DNA from: a virus
Length of the DNA stretch: 43,506 bases
Strand: one strand, 5' to 3'
IMG/VR virus record: IMGVR_UViG_3300023223_000185
Span: 1 to 43,506 of that record
The translations under genes were made by a program, and so were the position numbers. Position 1 is the first letter of the stretch. Each line of letters begins with the position of its first letter. The notes below the pieces were generated by a model, which saw only the letters and a program-made list of their open reading frames with translations, did not search any database and was not told the origin of the DNA. Below are positions 1 to 43,506 of this stretch, one piece after another.

Positions 1-17
1 CATTCGTAATTTACCAT
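1..17 (-). CDS. partial CDS, N-terminus MVNYE
   Basis: On the minus strand an ATG at 17 opens a frame reading M-V-N-Y-E before the window ends. It is preceded by a GAAAGGA-type ribosome-binding site. Both the start and its leader closely match the plus-strand gene at 4602, which also begins MVNYE, so this is a paralogue of that gene or a fold-back copy of it. Function is unknown. Confidence 0.4.
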
Positions 18-60
18 TATTTTTCCTTTCTAATCTCTATTCCCAATGCAACAGGCGATT
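1..60 (-). repeat. inverted copy of the 4559-4618 leader
   Basis: The reverse complement of 1-60 matches 4559-4618 with three mismatches. The match covers the leader, the ribosome-binding site and the first codons of the gene starting at 4602. The mismatches argue against a simple fold-back of one molecule and favour a diverged duplicate, or a join between strain variants. Confidence 0.8.
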
Positions 61-440
61 CGGTCCAGAGTACCCAGACTGTGGAGATTGCCTACCCCCT
101 ACCTCTTTTACGCTAACCCACGGGACATTTACACTAATTACCTGTCTAATTATACTAAATGCTTAATCACTTACCATAACAAAATTCTTTTATTTTATTC
201 CTGAATCCCTATAGACAAAACCCAATCTCGTTGTTAAGGTACTACCCAACTTCATTCCAAATTTCTCTACTTCTCAGTCTAACCTACAAATACAGCGATA
301 GCGATACGCTCTTATTGTAATCCTTTGCGTGATCTTATCCATTGTTCTTACTAATTCCCACTAACTCCATTACACTTGCGTGCGTGAACGCGAAACAACT
401 CTATGAGGTGGTTTGCGGGGGGTTCTGTGATCAAGCTATC
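18..440. other. 422-nt region without a convincing gene
   Basis: Both strands carry frequent stops in all frames and I see no gene. It holds a perfect minus-strand -10 hexamer TATAAT (149-154) with no clear -35, a short direct repeat around 295-308, and the inverted leader copy at the left end. In a circular map the small-terminase gene would be expected near here, but it is absent. Confidence 0.5.
149..154 (-). promoter_or_regulatory. possible -10 box, minus strand
   Basis: A perfect TATAAT reads leftward toward the partial gene at 17. No matching -35 lies at 16-18 nt, so the assignment is weak. Confidence 0.25.
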
Positions 441-545
441 TTAAAAAGCAAACAGTTCCTTCGATACTACTTTGCCGCCGAATACAACCTCTAAATACGC
501 CGGTTCATGGCATATTGCACATTGTCTGGTTTCCAGATCAGGCAT
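441..545 (-). CDS. 34-aa CxxC miniprotein
   Basis: A 34-residue frame whose ATG (545-543) overlaps the HNH stop codon, an arrangement that favours translational coupling. It contains one CAIC motif followed by H, so it could supply half of a zinc site. No family is recognised. It is the last minus-strand frame before the empty region 18-440. The alternative is that it is chance coding after the HNH gene. Confidence 0.4.
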   Translation of the reverse strand: MPDLETRQCAICHEPAYLEVVFGGKVVSKELFAF

Positions 546-888
546 TCCCAAATCCTCCATCCTCAGTAGCCGTCTTTATACTATGGTGCCTGTGGCACAA
601 CCCCTGTAAATTCTTAAAGGTATTTTCGCCTCCCTGTGCTTTTGGTACAATATGATCCACGTCTGTGGCCCATTCGTTGCATCCGGGTATTTTGCAGATT
701 GGCTGTCTGCTGAGTTTCATTTTACGCAATTTTCGCCATGTATGGCCATATCCACGTTTAGCAGCACTGGGCCTTGATTTATCGTATCTTGATTTTGGTG
801 TGAGGTGTTTATGTTTTTGGCAATATCCCTTTTTGACTAGATTCGGGCATCCGGGTTGTGCGCATGGTTTTTTAGCTGCGTATGGCAT
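538..888 (-). CDS. HNH homing-type endonuclease
   Basis: A 116-aa HNH nuclease. The N-terminal third has a Cys/His cluster (CAQPGC, then C and H about ten residues on) that probably binds zinc. The C-terminal half has a second C-x4-C and the ββα-metal core: DVDHIVP at about residues 75-81, an Asn in ENTFKNLQ, and the final LCHRHH. Small HNH proteins commonly sit beside terminase genes in HK97-type phages and take part in packaging with TerL and portal. Here it is the last clear gene before the left window end, on the same strand as TerL, which fits that position in a circular map. The start at 888 overlaps the upstream gene slightly. Confidence 0.9.
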   Translation of the reverse strand: MPYAAKKPCAQPGCPNLVKKGYCQKHKHLTPKSRYDKSRPSAAKRGYGHTWRKLRKMKLSRQPICKIPGCNEWATDVDHIVPKAQGGENTFKNLQGLCHRHHSIKTATEDGGFGNA

Positions 889-1120
889 TCAACTTCACCG
901 ACCACCCATCTTCCAGCATACCAGAGGCTGCTTCACTGAATGGCTGAATTCGTTTTCTGTGTGTATTGCATCTGAATCCGAAGACGAACATAAATTTGGC
1001 AGGTAGGTTGCAACATCCGCATACGAACTTACCTGTTTTGTCCTTGCCCATGGATTCCCTGCACGTATGGCACAAGCCCATGAGTTGCACTTCTGTTATT
1101 CCGCATTTTGAGCAGTACAT
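872..1120 (-). CDS. 82-aa zinc-ribbon-like protein
   Basis: Starting at ATG 1120 gives an 82-aa protein opening MYCSKCG. It has further CxxC pairs (CHTC, CGCC) and a late C, so it probably binds zinc. The frame is open back to ATG 1258. That extension (MDIHQR..., a hydrophobic VVCLLLGFF stretch and a GGCCG) would overlap the upstream gene by 70 nt, so I prefer the shorter start. The 3' end overlaps the HNH start by 17 nt. Function is unknown. Confidence 0.55.
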   Translation of the reverse strand: MYCSKCGITEVQLMGLCHTCRESMGKDKTGKFVCGCCNLPAKFMFVFGFRCNTHRKRIQPFSEAASGMLEDGWSVKLNAIRS

Positions 1121-1188
1121 GATTTTTCCATCAACCCCTGATAGGGTGGGGCCGCGTCCACAGCACCCACCCCGGAGGGGAAAGAAGC

Positions 1189-1503
1189 CTAAAAGTAAAC
1201 ATACCACGCCAATAATCCGAGTAATCCCATACCGATCGATCCGTTGATGAATATCCATTCTAGGGAGACAGGCGTGGGTGGCGAATTAAAAGTAATCGCG
1301 TCTCCCGGCTGCATCGGTATCCCGGTAATTAGTGCACTGTTCGTATTATCGATTGTGCCTTCGTGCACATACATCATTGAAACATCGCCGCCGATTGGCG
1401 AAATGGATGGGTTCCAAGTAAACGTGCCACCTTCCGTTGTAACCGCTGTAGTTGCCCAGCCCTTGCAATCGTTTACGTCGTCGTGTGGTGGATATGGGGC
1501 CAT
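1189..1503 (-). CDS. 104-aa protein with C-terminal membrane helix
   Basis: A soluble, Thr/Ser/Pro-rich N-terminal part (about residues 1-80, β-type composition) ends in one hydrophobic segment at about 84-104 (GMGLLGLLAWYVYF) with no charged tail. This suggests a C-tail-anchored or virion-associated protein. It lies just downstream of the collagen-like lipoprotein on the same strand. No family is recognised. Confidence 0.6.
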   Translation of the reverse strand: MAPYPPHDDVNDCKGWATTAVTTEGGTFTWNPSISPIGGDVSMMYVHEGTIDNTNSALITGIPMQPGDAITFNSPPTPVSLEWIFINGSIGMGLLGLLAWYVYF

Positions 1504-1527
1504 TATTCACATTCTCCTACTTGTGGG

Positions 1528-1953
1528 TTAGTCGTCATCATCGTCGTCACACTCGCCCATGTAATCGTCCTCGTGACCTACGTGGGCTTGAGCTGCGTCT
1601 TCGCAGATTTCGATGGTGTGTCCGTTGTGGCAGATAGATACTCGCCTGCAAACTTCACCGTGTCCCCCTCCGTCGCTACCATCTTGCCCGTCAACTCCAT
1701 CGGACCCGTCTTGACCATCCACGCCGTCTTTACCGTCCAGTCCATCGGACCCGTCGATTCCATCAATTCCGTCTGCACCAGCCTCGCCATCGATTCCATC
1801 CTCTCCTTGTAAATCGTCGTGCGTATGATTATCCAACTGCTGCTGCTGGGCAATATGACCGCCAACAAACAAAGGCCATGGGTCATTGCCGCACCCGCTC
1901 AGACAACCGCCAAAAAACAACGCCACAAACACAAACGATAGTCGTTTCATCAA
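1528..1953 (-). CDS. collagen-like lipoprotein
   Basis: A 141-aa protein with a signal peptide (KR, then a hydrophobic run) and lipobox LSGC near residue 20, predicted to be lipidated. Residues about 50-95 are collagen-like Gly-X-Y repeats rich in GxDG (GIDGIDGSDGLDG). A Cys/His module follows (ICHNGHTIEIC ... AHVGHEDDY), then an Asp run at the end. The C-x-H ... AH-x-xH-x-D pattern resembles a small tail module that I recall from secreted proteins of Bacteroidota and Planctomycetota; that recall is unverified. A surface lipoprotein made by a phage could act in superinfection exclusion or adhesion (inference). The ATG at 1950 is an alternative start. Confidence 0.8.
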   Translation of the reverse strand: MMKRLSFVFVALFFGGCLSGCGNDPWPLFVGGHIAQQQQLDNHTHDDLQGEDGIDGEAGADGIDGIDGSDGLDGKDGVDGQDGSDGVDGQDGSDGGGHGEVCRRVSICHNGHTIEICEDAAQAHVGHEDDYMGECDDDDDD

Positions 1954-1973
1954 TTTTCTCCGTAGTTTATTAT

Positions 1974-2093
1974 TCAGATTAACATAAACGTAACCTTACG
2001 ATCTAGTCCGACAAACGCAGTTACTTGACCATTGCTATTCTCGAACCATCCAAGCCATCCAGTTAATTCTGGATTCGAGTACATTTGAAACAT
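1974..2093 (-). CDS. 39-aa small protein
   Basis: A 39-residue frame with a good AGGAG ribosome-binding site before the ATG at 2093. It opens MFQMYSN and contains the aromatic stretch GWLGWF. It lies between the 2104-2316 gene and the collagen-like lipoprotein on the same strand. No family is recognised; coding is supported mainly by the ribosome-binding site and fit in the operon. Confidence 0.5.
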   Translation of the reverse strand: MFQMYSNPELTGWLGWFENSNGQVTAFVGLDRKVTFMLI

Positions 2094-2103
2094 GGTTGTT
2101 CTC

Positions 2104-2316
2104 CTATGTAAATAGTATCGTTCCTTTTCCTTTTGCCGACATCGTTTCCACCACTTTCGGCATGTTGTACAGTTCCAGTGTTTCGCCTTTATTCACATGG
2201 ATGATGGCATGGTCTTTTCCGGTTGGTATTTTGCCATCTACCCAATTCCTGGAATGATTCCAGTCTTGACGCCCTGATTTACCAACCCAAGAAAACGGCT
2301 TTGATTCTCGTTTCAT
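2104..2316 (-). CDS. 70-aa protein with virion-type NWxxGxxP motif
   Basis: The start at ATG 2316 overlaps the upstream stop (TGATG), which favours coupling and gives 70 aa. It has the pattern W-x-G ... DW ... NWVDGKIPTGKDHAII. The same spacing of NW, G, P and D opens the tail protein at 28263 (NWDNG ... DGDTQVIP). This could be a small virion protein or a detached N-terminal cap of a β-structured fibre (inference). Confidence 0.55.
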   Translation of the reverse strand: MKRESKPFSWVGKSGRQDWNHSRNWVDGKIPTGKDHAIIHVNKGETLELYNMPKVVETMSAKGKGTILFT

Positions 2317-2507
2317 CAATCCAATTCCTCCAACATACTCATACCATTCTTCAGCCGCAAAACATTGATATTCCAAAGCATCTTGCGGTGCTCGTTATCT
2401 TTATTCCGAACCCAACCCCCGCCCATGTTCGCCAGCCCAATAACCAACGCGCTGACCAAAGCAACAGCCAGCGGCAGAACGAATTTCTTCAGGTCGGATT
2501 TGTCCAT
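2316..2507 (-). CDS. 63-aa single-helix membrane protein
   Basis: From ATG 2507 the protein begins MDKSDLKK, has one membrane segment (FVLPLAVALVSALVIGLA, about residues 9-27), and then a charged cytoplasmic-type tail. The frame is open up to 2540, but that extension has no better ribosome-binding site. It heads the leftward unit next to the divergent control region. Holin or accessory lysis protein is possible but not shown. Confidence 0.55.
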   Translation of the reverse strand: MDKSDLKKFVLPLAVALVSALVIGLANMGGGWVRNKDNEHRKMLWNINVLRLKNGMSMLEELD

Positions 2508-2585
2508 ATCCAAAGTATACACCACGATCCTATACCGCAAGCCGTATATGGCTGAAATATATATTTATATTTCCCGACCATTCTC
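2508..2585. promoter_or_regulatory. divergent AT-rich control region
   Basis: This segment separates leftward from rightward transcription. It has an AT-rich near-palindrome around 2553-2575 and an imperfect palindrome GCCGTATATGGC around 2539-2551. The leftward promoter is expected here, but I cannot pick convincing boxes; TATACT at 2515-2520 on the minus strand is one candidate -10. Confidence 0.4.
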
Positions 2586-2614
2586 TTGACTACCGTGATA
2601 GTGTGTAGTAGAGT
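2586..2614 (+). promoter_or_regulatory. sigma70-like early promoter
   Basis: TTGACT (2586-2591), a 17-nt spacer and TAGAGT (2609-2614) form a good sigma70-type promoter. The predicted start near 2621 lies about 40 nt before the first rightward gene at 2661. It probably drives the long early operon. Confidence 0.65.
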
Positions 2615-2621
2615 GTATGTA

Positions 2622-2640
2622 GATGATTCAAACAATCATC
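2622..2640. promoter_or_regulatory. 7-bp dyad, likely operator
   Basis: A perfect inverted repeat GATGATT-caaac-AATCATC lies exactly over the predicted transcription start of the early promoter. A dyad of this size at +1 is typical of a repressor site. It could also act as a short 5' mRNA hairpin. Confidence 0.5.
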
Positions 2641-2660
2641 ACACTTATAGGGAGAATGAG

Positions 2661-3086
2661 ATGAAAACCAAAACATTTGCATTGAATGAGATATTATCGG
2701 CAACAACCGGAAAGCTACTCTGTGATTTTGGAAAATTGCGCAAATTATTCGATTTTCTCACGCAAGATAGCTTGATGACTCACCAGCTTCCAAGAGCTTC
2801 TGACGAGTGTGTGCCGTGGCTGAAACGATGGCATCCCGAATTATTTAACATAAGCACGGACGACCTGATCGGAAGTTTGCAGAACATACCGAGCGATGAT
2901 CGGATGGCTATTTGTACTGAATGGGTCAACGATCTGATTGCCAACGGGCTACCGTCACACATTACACTGTCGCCAATTCCAATAGACGACCACGATTATA
3001 AAGACCCGACGGACGAAGCTATCGAAATGGTTGGCGATCCCGATCGCGTAATTATTGTATCAACCCCGGATAACCATAACGGATAA
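2661..3086 (+). CDS. first early protein, DUF7736-like
   Basis: A 141-aa protein. I chose ATG 2661 over the upstream ATG 2586 because a GGGAGAATGAG ribosome-binding site precedes it and 2586 is inside the promoter. Residues about 5-55 (FALNEILSATTGKLL, then DFLTQD, THQLPRA and WHPEL) match my recollection of a small conserved domain often found in phages and Actinobacteria (DUF7736). The rest is acidic. As the first gene of the early operon it may be a host-takeover or regulatory protein (inference). Confidence 0.75.
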   Translation: MKTKTFALNEILSATTGKLLCDFGKLRKLFDFLTQDSLMTHQLPRASDECVPWLKRWHPELFNISTDDLIGSLQNIPSDDRMAICTEWVNDLIANGLPSHITLSPIPIDDHDYKDPTDEAIEMVGDPDRVIIVSTPDNHNG

Positions 3087-3163
3087 TCTCGTAATCCCTA
3101 TGAGCAGATCGGCTCCCGTCGCGTTGGCGGGGGTCGGCTCTGGGGATTTTGGAAAGGGAAACT

Positions 3164-3400
3164 ATGTTGTGGACTTACAACTGTATCGACTGCCACAAAG
3201 ACTACGAAAAAGATTACGACAAAAAAGGCGGCGATGGTAGTACTAAGTTGTATTGTCATGGTTGCTGGTCGTATCGTAACAGTATGATTGCTGACATAGA
3301 GGCTTGTGATCCTGCTGAAAGACCAGCATTCCACCAAATAAAAATCAAGGAATTACAGGCAAGAAATGAAAGGTTGCGCAATGAGACCCCTCAGCCCTAA
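3164..3400 (+). CDS. 78-aa zinc-finger-like protein
   Basis: The start at ATG 3164 (MLWTYNC) has an AAAGGGA ribosome-binding site. Two CxxC pairs (CIDC, CHGC) about 22 residues apart form a probable zinc ribbon, followed by a charged helix (IKIKELQARNERLR). It overlaps the next gene. Function is unknown; such miniproteins are common in early phage regions. Confidence 0.65.
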   Translation: MLWTYNCIDCHKDYEKDYDKKGGDGSTKLYCHGCWSYRNSMIADIEACDPAERPAFHQIKIKELQARNERLRNETPQP

Positions 3401-3560
3401 ACAACCCGCCCGCTGGCCTATCTGCGAGGTCTGTCGAGATTACTACACGGATTCGTCAACGATAGTGCCGAAGAAGTTGATAATCATGCGTGACAGCGAA
3501 TTCAAAGGCCAGTGCAAGCGGTGCAAGGAATTGGAAGATGATACAAAAATTAAAGCATAG
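3381..3560 (+). CDS. 59-aa zinc-ribbon protein
   Basis: From ATG 3381 (MRPLSPKQ) the frame carries CEVC and CKRC, a four-cysteine zinc site with a spacing of about 35 residues, and a lysine-rich end. It overlaps the genes on both sides, consistent with coupled translation. No family is recognised. Confidence 0.6.
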   Translation: MRPLSPKQPARWPICEVCRDYYTDSSTIVPKKLIIMRDSEFKGQCKRCKELEDDTKIKA

Positions 3561-3978
3561 ATTAAAGCTGGTGATCTATGGGGCGAAGCGCCTCAAAGAA
3601 AAACACGCTGAACAACTCCACGATTTAGAGATTGGGTGGCGAGTGCGATTCAAACTCGAAGAGGAAAAAAACAATAAAATACGACACGATCTACATGGGC
3701 TTATGAAGAAAATGACTCAAGCCGAGATGTCTCCGCGTGATAGAACTGGACCGCAGACGCTTCGCATGATGTTGAGTTTTGATGAGAGGATGTTTCGAGA
3801 ACTGGCTGATCCTCATTATGGCGACAACAAACATCTAATCCATTTTTTCAGCCGCGAGATGTCAGTCATGCTAGAGCGGGAATTATCAACTATGAATTTC
3901 GCAACATTGCAAGGCCATATACAAAACGCGAACCGGAGAATGTATGACCCGGAAACGCTGCCTGCGTACTTGTGGTAG
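3538..3978 (+). CDS. 146-aa helical protein
   Basis: ATG 3538 (MIQKLKHRLK) follows AAGGAATTGGAAG. The first 60 residues are a basic, coiled-coil-like helix; the rest is mixed and ends at LPAYLW. The frame is open from 3490, but that start is less well supported. No family is recognised. The stop lies just before a 40-nt leader element. Confidence 0.65.
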   Translation: MIQKLKHRLKLVIYGAKRLKEKHAEQLHDLEIGWRVRFKLEEEKNNKIRHDLHGLMKKMTQAEMSPRDRTGPQTLRMMLSFDERMFRELADPHYGDNKHLIHFFSREMSVMLERELSTMNFATLQGHIQNANRRMYDPETLPAYLW

Positions 3979-3983
3979 CCGGA

Positions 3984-4023
3984 TCGCCGATAATAAATAT
4001 TATGTCCTATTCGACTATCGGAC
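3984..4023 (+). repeat. 40-nt leader element, copy E
   Basis: First of five gapless 40-nt elements upstream of small genes. The 3' box is ATTCGACTATCGGAC. In this copy the inner arms CCGATA and TATCGG pair perfectly, which supports a conserved dyad. It precedes the gene at 4040. Confidence 0.75.
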
Positions 4024-4039
4024 GTACAAGGATAATACG

Positions 4040-4273
4040 ATGAATCACGGAGAAAAAACTAGGCAATTACAAAGCTGTTGGCAAGCGGGCGAGCTATGGC
4101 AACAGAATCGCCAAACTCAAGCTAAGAATTGGGATATCGACGATTGTTTATTCATGGATTTAATTAGTAGGCATGTAATGATTGATTGTTTTTTGCTGGC
4201 AGAATCACACATGGCGGATATAGAAAAACTGTACGCAAAGTATATGCCCCATAAGGCGTCCGTGCCGTATTGA
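4040..4273 (+). CDS. 77-aa small protein
   Basis: I take the start at ATG 4040 (MNHGEK), just after the 40-nt leader, rather than the far upstream 3944 start. The protein is helical, with HVMIDCFLLAESHMADIEKLY, and ends near PHKASVPY. Its last codons overlap a partial copy of the leader 5' box (CCCATAAG). Function is unknown. Confidence 0.6.
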   Translation: MNHGEKTRQLQSCWQAGELWQQNRQTQAKNWDIDDCLFMDLISRHVMIDCFLLAESHMADIEKLYAKYMPHKASVPY

Positions 4274-4274
4274 T

Positions 4275-4556
4275 ATGAAATATACTCATTTGAAAATTTG
4301 GGATGTTGACTATTACGACGACAAACGCAAACAGAATTATACACGGTATATTTGGGAATTTTCTATAGTTAGGACACACGTTATGAGCCATCGATTAGGA
4401 CCGAACCATCAGTATACCCGTTGGGATGCACCCGTTCCGTTTATTACAAAATATAAGGCGGTAATTAATGCAAAACGGTTCGTTGCAAAATACGTGAAGG
4501 GTGTTGATCTCGATATCGATACTATTGGAGTGGGCGATATTACATACCGCCTATAA
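4275..4556 (+). CDS. 93-aa small protein
   Basis: A 93-residue protein rich in Tyr and Trp (KIWDVDYYDDKRKQNYTRY) with basic patches. It begins 2 nt after the previous stop. No membrane segment or cysteine motif is seen, and no family is recognised. Confidence 0.6.
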   Translation: MKYTHLKIWDVDYYDDKRKQNYTRYIWEFSIVRTHVMSHRLGPNHQYTRWDAPVPFITKYKAVINAKRFVAKYVKGVDLDIDTIGVGDITYRL

Positions 4557-4558
4557 GA

Positions 4559-4618
4559 CATCACCTGTTGCATTGGGAATAGAGTTTAGAAAGGAAAAAT
4601 AATGGTAAATTACGAATG
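4559..4618 (+). repeat. leader duplicated at the left contig end
   Basis: This leader (TTGCATTGGGAATAGAG, then GAAAGGA) and the first codons of the next gene recur in inverted orientation at 1-60 with three mismatches. The TTGCAT core also resembles leaders at about 16128, 17496 and 18246. Confidence 0.75.
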
Positions 4619-4844
4619 TGAACACGCTGTAGGTGATTATGTCGAGGTGATTGATTACCCATTAACGGGTTCGATGCGTAGTGATGACATTTGCAAGAGC
4701 AAACTGGTCGGCAGAGTTGTCGAAGTTAGATTCCTTATATCTGGCAGCACTATGTATATACTTTGCATTACCCAAATGTTTGAACCGAAACATATAAGTT
4801 GTGCAGCGGCTGAAATCAAACCATACGTCCCATACGTCCCATAA
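4602..4844 (+). CDS. 80-aa small protein (MVNYE family)
   Basis: Preceded by a strong GAAAGGA ribosome-binding site. The composition is β-rich (VGDYVEVIDYPL ... LVGRVVEVRF ... MYILCITQ), with the look of a small barrel or SH3-like fold (inference). The C-terminus PYVPYVP is written by a tandem CATACGTCC that is also the 5' box of the following 40-nt leader. A second copy of the N-terminus lies at the left window end. Confidence 0.65.
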   Translation: MVNYECEHAVGDYVEVIDYPLTGSMRSDDICKSKLVGRVVEVRFLISGSTMYILCITQMFEPKHISCAAAEIKPYVPYVP

Positions 4845-4874
4845 GGCATATTATAACACATTCGATTATCGGAC
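4835..4874 (+). repeat. 40-nt leader element, copy B
   Basis: The 5' box CGTCCCATAAG overlaps the stop of the upstream gene; the 3' box is ATTCGATTATCGGAC. GTCC/GGAC and ATAA/TTAT are complementary around one mismatch. An AGGAG ribosome-binding site and the MSEWTVK gene follow. Confidence 0.8.
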
Positions 4875-4884
4875 AGGAGATGAA

Positions 4885-5151
4885 ATGAGTGAGTGGACGG
4901 TAAAAGCATACACAGGTAACACGTACAAATTGACTGCCGGGGATAAAACGCGTCTTGGTGAAAAAGAATTCCTCGAAGAAGTAGCCGCCGAGCACAACGC
5001 CCTGGCGAAGGTTAAGGAACATTTAGCAATTATGGGAGAACGCCCGCACAGTCCTAAATGTATAATTACAAATGTCGGATGCGAATGCGGCAAAAAAAAC
5101 GCCCAACTCCTACTCAACGAACTTATTTTCAAACTGAGAGGCCAAAAATGA
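4885..5151 (+). CDS. 88-aa MSEWTVK-family protein
   Basis: The start at ATG 4885 follows ACAGGAGATGAA. It has a paralogue at 15538: both open MSEWTVK and share AEH-x-AL-x-KVK. Here a C-terminal extension with C ... CEC and a helix (NAQLLLNELIFKL) follows. The paralogue carries a similar Cys-containing tail behind an in-frame TGA. Function is unknown. Confidence 0.65.
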   Translation: MSEWTVKAYTGNTYKLTAGDKTRLGEKEFLEEVAAEHNALAKVKEHLAIMGERPHSPKCIITNVGCECGKKNAQLLLNELIFKLRGQK

Positions 5152-5396
5152 TCGACTGGATCAAAAATCTGTTCGCACCGTACAGATATATTAAAGGGTA
5201 TCCATGCGATAGGGATGTAAATTACACTATTTTAGAAGTAGAAAAGGGGACACGTAAATTCAAGTTTAGAGGTGGCTATACGGTTTGGTACTGTATGCCC
5301 GAAATGAGCCGGTGTTCCACCTCGCTTGAATTTGTTTTGCATCAATTTGGCGTATGGGCAGATTACGAATCAAAGGCAGAGAAAAATGATCGCTGA
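5148..5396 (+). CDS. 82-aa small protein
   Basis: Starts at ATG 5148, overlapping the previous stop. The N-terminus MIDWIKNLFAPY is amphipathic. The middle is β-type (YTILEVEKGTRKFKF). No family is recognised. Confidence 0.6.
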   Translation: MIDWIKNLFAPYRYIKGYPCDRDVNYTILEVEKGTRKFKFRGGYTVWYCMPEMSRCSTSLEFVLHQFGVWADYESKAEKNDR

Positions 5397-5541
5397 AAAA
5401 TACCGAGACATGACCGAGGACGGGTGCTGGAACGAAGCCCATCGCGAATCTGGATTGGTCGTTGCGTTCTGTTGCATGGCAGCGTGCGTGTTGTTCGTGG
5501 CTGTAATTCTAGGTCTGATCTGTGGAGTGATTGAGGCATGA
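5386..5541 (+). CDS. 51-aa single-helix membrane protein
   Basis: ATG 5386 overlaps the upstream gene. About 24 charged residues precede one hydrophobic segment (LVVAFCCMAACVLFVAVILG) and a short acidic end. This gives a small inner-membrane protein of unknown role; tiny membrane proteins recur through this region. Confidence 0.6.
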   Translation: MIAEKYRDMTEDGCWNEAHRESGLVVAFCCMAACVLFVAVILGLICGVIEA

Positions 5542-5741
5542 GTACAAAACCAGATTTCAACAACTACGATAAAAAAGTGTTTGACAATATACCATTATCT
5601 CCCAACAAGCTCTGTTTCTTTGTATGCGAATTGTGTAGCGAGGACGTTCCTACGATCTGCCTTGTGAATGAAAAATACATCTGCATATCTTGCAAAGAAG
5701 AGGTGTTTGCGAAAGCGGGAAGGGAAAGGGTGGCGGGATGA
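5538..5741 (+). CDS. 67-aa four-Cys zinc protein
   Basis: Overlaps the previous stop (ATGA type). Cys pairs CELC and CISC are about 25 residues apart (FFVCELC ... YICISC), typical of a treble-clef or ribbon zinc site. Resembles the many unclassified phage zinc miniproteins. Confidence 0.6.
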   Translation: MSTKPDFNNYDKKVFDNIPLSPNKLCFFVCELCSEDVPTICLVNEKYICISCKEEVFAKAGRERVAG

Positions 5742-5935
5742 AAGCTGATACCTGTGATTGTATTATTGGATTTTTGATCGTGGCTGTTTTGTTGGGGTCT
5801 GTAATGGTTTTAGCTTTCAGATACTTTAGCGCTGGATTTTGGGATGCTGTCGGCGCTGCGTTTGTTTATTTTATGTGCTCTAGTGTCCTGGCGGTGTTTA
5901 TCGGAATCTGGTTCAAATGTAAGGTAGTGAAATGA
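5738..5935 (+). CDS. 65-aa two-helix membrane protein
   Basis: The start at ATG 5738 overlaps the previous stop. Two hydrophobic segments (IIGFLIVAVLLGSVMVLAF and GAAFVYFMCSSVLAVFIGIW) are separated by a short loop, so the topology is a small hairpin. It has holin-like size but lies in the early region, so a membrane-modifying role is only a guess. Confidence 0.6.
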   Translation: MKADTCDCIIGFLIVAVLLGSVMVLAFRYFSAGFWDAVGAAFVYFMCSSVLAVFIGIWFKCKVVK

Positions 5936-5982
5936 AACTCACCCTCTACACGATTTTAATCACGCTGGCGCTATGGAGCTGA
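5932..5982 (+). CDS. 16-aa hydrophobic peptide
   Basis: A short frame (MKLTLYTILITLALWS) starts on the previous stop and ends just before the next ATG. This is the tight stop-start chain expected of real coupled reading frames. It is small enough to be chance. Confidence 0.3.
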   Translation: MKLTLYTILITLALWS

Positions 5983-6231
5983 ATGATGAGTATATTGAGT
6001 TGTAGACATTGCGGACGGGAAACGAAAACGCACGGCGCAACCGGATTTCATGGCTGGTGGGACGTCAAAGAAAATAGCAATTACGACGGTTATGCGTCTG
6101 GCACATGCTACCAATGTAAAATAATGGAGCTTGATACCCGCCTCAAAGCCCTTGAGACGCCCGTGCAGCCCCGTGACGGCCACGAAACGGAAGATACCAC
6201 GAATAACACAGAAACGAATAGGAAGGCTTAG
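5983..6231 (+). CDS. 82-aa zinc-ribbon protein
   Basis: Starts MMSILSCRHCGRET. Cysteines CRHC and CYQC lie about 35 residues apart around a GFHGWWDVKEN stretch. This C-x2-C-G ... W-H/W-D pattern recalls small zinc proteins in phages. The C-terminal third is low-complexity, rich in Thr, Glu and Asn. Confidence 0.6.
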   Translation: MMSILSCRHCGRETKTHGATGFHGWWDVKENSNYDGYASGTCYQCKIMELDTRLKALETPVQPRDGHETEDTTNNTETNRKA

Positions 6232-6232
6232 A

Positions 6233-6430
6233 ATGCCCGCAAAGAACAAACGTAAGAAGTACAAGCGCAAGACAAGCGCGTTGAGTATCGACCCGAACGT
6301 GCATGAAATGCTCGTAAATATGGCGATCGAAGATCATCAGCTAATCAAGATTAAACTTGAATTGATAATCAAAGAAGCGGTTAAGCTGCGTGAAGAAAAA
6401 AATCTTGCGTCGCAACCCTCGACAGGATAA
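6233..6430 (+). CDS. 65-aa basic protein, possibly ribbon-helix-helix
   Basis: ATG 6233 follows AGGAAGGCTTAGA. A lysine/arginine-rich N-terminus (NKRKKYKRK) precedes LSIDPNVHEMLVNMAIED and a second helix (IKLELIIKEAVKLREEK). This layout fits a ribbon-helix-helix DNA-binding protein, although the match is by pattern only. Confidence 0.55.
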   Translation: MPAKNKRKKYKRKTSALSIDPNVHEMLVNMAIEDHQLIKIKLELIIKEAVKLREEKNLASQPSTG

Positions 6431-6436
6431 GAGCTT

Positions 6437-6502
6437 ATGACTTTCCTGAAAATAGTTCCGAGAATTGTGTTGACGTGGTTCTGTGTTGTGGTAGTTTTGT
6501 AG
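6437..6502 (+). CDS. 21-aa hydrophobic peptide
   Basis: A frame of 21 residues (FLKIVPRIVLTWFCVVVVL) with one membrane-spanning length. It has only a weak ribosome-binding site (GGATAAGAG). Listed because similar mini membrane frames recur nearby; it may be chance. Confidence 0.3.
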   Translation: MTFLKIVPRIVLTWFCVVVVL

Positions 6503-6517
6503 CCGAAAGGTAGAAAC

Positions 6518-6724
6518 ATGGTATCAAGAGGCAGAATCAAACCAGAGACAACATCCGGGCGCATATTCAAGAAAACAATTACGAAGCTCGATAAGCTATC
6601 GAACATGGTGGAAGACCTATTTCCGTTTGTGCCCAGCAGGCCCGAGTTAATTGACTGGTTAGCTGACGGTGCGATCGAGAAGTTGAAGAAAAAGCGTACT
6701 AAGAAACGTAAAGTCAATATTTGA
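6518..6724 (+). CDS. 68-aa basic protein
   Basis: A CGAAAGGTAG ribosome-binding site precedes ATG 6518. The protein is basic at both ends (the terminus reads KLKKKRTKKRKVN) with a short helical middle. Possible nucleic-acid binder; no family is recognised. It is the last gene before the tRNA-like element. Confidence 0.6.
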   Translation: MVSRGRIKPETTSGRIFKKTITKLDKLSNMVEDLFPFVPSRPELIDWLADGAIEKLKKKRTKKRKVNI

Positions 6725-6734
6725 TAATTTAATA

Positions 6735-6847
6735 GGTGACGTAGCTCAATTGGTAGAGCGGTTTCGCCACGGTCGCTACAGAGGCCTCTGTTCACTAGCT
6801 TCCACTAATGGCGTTTCGGGTCGCAGGTTCGAATCCTGCCGTCGCCA
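6735..6847 (+). tRNA. tRNA-like gene with expanded anticodon region
   Basis: The acceptor arms GGTGACG (6735-6741) and CGTCGCC (6840-6846) pair over 7 bp with one G-U. The D-arm is GCTC ... GAGC (6744-6759) and the T-arm is GCAGG-TTCGAAT-CCTGC (6823-6839). Between D- and T-arm lie 63 nt instead of the usual 23 or so, giving 113 nt in total. No canonical 7-nt anticodon loop fits. CGCCA (6765-6769) pairs with TGGCG (6809-6813), and a CAGAGGCCTCTG palindrome lies within. It could be a tRNA with an insertion or tiny intron, a decayed tRNA, or a tRNA mimic. There is no encoded CCA; CTT follows the discriminator A. Confidence 0.5.
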
Positions 6848-6849
6848 CT

Positions 6850-6861
6850 TGTTGACAAGGC
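6850..6861 (+). repeat. TGTTGACAAGGC, array entry motif copy 1
   Basis: The same 12-mer opens the second array at 7721-7732. It contains TTGACA, a perfect -35 hexamer, but no -10 follows in either place, so it is probably a shared boundary rather than a promoter. Confidence 0.5.
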
Positions 6862-7043
6862 TCGGCTCACTCAGGCTAGGCCGTACTGGGCAAGGCTGGA
6901 CTGGGTTTGGCAGACTAGTCTATGACGAGGCTTGGTTGGATATGGTCAGGCGGGTCATGTCGTGGCGCGTTCAGGCATGGCAGGCAGTGTGTGGCATGGT
7001 ATGGCTAGGTTTATCACGGTCAGGCCAGACGAGGCAGTCAAGG
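6859..7043 (+). repeat. 5-nt-period G-rich array 1
   Basis: About 37 consecutive degenerate pentamers of consensus GGCNN run in a single 5-nt register with at most small shifts (for example GGCTC GGCTC ACTCA GGCTA). The plus strand is rich in G. The period excludes normal coding, and the frames open across it are low-complexity. It lies between the tRNA-like gene and the gene at 7100. Confidence 0.8.
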
Positions 7044-7050
7044 AATAATT

Positions 7051-7067
7051 CTGAACATCGTGTTCAG
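7051..7067. promoter_or_regulatory. 6-bp dyad CTGAAC-N5-GTTCAG
   Basis: A perfect inverted repeat with a 5-nt centre lies 33 nt upstream of the gene at 7100. It may be an operator or an mRNA hairpin. The spacer is 5 nt, not the 4 nt of the Gram-positive LexA box (GAAC-N4-GTTC). Confidence 0.45.
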
Positions 7068-7099
7068 TTAAAGCGAAGCCACCAGATAAGGAGATTATC

Positions 7100-7714
7100 A
7101 TGGCAGCAGCAACTAAAAAGAAGGACGTAAAAGAGGAACGCATCGTACTTCCTGCATTGAGAATCAAGAAAATGGAAGTGAACATTATCGGTGATTCGTC
7201 ATTGATCTGTCACGCATGGTCGGACAAGGCCAAAAAGATGATGCTCGACAAGCAGATGAAAAAGGCGAAAGCTGGCAAAGATGCGAAAGACCCACATCAG
7301 GATTATCTGGATTCACTGTATCCGTTGCCGGGCAAGAAAGACGCCTACGGATTCCCTGCTATTGCGTTCAAAGATGCAGCGGTCAATGCGTGCTCGCACG
7401 TTGACGGCGTGACGAAAGTTTTAGCTCGTGGTGCGTTTCACGTTCAAGGTGAATTGATTCCGGTAATGAATGGCAAGGGTCCAGCAAAGCCAGCTATGCG
7501 TGAAGACATGGTGAGGATCGCAATGGGTACCGCCGATATTCGTTATCGTGGCGAGTTTAAGGAATGGCATTGTACGCTTGAATTACGCTACAACGAAAGC
7601 GTTTTAAGTCCCGAACAGATTTTTAACTTGTTCAATACCGCCGGATTTAGTATCGGCGTTGGTGAACATCGACCACAGAAAAATGGTTCCAACGGAATGT
7701 TTCATGTTGGATAA
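7100..7714 (+). CDS. conserved phage protein of unknown function, 204 aa
   Basis: A perfect AAGGAG ribosome-binding site precedes ATG 7100. Landmarks I recognise from many phage and prophage proteins without assigned function are GDSSLICHAWSDKAKKMMLDKQ (residues about 31-52), YGFPAIAFKDAAVNA, RGAFHVQGELIPV, REDMVRI-x-MGTADIRYR-x-EF and the final GVGEHRP. The glycine-rich C-terminal G-V-G-E-x-R-P could be a RAMP-like RNA-binding loop, but this is speculative. It often occurs near single-strand annealing genes, as here. It is flanked on both sides by pentamer arrays. Confidence 0.8.
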   Translation: MAAATKKKDVKEERIVLPALRIKKMEVNIIGDSSLICHAWSDKAKKMMLDKQMKKAKAGKDAKDPHQDYLDSLYPLPGKKDAYGFPAIAFKDAAVNACSHVDGVTKVLARGAFHVQGELIPVMNGKGPAKPAMREDMVRIAMGTADIRYRGEFKEWHCTLELRYNESVLSPEQIFNLFNTAGFSIGVGEHRPQKNGSNGMFHVG

Positions 7715-7720
7715 ATTAAC

Positions 7721-7732
7721 TGTTGACAAGGC
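7721..7732 (+). repeat. TGTTGACAAGGC, array entry motif copy 2
   Basis: Identical to 6850-6861 and again located at the 5' edge of a pentamer array, 6 nt after the stop of the 204-aa gene. Confidence 0.5.
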
Positions 7733-8006
7733 GGATCGGGTCAAGGTGCGTCGCGCCAAGGATTGGCAGAACGAGGCAGGCGTGGCTTGGTGCGGTATGG
7801 CAGGGTTTGGCAGAACGAGGCAGGCGTGGCTTGGTGCGGTATGGCAGGGTTTGTAGGGCCTGTCGCGTCTTAACACGCGAGGGACGTAGCCGACATGGCA
7901 AGTCGCGGTATGGCGGGGCTAGATGTGTCCTGGTTGAACTCGGCATGGCAGGCATGGCTAGTGCGGTAAGGCAACGCAAGGCGAGTCTTGGCCCGTCGAG
8001 GTGGCG
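7729..8006 (+). repeat. 5-nt-period G-rich array 2
   Basis: This 278-nt intergenic array has the same degenerate GGCNN pentamer period as array 1 and similar G-richness. It includes a perfect 44-nt tandem duplication (7765-7808 and 7809-7852) and a CGCGT/ACGCG hairpin near 7864. No gene is supported inside; the open plus-strand frame here is a by-product of low complexity. Confidence 0.8.
7765..7852 (+). repeat. 44-nt perfect tandem duplication
   Basis: Two identical 44-nt units (7765-7808, 7809-7852) inside array 2. The unit is not a multiple of 5, so the duplication shifts the pentamer phase. It indicates recent slippage or recombination. Confidence 0.9.
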
Positions 8007-8030
8007 TGAAATTTAACCGAAAGGGATGAA

Positions 8031-8534
8031 ATGGTATACGATAAATATCGATGGAAAGACGGATACGTTTCGGTCGGAAAAGTAAAGGCCCAAGACGTTG
8101 GTGAGCGACTGCACGATCTCGAACAAGAAAACGGTGGACTCACTCCATCCTTGATTGTGGACGAAGCAAGATCACGCAAGTCTATTTTGCACCCGATGTT
8201 TGAGTGGGAGGATGCTAAGGCTGCCGAAAACTGGCGACAGGACCAAGCGCAACACATTGTACGTCACATCGTTACAATCGCTAAGGGTGATATGCCTGAA
8301 GTGAGAACGTGGGTTTCTATCGTGGCTCCTGATGATAGCGTGCTCGATCGAAACCGTATTTACATATCGTCCAAAGTAGCGATGGCCGACAAACAAACAC
8401 GCAAACAAATCCTACAAGAAGCGTGGTCGGGAATACTTGCATGGAAAGAACGATATAAAGGGTACAAAGAATTAAACGCTCTGTGCGATGCGATTAACAG
8501 GGCGAAAAAAGATAAGTCCGGCAAGGCTGCGTAA
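8031..8534 (+). CDS. conserved phage protein, 167 aa
   Basis: A CGAAAGGGATGAA ribosome-binding site precedes ATG 8031. Features are VSVGKVKAQDVGERLHDLE at the N-terminus, NGGLTPSLIVDEARS, HPMFEWEDAKAAENWRQ-x-QAQHIVRHI, a central β segment (VRTWVSIV), and a basic C-terminal helix. The pattern NGGLTP ... HPxFEWDDAKAAEEYR is one I recognise as a recurrent phage protein of unknown function, often near recombination genes. It lies between pentamer arrays 2 and 3. Confidence 0.75.
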   Translation: MVYDKYRWKDGYVSVGKVKAQDVGERLHDLEQENGGLTPSLIVDEARSRKSILHPMFEWEDAKAAENWRQDQAQHIVRHIVTIAKGDMPEVRTWVSIVAPDDSVLDRNRIYISSKVAMADKQTRKQILQEAWSGILAWKERYKGYKELNALCDAINRAKKDKSGKAA

Positions 8535-8625
8535 GGCTTGGCGCGAAGGCTGGGTATGGTACGGCGCGGTTGGTCCCGTCATGGTCGGCTGGGCGCGTCA
8601 GGGCGAAACATGGCAGGCGAGGCGT
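8535..8625 (+). repeat. 5-nt-period G-rich array 3
   Basis: A 91-nt array in the same pentamer register (AAGGC TTGGC GCGAA GGCTG), starting directly at the stop of the 167-aa gene and running into the next leader element. Confidence 0.75.
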
Positions 8626-8645
8626 ATTGAAAATTGAATAGTTGG
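8626..8645 (+). repeat. TTGAAAATTGAAT leader, copy 1
   Basis: ATTGAAAATTGAATAGTTGG starts a leader that continues through GTAGAAACG to an AAAAAGGAGG ribosome-binding site. Related copies are at 8903-8922 and at about 12897-12930. Confidence 0.7.
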
Positions 8646-8674
8646 TAGAAACGCATTGCAAAAAGGAGGTAGAC

Positions 8675-8914
8675 GTGCCTAAGAAAAATATCGAAGTTGA
8701 TTATATACCGGGAGACGTGGTTGATATCCTAGATGTTGATCTCGTCAAAGTCTACGCTATGGGTGCAATTACCCATGTGTGGGTCGGACTTGACGGAGCC
8801 GTTAATTATGGCATTGATAGCGAGATGAATTCGAATAAATCTTGGAGACTCCCTGCGCCGCGACTTCGACCGCATGTTCCCGACGAAACGGTCAGCGAAC
8901 CCATTGAAAATTGA
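8675..8914 (+). CDS. 79-aa protein with GTG start
   Basis: The perfect AAAAAGGAGGT ribosome-binding site is followed by GTG at 8675 (protein MPKKNIEVDY), which decides the start over the upstream ATG 8642. The protein is acidic and β-rich (GDVVDILDVDLVKVYAMG ... HVWVGL). Its last codons form the second copy of the TTGAAAATTGAAT leader. No family is recognised. Confidence 0.65.
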   Translation: MPKKNIEVDYIPGDVVDILDVDLVKVYAMGAITHVWVGLDGAVNYGIDSEMNSNKSWRLPAPRLRPHVPDETVSEPIEN

Positions 8915-8922
8915 ATAGTGGT
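8903..8922 (+). repeat. TTGAAAATTGAAT leader, copy 2
   Basis: The first 17 nt are identical to copy 1 (ATTGAAAATTGAATAGT); the motif overlaps the stop codon of the upstream gene and leads to an AAAAAGGAG ribosome-binding site for the gene at 8962. Confidence 0.7.
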
Positions 8923-8961
8923 GGTGTCCTTAACAAAACGCTCACAAAAAGGAGTGATGAA

Positions 8962-9204
8962 ATGCAAGATTTCAAAGTAGTTCAAACAATTATGACGGAC
9001 AAAGAAGAGTACAGGGGTTGTTTGACAATAGAAATGGAAGGAAAAAAAGTTTTTGTTGTCTGTGATGGCGAGCCGGAAGACAATAGCTTAGGCCGCAATT
9101 TTAGTGATTGCTATAATATTCTGGATATTATCGACGAAGCTCATAAGGCGGGCATAGATGGTCGCACCCTTGTTATAGAAAAGCTAGAAAAAGATTGGGA
9201 ATAA
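8962..9204 (+). CDS. 80-aa acidic protein
   Basis: The start at ATG 8962 (MQDFKVVQTI) follows AAAAAGGAGTGATGAA. It is acidic with alternating β strands (CLTIEMEGKKVFVVCDGEPED) and a helix (IIDEAHKAG). No family is recognised. It is the last gene before array 4. Confidence 0.65.
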   Translation: MQDFKVVQTIMTDKEEYRGCLTIEMEGKKVFVVCDGEPEDNSLGRNFSDCYNILDIIDEAHKAGIDGRTLVIEKLEKDWE

Positions 9205-9249
9205 AAATTTGGTGACTGGCGCCGCCTTTTTTGAATAACTACCTCTGTA

Positions 9250-9290
9250 AGCCGCGTCGGGTTTGTGACCCCTCATAGGCTCGGCGCGGT
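9250..9290 (+). promoter_or_regulatory. branched hairpin
   Basis: CCGCG (9252-9256) pairs with CGCGG (9284-9288) and encloses a GGGT-N5-ACCC hairpin. It is positioned between the 8962 gene and array 4. With no T-run it is not a standard terminator; the role is unknown. Confidence 0.35.
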
Positions 9291-9307
9291 AATAATTAAA
9301 GTTTGTT

Positions 9308-9399
9308 GCCGTGCGGTGCATAGCCGTGCCTTGCGATGCTATGCGTGGCAGTGCGATGCGAACCCCGGCTATGCCTAGCGAGGCAATGCGATGCAATGA
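9308..9399 (+). repeat. 5-nt-period array 4 (GCNNT type)
   Basis: The strictest of the four arrays, with about 18 pentamers in one register and a GCNNT consensus (GCCGT GCGGT GCATA GCCGT). The first two bases are more constant than in arrays 1-3. It ends exactly at the UUCG hairpin. Confidence 0.8.
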
Positions 9400-9412
9400 C
9401 CGCTTCGGCGGT
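9399..9412 (+). promoter_or_regulatory. UUCG tetraloop hairpin
   Basis: ACCGC-TTCG-GCGGT is a perfect 5-bp stem with a C(UUCG)G tetraloop, one of the most stable RNA hairpins. It lies 11 nt upstream of ATG 9424 with no T-run. It may cap the array RNA or set a processing end. Confidence 0.6.
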
Positions 9413-9423
9413 AAGTTGATATT

Positions 9424-9594
9424 ATGGTTGAACAATGTGTAAATTGCGGAACTGACGAAGACTTGAATCAAGAACACGGACTCACGTTTTGTTCCGAATG
9501 TTTCGAGGATATCAACTGGATACACGAAACAATTATCGAAAGACGAAAAGAAGAAGCAAGGAACGAAGAACGAAAGGAAGATCGACATGCCTGA
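9424..9594 (+). CDS. 56-aa zinc-ribbon protein
   Basis: Opens MVEQCVNCGTDED and has CSEC about 20 residues later, giving four cysteines in zinc-ribbon spacing. A strongly charged helix (ERRKEEARNEERKEDR) follows. It overlaps the next gene by 8 nt. The upstream ribosome-binding site is poor (GGTAAGTTGAT), so coupling to the hairpin region is possible. Confidence 0.6.
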   Translation: MVEQCVNCGTDEDLNQEHGLTFCSECFEDINWIHETIIERRKEEARNEERKEDRHA

Positions 9595-9742
9595 CGAAAA
9601 AACGTGCGACTGCGGGTATCAGGAAAAGTATGATGCTTTGTTGGCTGAGTTTTTAGAGCTTCAATTAAAGTGTATAGATTATGCAGACAAGCTATTGGAT
9701 TATGGTGCTGAAAAACTGAAAGGGATGCAAGATGACGGATGA
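9587..9742 (+). CDS. 51-aa helical protein
   Basis: Begins MPDEKTCDCGYQEKY on the overlap with the previous gene and ends inside the ERF gene start. Residues 15-45 form an amphipathic helix (LLAEFLELQLKCIDYADKLL). The overlaps on both sides favour a real coupled gene. Confidence 0.5.
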   Translation: MPDEKTCDCGYQEKYDALLAEFLELQLKCIDYADKLLDYGAEKLKGMQDDG

Positions 9743-10586
9743 ACTGGCGAAGGTCGAGCCGAAGCCGCTGGCTGTAGTCGGAGAACCGCAATCAGACGCG
9801 GTAACATTGATTCAACTCGGCATAGAAAAAAACATCGACCCGGAATCAATGAAGGAGCTACATCGGATTCTTGTGGCTGAAAGAGCCTGGAACGCGGAAG
9901 TAGCTTTCAACGAAGCAAAACGTGAATTCCTGTCGATATGCCCCCCTGTTCCCAAGCTGGGAACCAACGACCAATTCGAGGTTACAGATAAAGGTACTGG
10001 GAGAAAAAGATATTCCCGCTTTGCTCGCCTATCGGATATAGAAACTACCATCATACCTTACGCCCACGAATGCGGGTTGTCTCATAGTTGGACCGACATG
10101 AAACCCCTGGAAGTTTCTGGCAAGCACTATTACGAATTAGGGTGCAAGCTGGCTCACGTCGGTGGCCATAGTGAAATATCAGGGATGGCCTTGCCAGCCG
10201 AAGGCAGAGGTGGAGGAAACGACCAACAAAAAGGATTAGGCGTCCACACGTACCTGAGACGAGGAACGATCATCTCGGTTTACGCTATTCCGTGCTGCGA
10301 TGAAGACAACGACGGTAATTCACCCGTGGCAAATGCGACACCACAAGAAAAACCAAAGACAATCACCACTGAGCAGGCGAACGACTTGAACGATAGATTT
10401 ATCGCCCTCGGAGGGTTCGCGGATAAAGGACGGTTCTTGAAGGGTTTAGGATACGAGAAACTATCAGACATTCCTGAGAATCGGTGGATGTTTTGCGTCG
10501 AGCAGTTGGACAAGAAGCTGTCTGCAAAAATCGACTCAGAAAAGGCTCCCGAACCAGGACCGCAAAATAATGAGTGGGTAGGATGA
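9732..10586 (+). CDS. erf: ERF-family single-strand annealing protein
   Basis: A 284-aa protein. Residues about 45-175 show the ERF superfamily pattern: helix ERAWNAEVAFNEAKREF, then KRYSRFARLSDIETTIIPY (family Y-x-F-A-x-L-x-D-I-x), then GVHTYLRRGTIISVYAI (family T-Y-x-x-R-Y/G). ERF proteins form rings that anneal complementary single strands in phage recombination and genome circularisation. The C-terminal third is a less conserved ITTEQANDLNDRF-type helical region. The next gene is a YqaJ-type exonuclease overlapping by 4 nt, the classic annealase-exonuclease pair. Confidence 0.9.
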   Translation: MTDELAKVEPKPLAVVGEPQSDAVTLIQLGIEKNIDPESMKELHRILVAERAWNAEVAFNEAKREFLSICPPVPKLGTNDQFEVTDKGTGRKRYSRFARLSDIETTIIPYAHECGLSHSWTDMKPLEVSGKHYYELGCKLAHVGGHSEISGMALPAEGRGGGNDQQKGLGVHTYLRRGTIISVYAIPCCDEDNDGNSPVANATPQEKPKTITTEQANDLNDRFIALGGFADKGRFLKGLGYEKLSDIPENRWMFCVEQLDKKLSAKIDSEKAPEPGPQNNEWVG

Positions 10587-11233
10587 TAATCCACGACGTG
10601 ATTCAGGGAAGCGACGATTGGCATAAGTTGCGTTTAGGCATCCCGACTTGCTCCGAGTTTAGCAAGATACTCAAGCCGTCGAACCTGAAGCCTTCGACTT
10701 CACAAACACCGTACTCAATACGATTGGCTACGGAACTGATTACCGGTGAAGTGTCTGACTCTGGATCATCCGCGTTTATGCAAAGAGGGAACGATCTGGA
10801 GGCCGAATCGATCCGGTGGTATGAGTTTGAGAAAAATGTCGATACCACGGTGGTTGGGTTTGTGACCAATGACGCAGGGACGATTGGTGGTTCTCCAGAC
10901 CGCTTAATAGATGTTAATGGTGGGGTAGATGCCAAGAACCCATCGGCGGTTACTCACGGTCTATACATTGACAAGCCTGATAAACTCAGGGCTAAGTATC
11001 GCCTCCAAATACAGGGATATTTATGGATCACGGGTAGAGAATACTGGGACTTGTTTTCTTACAATCCCACCCCAGAGATGCGGAACCTAGTTATCGTCCG
11101 ATGCCTGCCAGATCAAGAGGTCTTCGCAGCCCTCGACGAAGAAATGCCGAAATTTCTCGAACTGATCGAGACGAAACGACAGCAGCAACTAAACAAGCCG
11201 GTAGAGATACCGCTTTCAGAAATGGGTTATTAA
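10583..11233 (+). CDS. YqaJ-like 5'-3' exonuclease
   Basis: The start at ATG 10583 (MIIHDVIQGSDDWHKLRLG) overlaps the ERF stop. QGSDDWHKLRLGIPTCSEF is the YqaJ/λ-exonuclease N-terminal motif (Q-G-S-x-x-W-x-x-x-R-x-G-x-x-T-x-S). The catalytic PD-(D/E)XK core is GSPDRLI followed by GVDAKNP (D ... D-x-K; the usual glutamate of E-x-K is Asp). A conserved LQIQGYLWITG helix follows. It should resect double-stranded ends to make substrate for ERF. At 216 aa it is normal for the family. Confidence 0.9.
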   Translation: MIIHDVIQGSDDWHKLRLGIPTCSEFSKILKPSNLKPSTSQTPYSIRLATELITGEVSDSGSSAFMQRGNDLEAESIRWYEFEKNVDTTVVGFVTNDAGTIGGSPDRLIDVNGGVDAKNPSAVTHGLYIDKPDKLRAKYRLQIQGYLWITGREYWDLFSYNPTPEMRNLVIVRCLPDQEVFAALDEEMPKFLELIETKRQQQLNKPVEIPLSEMGY

Positions 11234-11252
11234 CACAGCCGAAAGGGAGAAC

Positions 11253-11600
11253 ATGGCGACGCATGAACAACGAAAGATAAGACGAAAATCAATGGCCCTT
11301 GCGGTTAAAAGTGGTTCCCTCATGGGTGAAACTGCTGAAATGTATGACGTGTCTGTGCATACAGTTAGAGATGCCTGCAAAGAAAACGGGGTAAATATCC
11401 CATTTGTTAATAGAACCAGCAACAAGGAAACCCACAGGGTGCCTCTGACCCATTTTCAGATAGTCGCCGATTTGCAAAATACGGTATTGACATACCAGGA
11501 GATAGGTGCTAAATATGGGGTGTCAAGAGAGCGAGTGCGTCAAATACGTGAATACGCAATCGCCTCAAAGATCAAGATGAACAGACGGAAAAGTAAATGA
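11253..11600 (+). CDS. double HTH regulator, sigma-region-4-like
   Basis: A 115-aa protein with two helix-turn-helix units. The first is GETAEMYDVSVHTVRDACKE (about residues 28-47). The second, TYQEIGAKYGVSRERVRQIREYA, carries the sigma70 region 4.2 signature G-V-S-R-E-R-V-R-Q-I. No region 2 is present, so it is not a complete sigma factor. It may bind promoter DNA as an activator or anti-sigma-like factor, or be a terminase-like DNA binder. It is a good candidate to switch on later operons (inference). Confidence 0.75.
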   Translation: MATHEQRKIRRKSMALAVKSGSLMGETAEMYDVSVHTVRDACKENGVNIPFVNRTSNKETHRVPLTHFQIVADLQNTVLTYQEIGAKYGVSRERVRQIREYAIASKIKMNRRKSK

Positions 11601-11630
11601 CGTAACAAATAACTTGCGAAAGGATTTGCA

Positions 11631-11810
11631 ATGTTGGTCTTAGAAAGACATTTAGACGAGTCGATCATTATCGGCGGGATCGTCAAAGTCACGCTTGTCC
11701 GCATTCAAGGCGACTTGGTTTATTTGGGAATCGAAGCGCCGAAATAAGTCACCATTCACCGTCAGGAAATCCAAGAGAGGATAGAGCGGGAGGAATCCAG
11801 TGGGAACTGA
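11631..11810 (+). pseudogene. csrA: CsrA homologue interrupted by in-frame TAA
   Basis: The reading frame MLVLERHLDESIIIGG ... GDLVYLGIEAPK is clear CsrA/RsmA, but codon 39 (11745-11747) is TAA. In the same frame, VTIHRQEIQERIEREE follows to TGA at 11808-11810. This is the normal CsrA C-terminal segment, with the (V)HRxEI motif that carries the RNA-binding arginine. E. coli CsrA reads APKEV at this point, so a single GAA to TAA change explains the break. The 38-aa product lacks β5 and the C-terminal helix. The next gene (GTG 11800) overlaps the full-length end, which suggests the intact form is ancestral. Sequencing error, decay or stop readthrough are all possible. Confidence 0.85.
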
Positions 11811-12012
11811 AAAAAAACTGCAAAATTTGATGGTCAAACTATCGGACAGGCTACAAATAATGGCTGAGGACTTGGCTGAACTTACTCGACTTAGCCGGTT
11901 CCTAGCCACCGACATGGTAACCACGATTATGACCAAAGACGAATGCGAGAAAGAGGTTGACCGACTGTTCGCCAAATACATGAAGGAATCCGATGAACAC
12001 GAAAAAGATTGA
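11800..12012 (+). CDS. 70-aa helical protein with GTG start
   Basis: GTG at 11800 follows GCGGGAGGAATCCA, a good ribosome-binding site. The protein is helical and charged (KLQNLMVKLSDRLQIMAEDLAELTRL, then CEKEVDRLFAKYM), so a coiled coil is likely. It overlaps the broken csrA upstream and the next gene downstream. Confidence 0.65.
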   Translation: MGTEKKLQNLMVKLSDRLQIMAEDLAELTRLSRFLATDMVTTIMTKDECEKEVDRLFAKYMKESDEHEKD

Positions 12013-12244
12013 GAAGCCGGGCGATTATGCTGGTTTGACATTCAAGGACTTGGAGATCGGCCAGTGTTTCGCGGTATGCGATATCGACCAGTTAAGCATG
12101 AAAACCGATAAATCAAAATCTAGTGACGGGAGCGGTCGAACATTTAATGGTTTTTGCTTCTACAACATGAAAAATGTGCAGTTTGTCCAAGACGCTAAAG
12201 TGCTCCTTGCTAACATGCACCCTATCGAATGGTGGGAAAATTGA
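11993..12244 (+). CDS. 83-aa small protein
   Basis: Begins MNTKKIEKPGDYAGLTFKDLEIGQCF. The G-x-T-F-x-D-L-x-x-G-x-x-F pattern resembles small phage proteins with a β-barrel look but is not assigned. It ends NMHPIEWWEN and overlaps both neighbours. Confidence 0.6.
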   Translation: MNTKKIEKPGDYAGLTFKDLEIGQCFAVCDIDQLSMKTDKSKSSDGSGRTFNGFCFYNMKNVQFVQDAKVLLANMHPIEWWEN

Positions 12245-12390
12245 AAATAATCAAAGTTATTGCGGGAGCAATTCATGTCGGTTTAGCTGGAGTTCTTATA
12301 GCTATAACGGGTATCTCTCTATTGCTGTACATTTTTGCAATACCAATTTTTGTTATTTTGGCAATTTATATAGTTTGGAATTTGGTATGA
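12241..12390 (+). CDS. 49-aa two-helix membrane protein, TTG start
   Basis: A TTG at 12241 overlaps the previous stop and opens a 49-residue frame that is nearly all hydrophobic (GAIHVGLAGVLIAITGISLL and FAIPIFVILAIYIVW). The frame ends on the start of the next gene (ATGA). The ribosome-binding site GGTGGG is fair. Two helices with a short loop give a holin-like layout, but nothing confirms the role. Confidence 0.5.
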   Translation: MKIIKVIAGAIHVGLAGVLIAITGISLLLYIFAIPIFVILAIYIVWNLV

Positions 12391-12908
12391 CCGATTCATT
12401 GTTCCCCGACGATCCACCGAAAAAGACCCGCAAGCGGAAGACCGATGCCCTGTGGGATGCAATGATCGCTATCTGGCCGCAATTAGATACGGCTCAGTTA
12501 AAGGGTCAATGCCGACGCTGGCATAAAGCGTTCAACGAATTAGGCGTCGAACCTTATGAATTACTGGCTTACGCAAAGAAGTATCAGAAAAAGTGCAGTG
12601 ACTATTTGCCCGATGTTGGGAACTTACCGAGTGCGGGAGCGTTGATAAATCAGTGGCATAATTGCAAGCCAGGTATCAGCGAGTGCCTGCGTTCGATGTA
12701 CGACGAATGGTTAAAGGATAAGCCGCCGTGGGTCAAGGATATGGAGTGCGGATATTACGTTTTCCTATTCATTGAAGGTAAGGCTGGTCGGATACCGGAC
12801 AAGTTGTTGAACGTGGCGAGGAAACAATGCAACGCCTACATCGCAAGTGAAGGTGACGCTGCGATCCTTCACGCGGTGGAGCAACTGGAGAAACGAAATG
12901 AAAATTGA
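12387..12908 (+). CDS. 173-aa protein of unknown function
   Basis: Starts at ATG 12387 (MTDSLFPDDPPKKTRKRKTDALWDAM); upstream open frame to 12174 overlaps other genes. The basic N-terminus is followed by helical blocks (LKGQCRRWHKAFNELGVEPYELL, CLRSMYDEWLKDKPPW). The 'DALWDAM ... W' opening followed by a helical bundle resembles phage replication-accessory proteins by context only. It sits between recombination genes and the RusA resolvase. Confidence 0.65.
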   Translation: MTDSLFPDDPPKKTRKRKTDALWDAMIAIWPQLDTAQLKGQCRRWHKAFNELGVEPYELLAYAKKYQKKCSDYLPDVGNLPSAGALINQWHNCKPGISECLRSMYDEWLKDKPPWVKDMECGYYVFLFIEGKAGRIPDKLLNVARKQCNAYIASEGDAAILHAVEQLEKRNEN

Positions 12909-13041
12909 ATGCGAAGTAGGCAGAAACGAATTACGTTGGTTCCCCCGCACGGGGTATCAGCGGTCTCTTGGGGCTGGGCGGCTGCGAAACTGTCCCAGTC
13001 CCTACTCCGCTTCGCTTTTTTTAAGGATGAGAAATGATTGA
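12898..13041 (+). CDS. doubtful 47-aa ORF over a leader and terminator
   Basis: A frame MKIECEVGRNELRW ... starts on the previous stop. Its first 33 nt match the TTGAAAATTGAAT leader (TGAAAATTGAAT, then GTAGGCAGAAACG), and its second half is the terminator-like hairpin. I regard the region as regulatory rather than coding. Confidence 0.15.
   Translation: MKIECEVGRNELRWFPRTGYQRSLGAGRLRNCPSPYSASLFLRMRND
12959..13022 (+). terminator. rho-independent terminator
   Basis: AGCGG (12959-12963) pairs with CCGCT (13007-13011). Inside this, GGGG pairs with TCCC and CTGGG with CCCAG, giving about 14 bp with internal loops. Seven T residues (13016-13022) follow. A second hairpin CCCC-N5-GGGG lies just upstream at about 12942-12954. 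It should end or attenuate transcription ahead of the RusA gene. Confidence 0.7.
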
Positions 13042-13393
13042 ACTTGAATTACCTTATCCTCCAACCATCAACCACTACTACGGTATGTCGGGGAAATTCA
13101 AGTACATCAAGCCGAAGGGTAAAGCGTTTCGTCGTGAGGTGGCTTCTGTGTGCATCTTGAAAAACGTACAGCCAATCGAAGGTCCGGTGGAAATTAAGAT
13201 CGCTATCTACCCGCCCGACAGACGGAAGCGTGATATTGACAACGTGCTCAAAGCATTGCTCGACGCATTAGAAAAAGGCGGTGCGTACAGAAACGACAGC
13301 CAGATAACGAAGCTGGTGATTGAAAAACTGGAAGTCCAAAAGGGCGGAACGTGTTTGGTAAGGATAGACGCCGCACGGAAAGGGATGAGATGA
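13034..13393 (+). CDS. rusA: RusA-type Holliday junction resolvase
   Basis: A 119-aa protein with the RusA fold markers. ELPYPPTINHYY is at the N-terminus. The catalytic cluster R-D67-I-D69-N70-V-L-K73 is followed by LLDAL-E and Asp88 in NDSQI. In RusA, paired aspartates bind Mg and the lysine aids cleavage; dimers cut four-way junctions. An AAGGATGAGAA ribosome-binding site precedes it. It probably resolves branched phage DNA before packaging. The length is normal. Confidence 0.92.
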   Translation: MIELELPYPPTINHYYGMSGKFKYIKPKGKAFRREVASVCILKNVQPIEGPVEIKIAIYPPDRRKRDIDNVLKALLDALEKGGAYRNDSQITKLVIEKLEVQKGGTCLVRIDAARKGMR

Positions 13394-13656
13394 TGGCTGA
13401 CTTAACTCACAAAGAAACTATGCGAAGATTAAAGTCTGAGGCAAAGATTAAGCTTAGATACATCCGACACCTGCATGTGAACGATATTCCGATGTATGAC
13501 GTGCTGGGCGACCCCGTACTGATGTGTCCGTATTGTAAGCGTGTTGGTACTTATGATTATTTTGATGTACTCGGCTGTAAGGGCCAGAGGATGATCTGTA
13601 ACGGATGCCATAGAGAAATAAACACCAAAAACACGGTAAAGGGCAGCCAAACCTGA
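13390..13656 (+). CDS. 88-aa zinc-ribbon protein
   Basis: ATG 13390 overlaps the RusA stop. The N-terminal half is helical and basic. The C-terminal half has CPYCKRVG and, about 21 residues after that pair, CNGCHRE, a four-Cys zinc ribbon. It may act on nucleic acids with RusA (context only). Confidence 0.65.
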   Translation: MMADLTHKETMRRLKSEAKIKLRYIRHLHVNDIPMYDVLGDPVLMCPYCKRVGTYDYFDVLGCKGQRMICNGCHREINTKNTVKGSQT

Positions 13657-13668
13657 TAGGAGATTAAA

Positions 13669-14460
13669 ATGAAATACGTATGGTTAGAGCTATTACACGA
13701 ACGCCAGTTCGACGAGATCATGTACGGCCTTTCCTTGTGGAAAAACAAGGTGGACAAGGCGATTGTGATTGTGAGCAAGGAATTTCTATATAGCAACCGC
13801 GATGATTGGGAACGCCTGCTAAAGAAGTACGAAGGTTTTATTGTAGCGGGATTAAAAACATCCGATTATGAAGGCGAGATAGACAGTTTAGAGTTCTGGG
13901 ATAATCTAAGGACTTGGCAATTAGAGGCTACGGAAAAATTGCCGTTCAACACACCATACGCCCTCGACATCGAGCTATCCCTCAAGCCTTATTACACCGG
14001 CAAAACGAACGACTGGGAATTGAACTTAACCACGATGGCTATCGGCATGTCGAAGTTACCAGCCGGTGCGATGATGTTCCCCGCTGCTTCTTACAACAAC
14101 AGCACAGTCCATCCGTGGCATGAATTCTTGTTACCCGTATCGAGACTATTCCACAAAATTCTCGGAGCCGAGTTAATCAACCTGAGCTACGCAACGCCTG
14201 GTTATGCGAACGACGGGCCGACACAGCAAGGCGTCAAGATGCGTGAGGACTTGCTAGCGATCACGCCAAAGGTCACAGAGTTGCTTTGGGTTTACAACAA
14301 GAGCAACAACGCGGGGTTGCCGTACTGGATGAACGATGAGGGCAGCACGATTAAAAAGCTGATGAGCATGAAGGGCGTCGAAAACTACATCATCCATCCA
14401 TCGGAATCTAACTACGTCGATTGCGGCAAGAAGTTCGCGTCACAAAAAGGCGGTGCGTGA
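13669..14460 (+). CDS. 263-aa protein of unknown function
   Basis: A TAGGAGATTAAA ribosome-binding site precedes ATG 13669. One of the largest early proteins, with no family recognised. The alternating β/α pattern (AIVIVSK ... YEGFIVAGLK ... YALDIELSLK ... AGAMMFPAASY ... ELLWVYNK ... ENYIIHP) and the acidic strand end ALDIE suggest a TIM-barrel-like fold, perhaps a hydrolase (inference). No signal peptide. An endolysin has not been found elsewhere in the window, so a lytic role should be tested. Confidence 0.65.
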   Translation: MKYVWLELLHERQFDEIMYGLSLWKNKVDKAIVIVSKEFLYSNRDDWERLLKKYEGFIVAGLKTSDYEGEIDSLEFWDNLRTWQLEATEKLPFNTPYALDIELSLKPYYTGKTNDWELNLTTMAIGMSKLPAGAMMFPAASYNNSTVHPWHEFLLPVSRLFHKILGAELINLSYATPGYANDGPTQQGVKMREDLLAITPKVTELLWVYNKSNNAGLPYWMNDEGSTIKKLMSMKGVENYIIHPSESNYVDCGKKFASQKGGA

Positions 14461-15545
14461 TGAGTAAGGTGATAACGGCTGAGATAAGTGATGCTCTATG
14501 CGAGGATGGAAAGAGTGTTCTAAACATTAGGTTTGGTGCTAACGAACATAACCACCAAATTCCGTGTTCGGACGATTACGCCCAAGAATTGTGTGACCAT
14601 CTTAAAATCTTCGACCCCGACCAGCAGGAAGGGGGGTGCCACCACGACTACTTGCATCACCCGACGAGGCCGGGTGAAAAATGTGTGAGATGTGGAACGG
14701 TCAAGGGTGAAGATCAAATCGTCCGCGAGCACAGCCGTGATGACGTGGGCGTGGCGAGGGGGCTTCTGGCCTGCATGAAGCAGTGTTTAGCTTTACTTGA
14801 TGACGGGTGCATGGATATCGAATGGACTCATGTGCGTAAGGAATTGCGTGGCGAGATAGACAAAGCCGAATTCCGCCTCGCCGATGCCAGGAATGATTGC
14901 ATGTACCCTTATTCTCAATGTAAAAAGATAAAGCTCACCGACGCCAAGCCGAAGCATATATGGGATGACGAAAGAATCTGGGATGCAGTTAGATTTATAA
15001 CTGCACGTTCTGGTCCATGCGTAAACCACAAACCGGGTTATGATTGTTTCAGCACTAACATAGGGCAAACTACTATCTGTGAGCCGTGCCAAGCAACGCG
15101 AGTCATTGACCAACTCAAGAACGACATGCCTTCCAACGCCAAGCCAGACGACCCGGCCACAACATATGAATTTTCCCAATGGGTGTTTGAGATAGGGGGG
15201 CGTCTGAATACGTTGGCTGGTAATTTACATAACAGGCTACGGTTCGAGGATTCAGAGGCATTACGAGCAATTGTTTACGACCTGGAGCAAATGCCGAAAC
15301 GTATGGCGTGTTATAAAGCCAAGCCAGACGACCCGGCGGTGGTGGATGAGGAAGTTTATGAAAGCATAGGTGATGAGCGAGTAGGCCAGCATTTAATTGA
15401 CACTGGTGTTATACAAAAACGCAAGTACAACCCAGCCGTTGTCAAGGCGTTGATTGATCTATTGCTGGATGCCGAATTACCAGAATCGTTAGCCGCGAAG
15501 GTTGGGTGCCTCATCGCCAAGCTGAAAGGGGCAAAAGATGAGTGA
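14460..15545 (+). CDS. 361-aa multidomain protein with Cys clusters
   Basis: Starts at ATG 14460 on the previous stop (TGATG). The middle has CHHDYLHHP ... CVRCG, a zinc-type cluster, followed by VARGLLACMKQCLALL ... AEFRLADA. That block resembles VARGLLEALKEE ... AISEAEAQL in the gene at 19726. KPDDPA occurs twice as a linker (SNAKPDDPATT, YKAKPDDPAVV), suggesting internal duplication or domain shuffling. Function is unknown. Confidence 0.65.
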   Translation: MSKVITAEISDALCEDGKSVLNIRFGANEHNHQIPCSDDYAQELCDHLKIFDPDQQEGGCHHDYLHHPTRPGEKCVRCGTVKGEDQIVREHSRDDVGVARGLLACMKQCLALLDDGCMDIEWTHVRKELRGEIDKAEFRLADARNDCMYPYSQCKKIKLTDAKPKHIWDDERIWDAVRFITARSGPCVNHKPGYDCFSTNIGQTTICEPCQATRVIDQLKNDMPSNAKPDDPATTYEFSQWVFEIGGRLNTLAGNLHNRLRFEDSEALRAIVYDLEQMPKRMACYKAKPDDPAVVDEEVYESIGDERVGQHLIDTGVIQKRKYNPAVVKALIDLLLDAELPESLAAKVGCLIAKLKGAKDE

Positions 15546-15735
15546 GTGGACGGTAAAGAAAACAATTAACCCAACATCTTATGACACTATGACTCTCAAT
15601 ACGGGTGAACACGAATTGACAATTCCTGCTTCAATCGAGAATGAAAAACTGTTCTATCAATTCCTTGCCGAGCACACCGCCCTGGAGAAGGTGAAGGTTG
15701 AACTTGAAGATATTGTCAAATCCCAACTAAAATGA
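15538..15735 (+). CDS. 65-aa MSEWTVK-family protein, C-terminus cut by TGA
   Basis: The start at ATG 15538 overlaps the previous stop. It shares MSEWTVK and AEH-x-AL-x-KVK with the gene at 4885. The paralogue continues into a Cys-containing tail. Here TGA (15733-15735) intervenes, but the same frame stays open beyond it as a Cys-rich tail. Confidence 0.65.
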   Translation: MSEWTVKKTINPTSYDTMTLNTGEHELTIPASIENEKLFYQFLAEHTALEKVKVELEDIVKSQLK

Positions 15736-15852
15736 ATCTGTTGTTTTAGTTGCGAAGCGGTAAACGGCGATGGTCATTACGATCATTGTCCAGTTCCAAA
15801 ACTGGAAACCCTGCTCGACGAACTCGCCAAGCGGGAGGGAGAAGCGGTATGA
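15736..15852 (+). pseudogene. in-frame Cys-rich tail without start codon
   Basis: After TGA 15733-15735 the same frame reads ICCFSCEAV ... HYDHCPVPKLETLLDELAKRE to TGA 15850-15852, which overlaps the next ATG. There is no usable start inside. The C-x2-C ... H ... C plus helix layout matches the tail position of the 4885 paralogue. This is a nonsense-interrupted gene or a readthrough extension. Confidence 0.55.
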
Positions 15853-16106
15853 ATCACTATCTTGAATTTTTAGAACAACCTTCAATCGGTCGCAAAACAA
15901 GAATATGGTCGTGCGTATCCAAGACACAACACACTGAATTGGGCGTTATCAAATGGTTTGCACAGTGGCGACAATATGTTTTTTATCCGGCCCCAGATAC
16001 GCTATTCAACACGGGCTGTTTGGGTGACATCGAAAAATTCATTAAACAAGAAATGCACAATTACAAATACGCGAATGGGTTGCCTGGAAAGCGGGTAAAT
16101 GCCTAA
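15849..16106 (+). CDS. 85-aa small protein
   Basis: ATG 15849 has GGGAGGGAGAAGCGGT upstream, a strong ribosome-binding site inside the preceding tail. The protein is aromatic and β/α mixed (IWSCVSKTQHTELGVIKWFAQWRQYVFYP). It looks like a compact globular protein; no family is recognised. Confidence 0.65.
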   Translation: MNHYLEFLEQPSIGRKTRIWSCVSKTQHTELGVIKWFAQWRQYVFYPAPDTLFNTGCLGDIEKFIKQEMHNYKYANGLPGKRVNA

Positions 16107-16146
16107 CCCGATAATATACGTTATGTTGCGTTGAGAAAGGAAAATT

Positions 16147-16434
16147 ATGAGCAATAGTAGATGCACTGAATGTCATACCATTCTGGACAATGACGAAGAC
16201 AACGTATGTGCGAAATGTTTCCAAGAAGCATCTGTTTCCGAGTTTCCAGAGCTGGTGTTTACGGTATACCCACCTGCAAGATATTCAACATCTGGACAAT
16301 GGACAGGGCGTTGCATACTTGGAAATAAACTATCTCAGATAGTGGTGAAGGGTAGAGACGAACAAAATTGTAGAGATGTTATCGATACTGCTGCATGTAT
16401 ACTCGGATTTCGGGCAGTGATCGACACCCCATAA
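16147..16434 (+). CDS. 95-aa protein with N-terminal zinc ribbon
   Basis: An AGAAAGGAAAATT ribosome-binding site precedes ATG 16147. CTEC and CAKC within the first 28 residues form a zinc ribbon. A β-rich part follows (FTVYPPARYSTSGQWTGRCI). The leader upstream has the TATGTTGCGTTGAG type. Confidence 0.65.
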   Translation: MSNSRCTECHTILDNDEDNVCAKCFQEASVSEFPELVFTVYPPARYSTSGQWTGRCILGNKLSQIVVKGRDEQNCRDVIDTAACILGFRAVIDTP

Positions 16435-16454
16435 CCCCCGACGCGGAGAATGAG

Positions 16455-16823
16455 ATGGTGTGGGAACACAAATTATACGGATCAGGCACGCAAGTAGTGT
16501 CGCAAAACGATTGCAACGAGCCTCACTTATATGTGTATGGCCCACGATTATTAAGCGACAAGGAATGTTGTCACGAACGAAGTGCGGTGTGTCAAGATTT
16601 GCGAGATTTCTTGAATGGTGGTGAGCGACCTGATTGGTTGGATGATTTAGAGAGAATAAGCGAGGATGAATTGCGGGGAGTTGACGGTACATCGATTCGA
16701 TCCACTGGCCCTATGTATGATTGCGACCCACCGAAACTTAACTGGAAAGAATGTGCGGACGAAGGATCACAAGCTAAACGTGCTCGGCTTATAGATCGTG
16801 TTGTCGGTCTGCACGTCCGCTAA
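16455..16823 (+). CDS. 122-aa small protein
   Basis: ATG 16455 follows GCGGAGAATGAG. It is acidic, with Cys-containing segments (DKECCHERSAVCQDL) and a Trp-Leu-Asp-Asp-Leu-Glu stretch. No family is recognised. The 3' end (LHVR) overlaps the 5' box of a 40-nt leader. Confidence 0.6.
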   Translation: MVWEHKLYGSGTQVVSQNDCNEPHLYVYGPRLLSDKECCHERSAVCQDLRDFLNGGERPDWLDDLERISEDELRGVDGTSIRSTGPMYDCDPPKLNWKECADEGSQAKRARLIDRVVGLHVR

Positions 16824-16853
16824 CATGGGTTACGTTACGCTCGAATATAGGAC
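16814..16853 (+). repeat. 40-nt leader element, copy F
   Basis: The 5' box is CGTCCGCTAAC and the 3' box is CTCGAATATAGGAC. It aligns without gaps to copies B-E. GTCC/GGAC arms are kept although the inner sequence differs most. It shares CGTCCGCTAACATGGGT with the leader at 18227. Confidence 0.7.
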
Positions 16854-16860
16854 TATAGCA

Positions 16861-17049
16861 ATGGAAGATACCTTGGATTTTGTAATTTCGCAATGGGATG
16901 ATGAGTGGTCATTGACTATGTTTGTTACTGATTATTATATACCATACGATTCCAGCATTCGTTACGCTAGCAAAAAGGCCGCCATAAGAGACGCACTAAA
17001 AACTGCGAAAGCATTCAACAAAAAACCCGATATAGAGTTTACGTCATGA
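16861..17049 (+). CDS. 62-aa small protein
   Basis: The start at ATG 16861 (MEDTLDFVISQWDDEWSL) lies just after the 40-nt element, in preference to 16825, which is inside it. An acidic N-terminus is followed by a helix (KKAAIRDALKTAKAF). Function is unknown. Confidence 0.6.
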   Translation: MEDTLDFVISQWDDEWSLTMFVTDYYIPYDSSIRYASKKAAIRDALKTAKAFNKKPDIEFTS

Positions 17050-17150
17050 GGCAAATAGAACATTGGTTATGTTGCGTTACGGATGCGTGGGATGGAATGC
17101 TCAGTAATGAGAAATCTGCAAAAGCCCACGTTATCCGTAACGTCCCATAA
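17046..17150 (+). CDS. 34-aa small protein
   Basis: ATG 17046 overlaps the previous stop. The frame MRQIEHWLCCVTDAWDG ends in RNVP, and the last codons plus stop form the 5' box (CGTCCCATAA) of the next 40-nt leader. Plausible coupled mini-gene, but small. Confidence 0.4.
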   Translation: MRQIEHWLCCVTDAWDGMLSNEKSAKAHVIRNVP

Positions 17151-17180
17151 GAATAAATACATAACATTCGATTATAGGAA
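17141..17180 (+). repeat. 40-nt leader element, copy C
   Basis: The 5' box CGTCCCATAAG and 3' box ATTCGATTATAGGA match, with ATAA/TTAT arms complementary. A GAAAGGA ribosome-binding site and the gene at 17195 follow. Confidence 0.8.
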
Positions 17181-17194
17181 TTAGAAAGGAAATC

Positions 17195-17491
17195 ATGAAT
17201 AAGCAATGCGTTAAATGTGGAGCGGATACAACAGCCGAAAAGGTATTCTGTGCCGAGGTGAAGGATTATCATTGCACGCATAAAGAATGCGGATACAAGG
17301 AATTGCGGGTAATAGAGCACCCTGTTTTTAATCCAGATGATATCGAGACGCTGATTGCAGCCAGTTTGAATGCCCATGCCAGGCTCGCGGTCTATGTTGA
17401 TATGGATGATAGTGCGGGGGCGGGTGTAGGGAGAGCGGTGTACGACAGACTCACCGCAGCTCTCGCCAAAACGAAAGCAGCAACGTCCTAG
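17195..17491 (+). CDS. 98-aa protein with zinc ribbon
   Basis: A TTAGAAAGGAAATC ribosome-binding site leads to ATG 17195. MNKQCVKCGADTT opens a ribbon completed by C and CTHKEC; the form C-x2-C-G ... C-x4-C resembles the 'rubredoxin-like' phage zinc proteins. The C-terminal half is an Ala-rich helix. It precedes the Thg1-like gene. Confidence 0.65.
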   Translation: MNKQCVKCGADTTAEKVFCAEVKDYHCTHKECGYKELRVIEHPVFNPDDIETLIAASLNAHARLAVYVDMDDSAGAGVGRAVYDRLTAALAKTKAATS

Positions 17492-17515
17492 AATATATGT
17501 TGCGTAGGAGAAAAC

Positions 17516-18220
17516 ATGAACTTAGACGAACGCATGAAAAATTATGAACGATCCGTTGGCAATCGGCTTACCATGCGGTGTCCAGCAATTATTCGTCTTG
17601 ATGGCAGGGCTTTCCATACATTTACGAGGTCATTCGCCAGGCCTTATGACAATGTTTTCAGGTCATTGATGGTAGGTACTGCGATTGCTATGTGCGAAGA
17701 AATATCTACCGCTGTATACGCTTATGGTCAATCTGATGAAATTTCCATACTTATGAATGATTACACGCTATTCAATACCGAACAATACTTTGGTGGTTCG
17801 GTGCAAAAGATAACGTCTGTAGTGTCATCTGTGGCAACGAACGCTTTCAATCGGGAACTACGCAAGCATGGATTACATGATAAATTATTCAAGGCGACCT
17901 TCGACGCGAGAGTATTTTCAATACCGGAACGCGATGCCTCTAATTACTTCGTTTGGCGACAACGGGATTGCATCCGAAATTCCATCCTGAGTCTCGGGCA
18001 GAGTTGTTTTTCTCATAAGCAATTGCACGGCAAATCTTGCGAGGACATCAAAAACATGCTGGCGGGGCCATCTATTCTCTCGCCGTGGGAGAATGAATCC
18101 CTCGAATTCAAGTACGGGTTTGTCGTCCAGTATGAAACTGTAGGAGGATGGGAACTGTCTTTAACGCGGGAAATAGAAGTGAATCATATAGAGTATTTAT
18201 TGCAGCCACGTGAGGATTAA
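17516..18220 (+). CDS. thg1: Thg1-like 3'-5' nucleotidyltransferase
   Basis: A 234-aa member of the tRNA(His) guanylyltransferase/Thg1-like family, which adds nucleotides in the 3'-5' direction to the 5' end of RNA. IIRLDGRAFHTFTRSF puts the metal aspartate at D29, the same number as in human Thg1. YGQSDEISIL gives the second D74-E75. FDARVFSIP and YFVWRQRDCIRNSI complete the fold. The eukaryotic HINNLYN loop is replaced by RNSI, the form seen in bacterial and archaeal Thg1-like proteins that repair truncated tRNA 5' ends. A GTAGGAGAAAAC ribosome-binding site precedes it. It may repair phage or host tRNA damaged by anticodon or other nucleases (inference). Confidence 0.93.
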   Translation: MNLDERMKNYERSVGNRLTMRCPAIIRLDGRAFHTFTRSFARPYDNVFRSLMVGTAIAMCEEISTAVYAYGQSDEISILMNDYTLFNTEQYFGGSVQKITSVVSSVATNAFNRELRKHGLHDKLFKATFDARVFSIPERDASNYFVWRQRDCIRNSILSLGQSCFSHKQLHGKSCEDIKNMLAGPSILSPWENESLEFKYGFVVQYETVGGWELSLTREIEVNHIEYLLQPRED

Positions 18221-18226
18221 AGCTAA

Positions 18227-18256
18227 CGTCCGCTAACATGGGTATGTTGCATAGAA
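18227..18256 (+). repeat. CGTCCGCTAAC/TGTTGCAT leader
   Basis: The first 17 nt (CGTCCGCTAACATGGGT) are identical to copy F of the 40-nt element, but it continues as ATGTTGCATAG, the second leader type (compare about 16120-16135 and 17490-17505). It links the two leader families. Confidence 0.6.
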
Positions 18257-19060
18257 ATGAACATTAACGCAGATAAAATAATCGAATTACTTGAAATTAA
18301 ACATTCCAAAGATGTCTTTGTTTCTGAATGTAAGGTGGGGCCGTCGCAGGGGCATATGTGCCCCCGTATGGACGGCTGGGCAATGCGTAAATCTTGGGCG
18401 AACCCATCGTTTATAGGCTACGAAGTTAAAGTCAGCCGGGGTGATTTTGTTCAGGATCAGAAATGGCGTGTGTATTTGAAATACTGTAACCAATTCTACT
18501 TTGTGTGCCCCACGGGGCTGATCAAAAAAGAAGAATTGCCGAACGATACCGGATTGATCTATTTATCAAAAACGGGCAGCAAGCTGTTCATAAAGAAAAT
18601 AGCTCCGCACCGCGAAGTATCGATCCCCGTTGAATTATTTATGTACATACTGATGGCTCGGACAGAGATCACCGCTAGTCAATTCACCGGCTACAGAGGA
18701 AGTGAAAATAAACTCGCATGGTGGAAGGATTGGTTGGCCAAAAAAGATGAAAACAAAATTGTAGGGTGGAATGTTTCCAAAAAAATTCAACAATTGATAG
18801 AAAAACGAATAGATGATGTAGAATCCAAGAACGCCCAATTGTCGGAAGAGATCAGTAAACTCCAAGAGGTTAAAAAGCTATGTGGTGATTTGGGTATAAA
18901 ACTGGATATGGGCTGGCGGTTTACCCAGCATCTAAAGGATCGAATCGACATGATAAAAGGTAAGGGGTATATCGACGATATTGATAATGCCATAAAAAAC
19001 CTAACCCAAATAAAAGAAAGTTTCAATATTTGCGAAGCGTCAGGGGCCATAGTCCCATAA
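18257..19060 (+). CDS. MmcB-like PD-(D/E)XK nuclease
   Basis: A 267-aa protein. The N-terminal 130 residues match the MmcB/DUF-type restriction-fold family: D39 in PRMDGWAM, then E56-V-K58 in FIGYEVKVSRGDFVQDQKW, then YCNQFYFVCPTGLI and ELPNDTGLIYL. This arrangement (D ... E-x-K, then 'N-x-F-Y-x-V-x-P-x-G-L-I') is typical of DNA repair nuclease-like MmcB proteins. The C-terminal half has a coiled coil (KRIDDVESKNAQLSEEISKL). It may cleave host DNA or serve repair. The ribosome-binding site is weak. Confidence 0.8.
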   Translation: MNINADKIIELLEIKHSKDVFVSECKVGPSQGHMCPRMDGWAMRKSWANPSFIGYEVKVSRGDFVQDQKWRVYLKYCNQFYFVCPTGLIKKEELPNDTGLIYLSKTGSKLFIKKIAPHREVSIPVELFMYILMARTEITASQFTGYRGSENKLAWWKDWLAKKDENKIVGWNVSKKIQQLIEKRIDDVESKNAQLSEEISKLQEVKKLCGDLGIKLDMGWRFTQHLKDRIDMIKGKGYIDDIDNAIKNLTQIKESFNICEASGAIVP

Positions 19061-19090
19061 GAATAATTATGTGGTATTCGACTATCGGAC
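19051..19090 (+). repeat. 40-nt leader element, copy D
   Basis: It starts AGTCCCATAAG over the last codons of the upstream gene (…IVP-stop) and ends ATTCGACTATCGGAC. GTCC/GGAC and ATA/TAT pair around one C-C mismatch. It precedes an AGAAAGGA ribosome-binding site. Confidence 0.8.
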
Positions 19091-19105
19091 TAAGAAAGGA
19101 AAAAC

Positions 19106-19303
19106 ATGGAAAAATCATCTACAGCTTCAAGTACCAGGACTATCATTAGGTTTAGTCGGGAGGAAACCATTACGGCGTTGAAAGAATACGCAGAACGTAA
19201 TGGCGAGACTCTCCCTGATGGAAGGTTTTTTGTATGGTCACCGTCGTCTGGCGATTCTATATGTGAACGCGACAGCTTAACTACGCTGGGCGTAGATCAT
19301 TGA
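19106..19303 (+). CDS. 65-aa small protein
   Basis: A TAAGAAAGGAAAAAC ribosome-binding site leads to MEKSSTASSTRTIIRFSREETITALKEYA. The REE-x-x-x-AL-x-EY helix and a final β stretch suggest a small DNA- or RNA-binding fold. No family is recognised. Confidence 0.6.
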   Translation: MEKSSTASSTRTIIRFSREETITALKEYAERNGETLPDGRFFVWSPSSGDSICERDSLTTLGVDH

Positions 19304-19315
19304 AGTAGCGAAATA

Positions 19316-19384
19316 GCGAAGTAGGCAGCGGGTAGCTGCATACGGTGCAAGCGACCACAGTGATGATCCCGTTGCCCGCTTCGC
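19316..19384 (+). ncRNA. structured intergenic element (69 nt)
   Basis: A long hairpin is built of GCGAAG/CTTCGC (19316-19321 with 19379-19384), an internal loop, GGCA/TGCC (19324-19327 with 19373-19376), a 1-nt mismatch and CGGG/CCCG (19329-19332 with 19368-19371). The 35-nt apical part holds a TGCA-N5-TGCA stem. It is not followed by a T-run, so it is not a terminator. It could be a leader-regulating RNA or small RNA upstream of the gene at 19399. Confidence 0.5.
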
Positions 19385-19398
19385 AGTAGGAGAGTGTG

Positions 19399-19506
19399 AT
19401 GACCGATGAACAAGTTAAGCAGATCGTAGATGCGATACAGACTTTCAACATTTCCCTTTTGATAAGCCTATTAGGGGTCATTCTTGCTATTTGTACAAGG
19501 AAATAA
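19399..19506 (+). CDS. 35-aa single-helix membrane protein
   Basis: A GTAGGAGAGTGTG ribosome-binding site precedes ATG 19399. An acidic/amphipathic start MTDEQVKQIVDAIQTF is followed by one helix (ISLLISLLGVILAICT) and a basic end. It resembles phage mini membrane proteins. Confidence 0.5.
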   Translation: MTDEQVKQIVDAIQTFNISLLISLLGVILAICTRK

Positions 19507-19508
19507 AA

Positions 19509-19733
19509 ATGACCGAGCCGACGATCTGCGTGAAGTGTAAGCACTTCCTCGACGAAGAATTGATCGAGCCAATAGCTTTCCCGTCGATTTGTAAACTCGC
19601 AAGAATCGAGGCTGGTTGGGAAGCTATAGATTACCCAACAGGCGTAAAAATAAGGAGCTTTTGTTGCGAGGACATCAACCACGGCAAATGTCCGCACTTT
19701 GCGAAACCAGAAACGGAGGTGGATTATGGATGA
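19509..19733 (+). CDS. 74-aa Cys-rich zinc protein
   Basis: ATG 19509 gives MTEPTICVKCKHFLDEELIEP. Cysteines at CVKC, then C (SICKLA), CC and C (GKCPHF) give six cysteines. The C-x2-C-x-H/Y-F opening with later ...C-P-H-F is typical of small phage proteins with a zinc fold. It overlaps the next gene. Confidence 0.65.
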   Translation: MTEPTICVKCKHFLDEELIEPIAFPSICKLARIEAGWEAIDYPTGVKIRSFCCEDINHGKCPHFAKPETEVDYG

Positions 19734-20262
19734 AACAACAAGAAAAGAAAAAGAAATGATACTCGCAGGCGGGGGGCAGTACGCACGCAAGGGTGACACC
19801 CCCGCCCCCGACCAGGCGGTAGCGAGGGGGTTGCTGGAAGCACTGAAAGAGGAAGAATATCAAATAAACAGACTATGTGAAGCTAAGGATAAAAATATGG
19901 GCGTGTGTTGGGATATGCCCAGCTGCTTGGCGACGCGGGATAGGTTGCGTCAAGCAATATCAGAGGCCGAAGCCCAACTCGGCGAGCCGGAGGAAATCCT
20001 ACGGGATAACATCAAAGTATCTAAAGAAACCTTACCGGATGGAACGGAATTAACCTTCATGTCTAAGCCGGAGATGCTGGAGTTTGAGATACACAAGTAC
20101 AAATCAGAATGTTATCTTAGTTATCGTTTGGCTGGTTACTATTGCAGAACAACTTTTTCAGTAGTCGTGTATGACGAGCTTCCATCTGTAGCCCACGCCA
20201 TCGCCAAAAGTCTGGGAATGGTCGCCGCGTTCCCGAAGGAGAAATCAGATGAAAGTGCATAA
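19726..20262 (+). CDS. 178-aa protein, shares VARGLL block with 14460 gene
   Basis: ATG 19726 follows ACGGAGGTGGATT. Residues 24-70 (QAVARGLLEALKEE ... ATRDRLRQAISEAEAQL) resemble the block in the 14460 gene. The remainder is β/α (EFEIHKYKSECYLSYRLAGYYCRTTFSVVV). It may bind a partner through the shared helical block. Function is unknown. Confidence 0.65.
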   Translation: MDETTRKEKEMILAGGGQYARKGDTPAPDQAVARGLLEALKEEEYQINRLCEAKDKNMGVCWDMPSCLATRDRLRQAISEAEAQLGEPEEILRDNIKVSKETLPDGTELTFMSKPEMLEFEIHKYKSECYLSYRLAGYYCRTTFSVVVYDELPSVAHAIAKSLGMVAAFPKEKSDESA

Positions 20263-20437
20263 ACAGGGGGAAACATACTCTTACGTTTCATTTGGTGCGA
20301 CTCCTTACACTTCTTATTATACCGTATGTGGGTTGAATGTGCATCGTGACTCTAATCTCGAAACTGTAGAAACATGGCGTGGTATTCCAAAAAAGAAACG
20401 GTGCCTCAACTGCCTCAAGCGGAAGGAGAAAGGATGA
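20249..20437 (+). CDS. 62-aa small protein with CxxC
   Basis: The start at 20249 overlaps the upstream gene. It has aromatic β strands (YSYVSFGATPYTSYYTVCGL) and a CLNCLKRKE end; with the earlier Cys and His it could form a zinc site. No family is recognised. Confidence 0.55.
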   Translation: MKVHKQGETYSYVSFGATPYTSYYTVCGLNVHRDSNLETVETWRGIPKKKRCLNCLKRKEKG

Positions 20438-20538
20438 AACGACTATGGTGCTGGATGTTTCACGGTTGGGCGTGGGTAGAAATGTATGAGCAGCCCGACA
20501 GGATGATATGCGTTGTATGTGGAAGGACGAAACAATGA
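20434..20538 (+). CDS. 34-aa Trp/Cys miniprotein
   Basis: Overlaps the previous stop and has an AAGGAGAAAGG ribosome-binding site. MKRLWCWMFHGWAWVEM ... CVVCGRTKQ contains CxxC plus an earlier Cys and His, consistent with a zinc knuckle. The pattern W-C-x-x-x-H-x-W recalls short phage proteins of this kind. Confidence 0.5.
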   Translation: MKRLWCWMFHGWAWVEMYEQPDRMICVVCGRTKQ

Positions 20539-20591
20539 CAACGAGCGACGGAAAATGGAAGTGGATACTAATTGATACTAATGACTACTAA
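20535..20591 (+). CDS. 18-aa ORF
   Basis: Coupled start on the previous stop (ATGACAACG), reading MTTSDGKWKWILIDTNDY. Too short to judge; listed for completeness. Confidence 0.2.
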   Translation: MTTSDGKWKWILIDTNDY

Positions 20592-20732
20592 AATTAGTAT
20601 TCAAGTGCGTTTCCAGCCCCTAAACGCGGGTTGCAGGATATTGGACCCTTTGGCGGTTTATAGTGTATAATTCAAACAGCTGCGTCCGTCGGCGACACAG
20701 CGAGAATTCCGTCTGATACGGATTGATTTAGA
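20592..20732 (+). other. intergenic region before the lysis-like group
   Basis: This 141-nt gap contains a candidate promoter (20641-20671) and a short dyad AAT-CCGT ... ACGG-ATT near 20706-20725. No gene is seen. It separates early genes from the group with holin-like and lipoprotein genes, so it may start a separate transcript. Confidence 0.5.
20641..20671 (+). promoter_or_regulatory. candidate sigma70-type promoter
   Basis: TTGGAC (20641-20646) and a perfect TATAAT (20666-20671) are separated by 19 nt, slightly long. It would begin a transcript for the genes from 20733 on. Confidence 0.45.
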
Positions 20733-20951
20733 ATGGGTGACTGTAAAGGTAACGGTTGGGATCAACACAAGATCGATGTATTGAACAGGCTGGACAAAAT
20801 AGAGAAAACGCAAGAGGCGCAGACTAAATGGCTAACTAAGATTCATACGCTCGTACAAGTCGGGCGTGCTTCACTCTGGGCGACTGTTGTCACGGTGTCT
20901 TTTATAATCTCGGCCGTGATAAGCGTTGCCGCGATATACTTTAACAAATAA
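20733..20951 (+). CDS. 72-aa XhlA-like membrane protein
   Basis: A coiled N-terminal part (HKIDVLNRLDKIEKTQEAQTKW) precedes one membrane segment near the C-terminus (LWATVVTVSFIISAVISVAAI). This helix-then-anchor layout is seen in the XhlA/haemolysin and phage MHB-type accessory lysis proteins. It heads the late-early lysis-like cluster. The role is inferred from layout only. Confidence 0.55.
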   Translation: MGDCKGNGWDQHKIDVLNRLDKIEKTQEAQTKWLTKIHTLVQVGRASLWATVVTVSFIISAVISVAAIYFNK

Positions 20952-20962
20952 GGAGAATCAAA

Positions 20963-21316
20963 ATGCGTAGATTATCGATTATGGCCGTATCCTTGGCCGT
21001 GGCTGGACTTTCGGCGGGCTGTGGCTTCATGGCCAAAAACGACTCTTTCTCTATGTGGGGGCCAAACAAAGACGGCGTAATACAAGACGGGAATGCAAAC
21101 GGAATGCCCCCAACGGATAGCGTAGCGAGTTTCTATATCCAAGCTCCCGAATTTATGCTCGGCGGGCGTTTGGACGCGAAGGCTGCGGCTATCGTAGTTA
21201 TTGATGGCGTTGCAGAGGTTGGGACAAACGTCGCAACGGCTGTAATTCTCCCGACATTCTCCCTGTTTAAGCCTATTGTAGAGACGATTTTCGGTCCACC
21301 AGCTAATGGCACGTAA
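20963..21316 (+). CDS. 117-aa predicted lipoprotein
   Basis: An AAGGAGAATCAAA ribosome-binding site precedes it. Signal peptide RRLSIMAVSLAVAGLSAGC has a lipobox (LSAGC, Cys20). The mature part is hydrophilic, then has hydrophobic β segments (AAAIVVIDGVAEVGTNVATAV ... FKPIVETIFGPP). A phage lipoprotein could be an outer spanin or an exclusion protein; not resolved. Confidence 0.7.
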   Translation: MRRLSIMAVSLAVAGLSAGCGFMAKNDSFSMWGPNKDGVIQDGNANGMPPTDSVASFYIQAPEFMLGGRLDAKAAAIVVIDGVAEVGTNVATAVILPTFSLFKPIVETIFGPPANGT

Positions 21317-21419
21317 GAGGCGTGAAGCCTTCATAGCCGTTGTTGAATACTTAGTGCTCTTTGCGGTCGCTGCGGCGTTCGTATTGTTCGTGTGGTACGC
21401 TAAGAACCGCACAAATTAG
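21306..21419 (+). CDS. 37-aa membrane protein
   Basis: ATG 21306 overlaps the lipoprotein stop. The basic start MARKRREAF is followed by one helix (IAVVEYLVLFAVAAAFVLFVWY) and a short basic end. Coupled to the lipoprotein, it could form a two-gene membrane unit such as a spanin pair, though it is short for an inner spanin. Confidence 0.55.
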   Translation: MARKRREAFIAVVEYLVLFAVAAAFVLFVWYAKNRTN

Positions 21420-21501
21420 AACACCCTGAAAGTTATTCTAATTTCGGGGCGATTATTGGAATGGACTGACCATTTTGTTAAGGTCAACAAAAAGGTGTGA
21501 T

Positions 21502-21795
21502 ATGAACCGACGCTCATTGTTGAAACTGATACCGGCTGTGTTCGCGGCTCCGTTGGCGTTGCTGGCGGGTAAGAAGGCGGTGGAAGCCGGGTCAGAAAAA
21601 AACATTTGGCATCCTTCAAAGAATGGACATAGCGTCCGTATGGGTAACGGACTCTCTGTCAACTATGATAAAGTATATCAATTTCATCCCAACCAAACGG
21701 TTGTGTTGCCGACCAATGGAACGATAAATGGATTGTCCGTCATGCGGGGCGATGTGATAACAATCGACAAAGATGGCGAAGTGAGCATAACATGA
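21502..21795 (+). CDS. 97-aa protein with twin-arginine-like signal
   Basis: The start at ATG 21502 has AAAAAGGTGTGATA upstream. The N-terminus MNRRSLLKLIPAVFAAPLAL is a Tat-type signal (N-R-R-S-L-L-K) with a short hydrophobic core and AGKKAVEAGS after. The mature part is β-rich (GLSVNYDKVYQFHPNQTVVLP ... GDVITIDKDGEVSIT). Export of a folded protein by a phage gene is unusual; a lipoyl-like or small β-barrel domain is possible. Confidence 0.6.
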   Translation: MNRRSLLKLIPAVFAAPLALLAGKKAVEAGSEKNIWHPSKNGHSVRMGNGLSVNYDKVYQFHPNQTVVLPTNGTINGLSVMRGDVITIDKDGEVSIT

Positions 21796-22067
21796 AAACC
21801 GAACAATGTCAGCAAAATAAATTACTCGGCGTGTCACCGAAAATGGATATATCAACCTATTTGATGATGCGGGAAGAATTGGTGATGAGTATGGCGATGA
21901 GTATGGCTATTCCACATGAACTTTTATCCAATCACAAAGGATCAACCTTAGATGGTGATCGTTTGATTATGCACTCGACTGATTTCAATGGATTCTATGC
22001 GCCTTTGTATAAGCCCAATACGGACGATACACCGGAAACCACAATTAGAATGTGGAGAGATGCCTAA
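21792..22067 (+). CDS. 91-aa small protein
   Basis: ATG 21792 overlaps the previous stop. A Met-rich helix with repeated MSMAMSMAI (residues about 33-41) follows the start. No family is recognised. Confidence 0.55.
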   Translation: MKTEQCQQNKLLGVSPKMDISTYLMMREELVMSMAMSMAIPHELLSNHKGSTLDGDRLIMHSTDFNGFYAPLYKPNTDDTPETTIRMWRDA

Positions 22068-22069
22068 CA

Positions 22070-22252
22070 ATGCCAACTAAACGCAGACATATCGACGTTG
22101 GAGTAGGATTCGTAGCGCTTACCCTGCTTATATGCTGGACGTGCATATCGAGCGGATGCAGTATCCACCTCATGTGTAAACATTACCACGATACCCAGAA
22201 GCACGTAAAAGGTATCGAAATAACAATACCGGAGAAAACAGATGAAGATTAA
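22070..22252 (+). CDS. 60-aa predicted lipoprotein
   Basis: From ATG 22070 (MPTKRRHIDVGVGFVALTLL) a signal peptide ends in a lipobox ISSGC (Cys at about residue 30). The mature part is only about 30 residues (SIHLMCKHYHDTQKHVKG…). Small lipoproteins of this kind next to holin-like genes are often outer spanins (Rz1-like), although the Pro-rich character is missing. Confidence 0.55.
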   Translation: MPTKRRHIDVGVGFVALTLLICWTCISSGCSIHLMCKHYHDTQKHVKGIEITIPEKTDED

Positions 22253-22421
22253 TGGCAATAAGACTTATATCGGAATGATCGCGGCTGGCTTATTTGGGAT
22301 CGGCATCGCTCAGGGCTGGATGTCTTGGGATGATGGATGGGTCCAAACGATAGCAGCGGTTATCGGCATGTGGTCGGGCGTTGCGATCAAGCATAGCACG
22401 GACAAGAAAAAAGCTGGGTGA
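22242..22421 (+). CDS. 59-aa holin-like membrane protein
   Basis: ATG 22242 overlaps the lipoprotein end. Two helices (TYIGMIAAGLFGIGIAQGW and VQTIAAVIGMWSGVAIKH) with a short loop and a lysine-rich end (STDKKKAG) have the size and layout of class II holins. This is the best holin candidate in the window. It was not confirmed by family. Confidence 0.65.
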   Translation: MKINGNKTYIGMIAAGLFGIGIAQGWMSWDDGWVQTIAAVIGMWSGVAIKHSTDKKKAG

Positions 22422-22422
22422 T

Positions 22423-22641
22423 ATGAAGTTAGACACTACTAATTGGCCAATATGCAACGGGTGTGGTGAAAGGTTTAATGATCCGCAGGATTGTGTTGGT
22501 CTACTTGGCCTGTGTGAATATTGCTATTATCCATCTTTAGGGCTTATAGGAACCATCAACAACCGGGCATGGGCAACCGATGAAGCGTGCAACGGCGGGT
22601 GGTCAAACGTAGTCCGTGCATATGAGGATACCAATGCTTAA
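22423..22641 (+). CDS. 72-aa zinc-finger-like protein
   Basis: ATG 22423, in the frame MKLDTTNWPICNGCGERF. Cys pairs CNGC, and CEYC about 20 residues on, form a ribbon. NWPICNGC resembles RWPICEVC of the gene at 3381, so the two may be distant paralogues. Confidence 0.6.
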   Translation: MKLDTTNWPICNGCGERFNDPQDCVGLLGLCEYCYYPSLGLIGTINNRAWATDEACNGGWSNVVRAYEDTNA

Positions 22642-22756
22642 CGACCAGCTACTCCGCGAGGCGATCTACGCAGACTTCCTAGCTCCGTGGTGGAATATCA
22701 TAGCTGAATTGACCAAGTGGTACATCGGGATACTGGCGTCGATCTTCGGTGGTTGA
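22634..22756 (+). CDS. 40-aa small membrane-associated protein
   Basis: ATG 22634 overlaps the previous stop. MLNDQLLREAIYADFLAPWW, then an amphipathic/hydrophobic helix (LTKWYIGILASIFGG). Last rightward gene; it ends 2 nt before the convergent fibre gene. Confidence 0.5.
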   Translation: MLNDQLLREAIYADFLAPWWNIIAELTKWYIGILASIFGG

Positions 22757-22758
22757 CT

Positions 22759-23433
22759 CTAGTGCATATTCGATGGGTATATGATCGGTGGATGGATGTC
22801 TGGGTTTCTTCCGTTGCCGGTCACTACCCAAGTACCCCCCGTAATTTCATCGTACAAGGCCTGCGTGTTCAAGGTGATCTGGTCACAAACAAATCTACTA
22901 TATGAAGACACTTCTGTCGTAGCCAAAAAGTGCGGGCAAAATCCGTCCGCTAACGCTTTGAAATCTCCCGCCGCGAATGTCCCGCCAATAACAGATACAT
23001 CGGCATAAGCACCGCCGCTTAAACGTGTTCCCCCAAATAAGGCAGCTAGTTGTATGGTATCAAATCCTGTAGGTGAAACGGATGTCGTTATAGTTGAACC
23101 CACCTGCACCCCATCCAAGTACAGCCGTTTATCCGTATCGCTTTTCCATTCTGCCATGATGTGAAACCACGTATTTGTGGATATTAACCCGGTTACACTT
23201 GTGGTTGATGCCAACGCGAGTCCATCGAAATACTCTAAATGTACAGAGCCATTAGAGTTCACCCTAACAAGAGAGTAATCTACTCCCCCGGAATTATCAA
23301 AATACGACATCGCGGTTCCCGAAAACAATGTCCCTCTTGGATTAAACCAAAAGGACATCTTTTCTTCGCCGCCCATAGAGAGGGAAACGGATTGTGTTAG
23401 GTGTGCGGTTCCCCCCTGTAGAAATATAGCCAT
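22759..23433 (-). CDS. LamG/concanavalin-like lectin-domain protein
   Basis: A 224-aa protein. Residues about 25-145 show a LamG/laminin-G jelly roll: FWFNPRGTLFSG ... YSLVRVNSNGSVHLEYFDG, then NTWFHIMAEWKSDTDKRLYLDGVQVG, the hallmark 'W-H/F ... YLDG'. Such domains bind glycans or form fibre tips. Overlaps the next gene upstream by 1 nt. As the last gene of the structural operon it probably gives the receptor-binding part (inference). Confidence 0.8.
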   Translation of the reverse strand: MAIFLQGGTAHLTQSVSLSMGGEEKMSFWFNPRGTLFSGTAMSYFDNSGGVDYSLVRVNSNGSVHLEYFDGLALASTTSVTGLISTNTWFHIMAEWKSDTDKRLYLDGVQVGSTITTSVSPTGFDTIQLAALFGGTRLSGGAYADVSVIGGTFAAGDFKALADGFCPHFLATTEVSSYSRFVCDQITLNTQALYDEITGGTWVVTGNGRNPDIHPPIIYPSNMH

Positions 23434-24521
23434 TATGTTTCACTCACTACAACCCAGAGTAGAAGCAGGTCGTTAGAGGCAGTGTCTGCGGCTGTTATAT
23501 CTCTAGAGAATTCCAACCGATACGGCTCACCGGCAGCCAGACTATCCATGTCGGCACCATCAGTAAACGTGATCGTTGCCTTCGCAATATCACCCGTGGT
23601 GCCGGGTATAGTGTCGGTCACTGTGTTGGCGGCTGCAAACTCATCGCCTGCTAAGATATTCTGCCCTACGTTATTTCTTCCTATGCTGACATTCAGCTTT
23701 ACATTCCCAGTGGTATCATTTTGCATTGCGTAATAAATATCTACCGTTAAACCCCCGCCACCGTAACTATCATCGAGCACGTCTGAAAAGATAGCTGTTT
23801 CGGTTACAGTGTCATCGAAGGTAAGAGCGGCCCATTCCTGAAATTGATCGGTCCCAAACCGTTCAGGTGTTGCCGAGCCTGCGTCATAGGACAAAGCCTT
23901 GAATCTGGATAGAATGGTTTGACCGGCAGCGCCGCCCGCAGCCGCTTTGTATATCGCGTTACCGGTTGCAGTGTCTTTTGTAAGTACGTGTTCGTCAGTA
24001 GCGCCAGACACCTGTGTTAGAGCATCTATCGCGGCCTGTGCGGTGGTTTCACCCGAACCACCCTTTGCGATTCCGACCGCAGCCGATAAAGCCGCGTCAG
24101 TGAGTTGGCCGCCTGTAATTGTATTAACGTGTTGGTGTTGTGCAGCAACCCAATGAGTTGCGGCAATGATTGGAACCACTAGTGTCGGCGTGGTAATGGT
24201 TGGTGAAGTTGCAAGGACAATAGCACCAGACCCCGTTGTGCCGTCTGATAAGTCAGACGCGGCAACACTCCCCAAGTCCAAGTCTACTTCGTTATTGCCC
24301 GTATCATCGTTTATGGTCAACTTCGCCGAAGCTACATTGATATTCTTAAACTCTAAATCAACGCCGGTCTTTTGTTTGAACAGACCTATCCCGGCAGTCC
24401 CGACATTGGAAGCAGTGTTTAATTCGCCAACACTACCGCCAGTACCACCGGCGCCTAATTCTGTATCAACACCATTGACGCATATTTTAAGAACACCGTT
24501 TATTCCTGCTACCTCTGTCAT
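23433..24521 (-). CDS. tail fibre protein, 362 aa
   Basis: Gly/Ala/Thr-rich β-structured protein. GSGAIVLATSPTITTPTLVVP (about residues 96-116) is a recurrent phage fibre stalk motif. A short shaft repeat IAKGGSGETTAQAAIDAL follows (the 'GGTG-type' fibre motif). The C-terminal half is a globular β domain ending LLLLWVVVSET. Its position between other tip genes supports a fibre role. Confidence 0.8.
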   Translation of the reverse strand: MTEVAGINGVLKICVNGVDTELGAGGTGGSVGELNTASNVGTAGIGLFKQKTGVDLEFKNINVASAKLTINDDTGNNEVDLDLGSVAASDLSDGTTGSGAIVLATSPTITTPTLVVPIIAATHWVAAQHQHVNTITGGQLTDAALSAAVGIAKGGSGETTAQAAIDALTQVSGATDEHVLTKDTATGNAIYKAAAGGAAGQTILSRFKALSYDAGSATPERFGTDQFQEWAALTFDDTVTETAIFSDVLDDSYGGGGLTVDIYYAMQNDTTGNVKLNVSIGRNNVGQNILAGDEFAAANTVTDTIPGTTGDIAKATITFTDGADMDSLAAGEPYRLEFSRDITAADTASNDLLLLWVVVSET

Positions 24522-24525
24522 TTAA

Positions 24526-24831
24526 TTAAACACCTGCAAGGAGATCAACTAAATCGTCTACGTTGGTTTGTATTAGGGCATCAGATGCACCCTCAATAGA
24601 AGCTAATGATGAATCTTTATTGGCTGCTAAAATTCCCCATAATACTTTTTGACTGTCTCCTGGCGGATTAGTTAATGCTTCGTTCGCCCATACTAAACGG
24701 TTGGCGTGATTGCCGGTCGCAGGGTCTTCCTGCCGTACGGTGTTTGCTGAAACAGCAATAGCCACCGATATTTTTCTCATAAGATTACGATTATTCTGTA
24801 GAGTAGAAAGTTCCGTATATGTTGCCATCAT
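24526..24831 (-). CDS. 101-aa virion-associated protein
   Basis: Preceded by an AAGGAGAAAATA ribosome-binding site. A helical protein (YTELSTLQNNRNLMRKISVAIAVSA ... RLVWANEALTNPP). RLVWAN and the pattern resemble small phage tail-tip proteins that I have seen between fibre genes. No enzymatic motif is seen. Confidence 0.6.
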   Translation of the reverse strand: MMATYTELSTLQNNRNLMRKISVAIAVSANTVRQEDPATGNHANRLVWANEALTNPPGDSQKVLWGILAANKDSSLASIEGASDALIQTNVDDLVDLLAGV

Positions 24832-24841
24832 TATTTTCTCC

Positions 24842-25621
24842 TTAATCCTCGACTAATGTAATGTCAAAATCAACCGATACGTCCGCTGTTCCTACGGATG
24901 CTTTCGCTAAAAATATAATGTCGCTCAGTGCCTCAATTCTTCTGGGATTCGCAAAGACAATCGGCTGGAATCCGCTTACCGCAATTGTTTCTTGTTGTAA
25001 TCGGTACGGCGCAAAAGGGGCAACGGCTTCCAATATATTTTCACGAATATAAAATTGAACATCAGCGGTTTTGTTGGATTCCACGTTGATTACAAAAGAC
25101 TCAATAAACGCTGTAGTGTTTAATGGAACCGAAAAACAGGATATTGTAGTCTGCGATCTGGGTACATCCGTAGCACTGATAATAGCCCAATCCTCAGTAC
25201 CGGCGGAACTCTCTATCACGATATCGTCAGCATGGGAGACGGGGGGATTCCCATCGTCCGATCCGCTTTCCGATACGAAAGCACGGAACAATCGCATAAA
25301 AGTAGCTGTCGTAGGATCGCTTTGTGTTGAACCGTCAGTCGCCAGCGACTCCGTTACAAAAGCTCCGGTTTCATCCAGCCCCTCTAAAACAACTTCTCGA
25401 CCACCAAGGCCAAACTGGGTATCGCCAACATTCCCGCCGCCTTTGATTCTTAGAGTAGTAGCATCGGTATTGGGGATTATTTCGTAAAGGCCGCCTTCGG
25501 CAATAGCAACAAAACTTGTTCCAACAGAAGGGTTCCTTCCGAACTTGTGGAGGATTGAGCTTTTGGCTACGTTACCCTTGGCTACTTCAAGATTAGGATC
25601 AGTAATTGGAAAAAAGGTCAT
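24842..25621 (-). CDS. 259-aa virion structural protein
   Basis: The start at ATG 25621 (MTFFPITDPNLEVAKGNVAK) overlaps the upstream stop (TAATG), preferred over 25636. β-rich: FGRNPSVGTSFVAIAEGGLYE, GGREVVLEGLDETGAFVTESL and NKTADVQFYIRENIL. The layout (G-R-N-P-x-V-G-T ... VxGLD) is typical of secondary tail or baseplate proteins of environmental phages. Confidence 0.65.
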   Translation of the reverse strand: MTFFPITDPNLEVAKGNVAKSSILHKFGRNPSVGTSFVAIAEGGLYEIIPNTDATTLRIKGGGNVGDTQFGLGGREVVLEGLDETGAFVTESLATDGSTQSDPTTATFMRLFRAFVSESGSDDGNPPVSHADDIVIESSAGTEDWAIISATDVPRSQTTISCFSVPLNTTAFIESFVINVESNKTADVQFYIRENILEAVAPFAPYRLQQETIAVSGFQPIVFANPRRIEALSDIIFLAKASVGTADVSVDFDITLVED

Positions 25622-26046
25622 TATATTATTTTCCACTCAATGTTATTATTGTGTATATGTGCTACACCCCTATGGCTAGTAATTACAAAGGTTGGTGATC
25701 CGTTTATTGTTTCAGAACCATCAGGATCAAGCGTTATGGTGTTCCCCGATGGGTCATCCTTGTATATCCAAAAATCCTTACCCGGTGCATCAGCCATCGC
25801 TGGCAAATCTACTATAATCCCCGCGCTTGTCGAGTCTGCGTAAATAATTTGATCGATCAGTGTAGCTGTATAATCGCCAGTGATATTAACCCAATTCTTA
25901 GTTCCTACAACCGAAGGGCCGCTTGGATCAAACCACAACCGGCCTTCACGGCAAGGCGGAGTAACTGTGGATGTACTGATACCGGGACGCCAGTTTTTAA
26001 CTACGCCGTCGGTGCTTCGATTCCGAACTAAGTTATTGCCAGCCAT
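25621..26046 (-). CDS. 141-aa fibre-like protein
   Basis: β-type composition with LWFDPSGPSVVGTKNWVNITGDYT, then VDLPAMADAPGKDFWIYKDDPSGNTITLDPDGSETI. The P-x-x-x-x-x-x-G-K-x-F/Y ... N-x-I-T-I-x-P-x-G-x-x-T-I-x-G motif is a recurrent short phage fibre or baseplate C-terminal β module. Overlaps both neighbours. Confidence 0.65.
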   Translation of the reverse strand: MAGNNLVRNRSTDGVVKNWRPGISTSTVTPPCREGRLWFDPSGPSVVGTKNWVNITGDYTATLIDQIIYADSTSAGIIVDLPAMADAPGKDFWIYKDDPSGNTITLDPDGSETINGSPTFVITSHRGVAHIHNNNIEWKII

Positions 26047-26306
26047 CTTATACCCTCGTCCACTACGCTTGAATCAATATATATTAAGCTCATATCCTCG
26101 TTTTCAAACATGATGAAATCATCGGCCTGCAAGGGTAATCCGCTTCGATCGCTTGATACTTGGCTCACGTTTTTATCACCCACCGCGATGAACCCTGTCT
26201 GCCCGGTAATAGCATAAATATATACTTTTAACGGAGTAAATGTATCAATGACCAAGGGTACTGGCTTACCAATTTCCGGCACGATTGTCCTACCCGATGT
26301 TATCAC
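26028..26306 (-). CDS. 92-aa virion protein
   Basis: A β-rich small protein (PLVIDTFTPLKVYIYAITGQTGF) that overlaps the upstream and downstream genes. No family is recognised. It sits in the run of tail-tip genes. Confidence 0.55.
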   Translation of the reverse strand: MITSGRTIVPEIGKPVPLVIDTFTPLKVYIYAITGQTGFIAVGDKNVSQVSSDRSGLPLQADDFIMFENEDMSLIYIDSSVVDEGIRWLAIT

Positions 26307-27109
26307 TTGGTCACTCGCATATCTTGAACAGGGTTCGTAAAGGTAGTAAGGGTATCATCAAACTTGAACTCACTGTTCGGGAACCGATTAGTGTTCGTAA
26401 CCGTCTTGGTTTTATCGTTCAGGGTGAAATCTGTTGTACCGCCGCGAAGGTTAAGTGTTGCAATTGTTCCCGCAAAATTGTAATTGAGTAACCCGCTATA
26501 AACATCCGCGATTGTGACGGTCGCTATATCCTGAGTCAATGTGCCTCCGTCAATAATCGCATTTGTGACAGCCGCATTGTTTGCTACGATCCCGCCCCAC
26601 ATTCTCAGGTTCGTTGTGGCAACGGTACCGCCAGACTGAATAGTTACATTGGCATCAGTCTGTCGATTATTCACCCAACCAATTTCTAGATCAGCTATCG
26701 TTCCGGTAGAACTTTTGATTACCACATTGCCTCTAAGGATAATCACTTTAGTTAATGTATCCCCATCCAATGTAACTACCGTACTCGCGCTAGCGCATCG
26801 AATAATAACCAAATCCGTCGTACCGCCACCGTCTTTGTAATGAAATGGCTGACCGCCAAACATCTTTACAAGATCGGAACTGATTTCTAGCGGCGTACCA
26901 TCGGCACCTACCGCGCCGCCGTATCCCTTGTCTACAAAGAGCACATCCAAATCAATAGCAGTAAGACCTGCCATGTTCGTTGTCATGGATTGGCTATTCG
27001 TTGACGGCAATAACAAGCTATCGTTATTTGCGGGCGTTGCCGCCGTATCATAAGAGCTTATAGCAGTTACATCACCGTCAGCACTTGTCCAAACTATATT
27101 AATTGCCAT
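26303..27109 (-). CDS. 268-aa β-helix-like tail protein
   Basis: Starts MAINIVWTSADGD. Related in layout to the gene at 28263: both open W-x-S/G-x-D-G-D, have SNMxG/TNMAG, then (LF)V/IEKGY. The C-terminal half has short repeating strands (VTIQSGGTVATTNLRMWGGIV, NAIIDGGTLTQDIATVTI) that fit a right-handed β-helix. A fibre or depolymerase scaffold is possible, but no catalytic residues are evident. Confidence 0.7.
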   Translation of the reverse strand: MAINIVWTSADGDVTAISSYDTAATPANNDSLLLPSTNSQSMTTNMAGLTAIDLDVLFVDKGYGGAVGADGTPLEISSDLVKMFGGQPFHYKDGGGTTDLVIIRCASASTVVTLDGDTLTKVIILRGNVVIKSSTGTIADLEIGWVNNRQTDANVTIQSGGTVATTNLRMWGGIVANNAAVTNAIIDGGTLTQDIATVTIADVYSGLLNYNFAGTIATLNLRGGTTDFTLNDKTKTVTNTNRFPNSEFKFDDTLTTFTNPVQDMRVTK

Positions 27110-27120
27110 TGGTTAATCCT

Positions 27121-28263
27121 TTATTCGCCTCTGTCTATTCTGGATACTTCTACTACTAAGTCCTCATCACCAATTATTACTGCACTGGGTGTAGTTTCTA
27201 AAACCGCGACAGTCTTTGTACCAGACGATTGACTAAAATCTAAAACTCCACCCAACAAAACCCAACCCGTCCCGTCCGCATTGGCGATATTTGTCCCGCC
27301 AAATAAAACCATGCTAGCTAGCGTGCTTACGTTTTGCGTATACTGACCACCGTTTTGCCATAGATCGGTAACGGCAGCCGACACGTCAGCCGTGCCATCA
27401 CTCATATAAAATCTAATCAACGTACCCGCACTTGATGGCGCTTCAAATAACGCTTGCGATGATAGAAGCCAAACCCCGCTAAGATTTGCGGTAGAATTAT
27501 AAACAACCTTTCCAGATGTAATCTCTACATGCAAACTTACGGCAGCGGACCCAGATATAGTTACAGCGTTGGTGAAGTTACTGGAATCACAGATAATCCT
27601 AGGCGATGCCGCTGTAGATGGTGACCAGTAAAACGTCCCTGACCCTTTGTGTACTGTTCTCGTGGTCCCCATCACGGCAGGGGTACCGCTGGACATAATA
27701 TCTTTTGCGTAACCTTTTTCTATGAATAACAATGCGGGCTTAACGCCGTTAGCTGCCCCTGATTGCATTGTTCCACTAGCCCACCCAGCATTTGCAAGGG
27801 TTTCCGTTGTTACTATAGAGTTGCCCGCTGTACCTGCCGTCTTTGCTACCGCGTCCATATTATCAGCCGCATCATCGGCAATAGCTCTCGCGGTAGGATG
27901 TATCGTTGTACTTGCTGCATAAGTTGATCCAGAGCCGGAGGTTAAATTTATTGCAGAAGTTAGATTATCCCTTGAAGCTTGCGCGTCTACACCGATTAAT
28001 ACGTTGCCATCAACATCGGTGAGTGATGTTTGAAAAGTATACGTCTTGACATCAATGACAACCGTTTCATTGTTACCTGCGTTGCCGGTAAAGATTAGAA
28101 CCTGTGCCGCTGGTTCTGATCCCATATTAGACGTAATCGCTTGCGTGGATGTTTTAGGAATTACCTGGGTGTCGCCATCCCTGGCCAATCCGTTATCCCA
28201 ATTGCTACCTAATGCAGCGTCACCATCTACACCAGTCCAGTTAGTTGTTATCGTTGTGCCCAT
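27121..28263 (-). CDS. 380-aa β-structured tail protein (short form)
   Basis: I place the main start at ATG 28263 because AAAAGGAG lies 8 nt before it. The protein begins MGTTITTNWTGVDGDAALGS and shares N-W ... D-G-D ... IP ... SNMG ... LLFIEKGY with its downstream neighbour, so the two are paralogues. The middle has a serine/alanine-rich β-repeat. The frame is open a further 44 codons upstream to ATG 28395 (see the separate entry). Confidence 0.75.
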   Translation of the reverse strand: MGTTITTNWTGVDGDAALGSNWDNGLARDGDTQVIPKTSTQAITSNMGSEPAAQVLIFTGNAGNNETVVIDVKTYTFQTSLTDVDGNVLIGVDAQASRDNLTSAINLTSGSGSTYAASTTIHPTARAIADDAADNMDAVAKTAGTAGNSIVTTETLANAGWASGTMQSGAANGVKPALLFIEKGYAKDIMSSGTPAVMGTTRTVHKGSGTFYWSPSTAASPRIICDSSNFTNAVTISGSAAVSLHVEITSGKVVYNSTANLSGVWLLSSQALFEAPSSAGTLIRFYMSDGTADVSAAVTDLWQNGGQYTQNVSTLASMVLFGGTNIANADGTGWVLLGGVLDFSQSSGTKTVAVLETTPSAVIIGDEDLVVEVSRIDRGE

Positions 28264-28395
28264 ACGTCGCACTCCTTTTATCTGTTTAAGTTCTCGCCGA
28301 TACGTCTGCCGAGCATAATCGACAAGATTCACCTCTTGACCATGTACTGGAACGACCAAAATCCATAGAATTATCCAGCGTAATACAATACGCAT
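28264..28395 (-). CDS. in-frame signal-peptide extension of the tail protein
   Basis: From ATG 28395, MRIVLRWIILWILVVPVHGQ forms a textbook signal peptide. About 20 charged residues (TYRRELKQIKGVRR) then run without stop into the MGTT start of the tail protein. Either a secreted long form is made from the same frame as the virion form, or the extension is a separate small gene that lost its stop. The overlap with the previous stop (TGATT) favours translation. Confidence 0.5.
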
Positions 28396-28397
28396 AA

Positions 28398-29330
28398 TCA
28401 AATAATCCCCCCGCCCATGCCGCCTGCTAAATGACGAGGCGGTAGGTGTGTTGTAACAAGTTCAATCCCGAGCCTGTTGATAACTTTATAGTGATAAAGT
28501 CTCCTCGGACCTTCGCCCGCGACGAATAGGTTTTCTCTATCACCTCCGCAATCTACGGCTGTTTCTTGTCCACTATCTTCATCGATACGATAGAGTCTTC
28601 TACCAATCCACGTTCTTGATTGCGTATCGTTTATAGACACATATATTCCGCTTTGCCCGCCGCCGCCGATTACATAAGTAGTGCTGGAATCCCCTCCACC
28701 ACCCCTAGCCTTTTCAAAGCCGTATTTTTCTGTAAGATGAGGGGTTCCAATTAACGCCCATTGTCCGTCGCTTCCAACATTATTAGGGTCTAAATACAAA
28801 ACAAAGTGCAAAGAGTCAGATCGCCTGTCAACAAAAACAATGACGATATTTTCGTCACCACCAACACCAACAATACTACCCCACTCTCTCGGCAAGTCCC
28901 ATGTATCAACGATGTGCAATGTTTCTGCATTGATACGTGATATTCTAAATGGGTCATCGAATTCGTTTACACCAACACTCTGTGCCACATAGACCACTTT
29001 TTTATTACCACCAGTACCAACGATGAAATTGCTCGATAAAAACACAAATCGTCCGGGATTCATGGACATTGTTTCCAAGTCCATTTCATACAGAATGTTA
29101 TCATTAGGAGTAAGGGGGGAATCGCCGTACCATACACCGGTGGGTTGAGCAGATTTTCCTCCCGTCCCACCTTGCGACGGATCATTCACAATCTGCCGGA
29201 TAGGAGCAACGCCCTTGGTAATCCGTTGTACCGCATCGATGACCCTGTTGTATTTGCGTGCGGATATTGGCTGTCCTGCTACAGCATTATCCAACTCACT
29301 AATCGCAGCATCGGTAACTTGCTTAACCAT
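28398..29330 (-). CDS. 310-aa tail-tip protein
   Basis: N-terminal 40 residues are helical (DAAISELDNAVAGQPISARKYNRVIDAVQR, the 'VIDAVN' pattern common in phage baseplate proteins). The rest has regular WD-like or propeller-like strands (RFVFLSSNFIVGTGG ... TWDLPREWGSIVGVGGDENIVIVF) and Gly-rich loops (GGGGDSST, GGGGQSG), ending AGGMGGGII. A β-propeller adhesin is possible. Confidence 0.65.
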   Translation of the reverse strand: MVKQVTDAAISELDNAVAGQPISARKYNRVIDAVQRITKGVAPIRQIVNDPSQGGTGGKSAQPTGVWYGDSPLTPNDNILYEMDLETMSMNPGRFVFLSSNFIVGTGGNKKVVYVAQSVGVNEFDDPFRISRINAETLHIVDTWDLPREWGSIVGVGGDENIVIVFVDRRSDSLHFVLYLDPNNVGSDGQWALIGTPHLTEKYGFEKARGGGGDSSTTYVIGGGGQSGIYVSINDTQSRTWIGRRLYRIDEDSGQETAVDCGGDRENLFVAGEGPRRLYHYKVINRLGIELVTTHLPPRHLAGGMGGGII

Positions 29331-30292
29331 TAAAGCTCTCCCAAACTAAGAAGAGCGAATTCAGTAGCCCTGTAAACACGTATGCCGTCTTTTACCCCGT
29401 TAGATTCTATAAAATTACCACATGGCCTATCGCCTGCCAATGAAACATCGCTTGGCGGCTTGCCTGTTTCGGGATCAATATAAACAATCGTGGCGTCCCA
29501 TGTTTCCTCAATAGCCGTGCTGTCTTCACTAAGTAATCGCTGAGGGGCTTTAATGAATTCATAGGTCACGTTCATCGTTTGTTGCAAGTCATCAGAGATC
29601 GCGTGTATACGACTCACAAGCCATGTCCGTGGCCCGCTACCAAATATAATATCGCTATTAATAGTGCCAACATATCTTTGCGCCTTGGTACTTATTCCTA
29701 AGTTCTCGCCATCTATCGTGGTCACTACGGTTTCACGCCTACGATAAATAAGCGTGGTCATAGGTATTTGAATCTCGACCATGCCGCCTTGGGTTCTTAG
29801 TTCGGAGGCGTCCGGGGTGCCATCGCCATCCGTATCTACCTGTTGTATATAATCAACAAATATCGCACATCCATCAACGTCAAGGTTTGTTTGCAACGTC
29901 TGTAACGTGGTCGATACTTCCAGCGTGGGTACGGCTTCACCGCTAGGCTCATTAAGAAAGTCCCCTGTATTACCGCTGGTACTAGGGACGCCCCACGTCA
30001 CCGCAACCAAGGCTTTTGTGTTATTATCTCCCAATAAAGTCGCATCAACATTGGTGACGAATATCGTAGGATTGAAGGGGTGTGCGTCGCCGTGTCGTGG
30101 GATATTAGGTGCTATCGTAGCTAAGAGTAATACTTCATCCTTCGCACCTACTATGTTATGCACCTGATACGATTGCGTTATAACCACGCCGCTGTCGGTA
30201 ACAGAAACACGGTTAGTACCTTCAAGGACATTTGTAATCGTATCGCCCGCTCTGGATTTTCTATCTCGTTGTGTTAATCGTGTTGTTGGCAT
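29330..30292 (-). CDS. 320-aa tail protein with EF-hand-like loop
   Basis: Directly after the tape measure gene. It overlaps both neighbours (TAATG). Residues about 155-167 read VDTDGDGTPDASEL, a Ca-binding EF-hand/dockerin-type loop (D-x-D-x-D-G-x-x-D-x-x-E). The rest is β-rich (VEIQIPMTTLIYRRRETVV). The position suggests a distal tail or baseplate hub protein; no enzymatic motif is seen. Confidence 0.7.
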   Translation of the reverse strand: MPTTRLTQRDRKSRAGDTITNVLEGTNRVSVTDSGVVITQSYQVHNIVGAKDEVLLLATIAPNIPRHGDAHPFNPTIFVTNVDATLLGDNNTKALVAVTWGVPSTSGNTGDFLNEPSGEAVPTLEVSTTLQTLQTNLDVDGCAIFVDYIQQVDTDGDGTPDASELRTQGGMVEIQIPMTTLIYRRRETVVTTIDGENLGISTKAQRYVGTINSDIIFGSGPRTWLVSRIHAISDDLQQTMNVTYEFIKAPQRLLSEDSTAIEETWDATIVYIDPETGKPPSDVSLAGDRPCGNFIESNGVKDGIRVYRATEFALLSLGEL

Positions 30293-32298
30293 TATGCAGC
30301 GAATACCCCCTCTGTTGGCCCAAAAGTATTCATTACGACCTGCTGGAGTAGTGCATTCGTCTTATCTATTTGTTTCGATACAATGGGTTGCGGTTTATTC
30401 GCCCTGCCAGATAATCCACCTATACCAAACCGCGATAAAGATATTTGCCTGGCTTCACCGCTCTTGGCTCGACTTAAACCCGTTACCAACGTCTTATCCA
30501 ATATATCTTTAGATTGTTTAACTGCACGGTTGAATGTATCCTGACTTATAAACCCTTCCTTCAATAGTTCGATATATTTTTCCATGTTCGTGTTATGTAT
30601 CTCAAACGGATTGCGAGTACGGTCAAACAATCTTGACGCTTCCCGCTGCGATTTGTTCATATTATCCAAAGCATCCTCAGCGCGCTTTATAGTATCTACT
30701 AAATTAAGAGCTTCCCGCAGTGCTTCAACGTCACCTAGTCCGCCTGTTTTGCTGAATAGCTCTAATAGCTTTAATTTTTCGAGCGTTTTATCAGTAGCGC
30801 CTACGTTTTGCATCTTTTCTTTAAGTTTGTCTAATTTTTCACCAAACGTATCAACAGCCCTTGATGCCTCGCTAAACACAAATCCGTTATTGCCAGTTGA
30901 TTCTGCAACACTGTCTATAGCTGCCGACAATTCTAAAGCCTTGTCAGCCGCAACTCCATAATCAAAAGCGCCGTCTTTCGTTAGCTTATTAAATCGTGCC
31001 TGTATATCAGCTACGGTTCGCAATTCATTTGCTGACAAATTAGTTGGCCTACCTTTAGCATCCCGTAATGGTTGCGTCGTAGGACTGAAACTAAATCCCT
31101 TACTGAACAGATCGTCAAACGCTACAAACTCAAAAGCAGTTTTTAAGAAGGAAGTCATACCTTTAGTAAGGTCTGCAAGCCCCTCCACGAATGGCCGTAA
31201 GTTTTGACCCGCATCAATAAAGGATGCATTAAGTTCTGCCATCGCCTCCTGCATTGGCGTCATTTGTTTACTTGCTACAGTTTCGGTAGTGCCACCTGCT
31301 TTGCGTAACTCTTTTTCGTACTCGCGTATTCTGTCGGACATGCCAATAAGTGTTTGTATGAAAATAACGGATTTGTCGCTGAAACCTAATTGTAGCAGTG
31401 TAGCTTTTGCCTGTATGTCATTTAATCCCGCCAGTGCGTTTTCTACATCACCGATAATATCGGCTAAGTTGCGCATGTTACCTTCGGTATTGAAAACAGC
31501 TATGCCTGCACGCTCAAATTTATCGGAAAACTTGATCGACTTGGTACTAAGATCGCGTAATACGATACTTAACGCTGTACCCGCATCGGATGATTTAATA
31601 CCCTGGTCGGCAAACGCAGCTAGAACAGCCACGCCCTCTTCTATATCTTTATTGATTATCTTTAGCGATGCACCTGCTTTGTTAGTTAGCGCCTCACTGA
31701 ATTGTTGCACACTAGCATTTGCAAGCGTATTCGCCTTGACTAGAGTATCAGCAACACGCCGCATGTTTACCATATTGCGTTTAACATCATCAACAGTCAA
31801 TCCTAACGCGGACTGTGCATCAGTAACGAGGTCTGTGGCTAAAGATAAATCAAACATGCCCGCTTGCGCAAACTTGGCCACAAAAGGTAGGGCAGCTATG
31901 GCTTGCTCTGCTTTCAGTCCTGCCGACGCTAAGAAGAAATAAGCCTTGGCCGCTTCCTGTGCAGAGAACACAGTAACACGTGCAACGTCTATAGCTGTCT
32001 GGCGCATGGTTTCTTGCAGGCCCGTTCGCACATCACCCATAATGGCGAGTGACCCCAGCATTGCCCTATCGAAATCTTCAACGGCTCTAGTTAATTTAAC
32101 AAAACCAGCAACAGCAGCAGCGGGGCCAGCAATACTCGCCAAGGCGCGGATATTGGACGCGGCTATCTTGGAACTAAATGATGCATTTTTAGATGCTTTA
32201 GAAAAGCCCAGCAATGATCTAGTAGCGCCACGAATACCTTTAACAAATTTACTTGTTCTGGCTGTTAATGATACACTAAGTGTTGCTATGGTTGCCAT
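30292..32298 (-). CDS. tape measure protein (TP901 type)
   Basis: A 668-aa protein. N-terminal ~60 residues are Ala/Ser/Lys-rich (TARTSKFVKGIRGATRSLLGF). Residues about 65-340 contain the TP901-like core: VEDFDRAMLGSLAIMG, ATAIDVARVTVFSAQEAAKAYF-type segments, LASAGLKAEQAIAALP, TNKAGASLKIINKD and DIQAKATLLQLGFSDKS. The remainder is coiled coil. It sets tail length. 668 aa would predict a tail of about 100 nm by the usual 1.5 Å per residue rule (estimate). It follows the G/T chaperones directly (1 nt). Confidence 0.92.
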   Translation of the reverse strand: MATIATLSVSLTARTSKFVKGIRGATRSLLGFSKASKNASFSSKIAASNIRALASIAGPAAAVAGFVKLTRAVEDFDRAMLGSLAIMGDVRTGLQETMRQTAIDVARVTVFSAQEAAKAYFFLASAGLKAEQAIAALPFVAKFAQAGMFDLSLATDLVTDAQSALGLTVDDVKRNMVNMRRVADTLVKANTLANASVQQFSEALTNKAGASLKIINKDIEEGVAVLAAFADQGIKSSDAGTALSIVLRDLSTKSIKFSDKFERAGIAVFNTEGNMRNLADIIGDVENALAGLNDIQAKATLLQLGFSDKSVIFIQTLIGMSDRIREYEKELRKAGGTTETVASKQMTPMQEAMAELNASFIDAGQNLRPFVEGLADLTKGMTSFLKTAFEFVAFDDLFSKGFSFSPTTQPLRDAKGRPTNLSANELRTVADIQARFNKLTKDGAFDYGVAADKALELSAAIDSVAESTGNNGFVFSEASRAVDTFGEKLDKLKEKMQNVGATDKTLEKLKLLELFSKTGGLGDVEALREALNLVDTIKRAEDALDNMNKSQREASRLFDRTRNPFEIHNTNMEKYIELLKEGFISQDTFNRAVKQSKDILDKTLVTGLSRAKSGEARQISLSRFGIGGLSGRANKPQPIVSKQIDKTNALLQQVVMNTFGPTEGVFAA

Positions 32299-32299
32299 G

Positions 32300-32628
32300 T
32301 TACTTACTCGGCGGCTCCTTGCCGGATAACGAAGTCAAGAAAGCCGCTATATGCTCATTCGATTGCCGTTTTATCGCACTTTTTAATTTAGGAATAAAAT
32401 CATCGATCCTGAATCGCCTTTGATTTTTGGCTCTGTGCGCATTGGCTATTACACACGATGTAATGGCCTGCCTGAGATTAGATAATTCATCGCCAAACGA
32501 ATTCAGCTTGTAGTATTCCATCCATTCATAAAAAAGACGCAGAGGTAAGCGTTCTAGCATTCCATCTACGTCTACCTCGCCCATGACCAGCGCGAGTTTG
32601 AAAGCAAATTCCCGCACTGGGCTAATTA
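32300..32628 (-). CDS. tail assembly chaperone T part (made as G-T fusion)
   Basis: The frame is in -1 register to G. It has FAFKLALVMGEVDVDGMLERLPLRLFYEWMEYY, the layout of phage tail chaperone T (helix, D-x-M-L-x-R-x, then W-M-x-Y). Its own GTG at 32617 lacks a ribosome-binding site. The slippery A-AAA-AAC at 32629-32635 leads in frame through L-I-S-P-V into it, so it is most likely made as a G-T fusion that guides the tape measure. Confidence 0.85.
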
Positions 32629-32973
32629 GTTTTTTCCCGCGTCGTCCCCAATCCCGTTTAAGTCCATTAACTCTGTAACAATATCCTGTATAGGTGCTAA
32701 CGGGCCTCCCAATAAATGCTTCTTGCTATCGCCATTGAAAATACGTTTACCTTTGGCATCGCAGGCACCCATAATACACCACTCGACCATCGCATTAGCC
32801 GTACCCATATCACCCTTTGTTGCGTCTGCGATACGCTGCACGTCGTCTATTTCCGATGCGCGCATAGTACGTACATACACAAAAGATTCACTGCCCCACA
32901 CAGGTGTCATCACCTTTTTGACTTTGGGGTTATTGGCTATACGAGCAATGTTTGCACGGGTTACAACTGGCAT
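32626..32973 (-). CDS. tail assembly chaperone G
   Basis: The start is ATG 32973 (MPVVTRANIARIANNPKVKK), decided by AAAGGAGG 4 nt before it, not 33006. A 115-aa acidic/helical protein (ASEIDDVQRIADATKGDMGTANAM). It precedes T and the tape measure, as in many siphophages. Its stop immediately follows the slippery site. Confidence 0.85.
   Translation of the reverse strand: MPVVTRANIARIANNPKVKKVMTPVWGSESFVYVRTMRASEIDDVQRIADATKGDMGTANAMVEWCIMGACDAKGKRIFNGDSKKHLLGGPLAPIQDIVTELMDLNGIGDDAGKN
32629..32635 (-). promoter_or_regulatory. -1 frameshift heptamer A-AAA-AAC
   Basis: On the minus strand, codons GGA-AAA-AAC-TAA end gene G. The heptamer A AAA AAC lies in the X XXY YYZ phase directly before the stop. 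A -1 slip reads AAA-AAA-CTA-ATT and enters the T frame. This is the standard arrangement for G/GT expression. Confidence 0.9.
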
Positions 32974-32983
32974 AAAACCTCCT

Positions 32984-33376
32984 TTAAGGTGTTGAATCGT
33001 ATACACATCGTACGTCGAATGTTGCGGTAGAGCCGCTGGCGTTGGTTAAAAACATAGCCGTAATATCTGTTGCCAAAGTATTCGTGAAGTAACTTCCTAA
33101 ATACCAAATATACGGATTGTCCGCAGTCAATGCTATCGTCTCAGTAGGCGCACTGGAGCTATTTATTTCAAGTGTAATGTTTTGTGTTGAATTGATATAG
33201 ATAGACTGAATGGCGCTTACGTCTATCGATATAACCTCCAACTGATCTGTTACAGAATCCGCTACAGTTGTAGAAATAATGTTGGCCTCACCCGTGCCAG
33301 AAAACGATTGGTTCTTAGCTACGGGATTCGGTCCACCATTCGCCCATGACCTTGTTAATGTATGTGTTGTAGCCAT
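32984..33376 (-). CDS. 130-aa tail-associated protein
   Basis: β-rich, Thr/Ser-rich (SQNITLEINSSSAPTETIALTA). It overlaps the upstream gene by 1 nt. Position between the tube and chaperone genes suggests a minor tail or tube-decoration protein. Related patterns are common in Ig-like virion additions, but no family is certain. Confidence 0.6.
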   Translation of the reverse strand: MATTHTLTRSWANGGPNPVAKNQSFSGTGEANIISTTVADSVTDQLEVISIDVSAIQSIYINSTQNITLEINSSSAPTETIALTADNPYIWYLGSYFTNTLATDITAMFLTNASGSTATFDVRCVYDSTP

Positions 33377-33684
33377 TATTTTTTACCCTTTTTTTTAGCC
33401 TTTGTTTTTTTCAATTCGTATCCGTGCGCACCCGGTAATTGACAAAGAACAATCCCGTCACGTTCTCCATCCTTGGGTTGCGCGCATCTGAATCGGTATA
33501 CCCCGTGATATTTTCCGTCTGTATGCAAACTCCCCGCAAATCCAAGAAAGAATAAGGAACCGGACGCCCAAACATCATTACCGATTTGATAATCGTCGCT
33601 GTTGACGGTAAATCGTTTATTGAATACATCCTTCAGTTGATCCTTTGTATCTATAATCACTGGGGATTCCATATAGTCGCTCAT
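33376..33684 (-). CDS. 102-aa small protein in tail module
   Basis: Starts MSDYMESPVIIDTKDQLKDVF and ends in a lysine-rich tail (KKTKAKKKGKK). The middle is β-type (WASGSLFFLGFAGSL). Possible minor tail protein. No family is recognised. Confidence 0.55.
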   Translation of the reverse strand: MSDYMESPVIIDTKDQLKDVFNKRFTVNSDDYQIGNDVWASGSLFFLGFAGSLHTDGKYHGVYRFRCAQPKDGERDGIVLCQLPGAHGYELKKTKAKKKGKK

Positions 33685-33693
33685 TACTCACCT

Positions 33694-34074
33694 TTAAGTA
33701 ACAGTCCAATCACCGCTGCATGTAATCGACAAACTGGCTACCGATTTTTCCTCATCGGCAACCGTAAAATCGAATCCAGATAAATGGCCACTTACGGACC
33801 ACGAATTATTGCCCGCCCCATTGGGTACAACGATAGTAATCGTTTCATTGGCGCCGTTGATAGGGGGTTTAGTACCCATTAAAAAATTAGTATCCAGTTC
33901 AATAGTACTGCCAAAGCGATCAGCAGGCAGCATATCATTTGCCGTTGTCGTCCCCAAGTGACTACTATCAACGGAGGCATTACGTTCCCAGCTACCGTCA
34001 ATTGTCAGTATCTCTGCATTGTATCCACTCGTACCAAATGTTACCGTTGCGCCTGTTCCGATGTCGGTAGCCAT
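33694..34074 (-). CDS. major tail tube protein
   Basis: A 126-aa protein: MATDIGTGATVTFGTSGYNAEILTIDGSWERN-type opening, then SSHLGTTTANDMLPADRF, a GxE...SSHM/LGTT signature that I recognise from tail tube proteins of siphophages with small tubes. The latter half is β (ITIVVPNGAGNNSWSVSGHL). Position after the tail-completion gene and before the chaperones agrees. Confidence 0.8.
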   Translation of the reverse strand: MATDIGTGATVTFGTSGYNAEILTIDGSWERNASVDSSHLGTTTANDMLPADRFGSTIELDTNFLMGTKPPINGANETITIVVPNGAGNNSWSVSGHLSGFDFTVADEEKSVASLSITCSGDWTVT

Positions 34075-34085
34075 ATGCTACTCCT

Positions 34086-34511
34086 TTATAAAGATGGCAC
34101 TGTATCCGTATGCCAAAACAACCAAGACTGATTCACTCCAGATATACTTTCAGATTGTTCGCTACTTGCAGCAGGTTCAATCGTGTCAATCGCACTACTC
34201 AAATGCGAAGTCCTTACATTGGCCGTTACTACCGTTCCCATCGTTCCGTGAAACCCATCAATCGCGTTCCTCACGGATTCAGCCACCGCTTCGGCGTCTT
34301 TAGGCTTCTTGGCGTAAGACGTTATCTGCATGTCACGCCGGGTTAAGCCATTCGCACCACCCATGTGATGATCGTGGTCGCCGCCTATTTGATTAATTAC
34401 AATCGCAGGTAACGATCTACTTTCCGGTGTTACACCGTAAAATACCTTCGTACCCACCAAAGCACTTACTCCGGCGTTATCTTTAAGTTGTTCAAACAAA
34501 GCATCCTTCAT
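34086..34511 (-). CDS. tail completion/terminator (DUF3168-like)
   Basis: A 141-aa protein: ALFEQLKDNAGVSALVGTKVFYGVTPE ... LPAIVINQIGGDHDHHMGGANGLTRRDMQITSYAK. The pattern L-x-x-x-x-x-V-S-x-L-V-G-x-(R/K)-V ... P-x-x-P-A-I-V matches the DUF3168 family (HK97 gp10-neighbour tail terminator). It caps the tail tube before head joining. Confidence 0.85.
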   Translation of the reverse strand: MKDALFEQLKDNAGVSALVGTKVFYGVTPESRSLPAIVINQIGGDHDHHMGGANGLTRRDMQITSYAKKPKDAEAVAESVRNAIDGFHGTMGTVVTANVRTSHLSSAIDTIEPAASSEQSESISGVNQSWLFWHTDTVPSL

Positions 34512-34516
34512 ACTTA

Positions 34517-34960
34517 TTACTTTTTAGCTTCCCGGATGATACCACTCGCTATTTCGCGTCGAATGATACCCATAGTCTGTGTTCTGTTGCTATCCACCGT
34601 GTCGCGTATAAACTTTTGCGGAGGCGCGTTTCTGGTACCTAATTCTATATTCGCGGGCCAATATGATTTATCACTATCAGCTATATCTAATTCCTGCCGT
34701 CTCGGCGTTATGATTTCAACTCCAAGGCGCGAGCGCGAGCGCTTAACGGATTTTATTTTCATACCTCTTCTAAGACGATCGGTATGTTCTCCAGTAACAC
34801 GTATCTCACCAATAGCATGTTTTATAGATGTCAATAACGGCTTAGCAGCCTTCCGCATGGACTGGCGTACAACTTTTTTCTGTACCCGATTCGGCAACTT
34901 GTTGAGTTTCCTTGTTAATGCCTTATCACCCAGAAGCGATATATCAATTATGCCAGCCAT
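34517..34960 (-). CDS. HK97 gp10-like neck protein
   Basis: The start is ATG 34960 (MAGIIDISLLGDKALTRKLNKLP) with AGAAGG before it, preferred over the GTG at 34978. The basic, helix-rich N-terminus (VQKKVVRQSMRKAAKPLLTSI) and the G-T-R-N-A-P-P-x-K/P-F-I-R motif are typical of the HK97 gp10/minor tail family that links head and tail. Confidence 0.85.
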   Translation of the reverse strand: MAGIIDISLLGDKALTRKLNKLPNRVQKKVVRQSMRKAAKPLLTSIKHAIGEIRVTGEHTDRLRRGMKIKSVKRSRSRLGVEIITPRRQELDIADSDKSYWPANIELGTRNAPPQKFIRDTVDSNRTQTMGIIRREIASGIIREAKK

Positions 34961-35274
34961 TACACCTTCTCTTTGCACATCAATTGCATACGCCGATTAC
35001 GCTCATCCGTATTCAACATACTCACGATATTGAATATCCTTGACCCGAATAACAACCGATGATTAGGCGTTAATCCCGCAAAGTTACGGATAATAATCTT
35101 ATGCGTAGCCGTGCTTTGCTCCTGGTCCGCTACAATCGTTTCATCGCCACTGAGAGGCGTAATAGACGCCCTGACCGTTGCATCCGTCGCCCACGAATAA
35201 TCAACATTGTATGAGTCCCGCGACTCGGTAGACGATTGAATCGCTACCGAATGACGTAGCTCGCCAGCACGCAT
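34960..35274 (-). CDS. head-tail joining (stopper) protein
   Basis: Start at 35274 (MRAGELRHSVAIQSS), the family start, although ATG 35298 is also open. M-x-A-G-x-L-(R/K)-(H/K)-x-V-x-I-Q is the Phage_H_T_join/SPP1 gp16 motif. Pattern VRASITPLSG...VADQEQSTATHKIIIR follows. It closes the connector below the portal. Confidence 0.85.
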   Translation of the reverse strand: MRAGELRHSVAIQSSTESRDSYNVDYSWATDATVRASITPLSGDETIVADQEQSTATHKIIIRNFAGLTPNHRLLFGSRIFNIVSMLNTDERNRRMQLMCKEKV

Positions 35275-35276
35275 AC

Positions 35277-35861
35277 TTAGAAAATTCGGTCCTGCCATAA
35301 TAAAGCATCTACACCCAACGGAACTTTTTTAATACTCAATCCGACAATCGTTGCCTCACCATTTTCAAAATTATGTGCCGCCAACATCTTAATCGCCGTC
35401 TTGAAATACTCAGGAACAGCCGATGCGGCGCCATAGCCGCATATAAAACGTATCTCCACAGCGTTCATTTCCATCCGAGTCGTCGGCCAATTTTCATTGA
35501 ACGCTTGACGAAGCCTCGCGGGTTCCGATTCTTTGTCCAATTGATATACGGTGTCGGCTAACGTCTGCTGTGCGCCCTGGTCATCCGTATACTTAACCGT
35601 CGTTATACCTTGCGTGGGCGGGAGCGGTATAATTATCTGGGCAAAAAACCGATCCAAAAACATATCATACGTCGCCGTTACAAGCTGCCTTCGCGTAAAC
35701 GATTGCGCATATTTTGTGGCAACGGTTATTAACGCGGTAAGCAAATTATCATCGTCACTGTTCGATGCGTCGATCCGCATGTGCTCTTTGAGTTCGGCAA
35801 GCGAAACCGGATCAGCAGCCGCTGCCGTCACAATAGTTAATGCTTTATCGTGCGATGACAT
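35277..35861 (-). CDS. head-tail adaptor (gp6/phiE125 gp8-like)
   Basis: A 194-aa protein: PVSLAELKEHMRIDASNSDDDNLLTALITVATKYAQSFTRRQLV is the diagnostic helical opening of the gp6-like connectors (L-x-E-x-K-x-H-L-R-(I/V)-D). LDRFF...IPLPPTQGITTVKYTDDQG follows. It binds below the portal in the neck. Confidence 0.9.
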   Translation of the reverse strand: MSSHDKALTIVTAAAADPVSLAELKEHMRIDASNSDDDNLLTALITVATKYAQSFTRRQLVTATYDMFLDRFFAQIIIPLPPTQGITTVKYTDDQGAQQTLADTVYQLDKESEPARLRQAFNENWPTTRMEMNAVEIRFICGYGAASAVPEYFKTAIKMLAAHNFENGEATIVGLSIKKVPLGVDALLWQDRIF

Positions 35862-36295
35862 TACATAGGCTGCGCTGTAACAGAGAATGTAAAGCTGGCG
35901 TCATCGCCTACTGCATCAACCAGCGTCCACTTACACCGCCACGCACCGCCAATAATATCACGAGTAGTACCCGCCGACAGCGCAGCACTCGCCAAGAACC
36001 CTGCTACTGCGTTTGCAGCTTCGACCTTTTCAACGTGTATCAAGGCGCCGCCGTTTCCTAACACCTGAATAAACGCCACGACATCTATCCAGTTCGTACC
36101 GTCGATAGTGGTTTGAACCGTAACGTCTAGCGTATCCGTCGCATCCGTCGCCGCTGCAGTAACATCAAGTGAGAATACAGCCGCTTTTACCCACGGCTGT
36201 ATCATCACTGCAGATGTTCCAGTATTGGTAACAATGGTCGCCTGCGAAGCAAGAATCTCAATAGAGTTATCTATCTTGTTGACAATTGCGCACAT
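35861..36295 (-). CDS. 144-aa head-region protein
   Basis: β-rich (ATDTLDVTVQTTIDGTNWIDVVAFIQVLG ... WRCKWTLVDAVGDDASFTFSV). The D-x-T-D-T-L-D-V-x-V-Q-T motif recurs in small virion proteins placed between capsid and connector genes. It may decorate the capsid. Confidence 0.65.
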   Translation of the reverse strand: MCAIVNKIDNSIEILASQATIVTNTGTSAVMIQPWVKAAVFSLDVTAAATDATDTLDVTVQTTIDGTNWIDVVAFIQVLGNGGALIHVEKVEAANAVAGFLASAALSAGTTRDIIGGAWRCKWTLVDAVGDDASFTFSVTAQPM

Positions 36296-36298
36296 TCG

Positions 36299-36493
36299 TT
36301 ACCCTTTCTTAACGGGTTTCTTTTCAACGGCTGGCGATGGTGTGGATACCGAACCAGATGCAACTTTTACAGCCGCCCTTCTACTGATAAAATGATTAGC
36401 ACTAGCATCGTTCATTTCGTAAGTTTTACCTTCCTCAAAAAACGCGGCCTCTTCATCCTTTACTGTGTAATTCCTTGTAAATTTAACTTTCAT
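36299..36493 (-). CDS. 64-aa small head-module protein
   Basis: MKVKFTRNYTVKDEEAAFFEEGKTYEMNDASANHFISRRAA looks like the short 'capsid-adjacent' protein (K-x-Y-x-V … G-x-x-Y-x-x-x-x-x-x-A-x-x-x-I-x-R-x-A-A) common after major capsid genes. The lysine/proline-rich tail is disordered. Role unknown. Confidence 0.65.
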   Translation of the reverse strand: MKVKFTRNYTVKDEEAAFFEEGKTYEMNDASANHFISRRAAVKVASGSVSTPSPAVEKKPVKKG

Positions 36494-36501
36494 CGCATCT
36501 C

Positions 36502-36948
36502 CTAAGCGTCAATGATTTCTGCTACCGTACTCAGATCATGGTCTAATACCGGCGCATATCTCGGCATTGATCCTAGTATTGTGCAACTGATTAAATTGGC
36601 TCCGGTTACTGGAGTAATGACACAGGCTACAAATTGAAATCCACCTTCATCATCCAACTCTTCTGTTTTCACGTTGATAATATATTGCGTATTATCATCC
36701 GAAGCCCCAATAGCCGTGATCGCTGCGCCAGCAATGTCCTTGGCAGCCGTACCACTTGAATCCGTAGCCTGTTGCATTTTGGCGTTTAATACGCCACCCA
36801 CAGCGCCTATCGTAATGTAAGACGCAACAAACGGATATTTCGCAGTATCGGCCCAATCCGACGTCACAGCGGAAGTTGCGCCATCTACCGCGTCAATTGT
36901 TGCTATAATAGCGATGGTATCGCTAATTTGTGTATTCGTTACACCCAT
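36502..36948 (-). CDS. 148-aa head protein, probable decoration
   Basis: Directly after the capsid gene. It has AKMQQATDSSGTAAKDIAGAAITAI and YIINVKTEELDDEGGFQFVACVITP, resembling small head decoration or head-fibre proteins that I recall next to HK97 capsids. Acidic and β-rich. Function by position. Confidence 0.65.
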   Translation of the reverse strand: MGVTNTQISDTIAIIATIDAVDGATSAVTSDWADTAKYPFVASYITIGAVGGVLNAKMQQATDSSGTAAKDIAGAAITAIGASDDNTQYIINVKTEELDDEGGFQFVACVITPVTGANLISCTILGSMPRYAPVLDHDLSTVAEIIDA

Positions 36949-36966
36949 TTTCTAACTCCTTCTTTG

Positions 36967-38337
36967 TTAGGATCGTTCTGCCAACGTAATGAACGACGAA
37001 AGGTTGTTACTACCGTCACGCACGGCAATTGAAGAACCTAACCACGGTTGACCCGCAAGACGCATGATAAATCTAAACGCCGTAACATCCTGATCGAACC
37101 ACAAGTGAATCGATGTCTCTGCTCTGATTCCACCAGCCTTTTGAGCCGTGAGGTATTCGCCAAGATCACAAAGAATAATATCTCCCAAGTCACCCAAGGT
37201 TTCACAAGCCTGCGTAAGAATAACCGGCTTGCCCATTAACGTACCAAATGGAGATGAAGATAATCCACCAGGAGGCAGATATGCAGGCCACGGTGAATTT
37301 GTTCCGGTAAACGCCAAATTGAACAGTTCTGGTTCAACATCTTGATTAATCAGCCATATCGCATTCGGTCGGCTGGGCGCATACATTCGTGACCACATAT
37401 TTGTGATGTTATCAAACACAACGGTATCCGCTGTTTGACCTGAAACTTTAGCAACACTAACCGTTGCAGGTGCGTTTAGAATACCCAACGGCTGACCTGA
37501 TCCCGTGCCTTGAACAATGGCCAAGTTGATCTTGAAATCAATCTTATCGGGCGCCTTCTTGCTCAAGTAGGACGCTAGTGCCGAAGAATCTTCAAGCAAT
37601 TCATCCGTCACCGGAATCAAAACCGACAGCTTATTCAATCGAACTGTAGTCTGCTTAAGCTCTGGTTTCGTCTGGGTAAGAGATGCCCCTTCATTTTCCC
37701 AGTTCGCTAAAATACCGCCTGCAGTTTGCCAAGGCGTAGTTTCATCGACTGGAACAGTTAGCGAATTGGACGAACTAATCATCTGATCGGTTCTGGACAA
37801 TAAAGAATCCTCGCCCGTAACCTTCAGCATGATCTCATTGATAAAATCAGGTGGGACAGCAAAACCGCCATCCGCACCAACGGACTCTTGTCCGAAGGTT
37901 GTAGCGGCCGTGAGGCGCTGATCGAAATTACCTGGATTAGCACCACGCATACTGGCCTGCTTAACCGCAGTGGCGAAGTCGCCTAAGTTATGCCATCCCT
38001 GTTTACCGCTGTTGGCAAGTGCGCTGGCGTATACTGTTCCACGCTTTCGCCTTGGCTTCGATTTATCGTTATCGTCTTCCGTCATCGAAAGCGCTTCATC
38101 CGGTTCGCTTGGTTCGGTTTTTCGTCCCATGCTTTTATTCAGTGTTTCGTTCTGCTTTTCTAGCTTTTGCTGAATTTCAACCTGCTCCCGCAACCCGTCA
38201 AACTCGTCTGTGAGTTGCTGAAGTTCATCTTTTTCTTCGTTAGTAGGGTCGCGTTTCTCAGCTTCGCATTGCGCGGTCATCGCAAGGCAAGCATCTTGAA
38301 TCTCTACCATCCGTTTTGTAATTTCTGATACATCCAT
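36967..38337 (-). CDS. HK97-type major capsid protein
   Basis: The start is ATG 38337 (MDVSEITKRMVEIQDACLAM) with AGGGG before it. The open frame to TTG 38364 lacks a site. Residues 1 to about 115 are the scaffold-like Δ domain: coiled coil, acidic linker, basic patch. The core begins near TTFGQESVGADGGFAVPPDFINEIM, then SSSNSLTVPVDETTP, ETTVRLNKLSVLIPVTDELLEDS, GTGSGQPLGILNAPATVSV, and at the end TAFRFIMRLAGQPWLGSSI. This is the HK97 fold with a Δ domain to be removed by the upstream protease. 456 aa. Confidence 0.93.
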   Translation of the reverse strand: MDVSEITKRMVEIQDACLAMTAQCEAEKRDPTNEEKDELQQLTDEFDGLREQVEIQQKLEKQNETLNKSMGRKTEPSEPDEALSMTEDDNDKSKPRRKRGTVYASALANSGKQGWHNLGDFATAVKQASMRGANPGNFDQRLTAATTFGQESVGADGGFAVPPDFINEIMLKVTGEDSLLSRTDQMISSSNSLTVPVDETTPWQTAGGILANWENEGASLTQTKPELKQTTVRLNKLSVLIPVTDELLEDSSALASYLSKKAPDKIDFKINLAIVQGTGSGQPLGILNAPATVSVAKVSGQTADTVVFDNITNMWSRMYAPSRPNAIWLINQDVEPELFNLAFTGTNSPWPAYLPPGGLSSSPFGTLMGKPVILTQACETLGDLGDIILCDLGEYLTAQKAGGIRAETSIHLWFDQDVTAFRFIMRLAGQPWLGSSIAVRDGSNNLSSFITLAERS

Positions 38338-38403
38338 TAAATTGCCCCTAATAAAAAGGCCCAATTGTCAAAGTGGTAACCTTCAACAATCGAGCCTGTC
38401 TAC

Positions 38404-38454
38404 GAAAAAAGACCCTAACTGTTAATTGTGTATTACCACAACAAACGGTTAGAG
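38404..38454 (-). terminator. hairpin plus T-run between protease and capsid genes
   Basis: Read on the minus strand, CTCTAAC (38454-38448) pairs with GTTAGGG (38419-38413). The inner arms GTT-TG-TTGTG and CACAA-TT-AAC extend it to about 17 bp around a 6-nt loop. TCTTTTTT follows (38411-38404). It fits a rho-independent terminator or attenuator. Leaky termination here would separate packaging genes from the highly expressed capsid. Confidence 0.7.
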
Positions 38455-38535
38455 CCTTCGGTTGACCTGTAACTCTTTTCCGATACGTCTTGCCACGCCC
38501 TTGGTTGACCGCAGGCATATGGCTAACTAACTATA

Positions 38536-39315
38536 CTACCTATTTAGCTCAGTTGCAATTGTTTTTTCAACTTTTTTCATCAAGTCGATAGTTTCCTCGT
38601 CTTCCACCTTCTCGAATTTCAATTGGAGGTATCTTTCCAGCCAATTTCCACAGTGTTCACGGATATATTGTTCCGTCTGACCGGCAAAAGAGCTATCGAG
38701 CAACTTAACGCCCGCACGCACAGCGGCATCAGGCAACCCATCGGCAGACAATAACCCATCCACGGCATCGCCGGTATCCACAATATCAGTAGCGTGAAGC
38801 GATGTCGGCCTCCAAATTGGCGGCAACGGATCACCATCAGCATCTTCTTTCCGTGTACCATCATCATTCAACCTAACCAATTCATCCGCCTGTAAAACGA
38901 GTGAACTGGATAAAGCGTCCGAATCTTCCTCAGCTAAATCCATTACGTGACCACCCAAATTACCAGACGGCGAAGTAAATGAAGCGTCACTCAAAAACAA
39001 ATCAGCGCGCACCCGATCGCCATCAAGACGCGGGTTCCTTGCTCTTCCCAAGAACTTACCGATCCCATCTTCGGATAGCGTAGGATGCGCAAACCTTGAT
39101 TTAAGACCTTTCGGTTCGTCTTTCATCAAAGAGACGATCTGTTTCAATGCTTTAATATCGAATTCGCCTCGCCCTTCAGTCTTAAACGACCCCTTTTGAG
39201 CCACCACGAAGCCGCGGATCACCTTGTTAGGGCGATCTACGCCGATCGGGCCACCTTTGGCCAGCGCCTTCATTCTCAATTTCGCCTGTTCATCAGTTTT
39301 TAATACTTTTATCAT
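38536..39315 (-). CDS. prohead maturation protease
   Basis: The start is ATG 39315 (MIKVLKTDEQAK), overlapping the portal stop (ATGA). 259 aa. RGFVVAQKGSFKTEGRGEFDIKALKQIV, then SRFAHPTLSEDGIGKFLGRARNPRLDGDRVRADLF holds the candidate His; EEDSDALSSSLVLQADE holds the candidate Ser. This layout (K-S-R-F-A-H-P ... DxDxLSSSLV) fits the S78/ClpP-like serine proteases of portal-protease-capsid operons, though it is divergent. Confidence 0.75.
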   Translation of the reverse strand: MIKVLKTDEQAKLRMKALAKGGPIGVDRPNKVIRGFVVAQKGSFKTEGRGEFDIKALKQIVSLMKDEPKGLKSRFAHPTLSEDGIGKFLGRARNPRLDGDRVRADLFLSDASFTSPSGNLGGHVMDLAEEDSDALSSSLVLQADELVRLNDDGTRKEDADGDPLPPIWRPTSLHATDIVDTGDAVDGLLSADGLPDAAVRAGVKLLDSSFAGQTEQYIREHCGNWLERYLQLKFEKVEDEETIDLMKKVEKTIATELNR

Positions 39316-41054
39316 TTCATACACTCCGCCATTAGACCGGCGTCAATAACCTTGTCGATCAGATAATCCGCCGATTCTCCCGGTCTCAGTTCGTTTTTCC
39401 ACGCGCTCGTATCACCATCATCATAAGCCGCTAATATATCACATTTCGACTGCTCCATGTGGCGTTGGACATAAAAACCGATCGCTAAATTTGTCATATC
39501 GTTGCGCATTTTCTCGCCACCTGGACTTGGACAGGACGCGAGTATTGAAGAAATTGTCGCACATAATTCTTTGTCCATGTATTCGTGGTGCTGCACGTAA
39601 AATGCATCTATTTCACCTACAAATCTATCCTTACTACCGCCAGCCCTTGCTTGTATTACATCCACTCTGTGAGATTCGCGCCTGAGAATACGTTCCATGC
39701 ACTCCACTAGCAAATGCTTGTAGGACGCTTTAGTGGTAGATAGCCCCTCATCTTCCGTTGTTTCCTCTTCACCCTCAGTTTCATCCACATCCACATCGTT
39801 ATTTTCGGCTTCATCAACAGGCTGTTCGGTTTCTTCTTCGTCATCCTCTTCCAAGAATTTTTCAGAAGTCGTCATATTTGTAGGCATCAGATATTGATTG
39901 CCTTCATCACCTGGTAACGAATTCATATCCTCAAATCTGCGTATTTCATTGACAGATAGCCACCCCCACTGTCGACCTATGGCGTAGCCCTCGAATCGGC
40001 TTTGCGTGTCCCCCCGCAACAATCCGTTCAAATTCATCTTCGTAAAGAATCTACCCGCGCGGTTGGAGCTAAGCAATTTAATATCAGCCTCTTGCTCAAA
40101 TCTCAAAGCCCACGAAACAATCGAATTCGTTACGAAATCTTTTGATTGTTCCTCGATATTATTGAAAGACGACTTTTCTAAATCGCCGATCATGTGGGGC
40201 GGGACTCTGAACCACCGCGCGATATCTGTCACTTGAAATCTACGCGTCTCCAAGAACTGCGCATCCTCTGGCGGAATGCCGATACTTTTATAATCAAGCC
40301 CCTCTTCGAGCACAGCAACAACACTTCCACGATTAACGCCTCTATGCGCATCTTCAAAAGAATTCTTGAGATTCTTCTTTGCTTCTTCGCTAAGTTTTTC
40401 CGGATATTTTAATACACCACTTGGTATACTGCTGTTACCAAAGAAACTAGAACCGTACACCTCCGTTGCAATACCCAAACCAATAGACTGCGAGGCATGA
40501 GCAATCACGGAATAACCTACCACGCCGTCAAACCCTAACCCTCTGAGATGAAACATATTCTTGGCGGCAATCACCGTATTATCTTGTCTGTTGTTGGATA
40601 TTTCATAAATAATATCGCGGTTGCTATTCCGTCGTACTGTCACCCTATTCGGCGTAATAACCCACATTGCAAGCGGTTCACCGGCCATATTCCGTTCTAT
40701 TTCCGCGTATCCGTTGCCCCACATTGTCGCATGCGCCATTAATGTTTCTTTGAAGGTGAATGGATAGGTTTCTTCGTTGGGGCGCTTGCCGATAATACGT
40801 GCCACGTTTGTATCAGTCACAATTTCTTTATCGCCGCTATCTAATCTTTTCAATTCCTGCCACGGAAGCGATCCAACAGTTTCGCTAAGAAGCCGTACAG
40901 CGGAAAACACCGCCGAGTATTTCAGAGCAGTGTCTTCGTTTACGAATATGCCCGAATTGGTACGAGGCATGAATACGGTATGACGATTCGTAGGGTTCGA
41001 TCGTTCAGTGCGCGGCGCCAATGCACTTTTGTTAATAAAACTATCCAGTATCAT
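39312..41054 (-). CDS. HK97-like portal protein with acidic C-terminal extension
   Basis: A 580-aa protein. Residues 1-400 match HK97-type portals: ALKYSAVFSAVRLLSETVGSLPW, TLMAHATMWGNGYAEIERN, PLAMWVITPNRVTV, YEISNNRQDNTVIAAKNMFHLRGLG, DAQFLETRRFQVTDIARWFRVPPHMIGD, SRFEGYAIGRQWGWLSVNEIR. Beyond PTNM the protein has an acidic linker (EEDDEEETEQPVDEAENNDVDVDE; about residues 405-450) and a 130-residue helical domain. Typical portals end near 400-420 aa, so this is an unusual extension, perhaps internal to the head. Overlaps the 41041 gene upstream. Confidence 0.93.
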   Translation of the reverse strand: MILDSFINKSALAPRTERSNPTNRHTVFMPRTNSGIFVNEDTALKYSAVFSAVRLLSETVGSLPWQELKRLDSGDKEIVTDTNVARIIGKRPNEETYPFTFKETLMAHATMWGNGYAEIERNMAGEPLAMWVITPNRVTVRRNSNRDIIYEISNNRQDNTVIAAKNMFHLRGLGFDGVVGYSVIAHASQSIGLGIATEVYGSSFFGNSSIPSGVLKYPEKLSEEAKKNLKNSFEDAHRGVNRGSVVAVLEEGLDYKSIGIPPEDAQFLETRRFQVTDIARWFRVPPHMIGDLEKSSFNNIEEQSKDFVTNSIVSWALRFEQEADIKLLSSNRAGRFFTKMNLNGLLRGDTQSRFEGYAIGRQWGWLSVNEIRRFEDMNSLPGDEGNQYLMPTNMTTSEKFLEEDDEEETEQPVDEAENNDVDVDETEGEEETTEDEGLSTTKASYKHLLVECMERILRRESHRVDVIQARAGGSKDRFVGEIDAFYVQHHEYMDKELCATISSILASCPSPGGEKMRNDMTNLAIGFYVQRHMEQSKCDILAAYDDGDTSAWKNELRPGESADYLIDKVIDAGLMAECMK

Positions 41055-41220
41055 TTTCGCCCCGATCCTTTTGATTCTGTTCGTTTAATTCTTTTTTAGT
41101 CTGATCGTACCAGATAAGCAATAAGAAAATACCGCCGAAAAACCAAGCCAAAGGGGGCCACGCGAGATACGCGCCAATCAAAGCCAAAGCCCAGCCGATG
41201 AAGAGTAGTGATGTGGTCAT
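41041..41220 (-). CDS. 59-aa two-helix membrane protein
   Basis: ATG 41220 (MTTSLLFIGWALALIGAYLAWPPLAWFFGGIFLLLIWYD) follows AAGGTTAGAAAT and is preferred over 41304, which lacks one. Two helices with a Trp-Pro-Pro turn and a charged tail; holin-like. It lies between TerL and portal, an odd place for a holin. Confidence 0.6.
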   Translation of the reverse strand: MTTSLLFIGWALALIGAYLAWPPLAWFFGGIFLLLIWYDQTKKELNEQNQKDRGENDTG

Positions 41221-41263
41221 ATTTCTAACCTTAATTGTCCGCCGTCTTTTCCGTGTTCTGGGG

Positions 41264-41347
41264 TTACTCGCCGAAAGACCGATACCAATGTATTCGCATT
41301 GCAACCCCCAATAACAAAAAAAAAGCTATGTATATAACAGCATCCAT
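41264..41347 (-). CDS. 27-aa membrane mini-ORF
   Basis: AGGAGATAACC precedes ATG 41347. MDAVIYIAFFLLLGVAM has one helix, then RIHWYRSFGE. The run of nine T (GCT-TTT-TTT-TTG) is a likely spot for sequencing error. Good ribosome-binding site supports translation. Confidence 0.45.
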   Translation of the reverse strand: MDAVIYIAFFLLLGVAMRIHWYRSFGE

Positions 41348-41371
41348 GGTTATCTCCTGTTAACTACGTCG

Positions 41372-41611
41372 TCAATCCTTGATTTTCTTCTTGCCGCCAC
41401 AGTTATCGCAAATCTCATACTTCCATATGTGCTTATCTTCTAGTAATTGCCTAATTGCGTCTTCTATTCGTACTGGTGTAAATGTACGAACCCAAATGGC
41501 AGTAATGCCACCACCCGTACCCCAAGGCGTTACGTCCTTTGTTGGAATTGTGCTATCTCCCCACATTTTGACGATGTTTTCAAAGAATTTCTTATTCGGT
41601 ATTTTTCCCAT
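41372..41611 (-). CDS. 79-aa small protein with C-terminal CxxC
   Basis: TATAGGAGACTCTGT precedes ATG 41611. It has VKMWGDSTIPTKDVTPWGTGGGITAIWVRTF, and ends YEICDNCGGKKKIKD. A single CDNC pair could form an intermolecular zinc site. It lies between TerL and portal. Function is unknown. Confidence 0.6.
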   Translation of the reverse strand: MGKIPNKKFFENIVKMWGDSTIPTKDVTPWGTGGGITAIWVRTFTPVRIEDAIRQLLEDKHIWKYEICDNCGGKKKIKD

Positions 41612-41621
41612 ACAGAGTCTC

Positions 41622-43388
41622 CTATACCGTGGTCAATCCCTGCGTTTCGTAGATACTGGTTTTATCCTCTTGTACCATCGAACGTCCGATAGCCATAATC
41701 AAAGATACCATACCGTCGATCTTTTCGGTACTCTTTTTCTTGCTCGGCTTCATATTATCAGCCGCATCCTGTTCTACCGCAACATTCGACGCCATCCACC
41801 GCATAACCTTATTGCCGCCGTGTTTAAGATTACCCTCTAACACCAATCGCTCCAACTCTTTAGTCGGGGCCGACATCGAAGCAAAGCCCTGACCAAACTG
41901 GCTAATCTCAAATCCGTCGCCCGCAAGCTGCGTCTGCAATTGCGTACTGTTCCAGCGATCAATCGCAATCTCTTGGATATCGTACACCTCGCCGATTTCA
42001 TTGATCCGCGAACGAATCACATCGTAATCAATGACATTGCCATCGGTCAATTCTATCAAACCCTCACGCGCCCAGGTAGAATAAAACACCTTATCCTTTT
42101 TTTCCCGCTGATGTGCATTCTCACTCGGTACCCAAAAGTATGGAATCACCACATTGCCCATATCGGGAAATAGCATTACAAACGCAGCAACGTCGGTCGT
42201 AGAAGCTAAATCCAGTCCGGCATAACATCTTTGACCCCGCAAGTCAACATCCGGCACCATTCCGTCGCAAGCATCCCATTTTGACATCTGCAAGAATCGA
42301 ACATCCTGCTCAGTCCTGATATTAAGATGCAACCGCTTAAACCTGTTTTCCAGCCGTGGCGTCTCCTGCGCCTCTTTACACTCTTTTCTCAAATACTCTC
42401 TTTTAACAGAAACGTCGATATTAGGATTAGCCTTCTCCCACGTCTTTTCATCAGTCCAATCATCCTTTGTGCTGGCCTCCCAAATCACAGGCAACAACGT
42501 ACGATCAGAATAACCGTCTCGGACCTTACACGCGCCCTTGTGTTTTTCGTTGCATATCGAACCCTCACGATCATAGTCGCTGGTAGTGATATAAATCAAA
42601 AGAGGCTGCCTTCTACCAGCGGTAGATGTTTCTAGGGTATCAACCAGCTCAGGGTTCGGCAAAGTATGCAATTCATCAATCACGCCCAATTGAGTGTTAA
42701 AACCGTGATGCGCGTCCGGCTCAGATGAAATAACCCGATACACGCCAAGATCGTCGATATTCTGAGAATGCTCCACAAGCTGGATAGATTTAGCCTGACC
42801 CTTGTATATCTTACATCTTTCACGAAGATCAGGATTACGGGCAACCATCCCAGCCGCATGATAAAATACCAAACTAGCCTGGCCATAAGCAGAGGCGGCA
42901 CCGTACAACTCGGTACCGTACTCCATATCCTCAAACAGCATGTAAAGTATCAATCCAGCCGCGAGGGGGGTTTTACCATTTTTTCTCGGAACAAACACAA
43001 AAGCAGTCCGGTATCGCCTGGTATCATCTTCATTCATCCAACCAAACAAATTACCGACAATGGCGATCTCCCAATTCTCTAACCAGAACTGTTTACCACC
43101 CAATTCACCCTTAACATGCACCAACTGCTCAGGGAAAAAAGCCACCGCGTGACGTGCAGCATCCACATCGAAAACACAATCACCGTAATCATCCCACGGA
43201 TTATAACCAGGGATACCTTCCTGGCAGATACGAATCAAATCATCATCCGACATGGAAAACAGCTCTTTTTTCTTAACCGGTGCTTTTTCTTTGGCAAGAC
43301 GTTCAGCCTTTAACTTGGCTCTTTCACGCCAACCACCACGCATTGCGGCTCGCTTAGTCGACTCCGCCTTTGGTCCTCGTAAACCCAA
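41622..43388 (-). CDS. terL: terminase large subunit
   Basis: I chose TTG 43388 (MGLRGPKAESTKRAAMRGGW) because AAGGA lies 8 nt before it and GLRGP is the family opening; the frame open to ATG 43433 runs into the inverted repeat at the contig end. 588 aa. FVPRKNGKTPLAAG is the adaptive Walker A, LGVIDELHTLPN the Walker B/catalytic Glu, LIYITTSDYDRE motif III. The nuclease domain starts at CYAGLDLASTTDVAAF (first metal Asp), with later IAIDRWNSTQLQTQL. HK97-type phage packaging motor. The small terminase is missing, presumably beyond the right end. Confidence 0.93.
   Translation of the reverse strand: MGLRGPKAESTKRAAMRGGWRERAKLKAERLAKEKAPVKKKELFSMSDDDLIRICQEGIPGYNPWDDYGDCVFDVDAARHAVAFFPEQLVHVKGELGGKQFWLENWEIAIVGNLFGWMNEDDTRRYRTAFVFVPRKNGKTPLAAGLILYMLFEDMEYGTELYGAASAYGQASLVFYHAAGMVARNPDLRERCKIYKGQAKSIQLVEHSQNIDDLGVYRVISSEPDAHHGFNTQLGVIDELHTLPNPELVDTLETSTAGRRQPLLIYITTSDYDREGSICNEKHKGACKVRDGYSDRTLLPVIWEASTKDDWTDEKTWEKANPNIDVSVKREYLRKECKEAQETPRLENRFKRLHLNIRTEQDVRFLQMSKWDACDGMVPDVDLRGQRCYAGLDLASTTDVAAFVMLFPDMGNVVIPYFWVPSENAHQREKKDKVFYSTWAREGLIELTDGNVIDYDVIRSRINEIGEVYDIQEIAIDRWNSTQLQTQLAGDGFEISQFGQGFASMSAPTKELERLVLEGNLKHGGNKVMRWMASNVAVEQDAADNMKPSKKKSTEKIDGMVSLIMAIGRSMVQEDKTSIYETQGLTTV
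43179..43263. repeat. 85-bp inverted repeat, internal copy
   Basis: Reverse complement of 43422-43506 with no mismatch. This copy lies in the terL coding region (encoding SMSDDDLIRICQEGIPG and beyond). Confidence 0.95.
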
Positions 43389-43421
43389 TCGTCCAATCCT
43401 TAAAAAAGGTGAGAAAAAAAT

Positions 43422-43506
43422 GCTGTTTTCCATGTCGGATGATGATTTGATTCGTATCTGCCAGGAAGGTATCCCTGGTTATAATCCGTGGGATGATTAC
43501 GGTGAT
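43422..43506. repeat. 85-bp inverted repeat, right contig end
   Basis: Exact inverted copy of 43179-43263, so the contig folds back on itself over a 158-nt loop. Exact repeat of coding sequence in the wrong strand at a contig end is typical of an amplification chimera or assembly end-error. It puts terL sequence upstream of terL and hides the true upstream region. Confidence 0.95.

What the first reader, a model, noticed from the sequence alone, without database searches (positions are those of the whole stretch)
17516..18220. Phage Thg1-like 3'-5' polymerase
D29, D74-E75 and the WRQ-x-D-x-x-RNSI form place this in the Thg1-like group able to repair RNA 5' ends. Such enzymes are rare in phages. 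A phage tRNA-repair enzyme would counter host tRNA-cleaving defences, or act on the odd tRNA-like RNA at 6735.
Basis: partly seen in the sequence, partly recalled or inferred. Interest (0 to 1): 0.65.

Follow-up and report, generated by a model that had tools for sequence, protein, structure and literature searches.

The report
Phage Thg1-like tRNA 5'-end repair enzyme
This phage carries an intact member of the only enzyme family known to build RNA backwards (3' to 5'), a kind already known from many, mostly large, phages; the more surprising result came from chasing its proposed RNA partner, which led to phage tRNA genes that are interrupted or circularly permuted.

Summary
The ORF at 17516-18220 is a complete Thg1-like protein (TLP): Pfam Thg1 E=9e-32, PHROG_4717 E=1e-68, AlphaFold pLDDT 86, best solved match Bacillus thuringiensis TLP (TM 0.83), all catalytic residues present. 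It sits in a phage early operon and groups loosely with other viral TLPs. 'Rare in phages' is wrong: 125 INPHARED records and at least 594 IMG/VR stretches encode relatives, and a tRNA-repair, anti-defence role was proposed in 2010 and 2021. So it is a new, divergent member of a known kind, in a small (43.5 kb) genome record. Most likely work: template-directed 5'-end repair of tRNA-shaped RNAs (inferred). The RNA at 6735-6847 is real: intact acceptor, D and T arms, but an enlarged anticodon domain that no single excision turns into a normal one. Following it, I found in other phages (a) interrupted tRNAs with a covarying hairpin plus ACAGCAA inserted in the anticodon region and (b) circularly permuted tRNA genes using the same element, also in cultured jumbo phages (BF, GAP32, XbC2). 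Phages with the interrupted tRNAs carry a TLP more often than tRNA-matched controls (14/34 versus 1/18), but shared ancestry is not excluded. That by-product deserves its own study.

The parts
17516..18220 (+). Thg1-like protein (TLP), 234 aa, predicted 3'-5' RNA polymerase
   Evidence: Pfam PF04446 8.7e-32; PHROG_4717 1.5e-68; BtTLP 1.6e-38; AF2 model pLDDT 85.9, Foldseek 4kgm TM 0.83
17600..17602 (+). D29, metal-binding carboxylate
   Evidence: translation and alignment
17735..17740 (+). D74-E75, metal-binding carboxylate pair
   Evidence: translation and alignment
17954..17986 (+). WRQRDCIRNSI (147-157): TLP form of the motif that reads WRQ-D-HINN in eukaryotic Thg1
   Evidence: alignment to 4kgk and 3otb; N155 kept in 173 of 173
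6735..6847 (+). tRNA-like RNA: 7-bp acceptor stem, D arm and T arm intact, enlarged anticodon domain (63 nt between D arm and T stem), no encoded CCA; possible but unproven TLP substrate
   Evidence: Rfam tRNA 47.1 bits; sequence; fold; no ARAGORN tRNA; no excision restores a normal anticodon arm

Best explanation
The gene encodes a working Thg1-like protein of the bacterial and phage TLP type. It would activate the 5'-monophosphate of a tRNA-shaped RNA with ATP or GTP, then add nucleotides in the 3'-5' direction, each templated by the opposite strand of the acceptor stem, until the stem is full length. It would read only the acceptor and T arms and not the anticodon. In this phage the most likely use is to restore 5' ends of tRNAs or tRNA-like RNAs lost during infection (nuclease damage or imprecise processing), possibly including the phage's own RNA at 6735-6847. 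Shown here: family membership, complete active site, predicted fold, phage context. Inferred from characterised relatives: chemistry and substrate class. Not shown: activity, the natural substrate, the opposing nuclease.
For: Family and active site. Fold: AF2 pLDDT 85.9 and 32 solved Thg1/TLP chains at E<=0.001, best BtTLP (TM 0.83). All bacterial and archaeal TLPs tested prefer to repair 5'-truncated tRNAs, and MaTLP contacts only acceptor and T arms (PMC6471195; PMC3701042). No tRNA-His among the phage tRNAs near 80 viral TLP genes and none in the window. In some phages the TLP lies near RNA-repair genes: polynucleotide kinase in Pound, a 2'-5' RNA ligase in Weasels2, an RNA ligase 1 in phiA009.
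Against: No PNK, RNA ligase or recognised tRNA was identified in the window, so a complete repair kit is not evident; several early ORFs have no family. The ATP-activation lysine (K43 of BtTLP) is R42 here, though R is found in 74 of 173 relatives. The protein has the longest end branch in the tree (1.85), so altered function cannot be excluded. No RNA or protein of this phage has been assayed.
Confidence: 0.62

Rival explanations
1. It matures tRNA-His by adding G-1, like eukaryotic Thg1.
For: Family name and database labels ('tRNA-His guanylyltransferase').
Against: TLPs add Watson-Crick-templated nucleotides and bacteria encode G-1 (PMC3701042). The H-I-N-N motif of Thg1 is replaced by I-R-N-S. 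No tRNA-His in the window and none among the tRNAs beside viral TLP genes.
Confidence: 0.05
2. It helps mature phage tRNAs with disrupted genes: inserts in the anticodon region (interrupted tRNAs), circularly permuted genes, and the odd RNA at 6735-6847. Processing of such precursors could leave short or damaged 5' ends that a templated 3'-5' polymerase rebuilds.
For: Class-A interrupted tRNAs: TLP in 14 of 34 records of 80 kb or more versus 1 of 18 canonical-tRNA control records, Fisher p=0.009. RtcB (2/32 versus 2/18) and T4 RNA ligase 1 (6/32 versus 2/18) show no comparable contrast. tRNA-model hits 108-140 nt long: 5 of 58 in TLP loci versus 1 of 189 in controls, with the caveat below. Large records with permuted tRNAs L246 and L292 both carry a TLP. 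In XbC2 and Kaldavass the 3' and 5' acceptor strands of a permuted gene abut with no spacer.
Against: Lineage is not controlled: the 14 TLPs fall into 5 clusters at 50% identity, and collapsing them removes significance, p=0.37. 20 of 34 class-A records show no TLP. In 50 TLP-bearing records the strict interrupted pattern is found once, canonical tRNAs in 9. Of the 5 long hits, on inspection only L050 is a clear class-A gene, L035 is part of a permuted one, L053 is odd but not class A and L089 looks spurious. The window's RNA lacks the class-A motif and does not restore a normal tRNA.
Confidence: 0.18
3. It acts on non-tRNA RNA, for example 5'-adenylylating or extending other RNA ends, or has lost polymerase activity.
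For: Long branch; K43 to R change.
Against: Every residue conserved for catalysis is kept and the predicted fold is complete.
Confidence: 0.1
4. It is a stray host gene picked up by misassembly or recent capture.
For: Close relatives also lie on bacterial contigs, some of which may be prophages.
Against: It lies co-directional in a run of small phage early genes between 17195-17491 and an MmcB-like phage gene, phrog_5429; base composition is even across the window; its tree neighbours are mostly viral, though support is weak.
Confidence: 0.02

Closest known systems
Bacillus thuringiensis TLP (BtTLP; PDB 4kgk, 4kgm)
   Same: Closest solved relative (E 1.6e-38; TM 0.83), same carboxylates, E12/E11, R28/R27 and the TLP-type WRQ-D-NS motif
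   Different: ATP-contacting K43 is R42 here; divergent C-terminal 50 residues; encoded by a 43.5-kb phage
Phage TLPs of PHROG_4717 (XacN1, 201phi2-1, phage G, Eldridge, Pound, Weasels2, CBB)
   Same: Same family, 30-39% identity over full length to the 11 annotated phage TLPs aligned, same invariant residues
   Different: The named carriers listed are almost all phages over 100 kb with several tRNA genes; this genome record is 43.5 kb with no recognised tRNA
Methanosarcina acetivorans TLP (PDB 5axk-5axn)
   Same: Same fold (TM about 0.75); reads acceptor and T arms only (PMC6471195)
   Different: Only about 25% identity in the structural alignment
Lak megaphage tRNA introns (PMC6784885)
   Same: Closest published report for the by-product: phage tRNAs carrying short enigmatic introns
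   Different: Those were reported for one phage group; the inserts here lie mostly at positions 28/29 or 29/30 and share a hairpin plus ACAGCAA. Whether the Lak introns carry that motif was not checked, and no paper held here describes permuted tRNA genes in phages

Membership tests
Thg1 superfamily (PF04446) | Profile match over the catalytic palm domain | tested here: met
   8.7e-32, profile positions 2-130 of 130
Thg1 superfamily (PF04446) | Three metal-binding carboxylates (D29, D74, E75) | tested here: met
Thg1 superfamily (PF04446) | Thg1 fold | tested here: met
   AF2 pLDDT 85.9; 32 Thg1/TLP chains at E<=0.001
TLP subgroup | Sequence closer to bacterial and phage TLPs than to eukaryotic Thg1; no H-I-N-N motif | tested here: met
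   BtTLP 135 bits versus human Thg1 55 bits; WRQRDCIRNSI instead of WRQADCHINNLY
TLP subgroup | Conserved lysine for ATP activation (K43 of BtTLP) | tested here: not met
   R42 here; R in 74 and K in 89 of 173 relatives, so not defining
TLP subgroup | Templated 3'-5' addition to 5'-truncated tRNA | not testable with these tools
   needs an enzyme assay
Phage anti-defence RNA-repair system | Ligase, kinase or tRNAs encoded beside the TLP | tested here: not met
   none recognised in the window; present beside some other phage TLPs
Class-A interrupted tRNA (for the RNA at 6735) | Insert with hairpin followed by ACAGCAA; excision restores a normal anticodon arm | tested here: not met
   motif absent; no restoring excision; model R1 matches the tRNA parts but the insert hairpin poorly

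The most novel reading that the evidence does not exclude
Phage TLPs serve a phage-specific tRNA maturation pathway: they rebuild 5' ends of tRNAs made from interrupted and circularly permuted phage genes, and the RNA at 6735-6847 is this phage's divergent substrate of that pathway.
Probability: 0.13. Interest if true: 0.88.

Novelty: new member of a known kind. Interest (0 to 1): 0.42.

Why it matters
As a TLP it adds one divergent member, in an unusually small phage genome record, to a family whose natural role in bacteria and phages is still unknown. Its wider value is the lead it gave: tRNA genes of many phages are interrupted by a small conserved RNA element, and some are circularly permuted around that element. 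If transcribed and joined, phages would have a tRNA-splicing route that is neither a group I intron nor (as far as tested here) a described family, and phage TLPs are candidate participants.

Tried and rejected
Host contamination: rejected. tRNA-His maturation: disfavoured. K43 to R as a sign of lost function: rejected, R is common in relatives. Close relatives of the whole phage: none by megablast of 3300-22700, none for the TLP, one 15-kb fragment by portal protein. The 6735 RNA in other phages: no blastn match, no exact pattern match. The 6735 RNA as a tRNA with an anticodon-loop intron: ARAGORN found a reading only at a lowered threshold with 32 nt excised; strict excision test negative. 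Strict TLP-to-interrupted-tRNA link: not found when starting from TLP records. RtcB or T4 RNA ligase 1 as the partner of interrupted tRNAs: no enrichment of note. Weak Y RNA-like (YrlA) matches at the interrupted tRNAs span neighbouring tRNAs and lie far below the gathering score.

Full report
CHECK. The ORF at 17516-18220 (+) is complete, with ATG, TAA and an AGGAG upstream. It matches Pfam Thg1 at 8.7e-32, PHROG_4717 at 1.5e-68 and solved BtTLP at 1.6e-38. In an alignment of 173 relatives S73, D74, E75, K98, D151 and N155 are invariant and D29 and E11 are kept in 170 with only gaps otherwise. The AlphaFold model (18 aligned loci, pLDDT 85.9, pTM 0.86) finds 32 solved Thg1/TLP chains at E<=0.001, best BtTLP with ATP (TM 0.83).

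CONTEXT. The window is an IMG/VR virus record of 43,506 bases with TerL, portal, capsid, adaptor and tape-measure genes on the minus strand and Erf, YqaJ, RusA and MmcB-like genes on the plus strand. The TLP lies in the plus-strand run of small early genes. No PNK, RNA ligase or ARAGORN tRNA was recognised. Three early ORFs (12174-15545) have no family.

DISTRIBUTION. 125 INPHARED records encode a relative, all below 60% identity. So the gene is common, mainly in large phages, and 'rare in phages' is not supported. In a tree of 173 rows phage and bacterial TLPs are interleaved; the window row falls loosely among viral rows (support 84-87, not starred) and has the longest end branch, 1.85.

WHAT IT DOES. 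Characterised bacterial and archaeal TLPs prefer templated repair of 5'-truncated tRNAs and do not read the anticodon (PMC6471195; PMC3701042). The phage copy keeps what that chemistry needs. K43, the ATP-specific activation lysine, is R42 here as in 74 of 173 relatives. Near 80 viral TLP genes the recognised tRNAs include none for His. I therefore prefer 5'-end repair over G-1 addition. That such repair counters host nucleases is an existing proposal (PMC2904730; PMC7824862), untested here.

THE RNA AT 6735-6847. Rfam calls it tRNA (47.1 bits). Acceptor GGUGACG/CGUCGCC, D arm and T arm are intact, but 63 nt separate D arm and T stem. The tRNA-like fold is the predicted minimum, although overall stability is ordinary (z -1.0). 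No single excision gives a 5-bp anticodon stem with a U33 loop. Its downstream spacer is one of several GGC-rich intergenic tracts. No similar sequence was found elsewhere. Whether the TLP acts on it is open.

BY-PRODUCT 1, INTERRUPTED tRNAs. A large class, here called A, carries a hairpin followed by ACAGCAA. In 68 unique class-A genes with acceptor pairing, excising the insert restores a normal anticodon arm (5 pairs, U33, purine 37) in 42, mostly at 28/29 or 29/30, with at least 15 anticodons; controls give 0.9 (shuffled) and 9.8 (5' ends swapped, maximum 18). The hairpin is present in 60 of 72 against 15.6 in shuffles, and in an alignment of 30 all seven of its pairs show compensatory changes. 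The alignment was made from genes chosen by motif, so the invariance of ACAGCAA and of the D and T arms is by construction; the hairpin was not part of the selection. In named phages such genes are annotated 'tRNA-Undet' (Synechococcus phage B23), 'tRNA-Pseudo' (Aeromonas phage Ahp1_CNU-2021) or a 122-nt tRNA-Lys (XbC2, Kaldavass). The closest paper is the Lak megaphage report of enigmatic tRNA introns.

BY-PRODUCT 2, PERMUTED tRNAs. In several loci the 3' half (ACAGCAA to acceptor) lies upstream of the 5' half, with the two strands of the hairpin at the two ends of the unit. A scan requiring T arm, D-arm motif, at least 6/7 acceptor pairs and a trans hairpin of 5 bp or more found 18 unique cases and none in two shuffles of all held loci. 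Of 162 distinct ACAGCAA-to-T-arm 3' halves, 101 have the 5' half upstream only, 21 downstream only. One is shared by cultured jumbo phages BF, GAP32, XbC2 and Kaldavass. Its trans hairpin changes from GGAATTC/GAATTCC (BF, GAP32) to GGAATTT/AAATTCC (XbC2, Kaldavass), and a possible anticodon stem changes as GCCAC/GTAGC, GTCGC/GCAAC, GCCGC/GCAGC with one constant C-A mismatch (read by eye). It is not annotated as a tRNA in any of the four records. Anticodon-arm restoration in the 18 is weaker: 6, null mean 3.7, p about 0.004. No held paper reports permuted tRNA genes in phages; the library lacks most subscription papers, so this is not proof of novelty.

LINK TO TLP. Class-A records of 80 kb or more: 14 of 34 have a TLP. 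Control records of that size with canonical tRNAs: 1 of 18; Fisher p=0.009. RtcB 2/32 versus 2/18 and T4 RNA ligase 1 6/32 versus 2/18 (one of the two below cut-off) do not differ much. But the 14 TLPs form 5 clusters at 50% identity and the contrast vanishes if only they are collapsed (p=0.37). Starting from 50 TLP records the strict interrupted pattern occurs once against 9 with canonical tRNAs. A second count, long hits of the tRNA model (5/58 versus 1/189, p=0.003), is weaker than it looks, because on inspection only two of the five belong to class A, one of them permuted. The association is a lead, not a result.

VERDICT. The finding is sound as an identification and ordinary as a discovery. 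The RNA lead attached to it opened something that may be new and should be handled as a separate finding.

Noticed in passing
L180:10535-10648, L217:5-121, L261:474-588, L290:2477-2591, L436:905-1026 and about 60 more: Class-A interrupted tRNA genes in viral contigs: covarying hairpin plus ACAGCAA inserted mostly at tRNA position 28/29 or 29/30; excision restores a normal anticodon arm in 42 of 68.
   Followed up: partly
L499:2531-2700 (Serratia phage BF), L500:2497-2665 (GAP32), L501:2488-2655 (XbC2), L502:2494-2660 (Kaldavass); also L184, L050, L079, L035, L292, L440, L443: Circularly permuted tRNA genes in phages, 3' half before 5' half, using the same hairpin and ACAGCAA element in split form; compensatory changes between phages; not annotated as tRNAs.
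   Followed up: partly
L188, L196, L207, L220, L240, L281: Class-B interrupted tRNAs: a longer hairpin insert ending in GTTAC(TT) or GTTAT at position 28/29; excision restores Arg, Cys, Ile and other anticodon arms.
   Followed up: partly
L195, L246, L228, L293, L248 and L233, L420: Further tRNA-like RNAs with recurrent central sequences, CTCATGGTGAAGGRCC...GC...GGG.ATAAA and TCAATGGAAACATTGTTAAGGAAAGTAA, found in unrelated contigs; not explained.
   Followed up: no
window 6856-7045, 7727-8010, 8530-8630, 9300-9400: Intergenic tracts built of short GGC-containing units (AGGC, TGGC, GGCT), including a perfect 44-bp tandem duplication at 7763-7853; one follows the tRNA-like RNA directly.
   Followed up: no
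window 12174-15545: Three consecutive early ORFs (244, 263 and 374 aa as called from first start) with no Pfam or PHROG match.
   Followed up: no
window 1528-1953 (-): Short ORF with a collagen-like triple-helix repeat (Pfam Collagen 2.7e-07).
   Followed up: no
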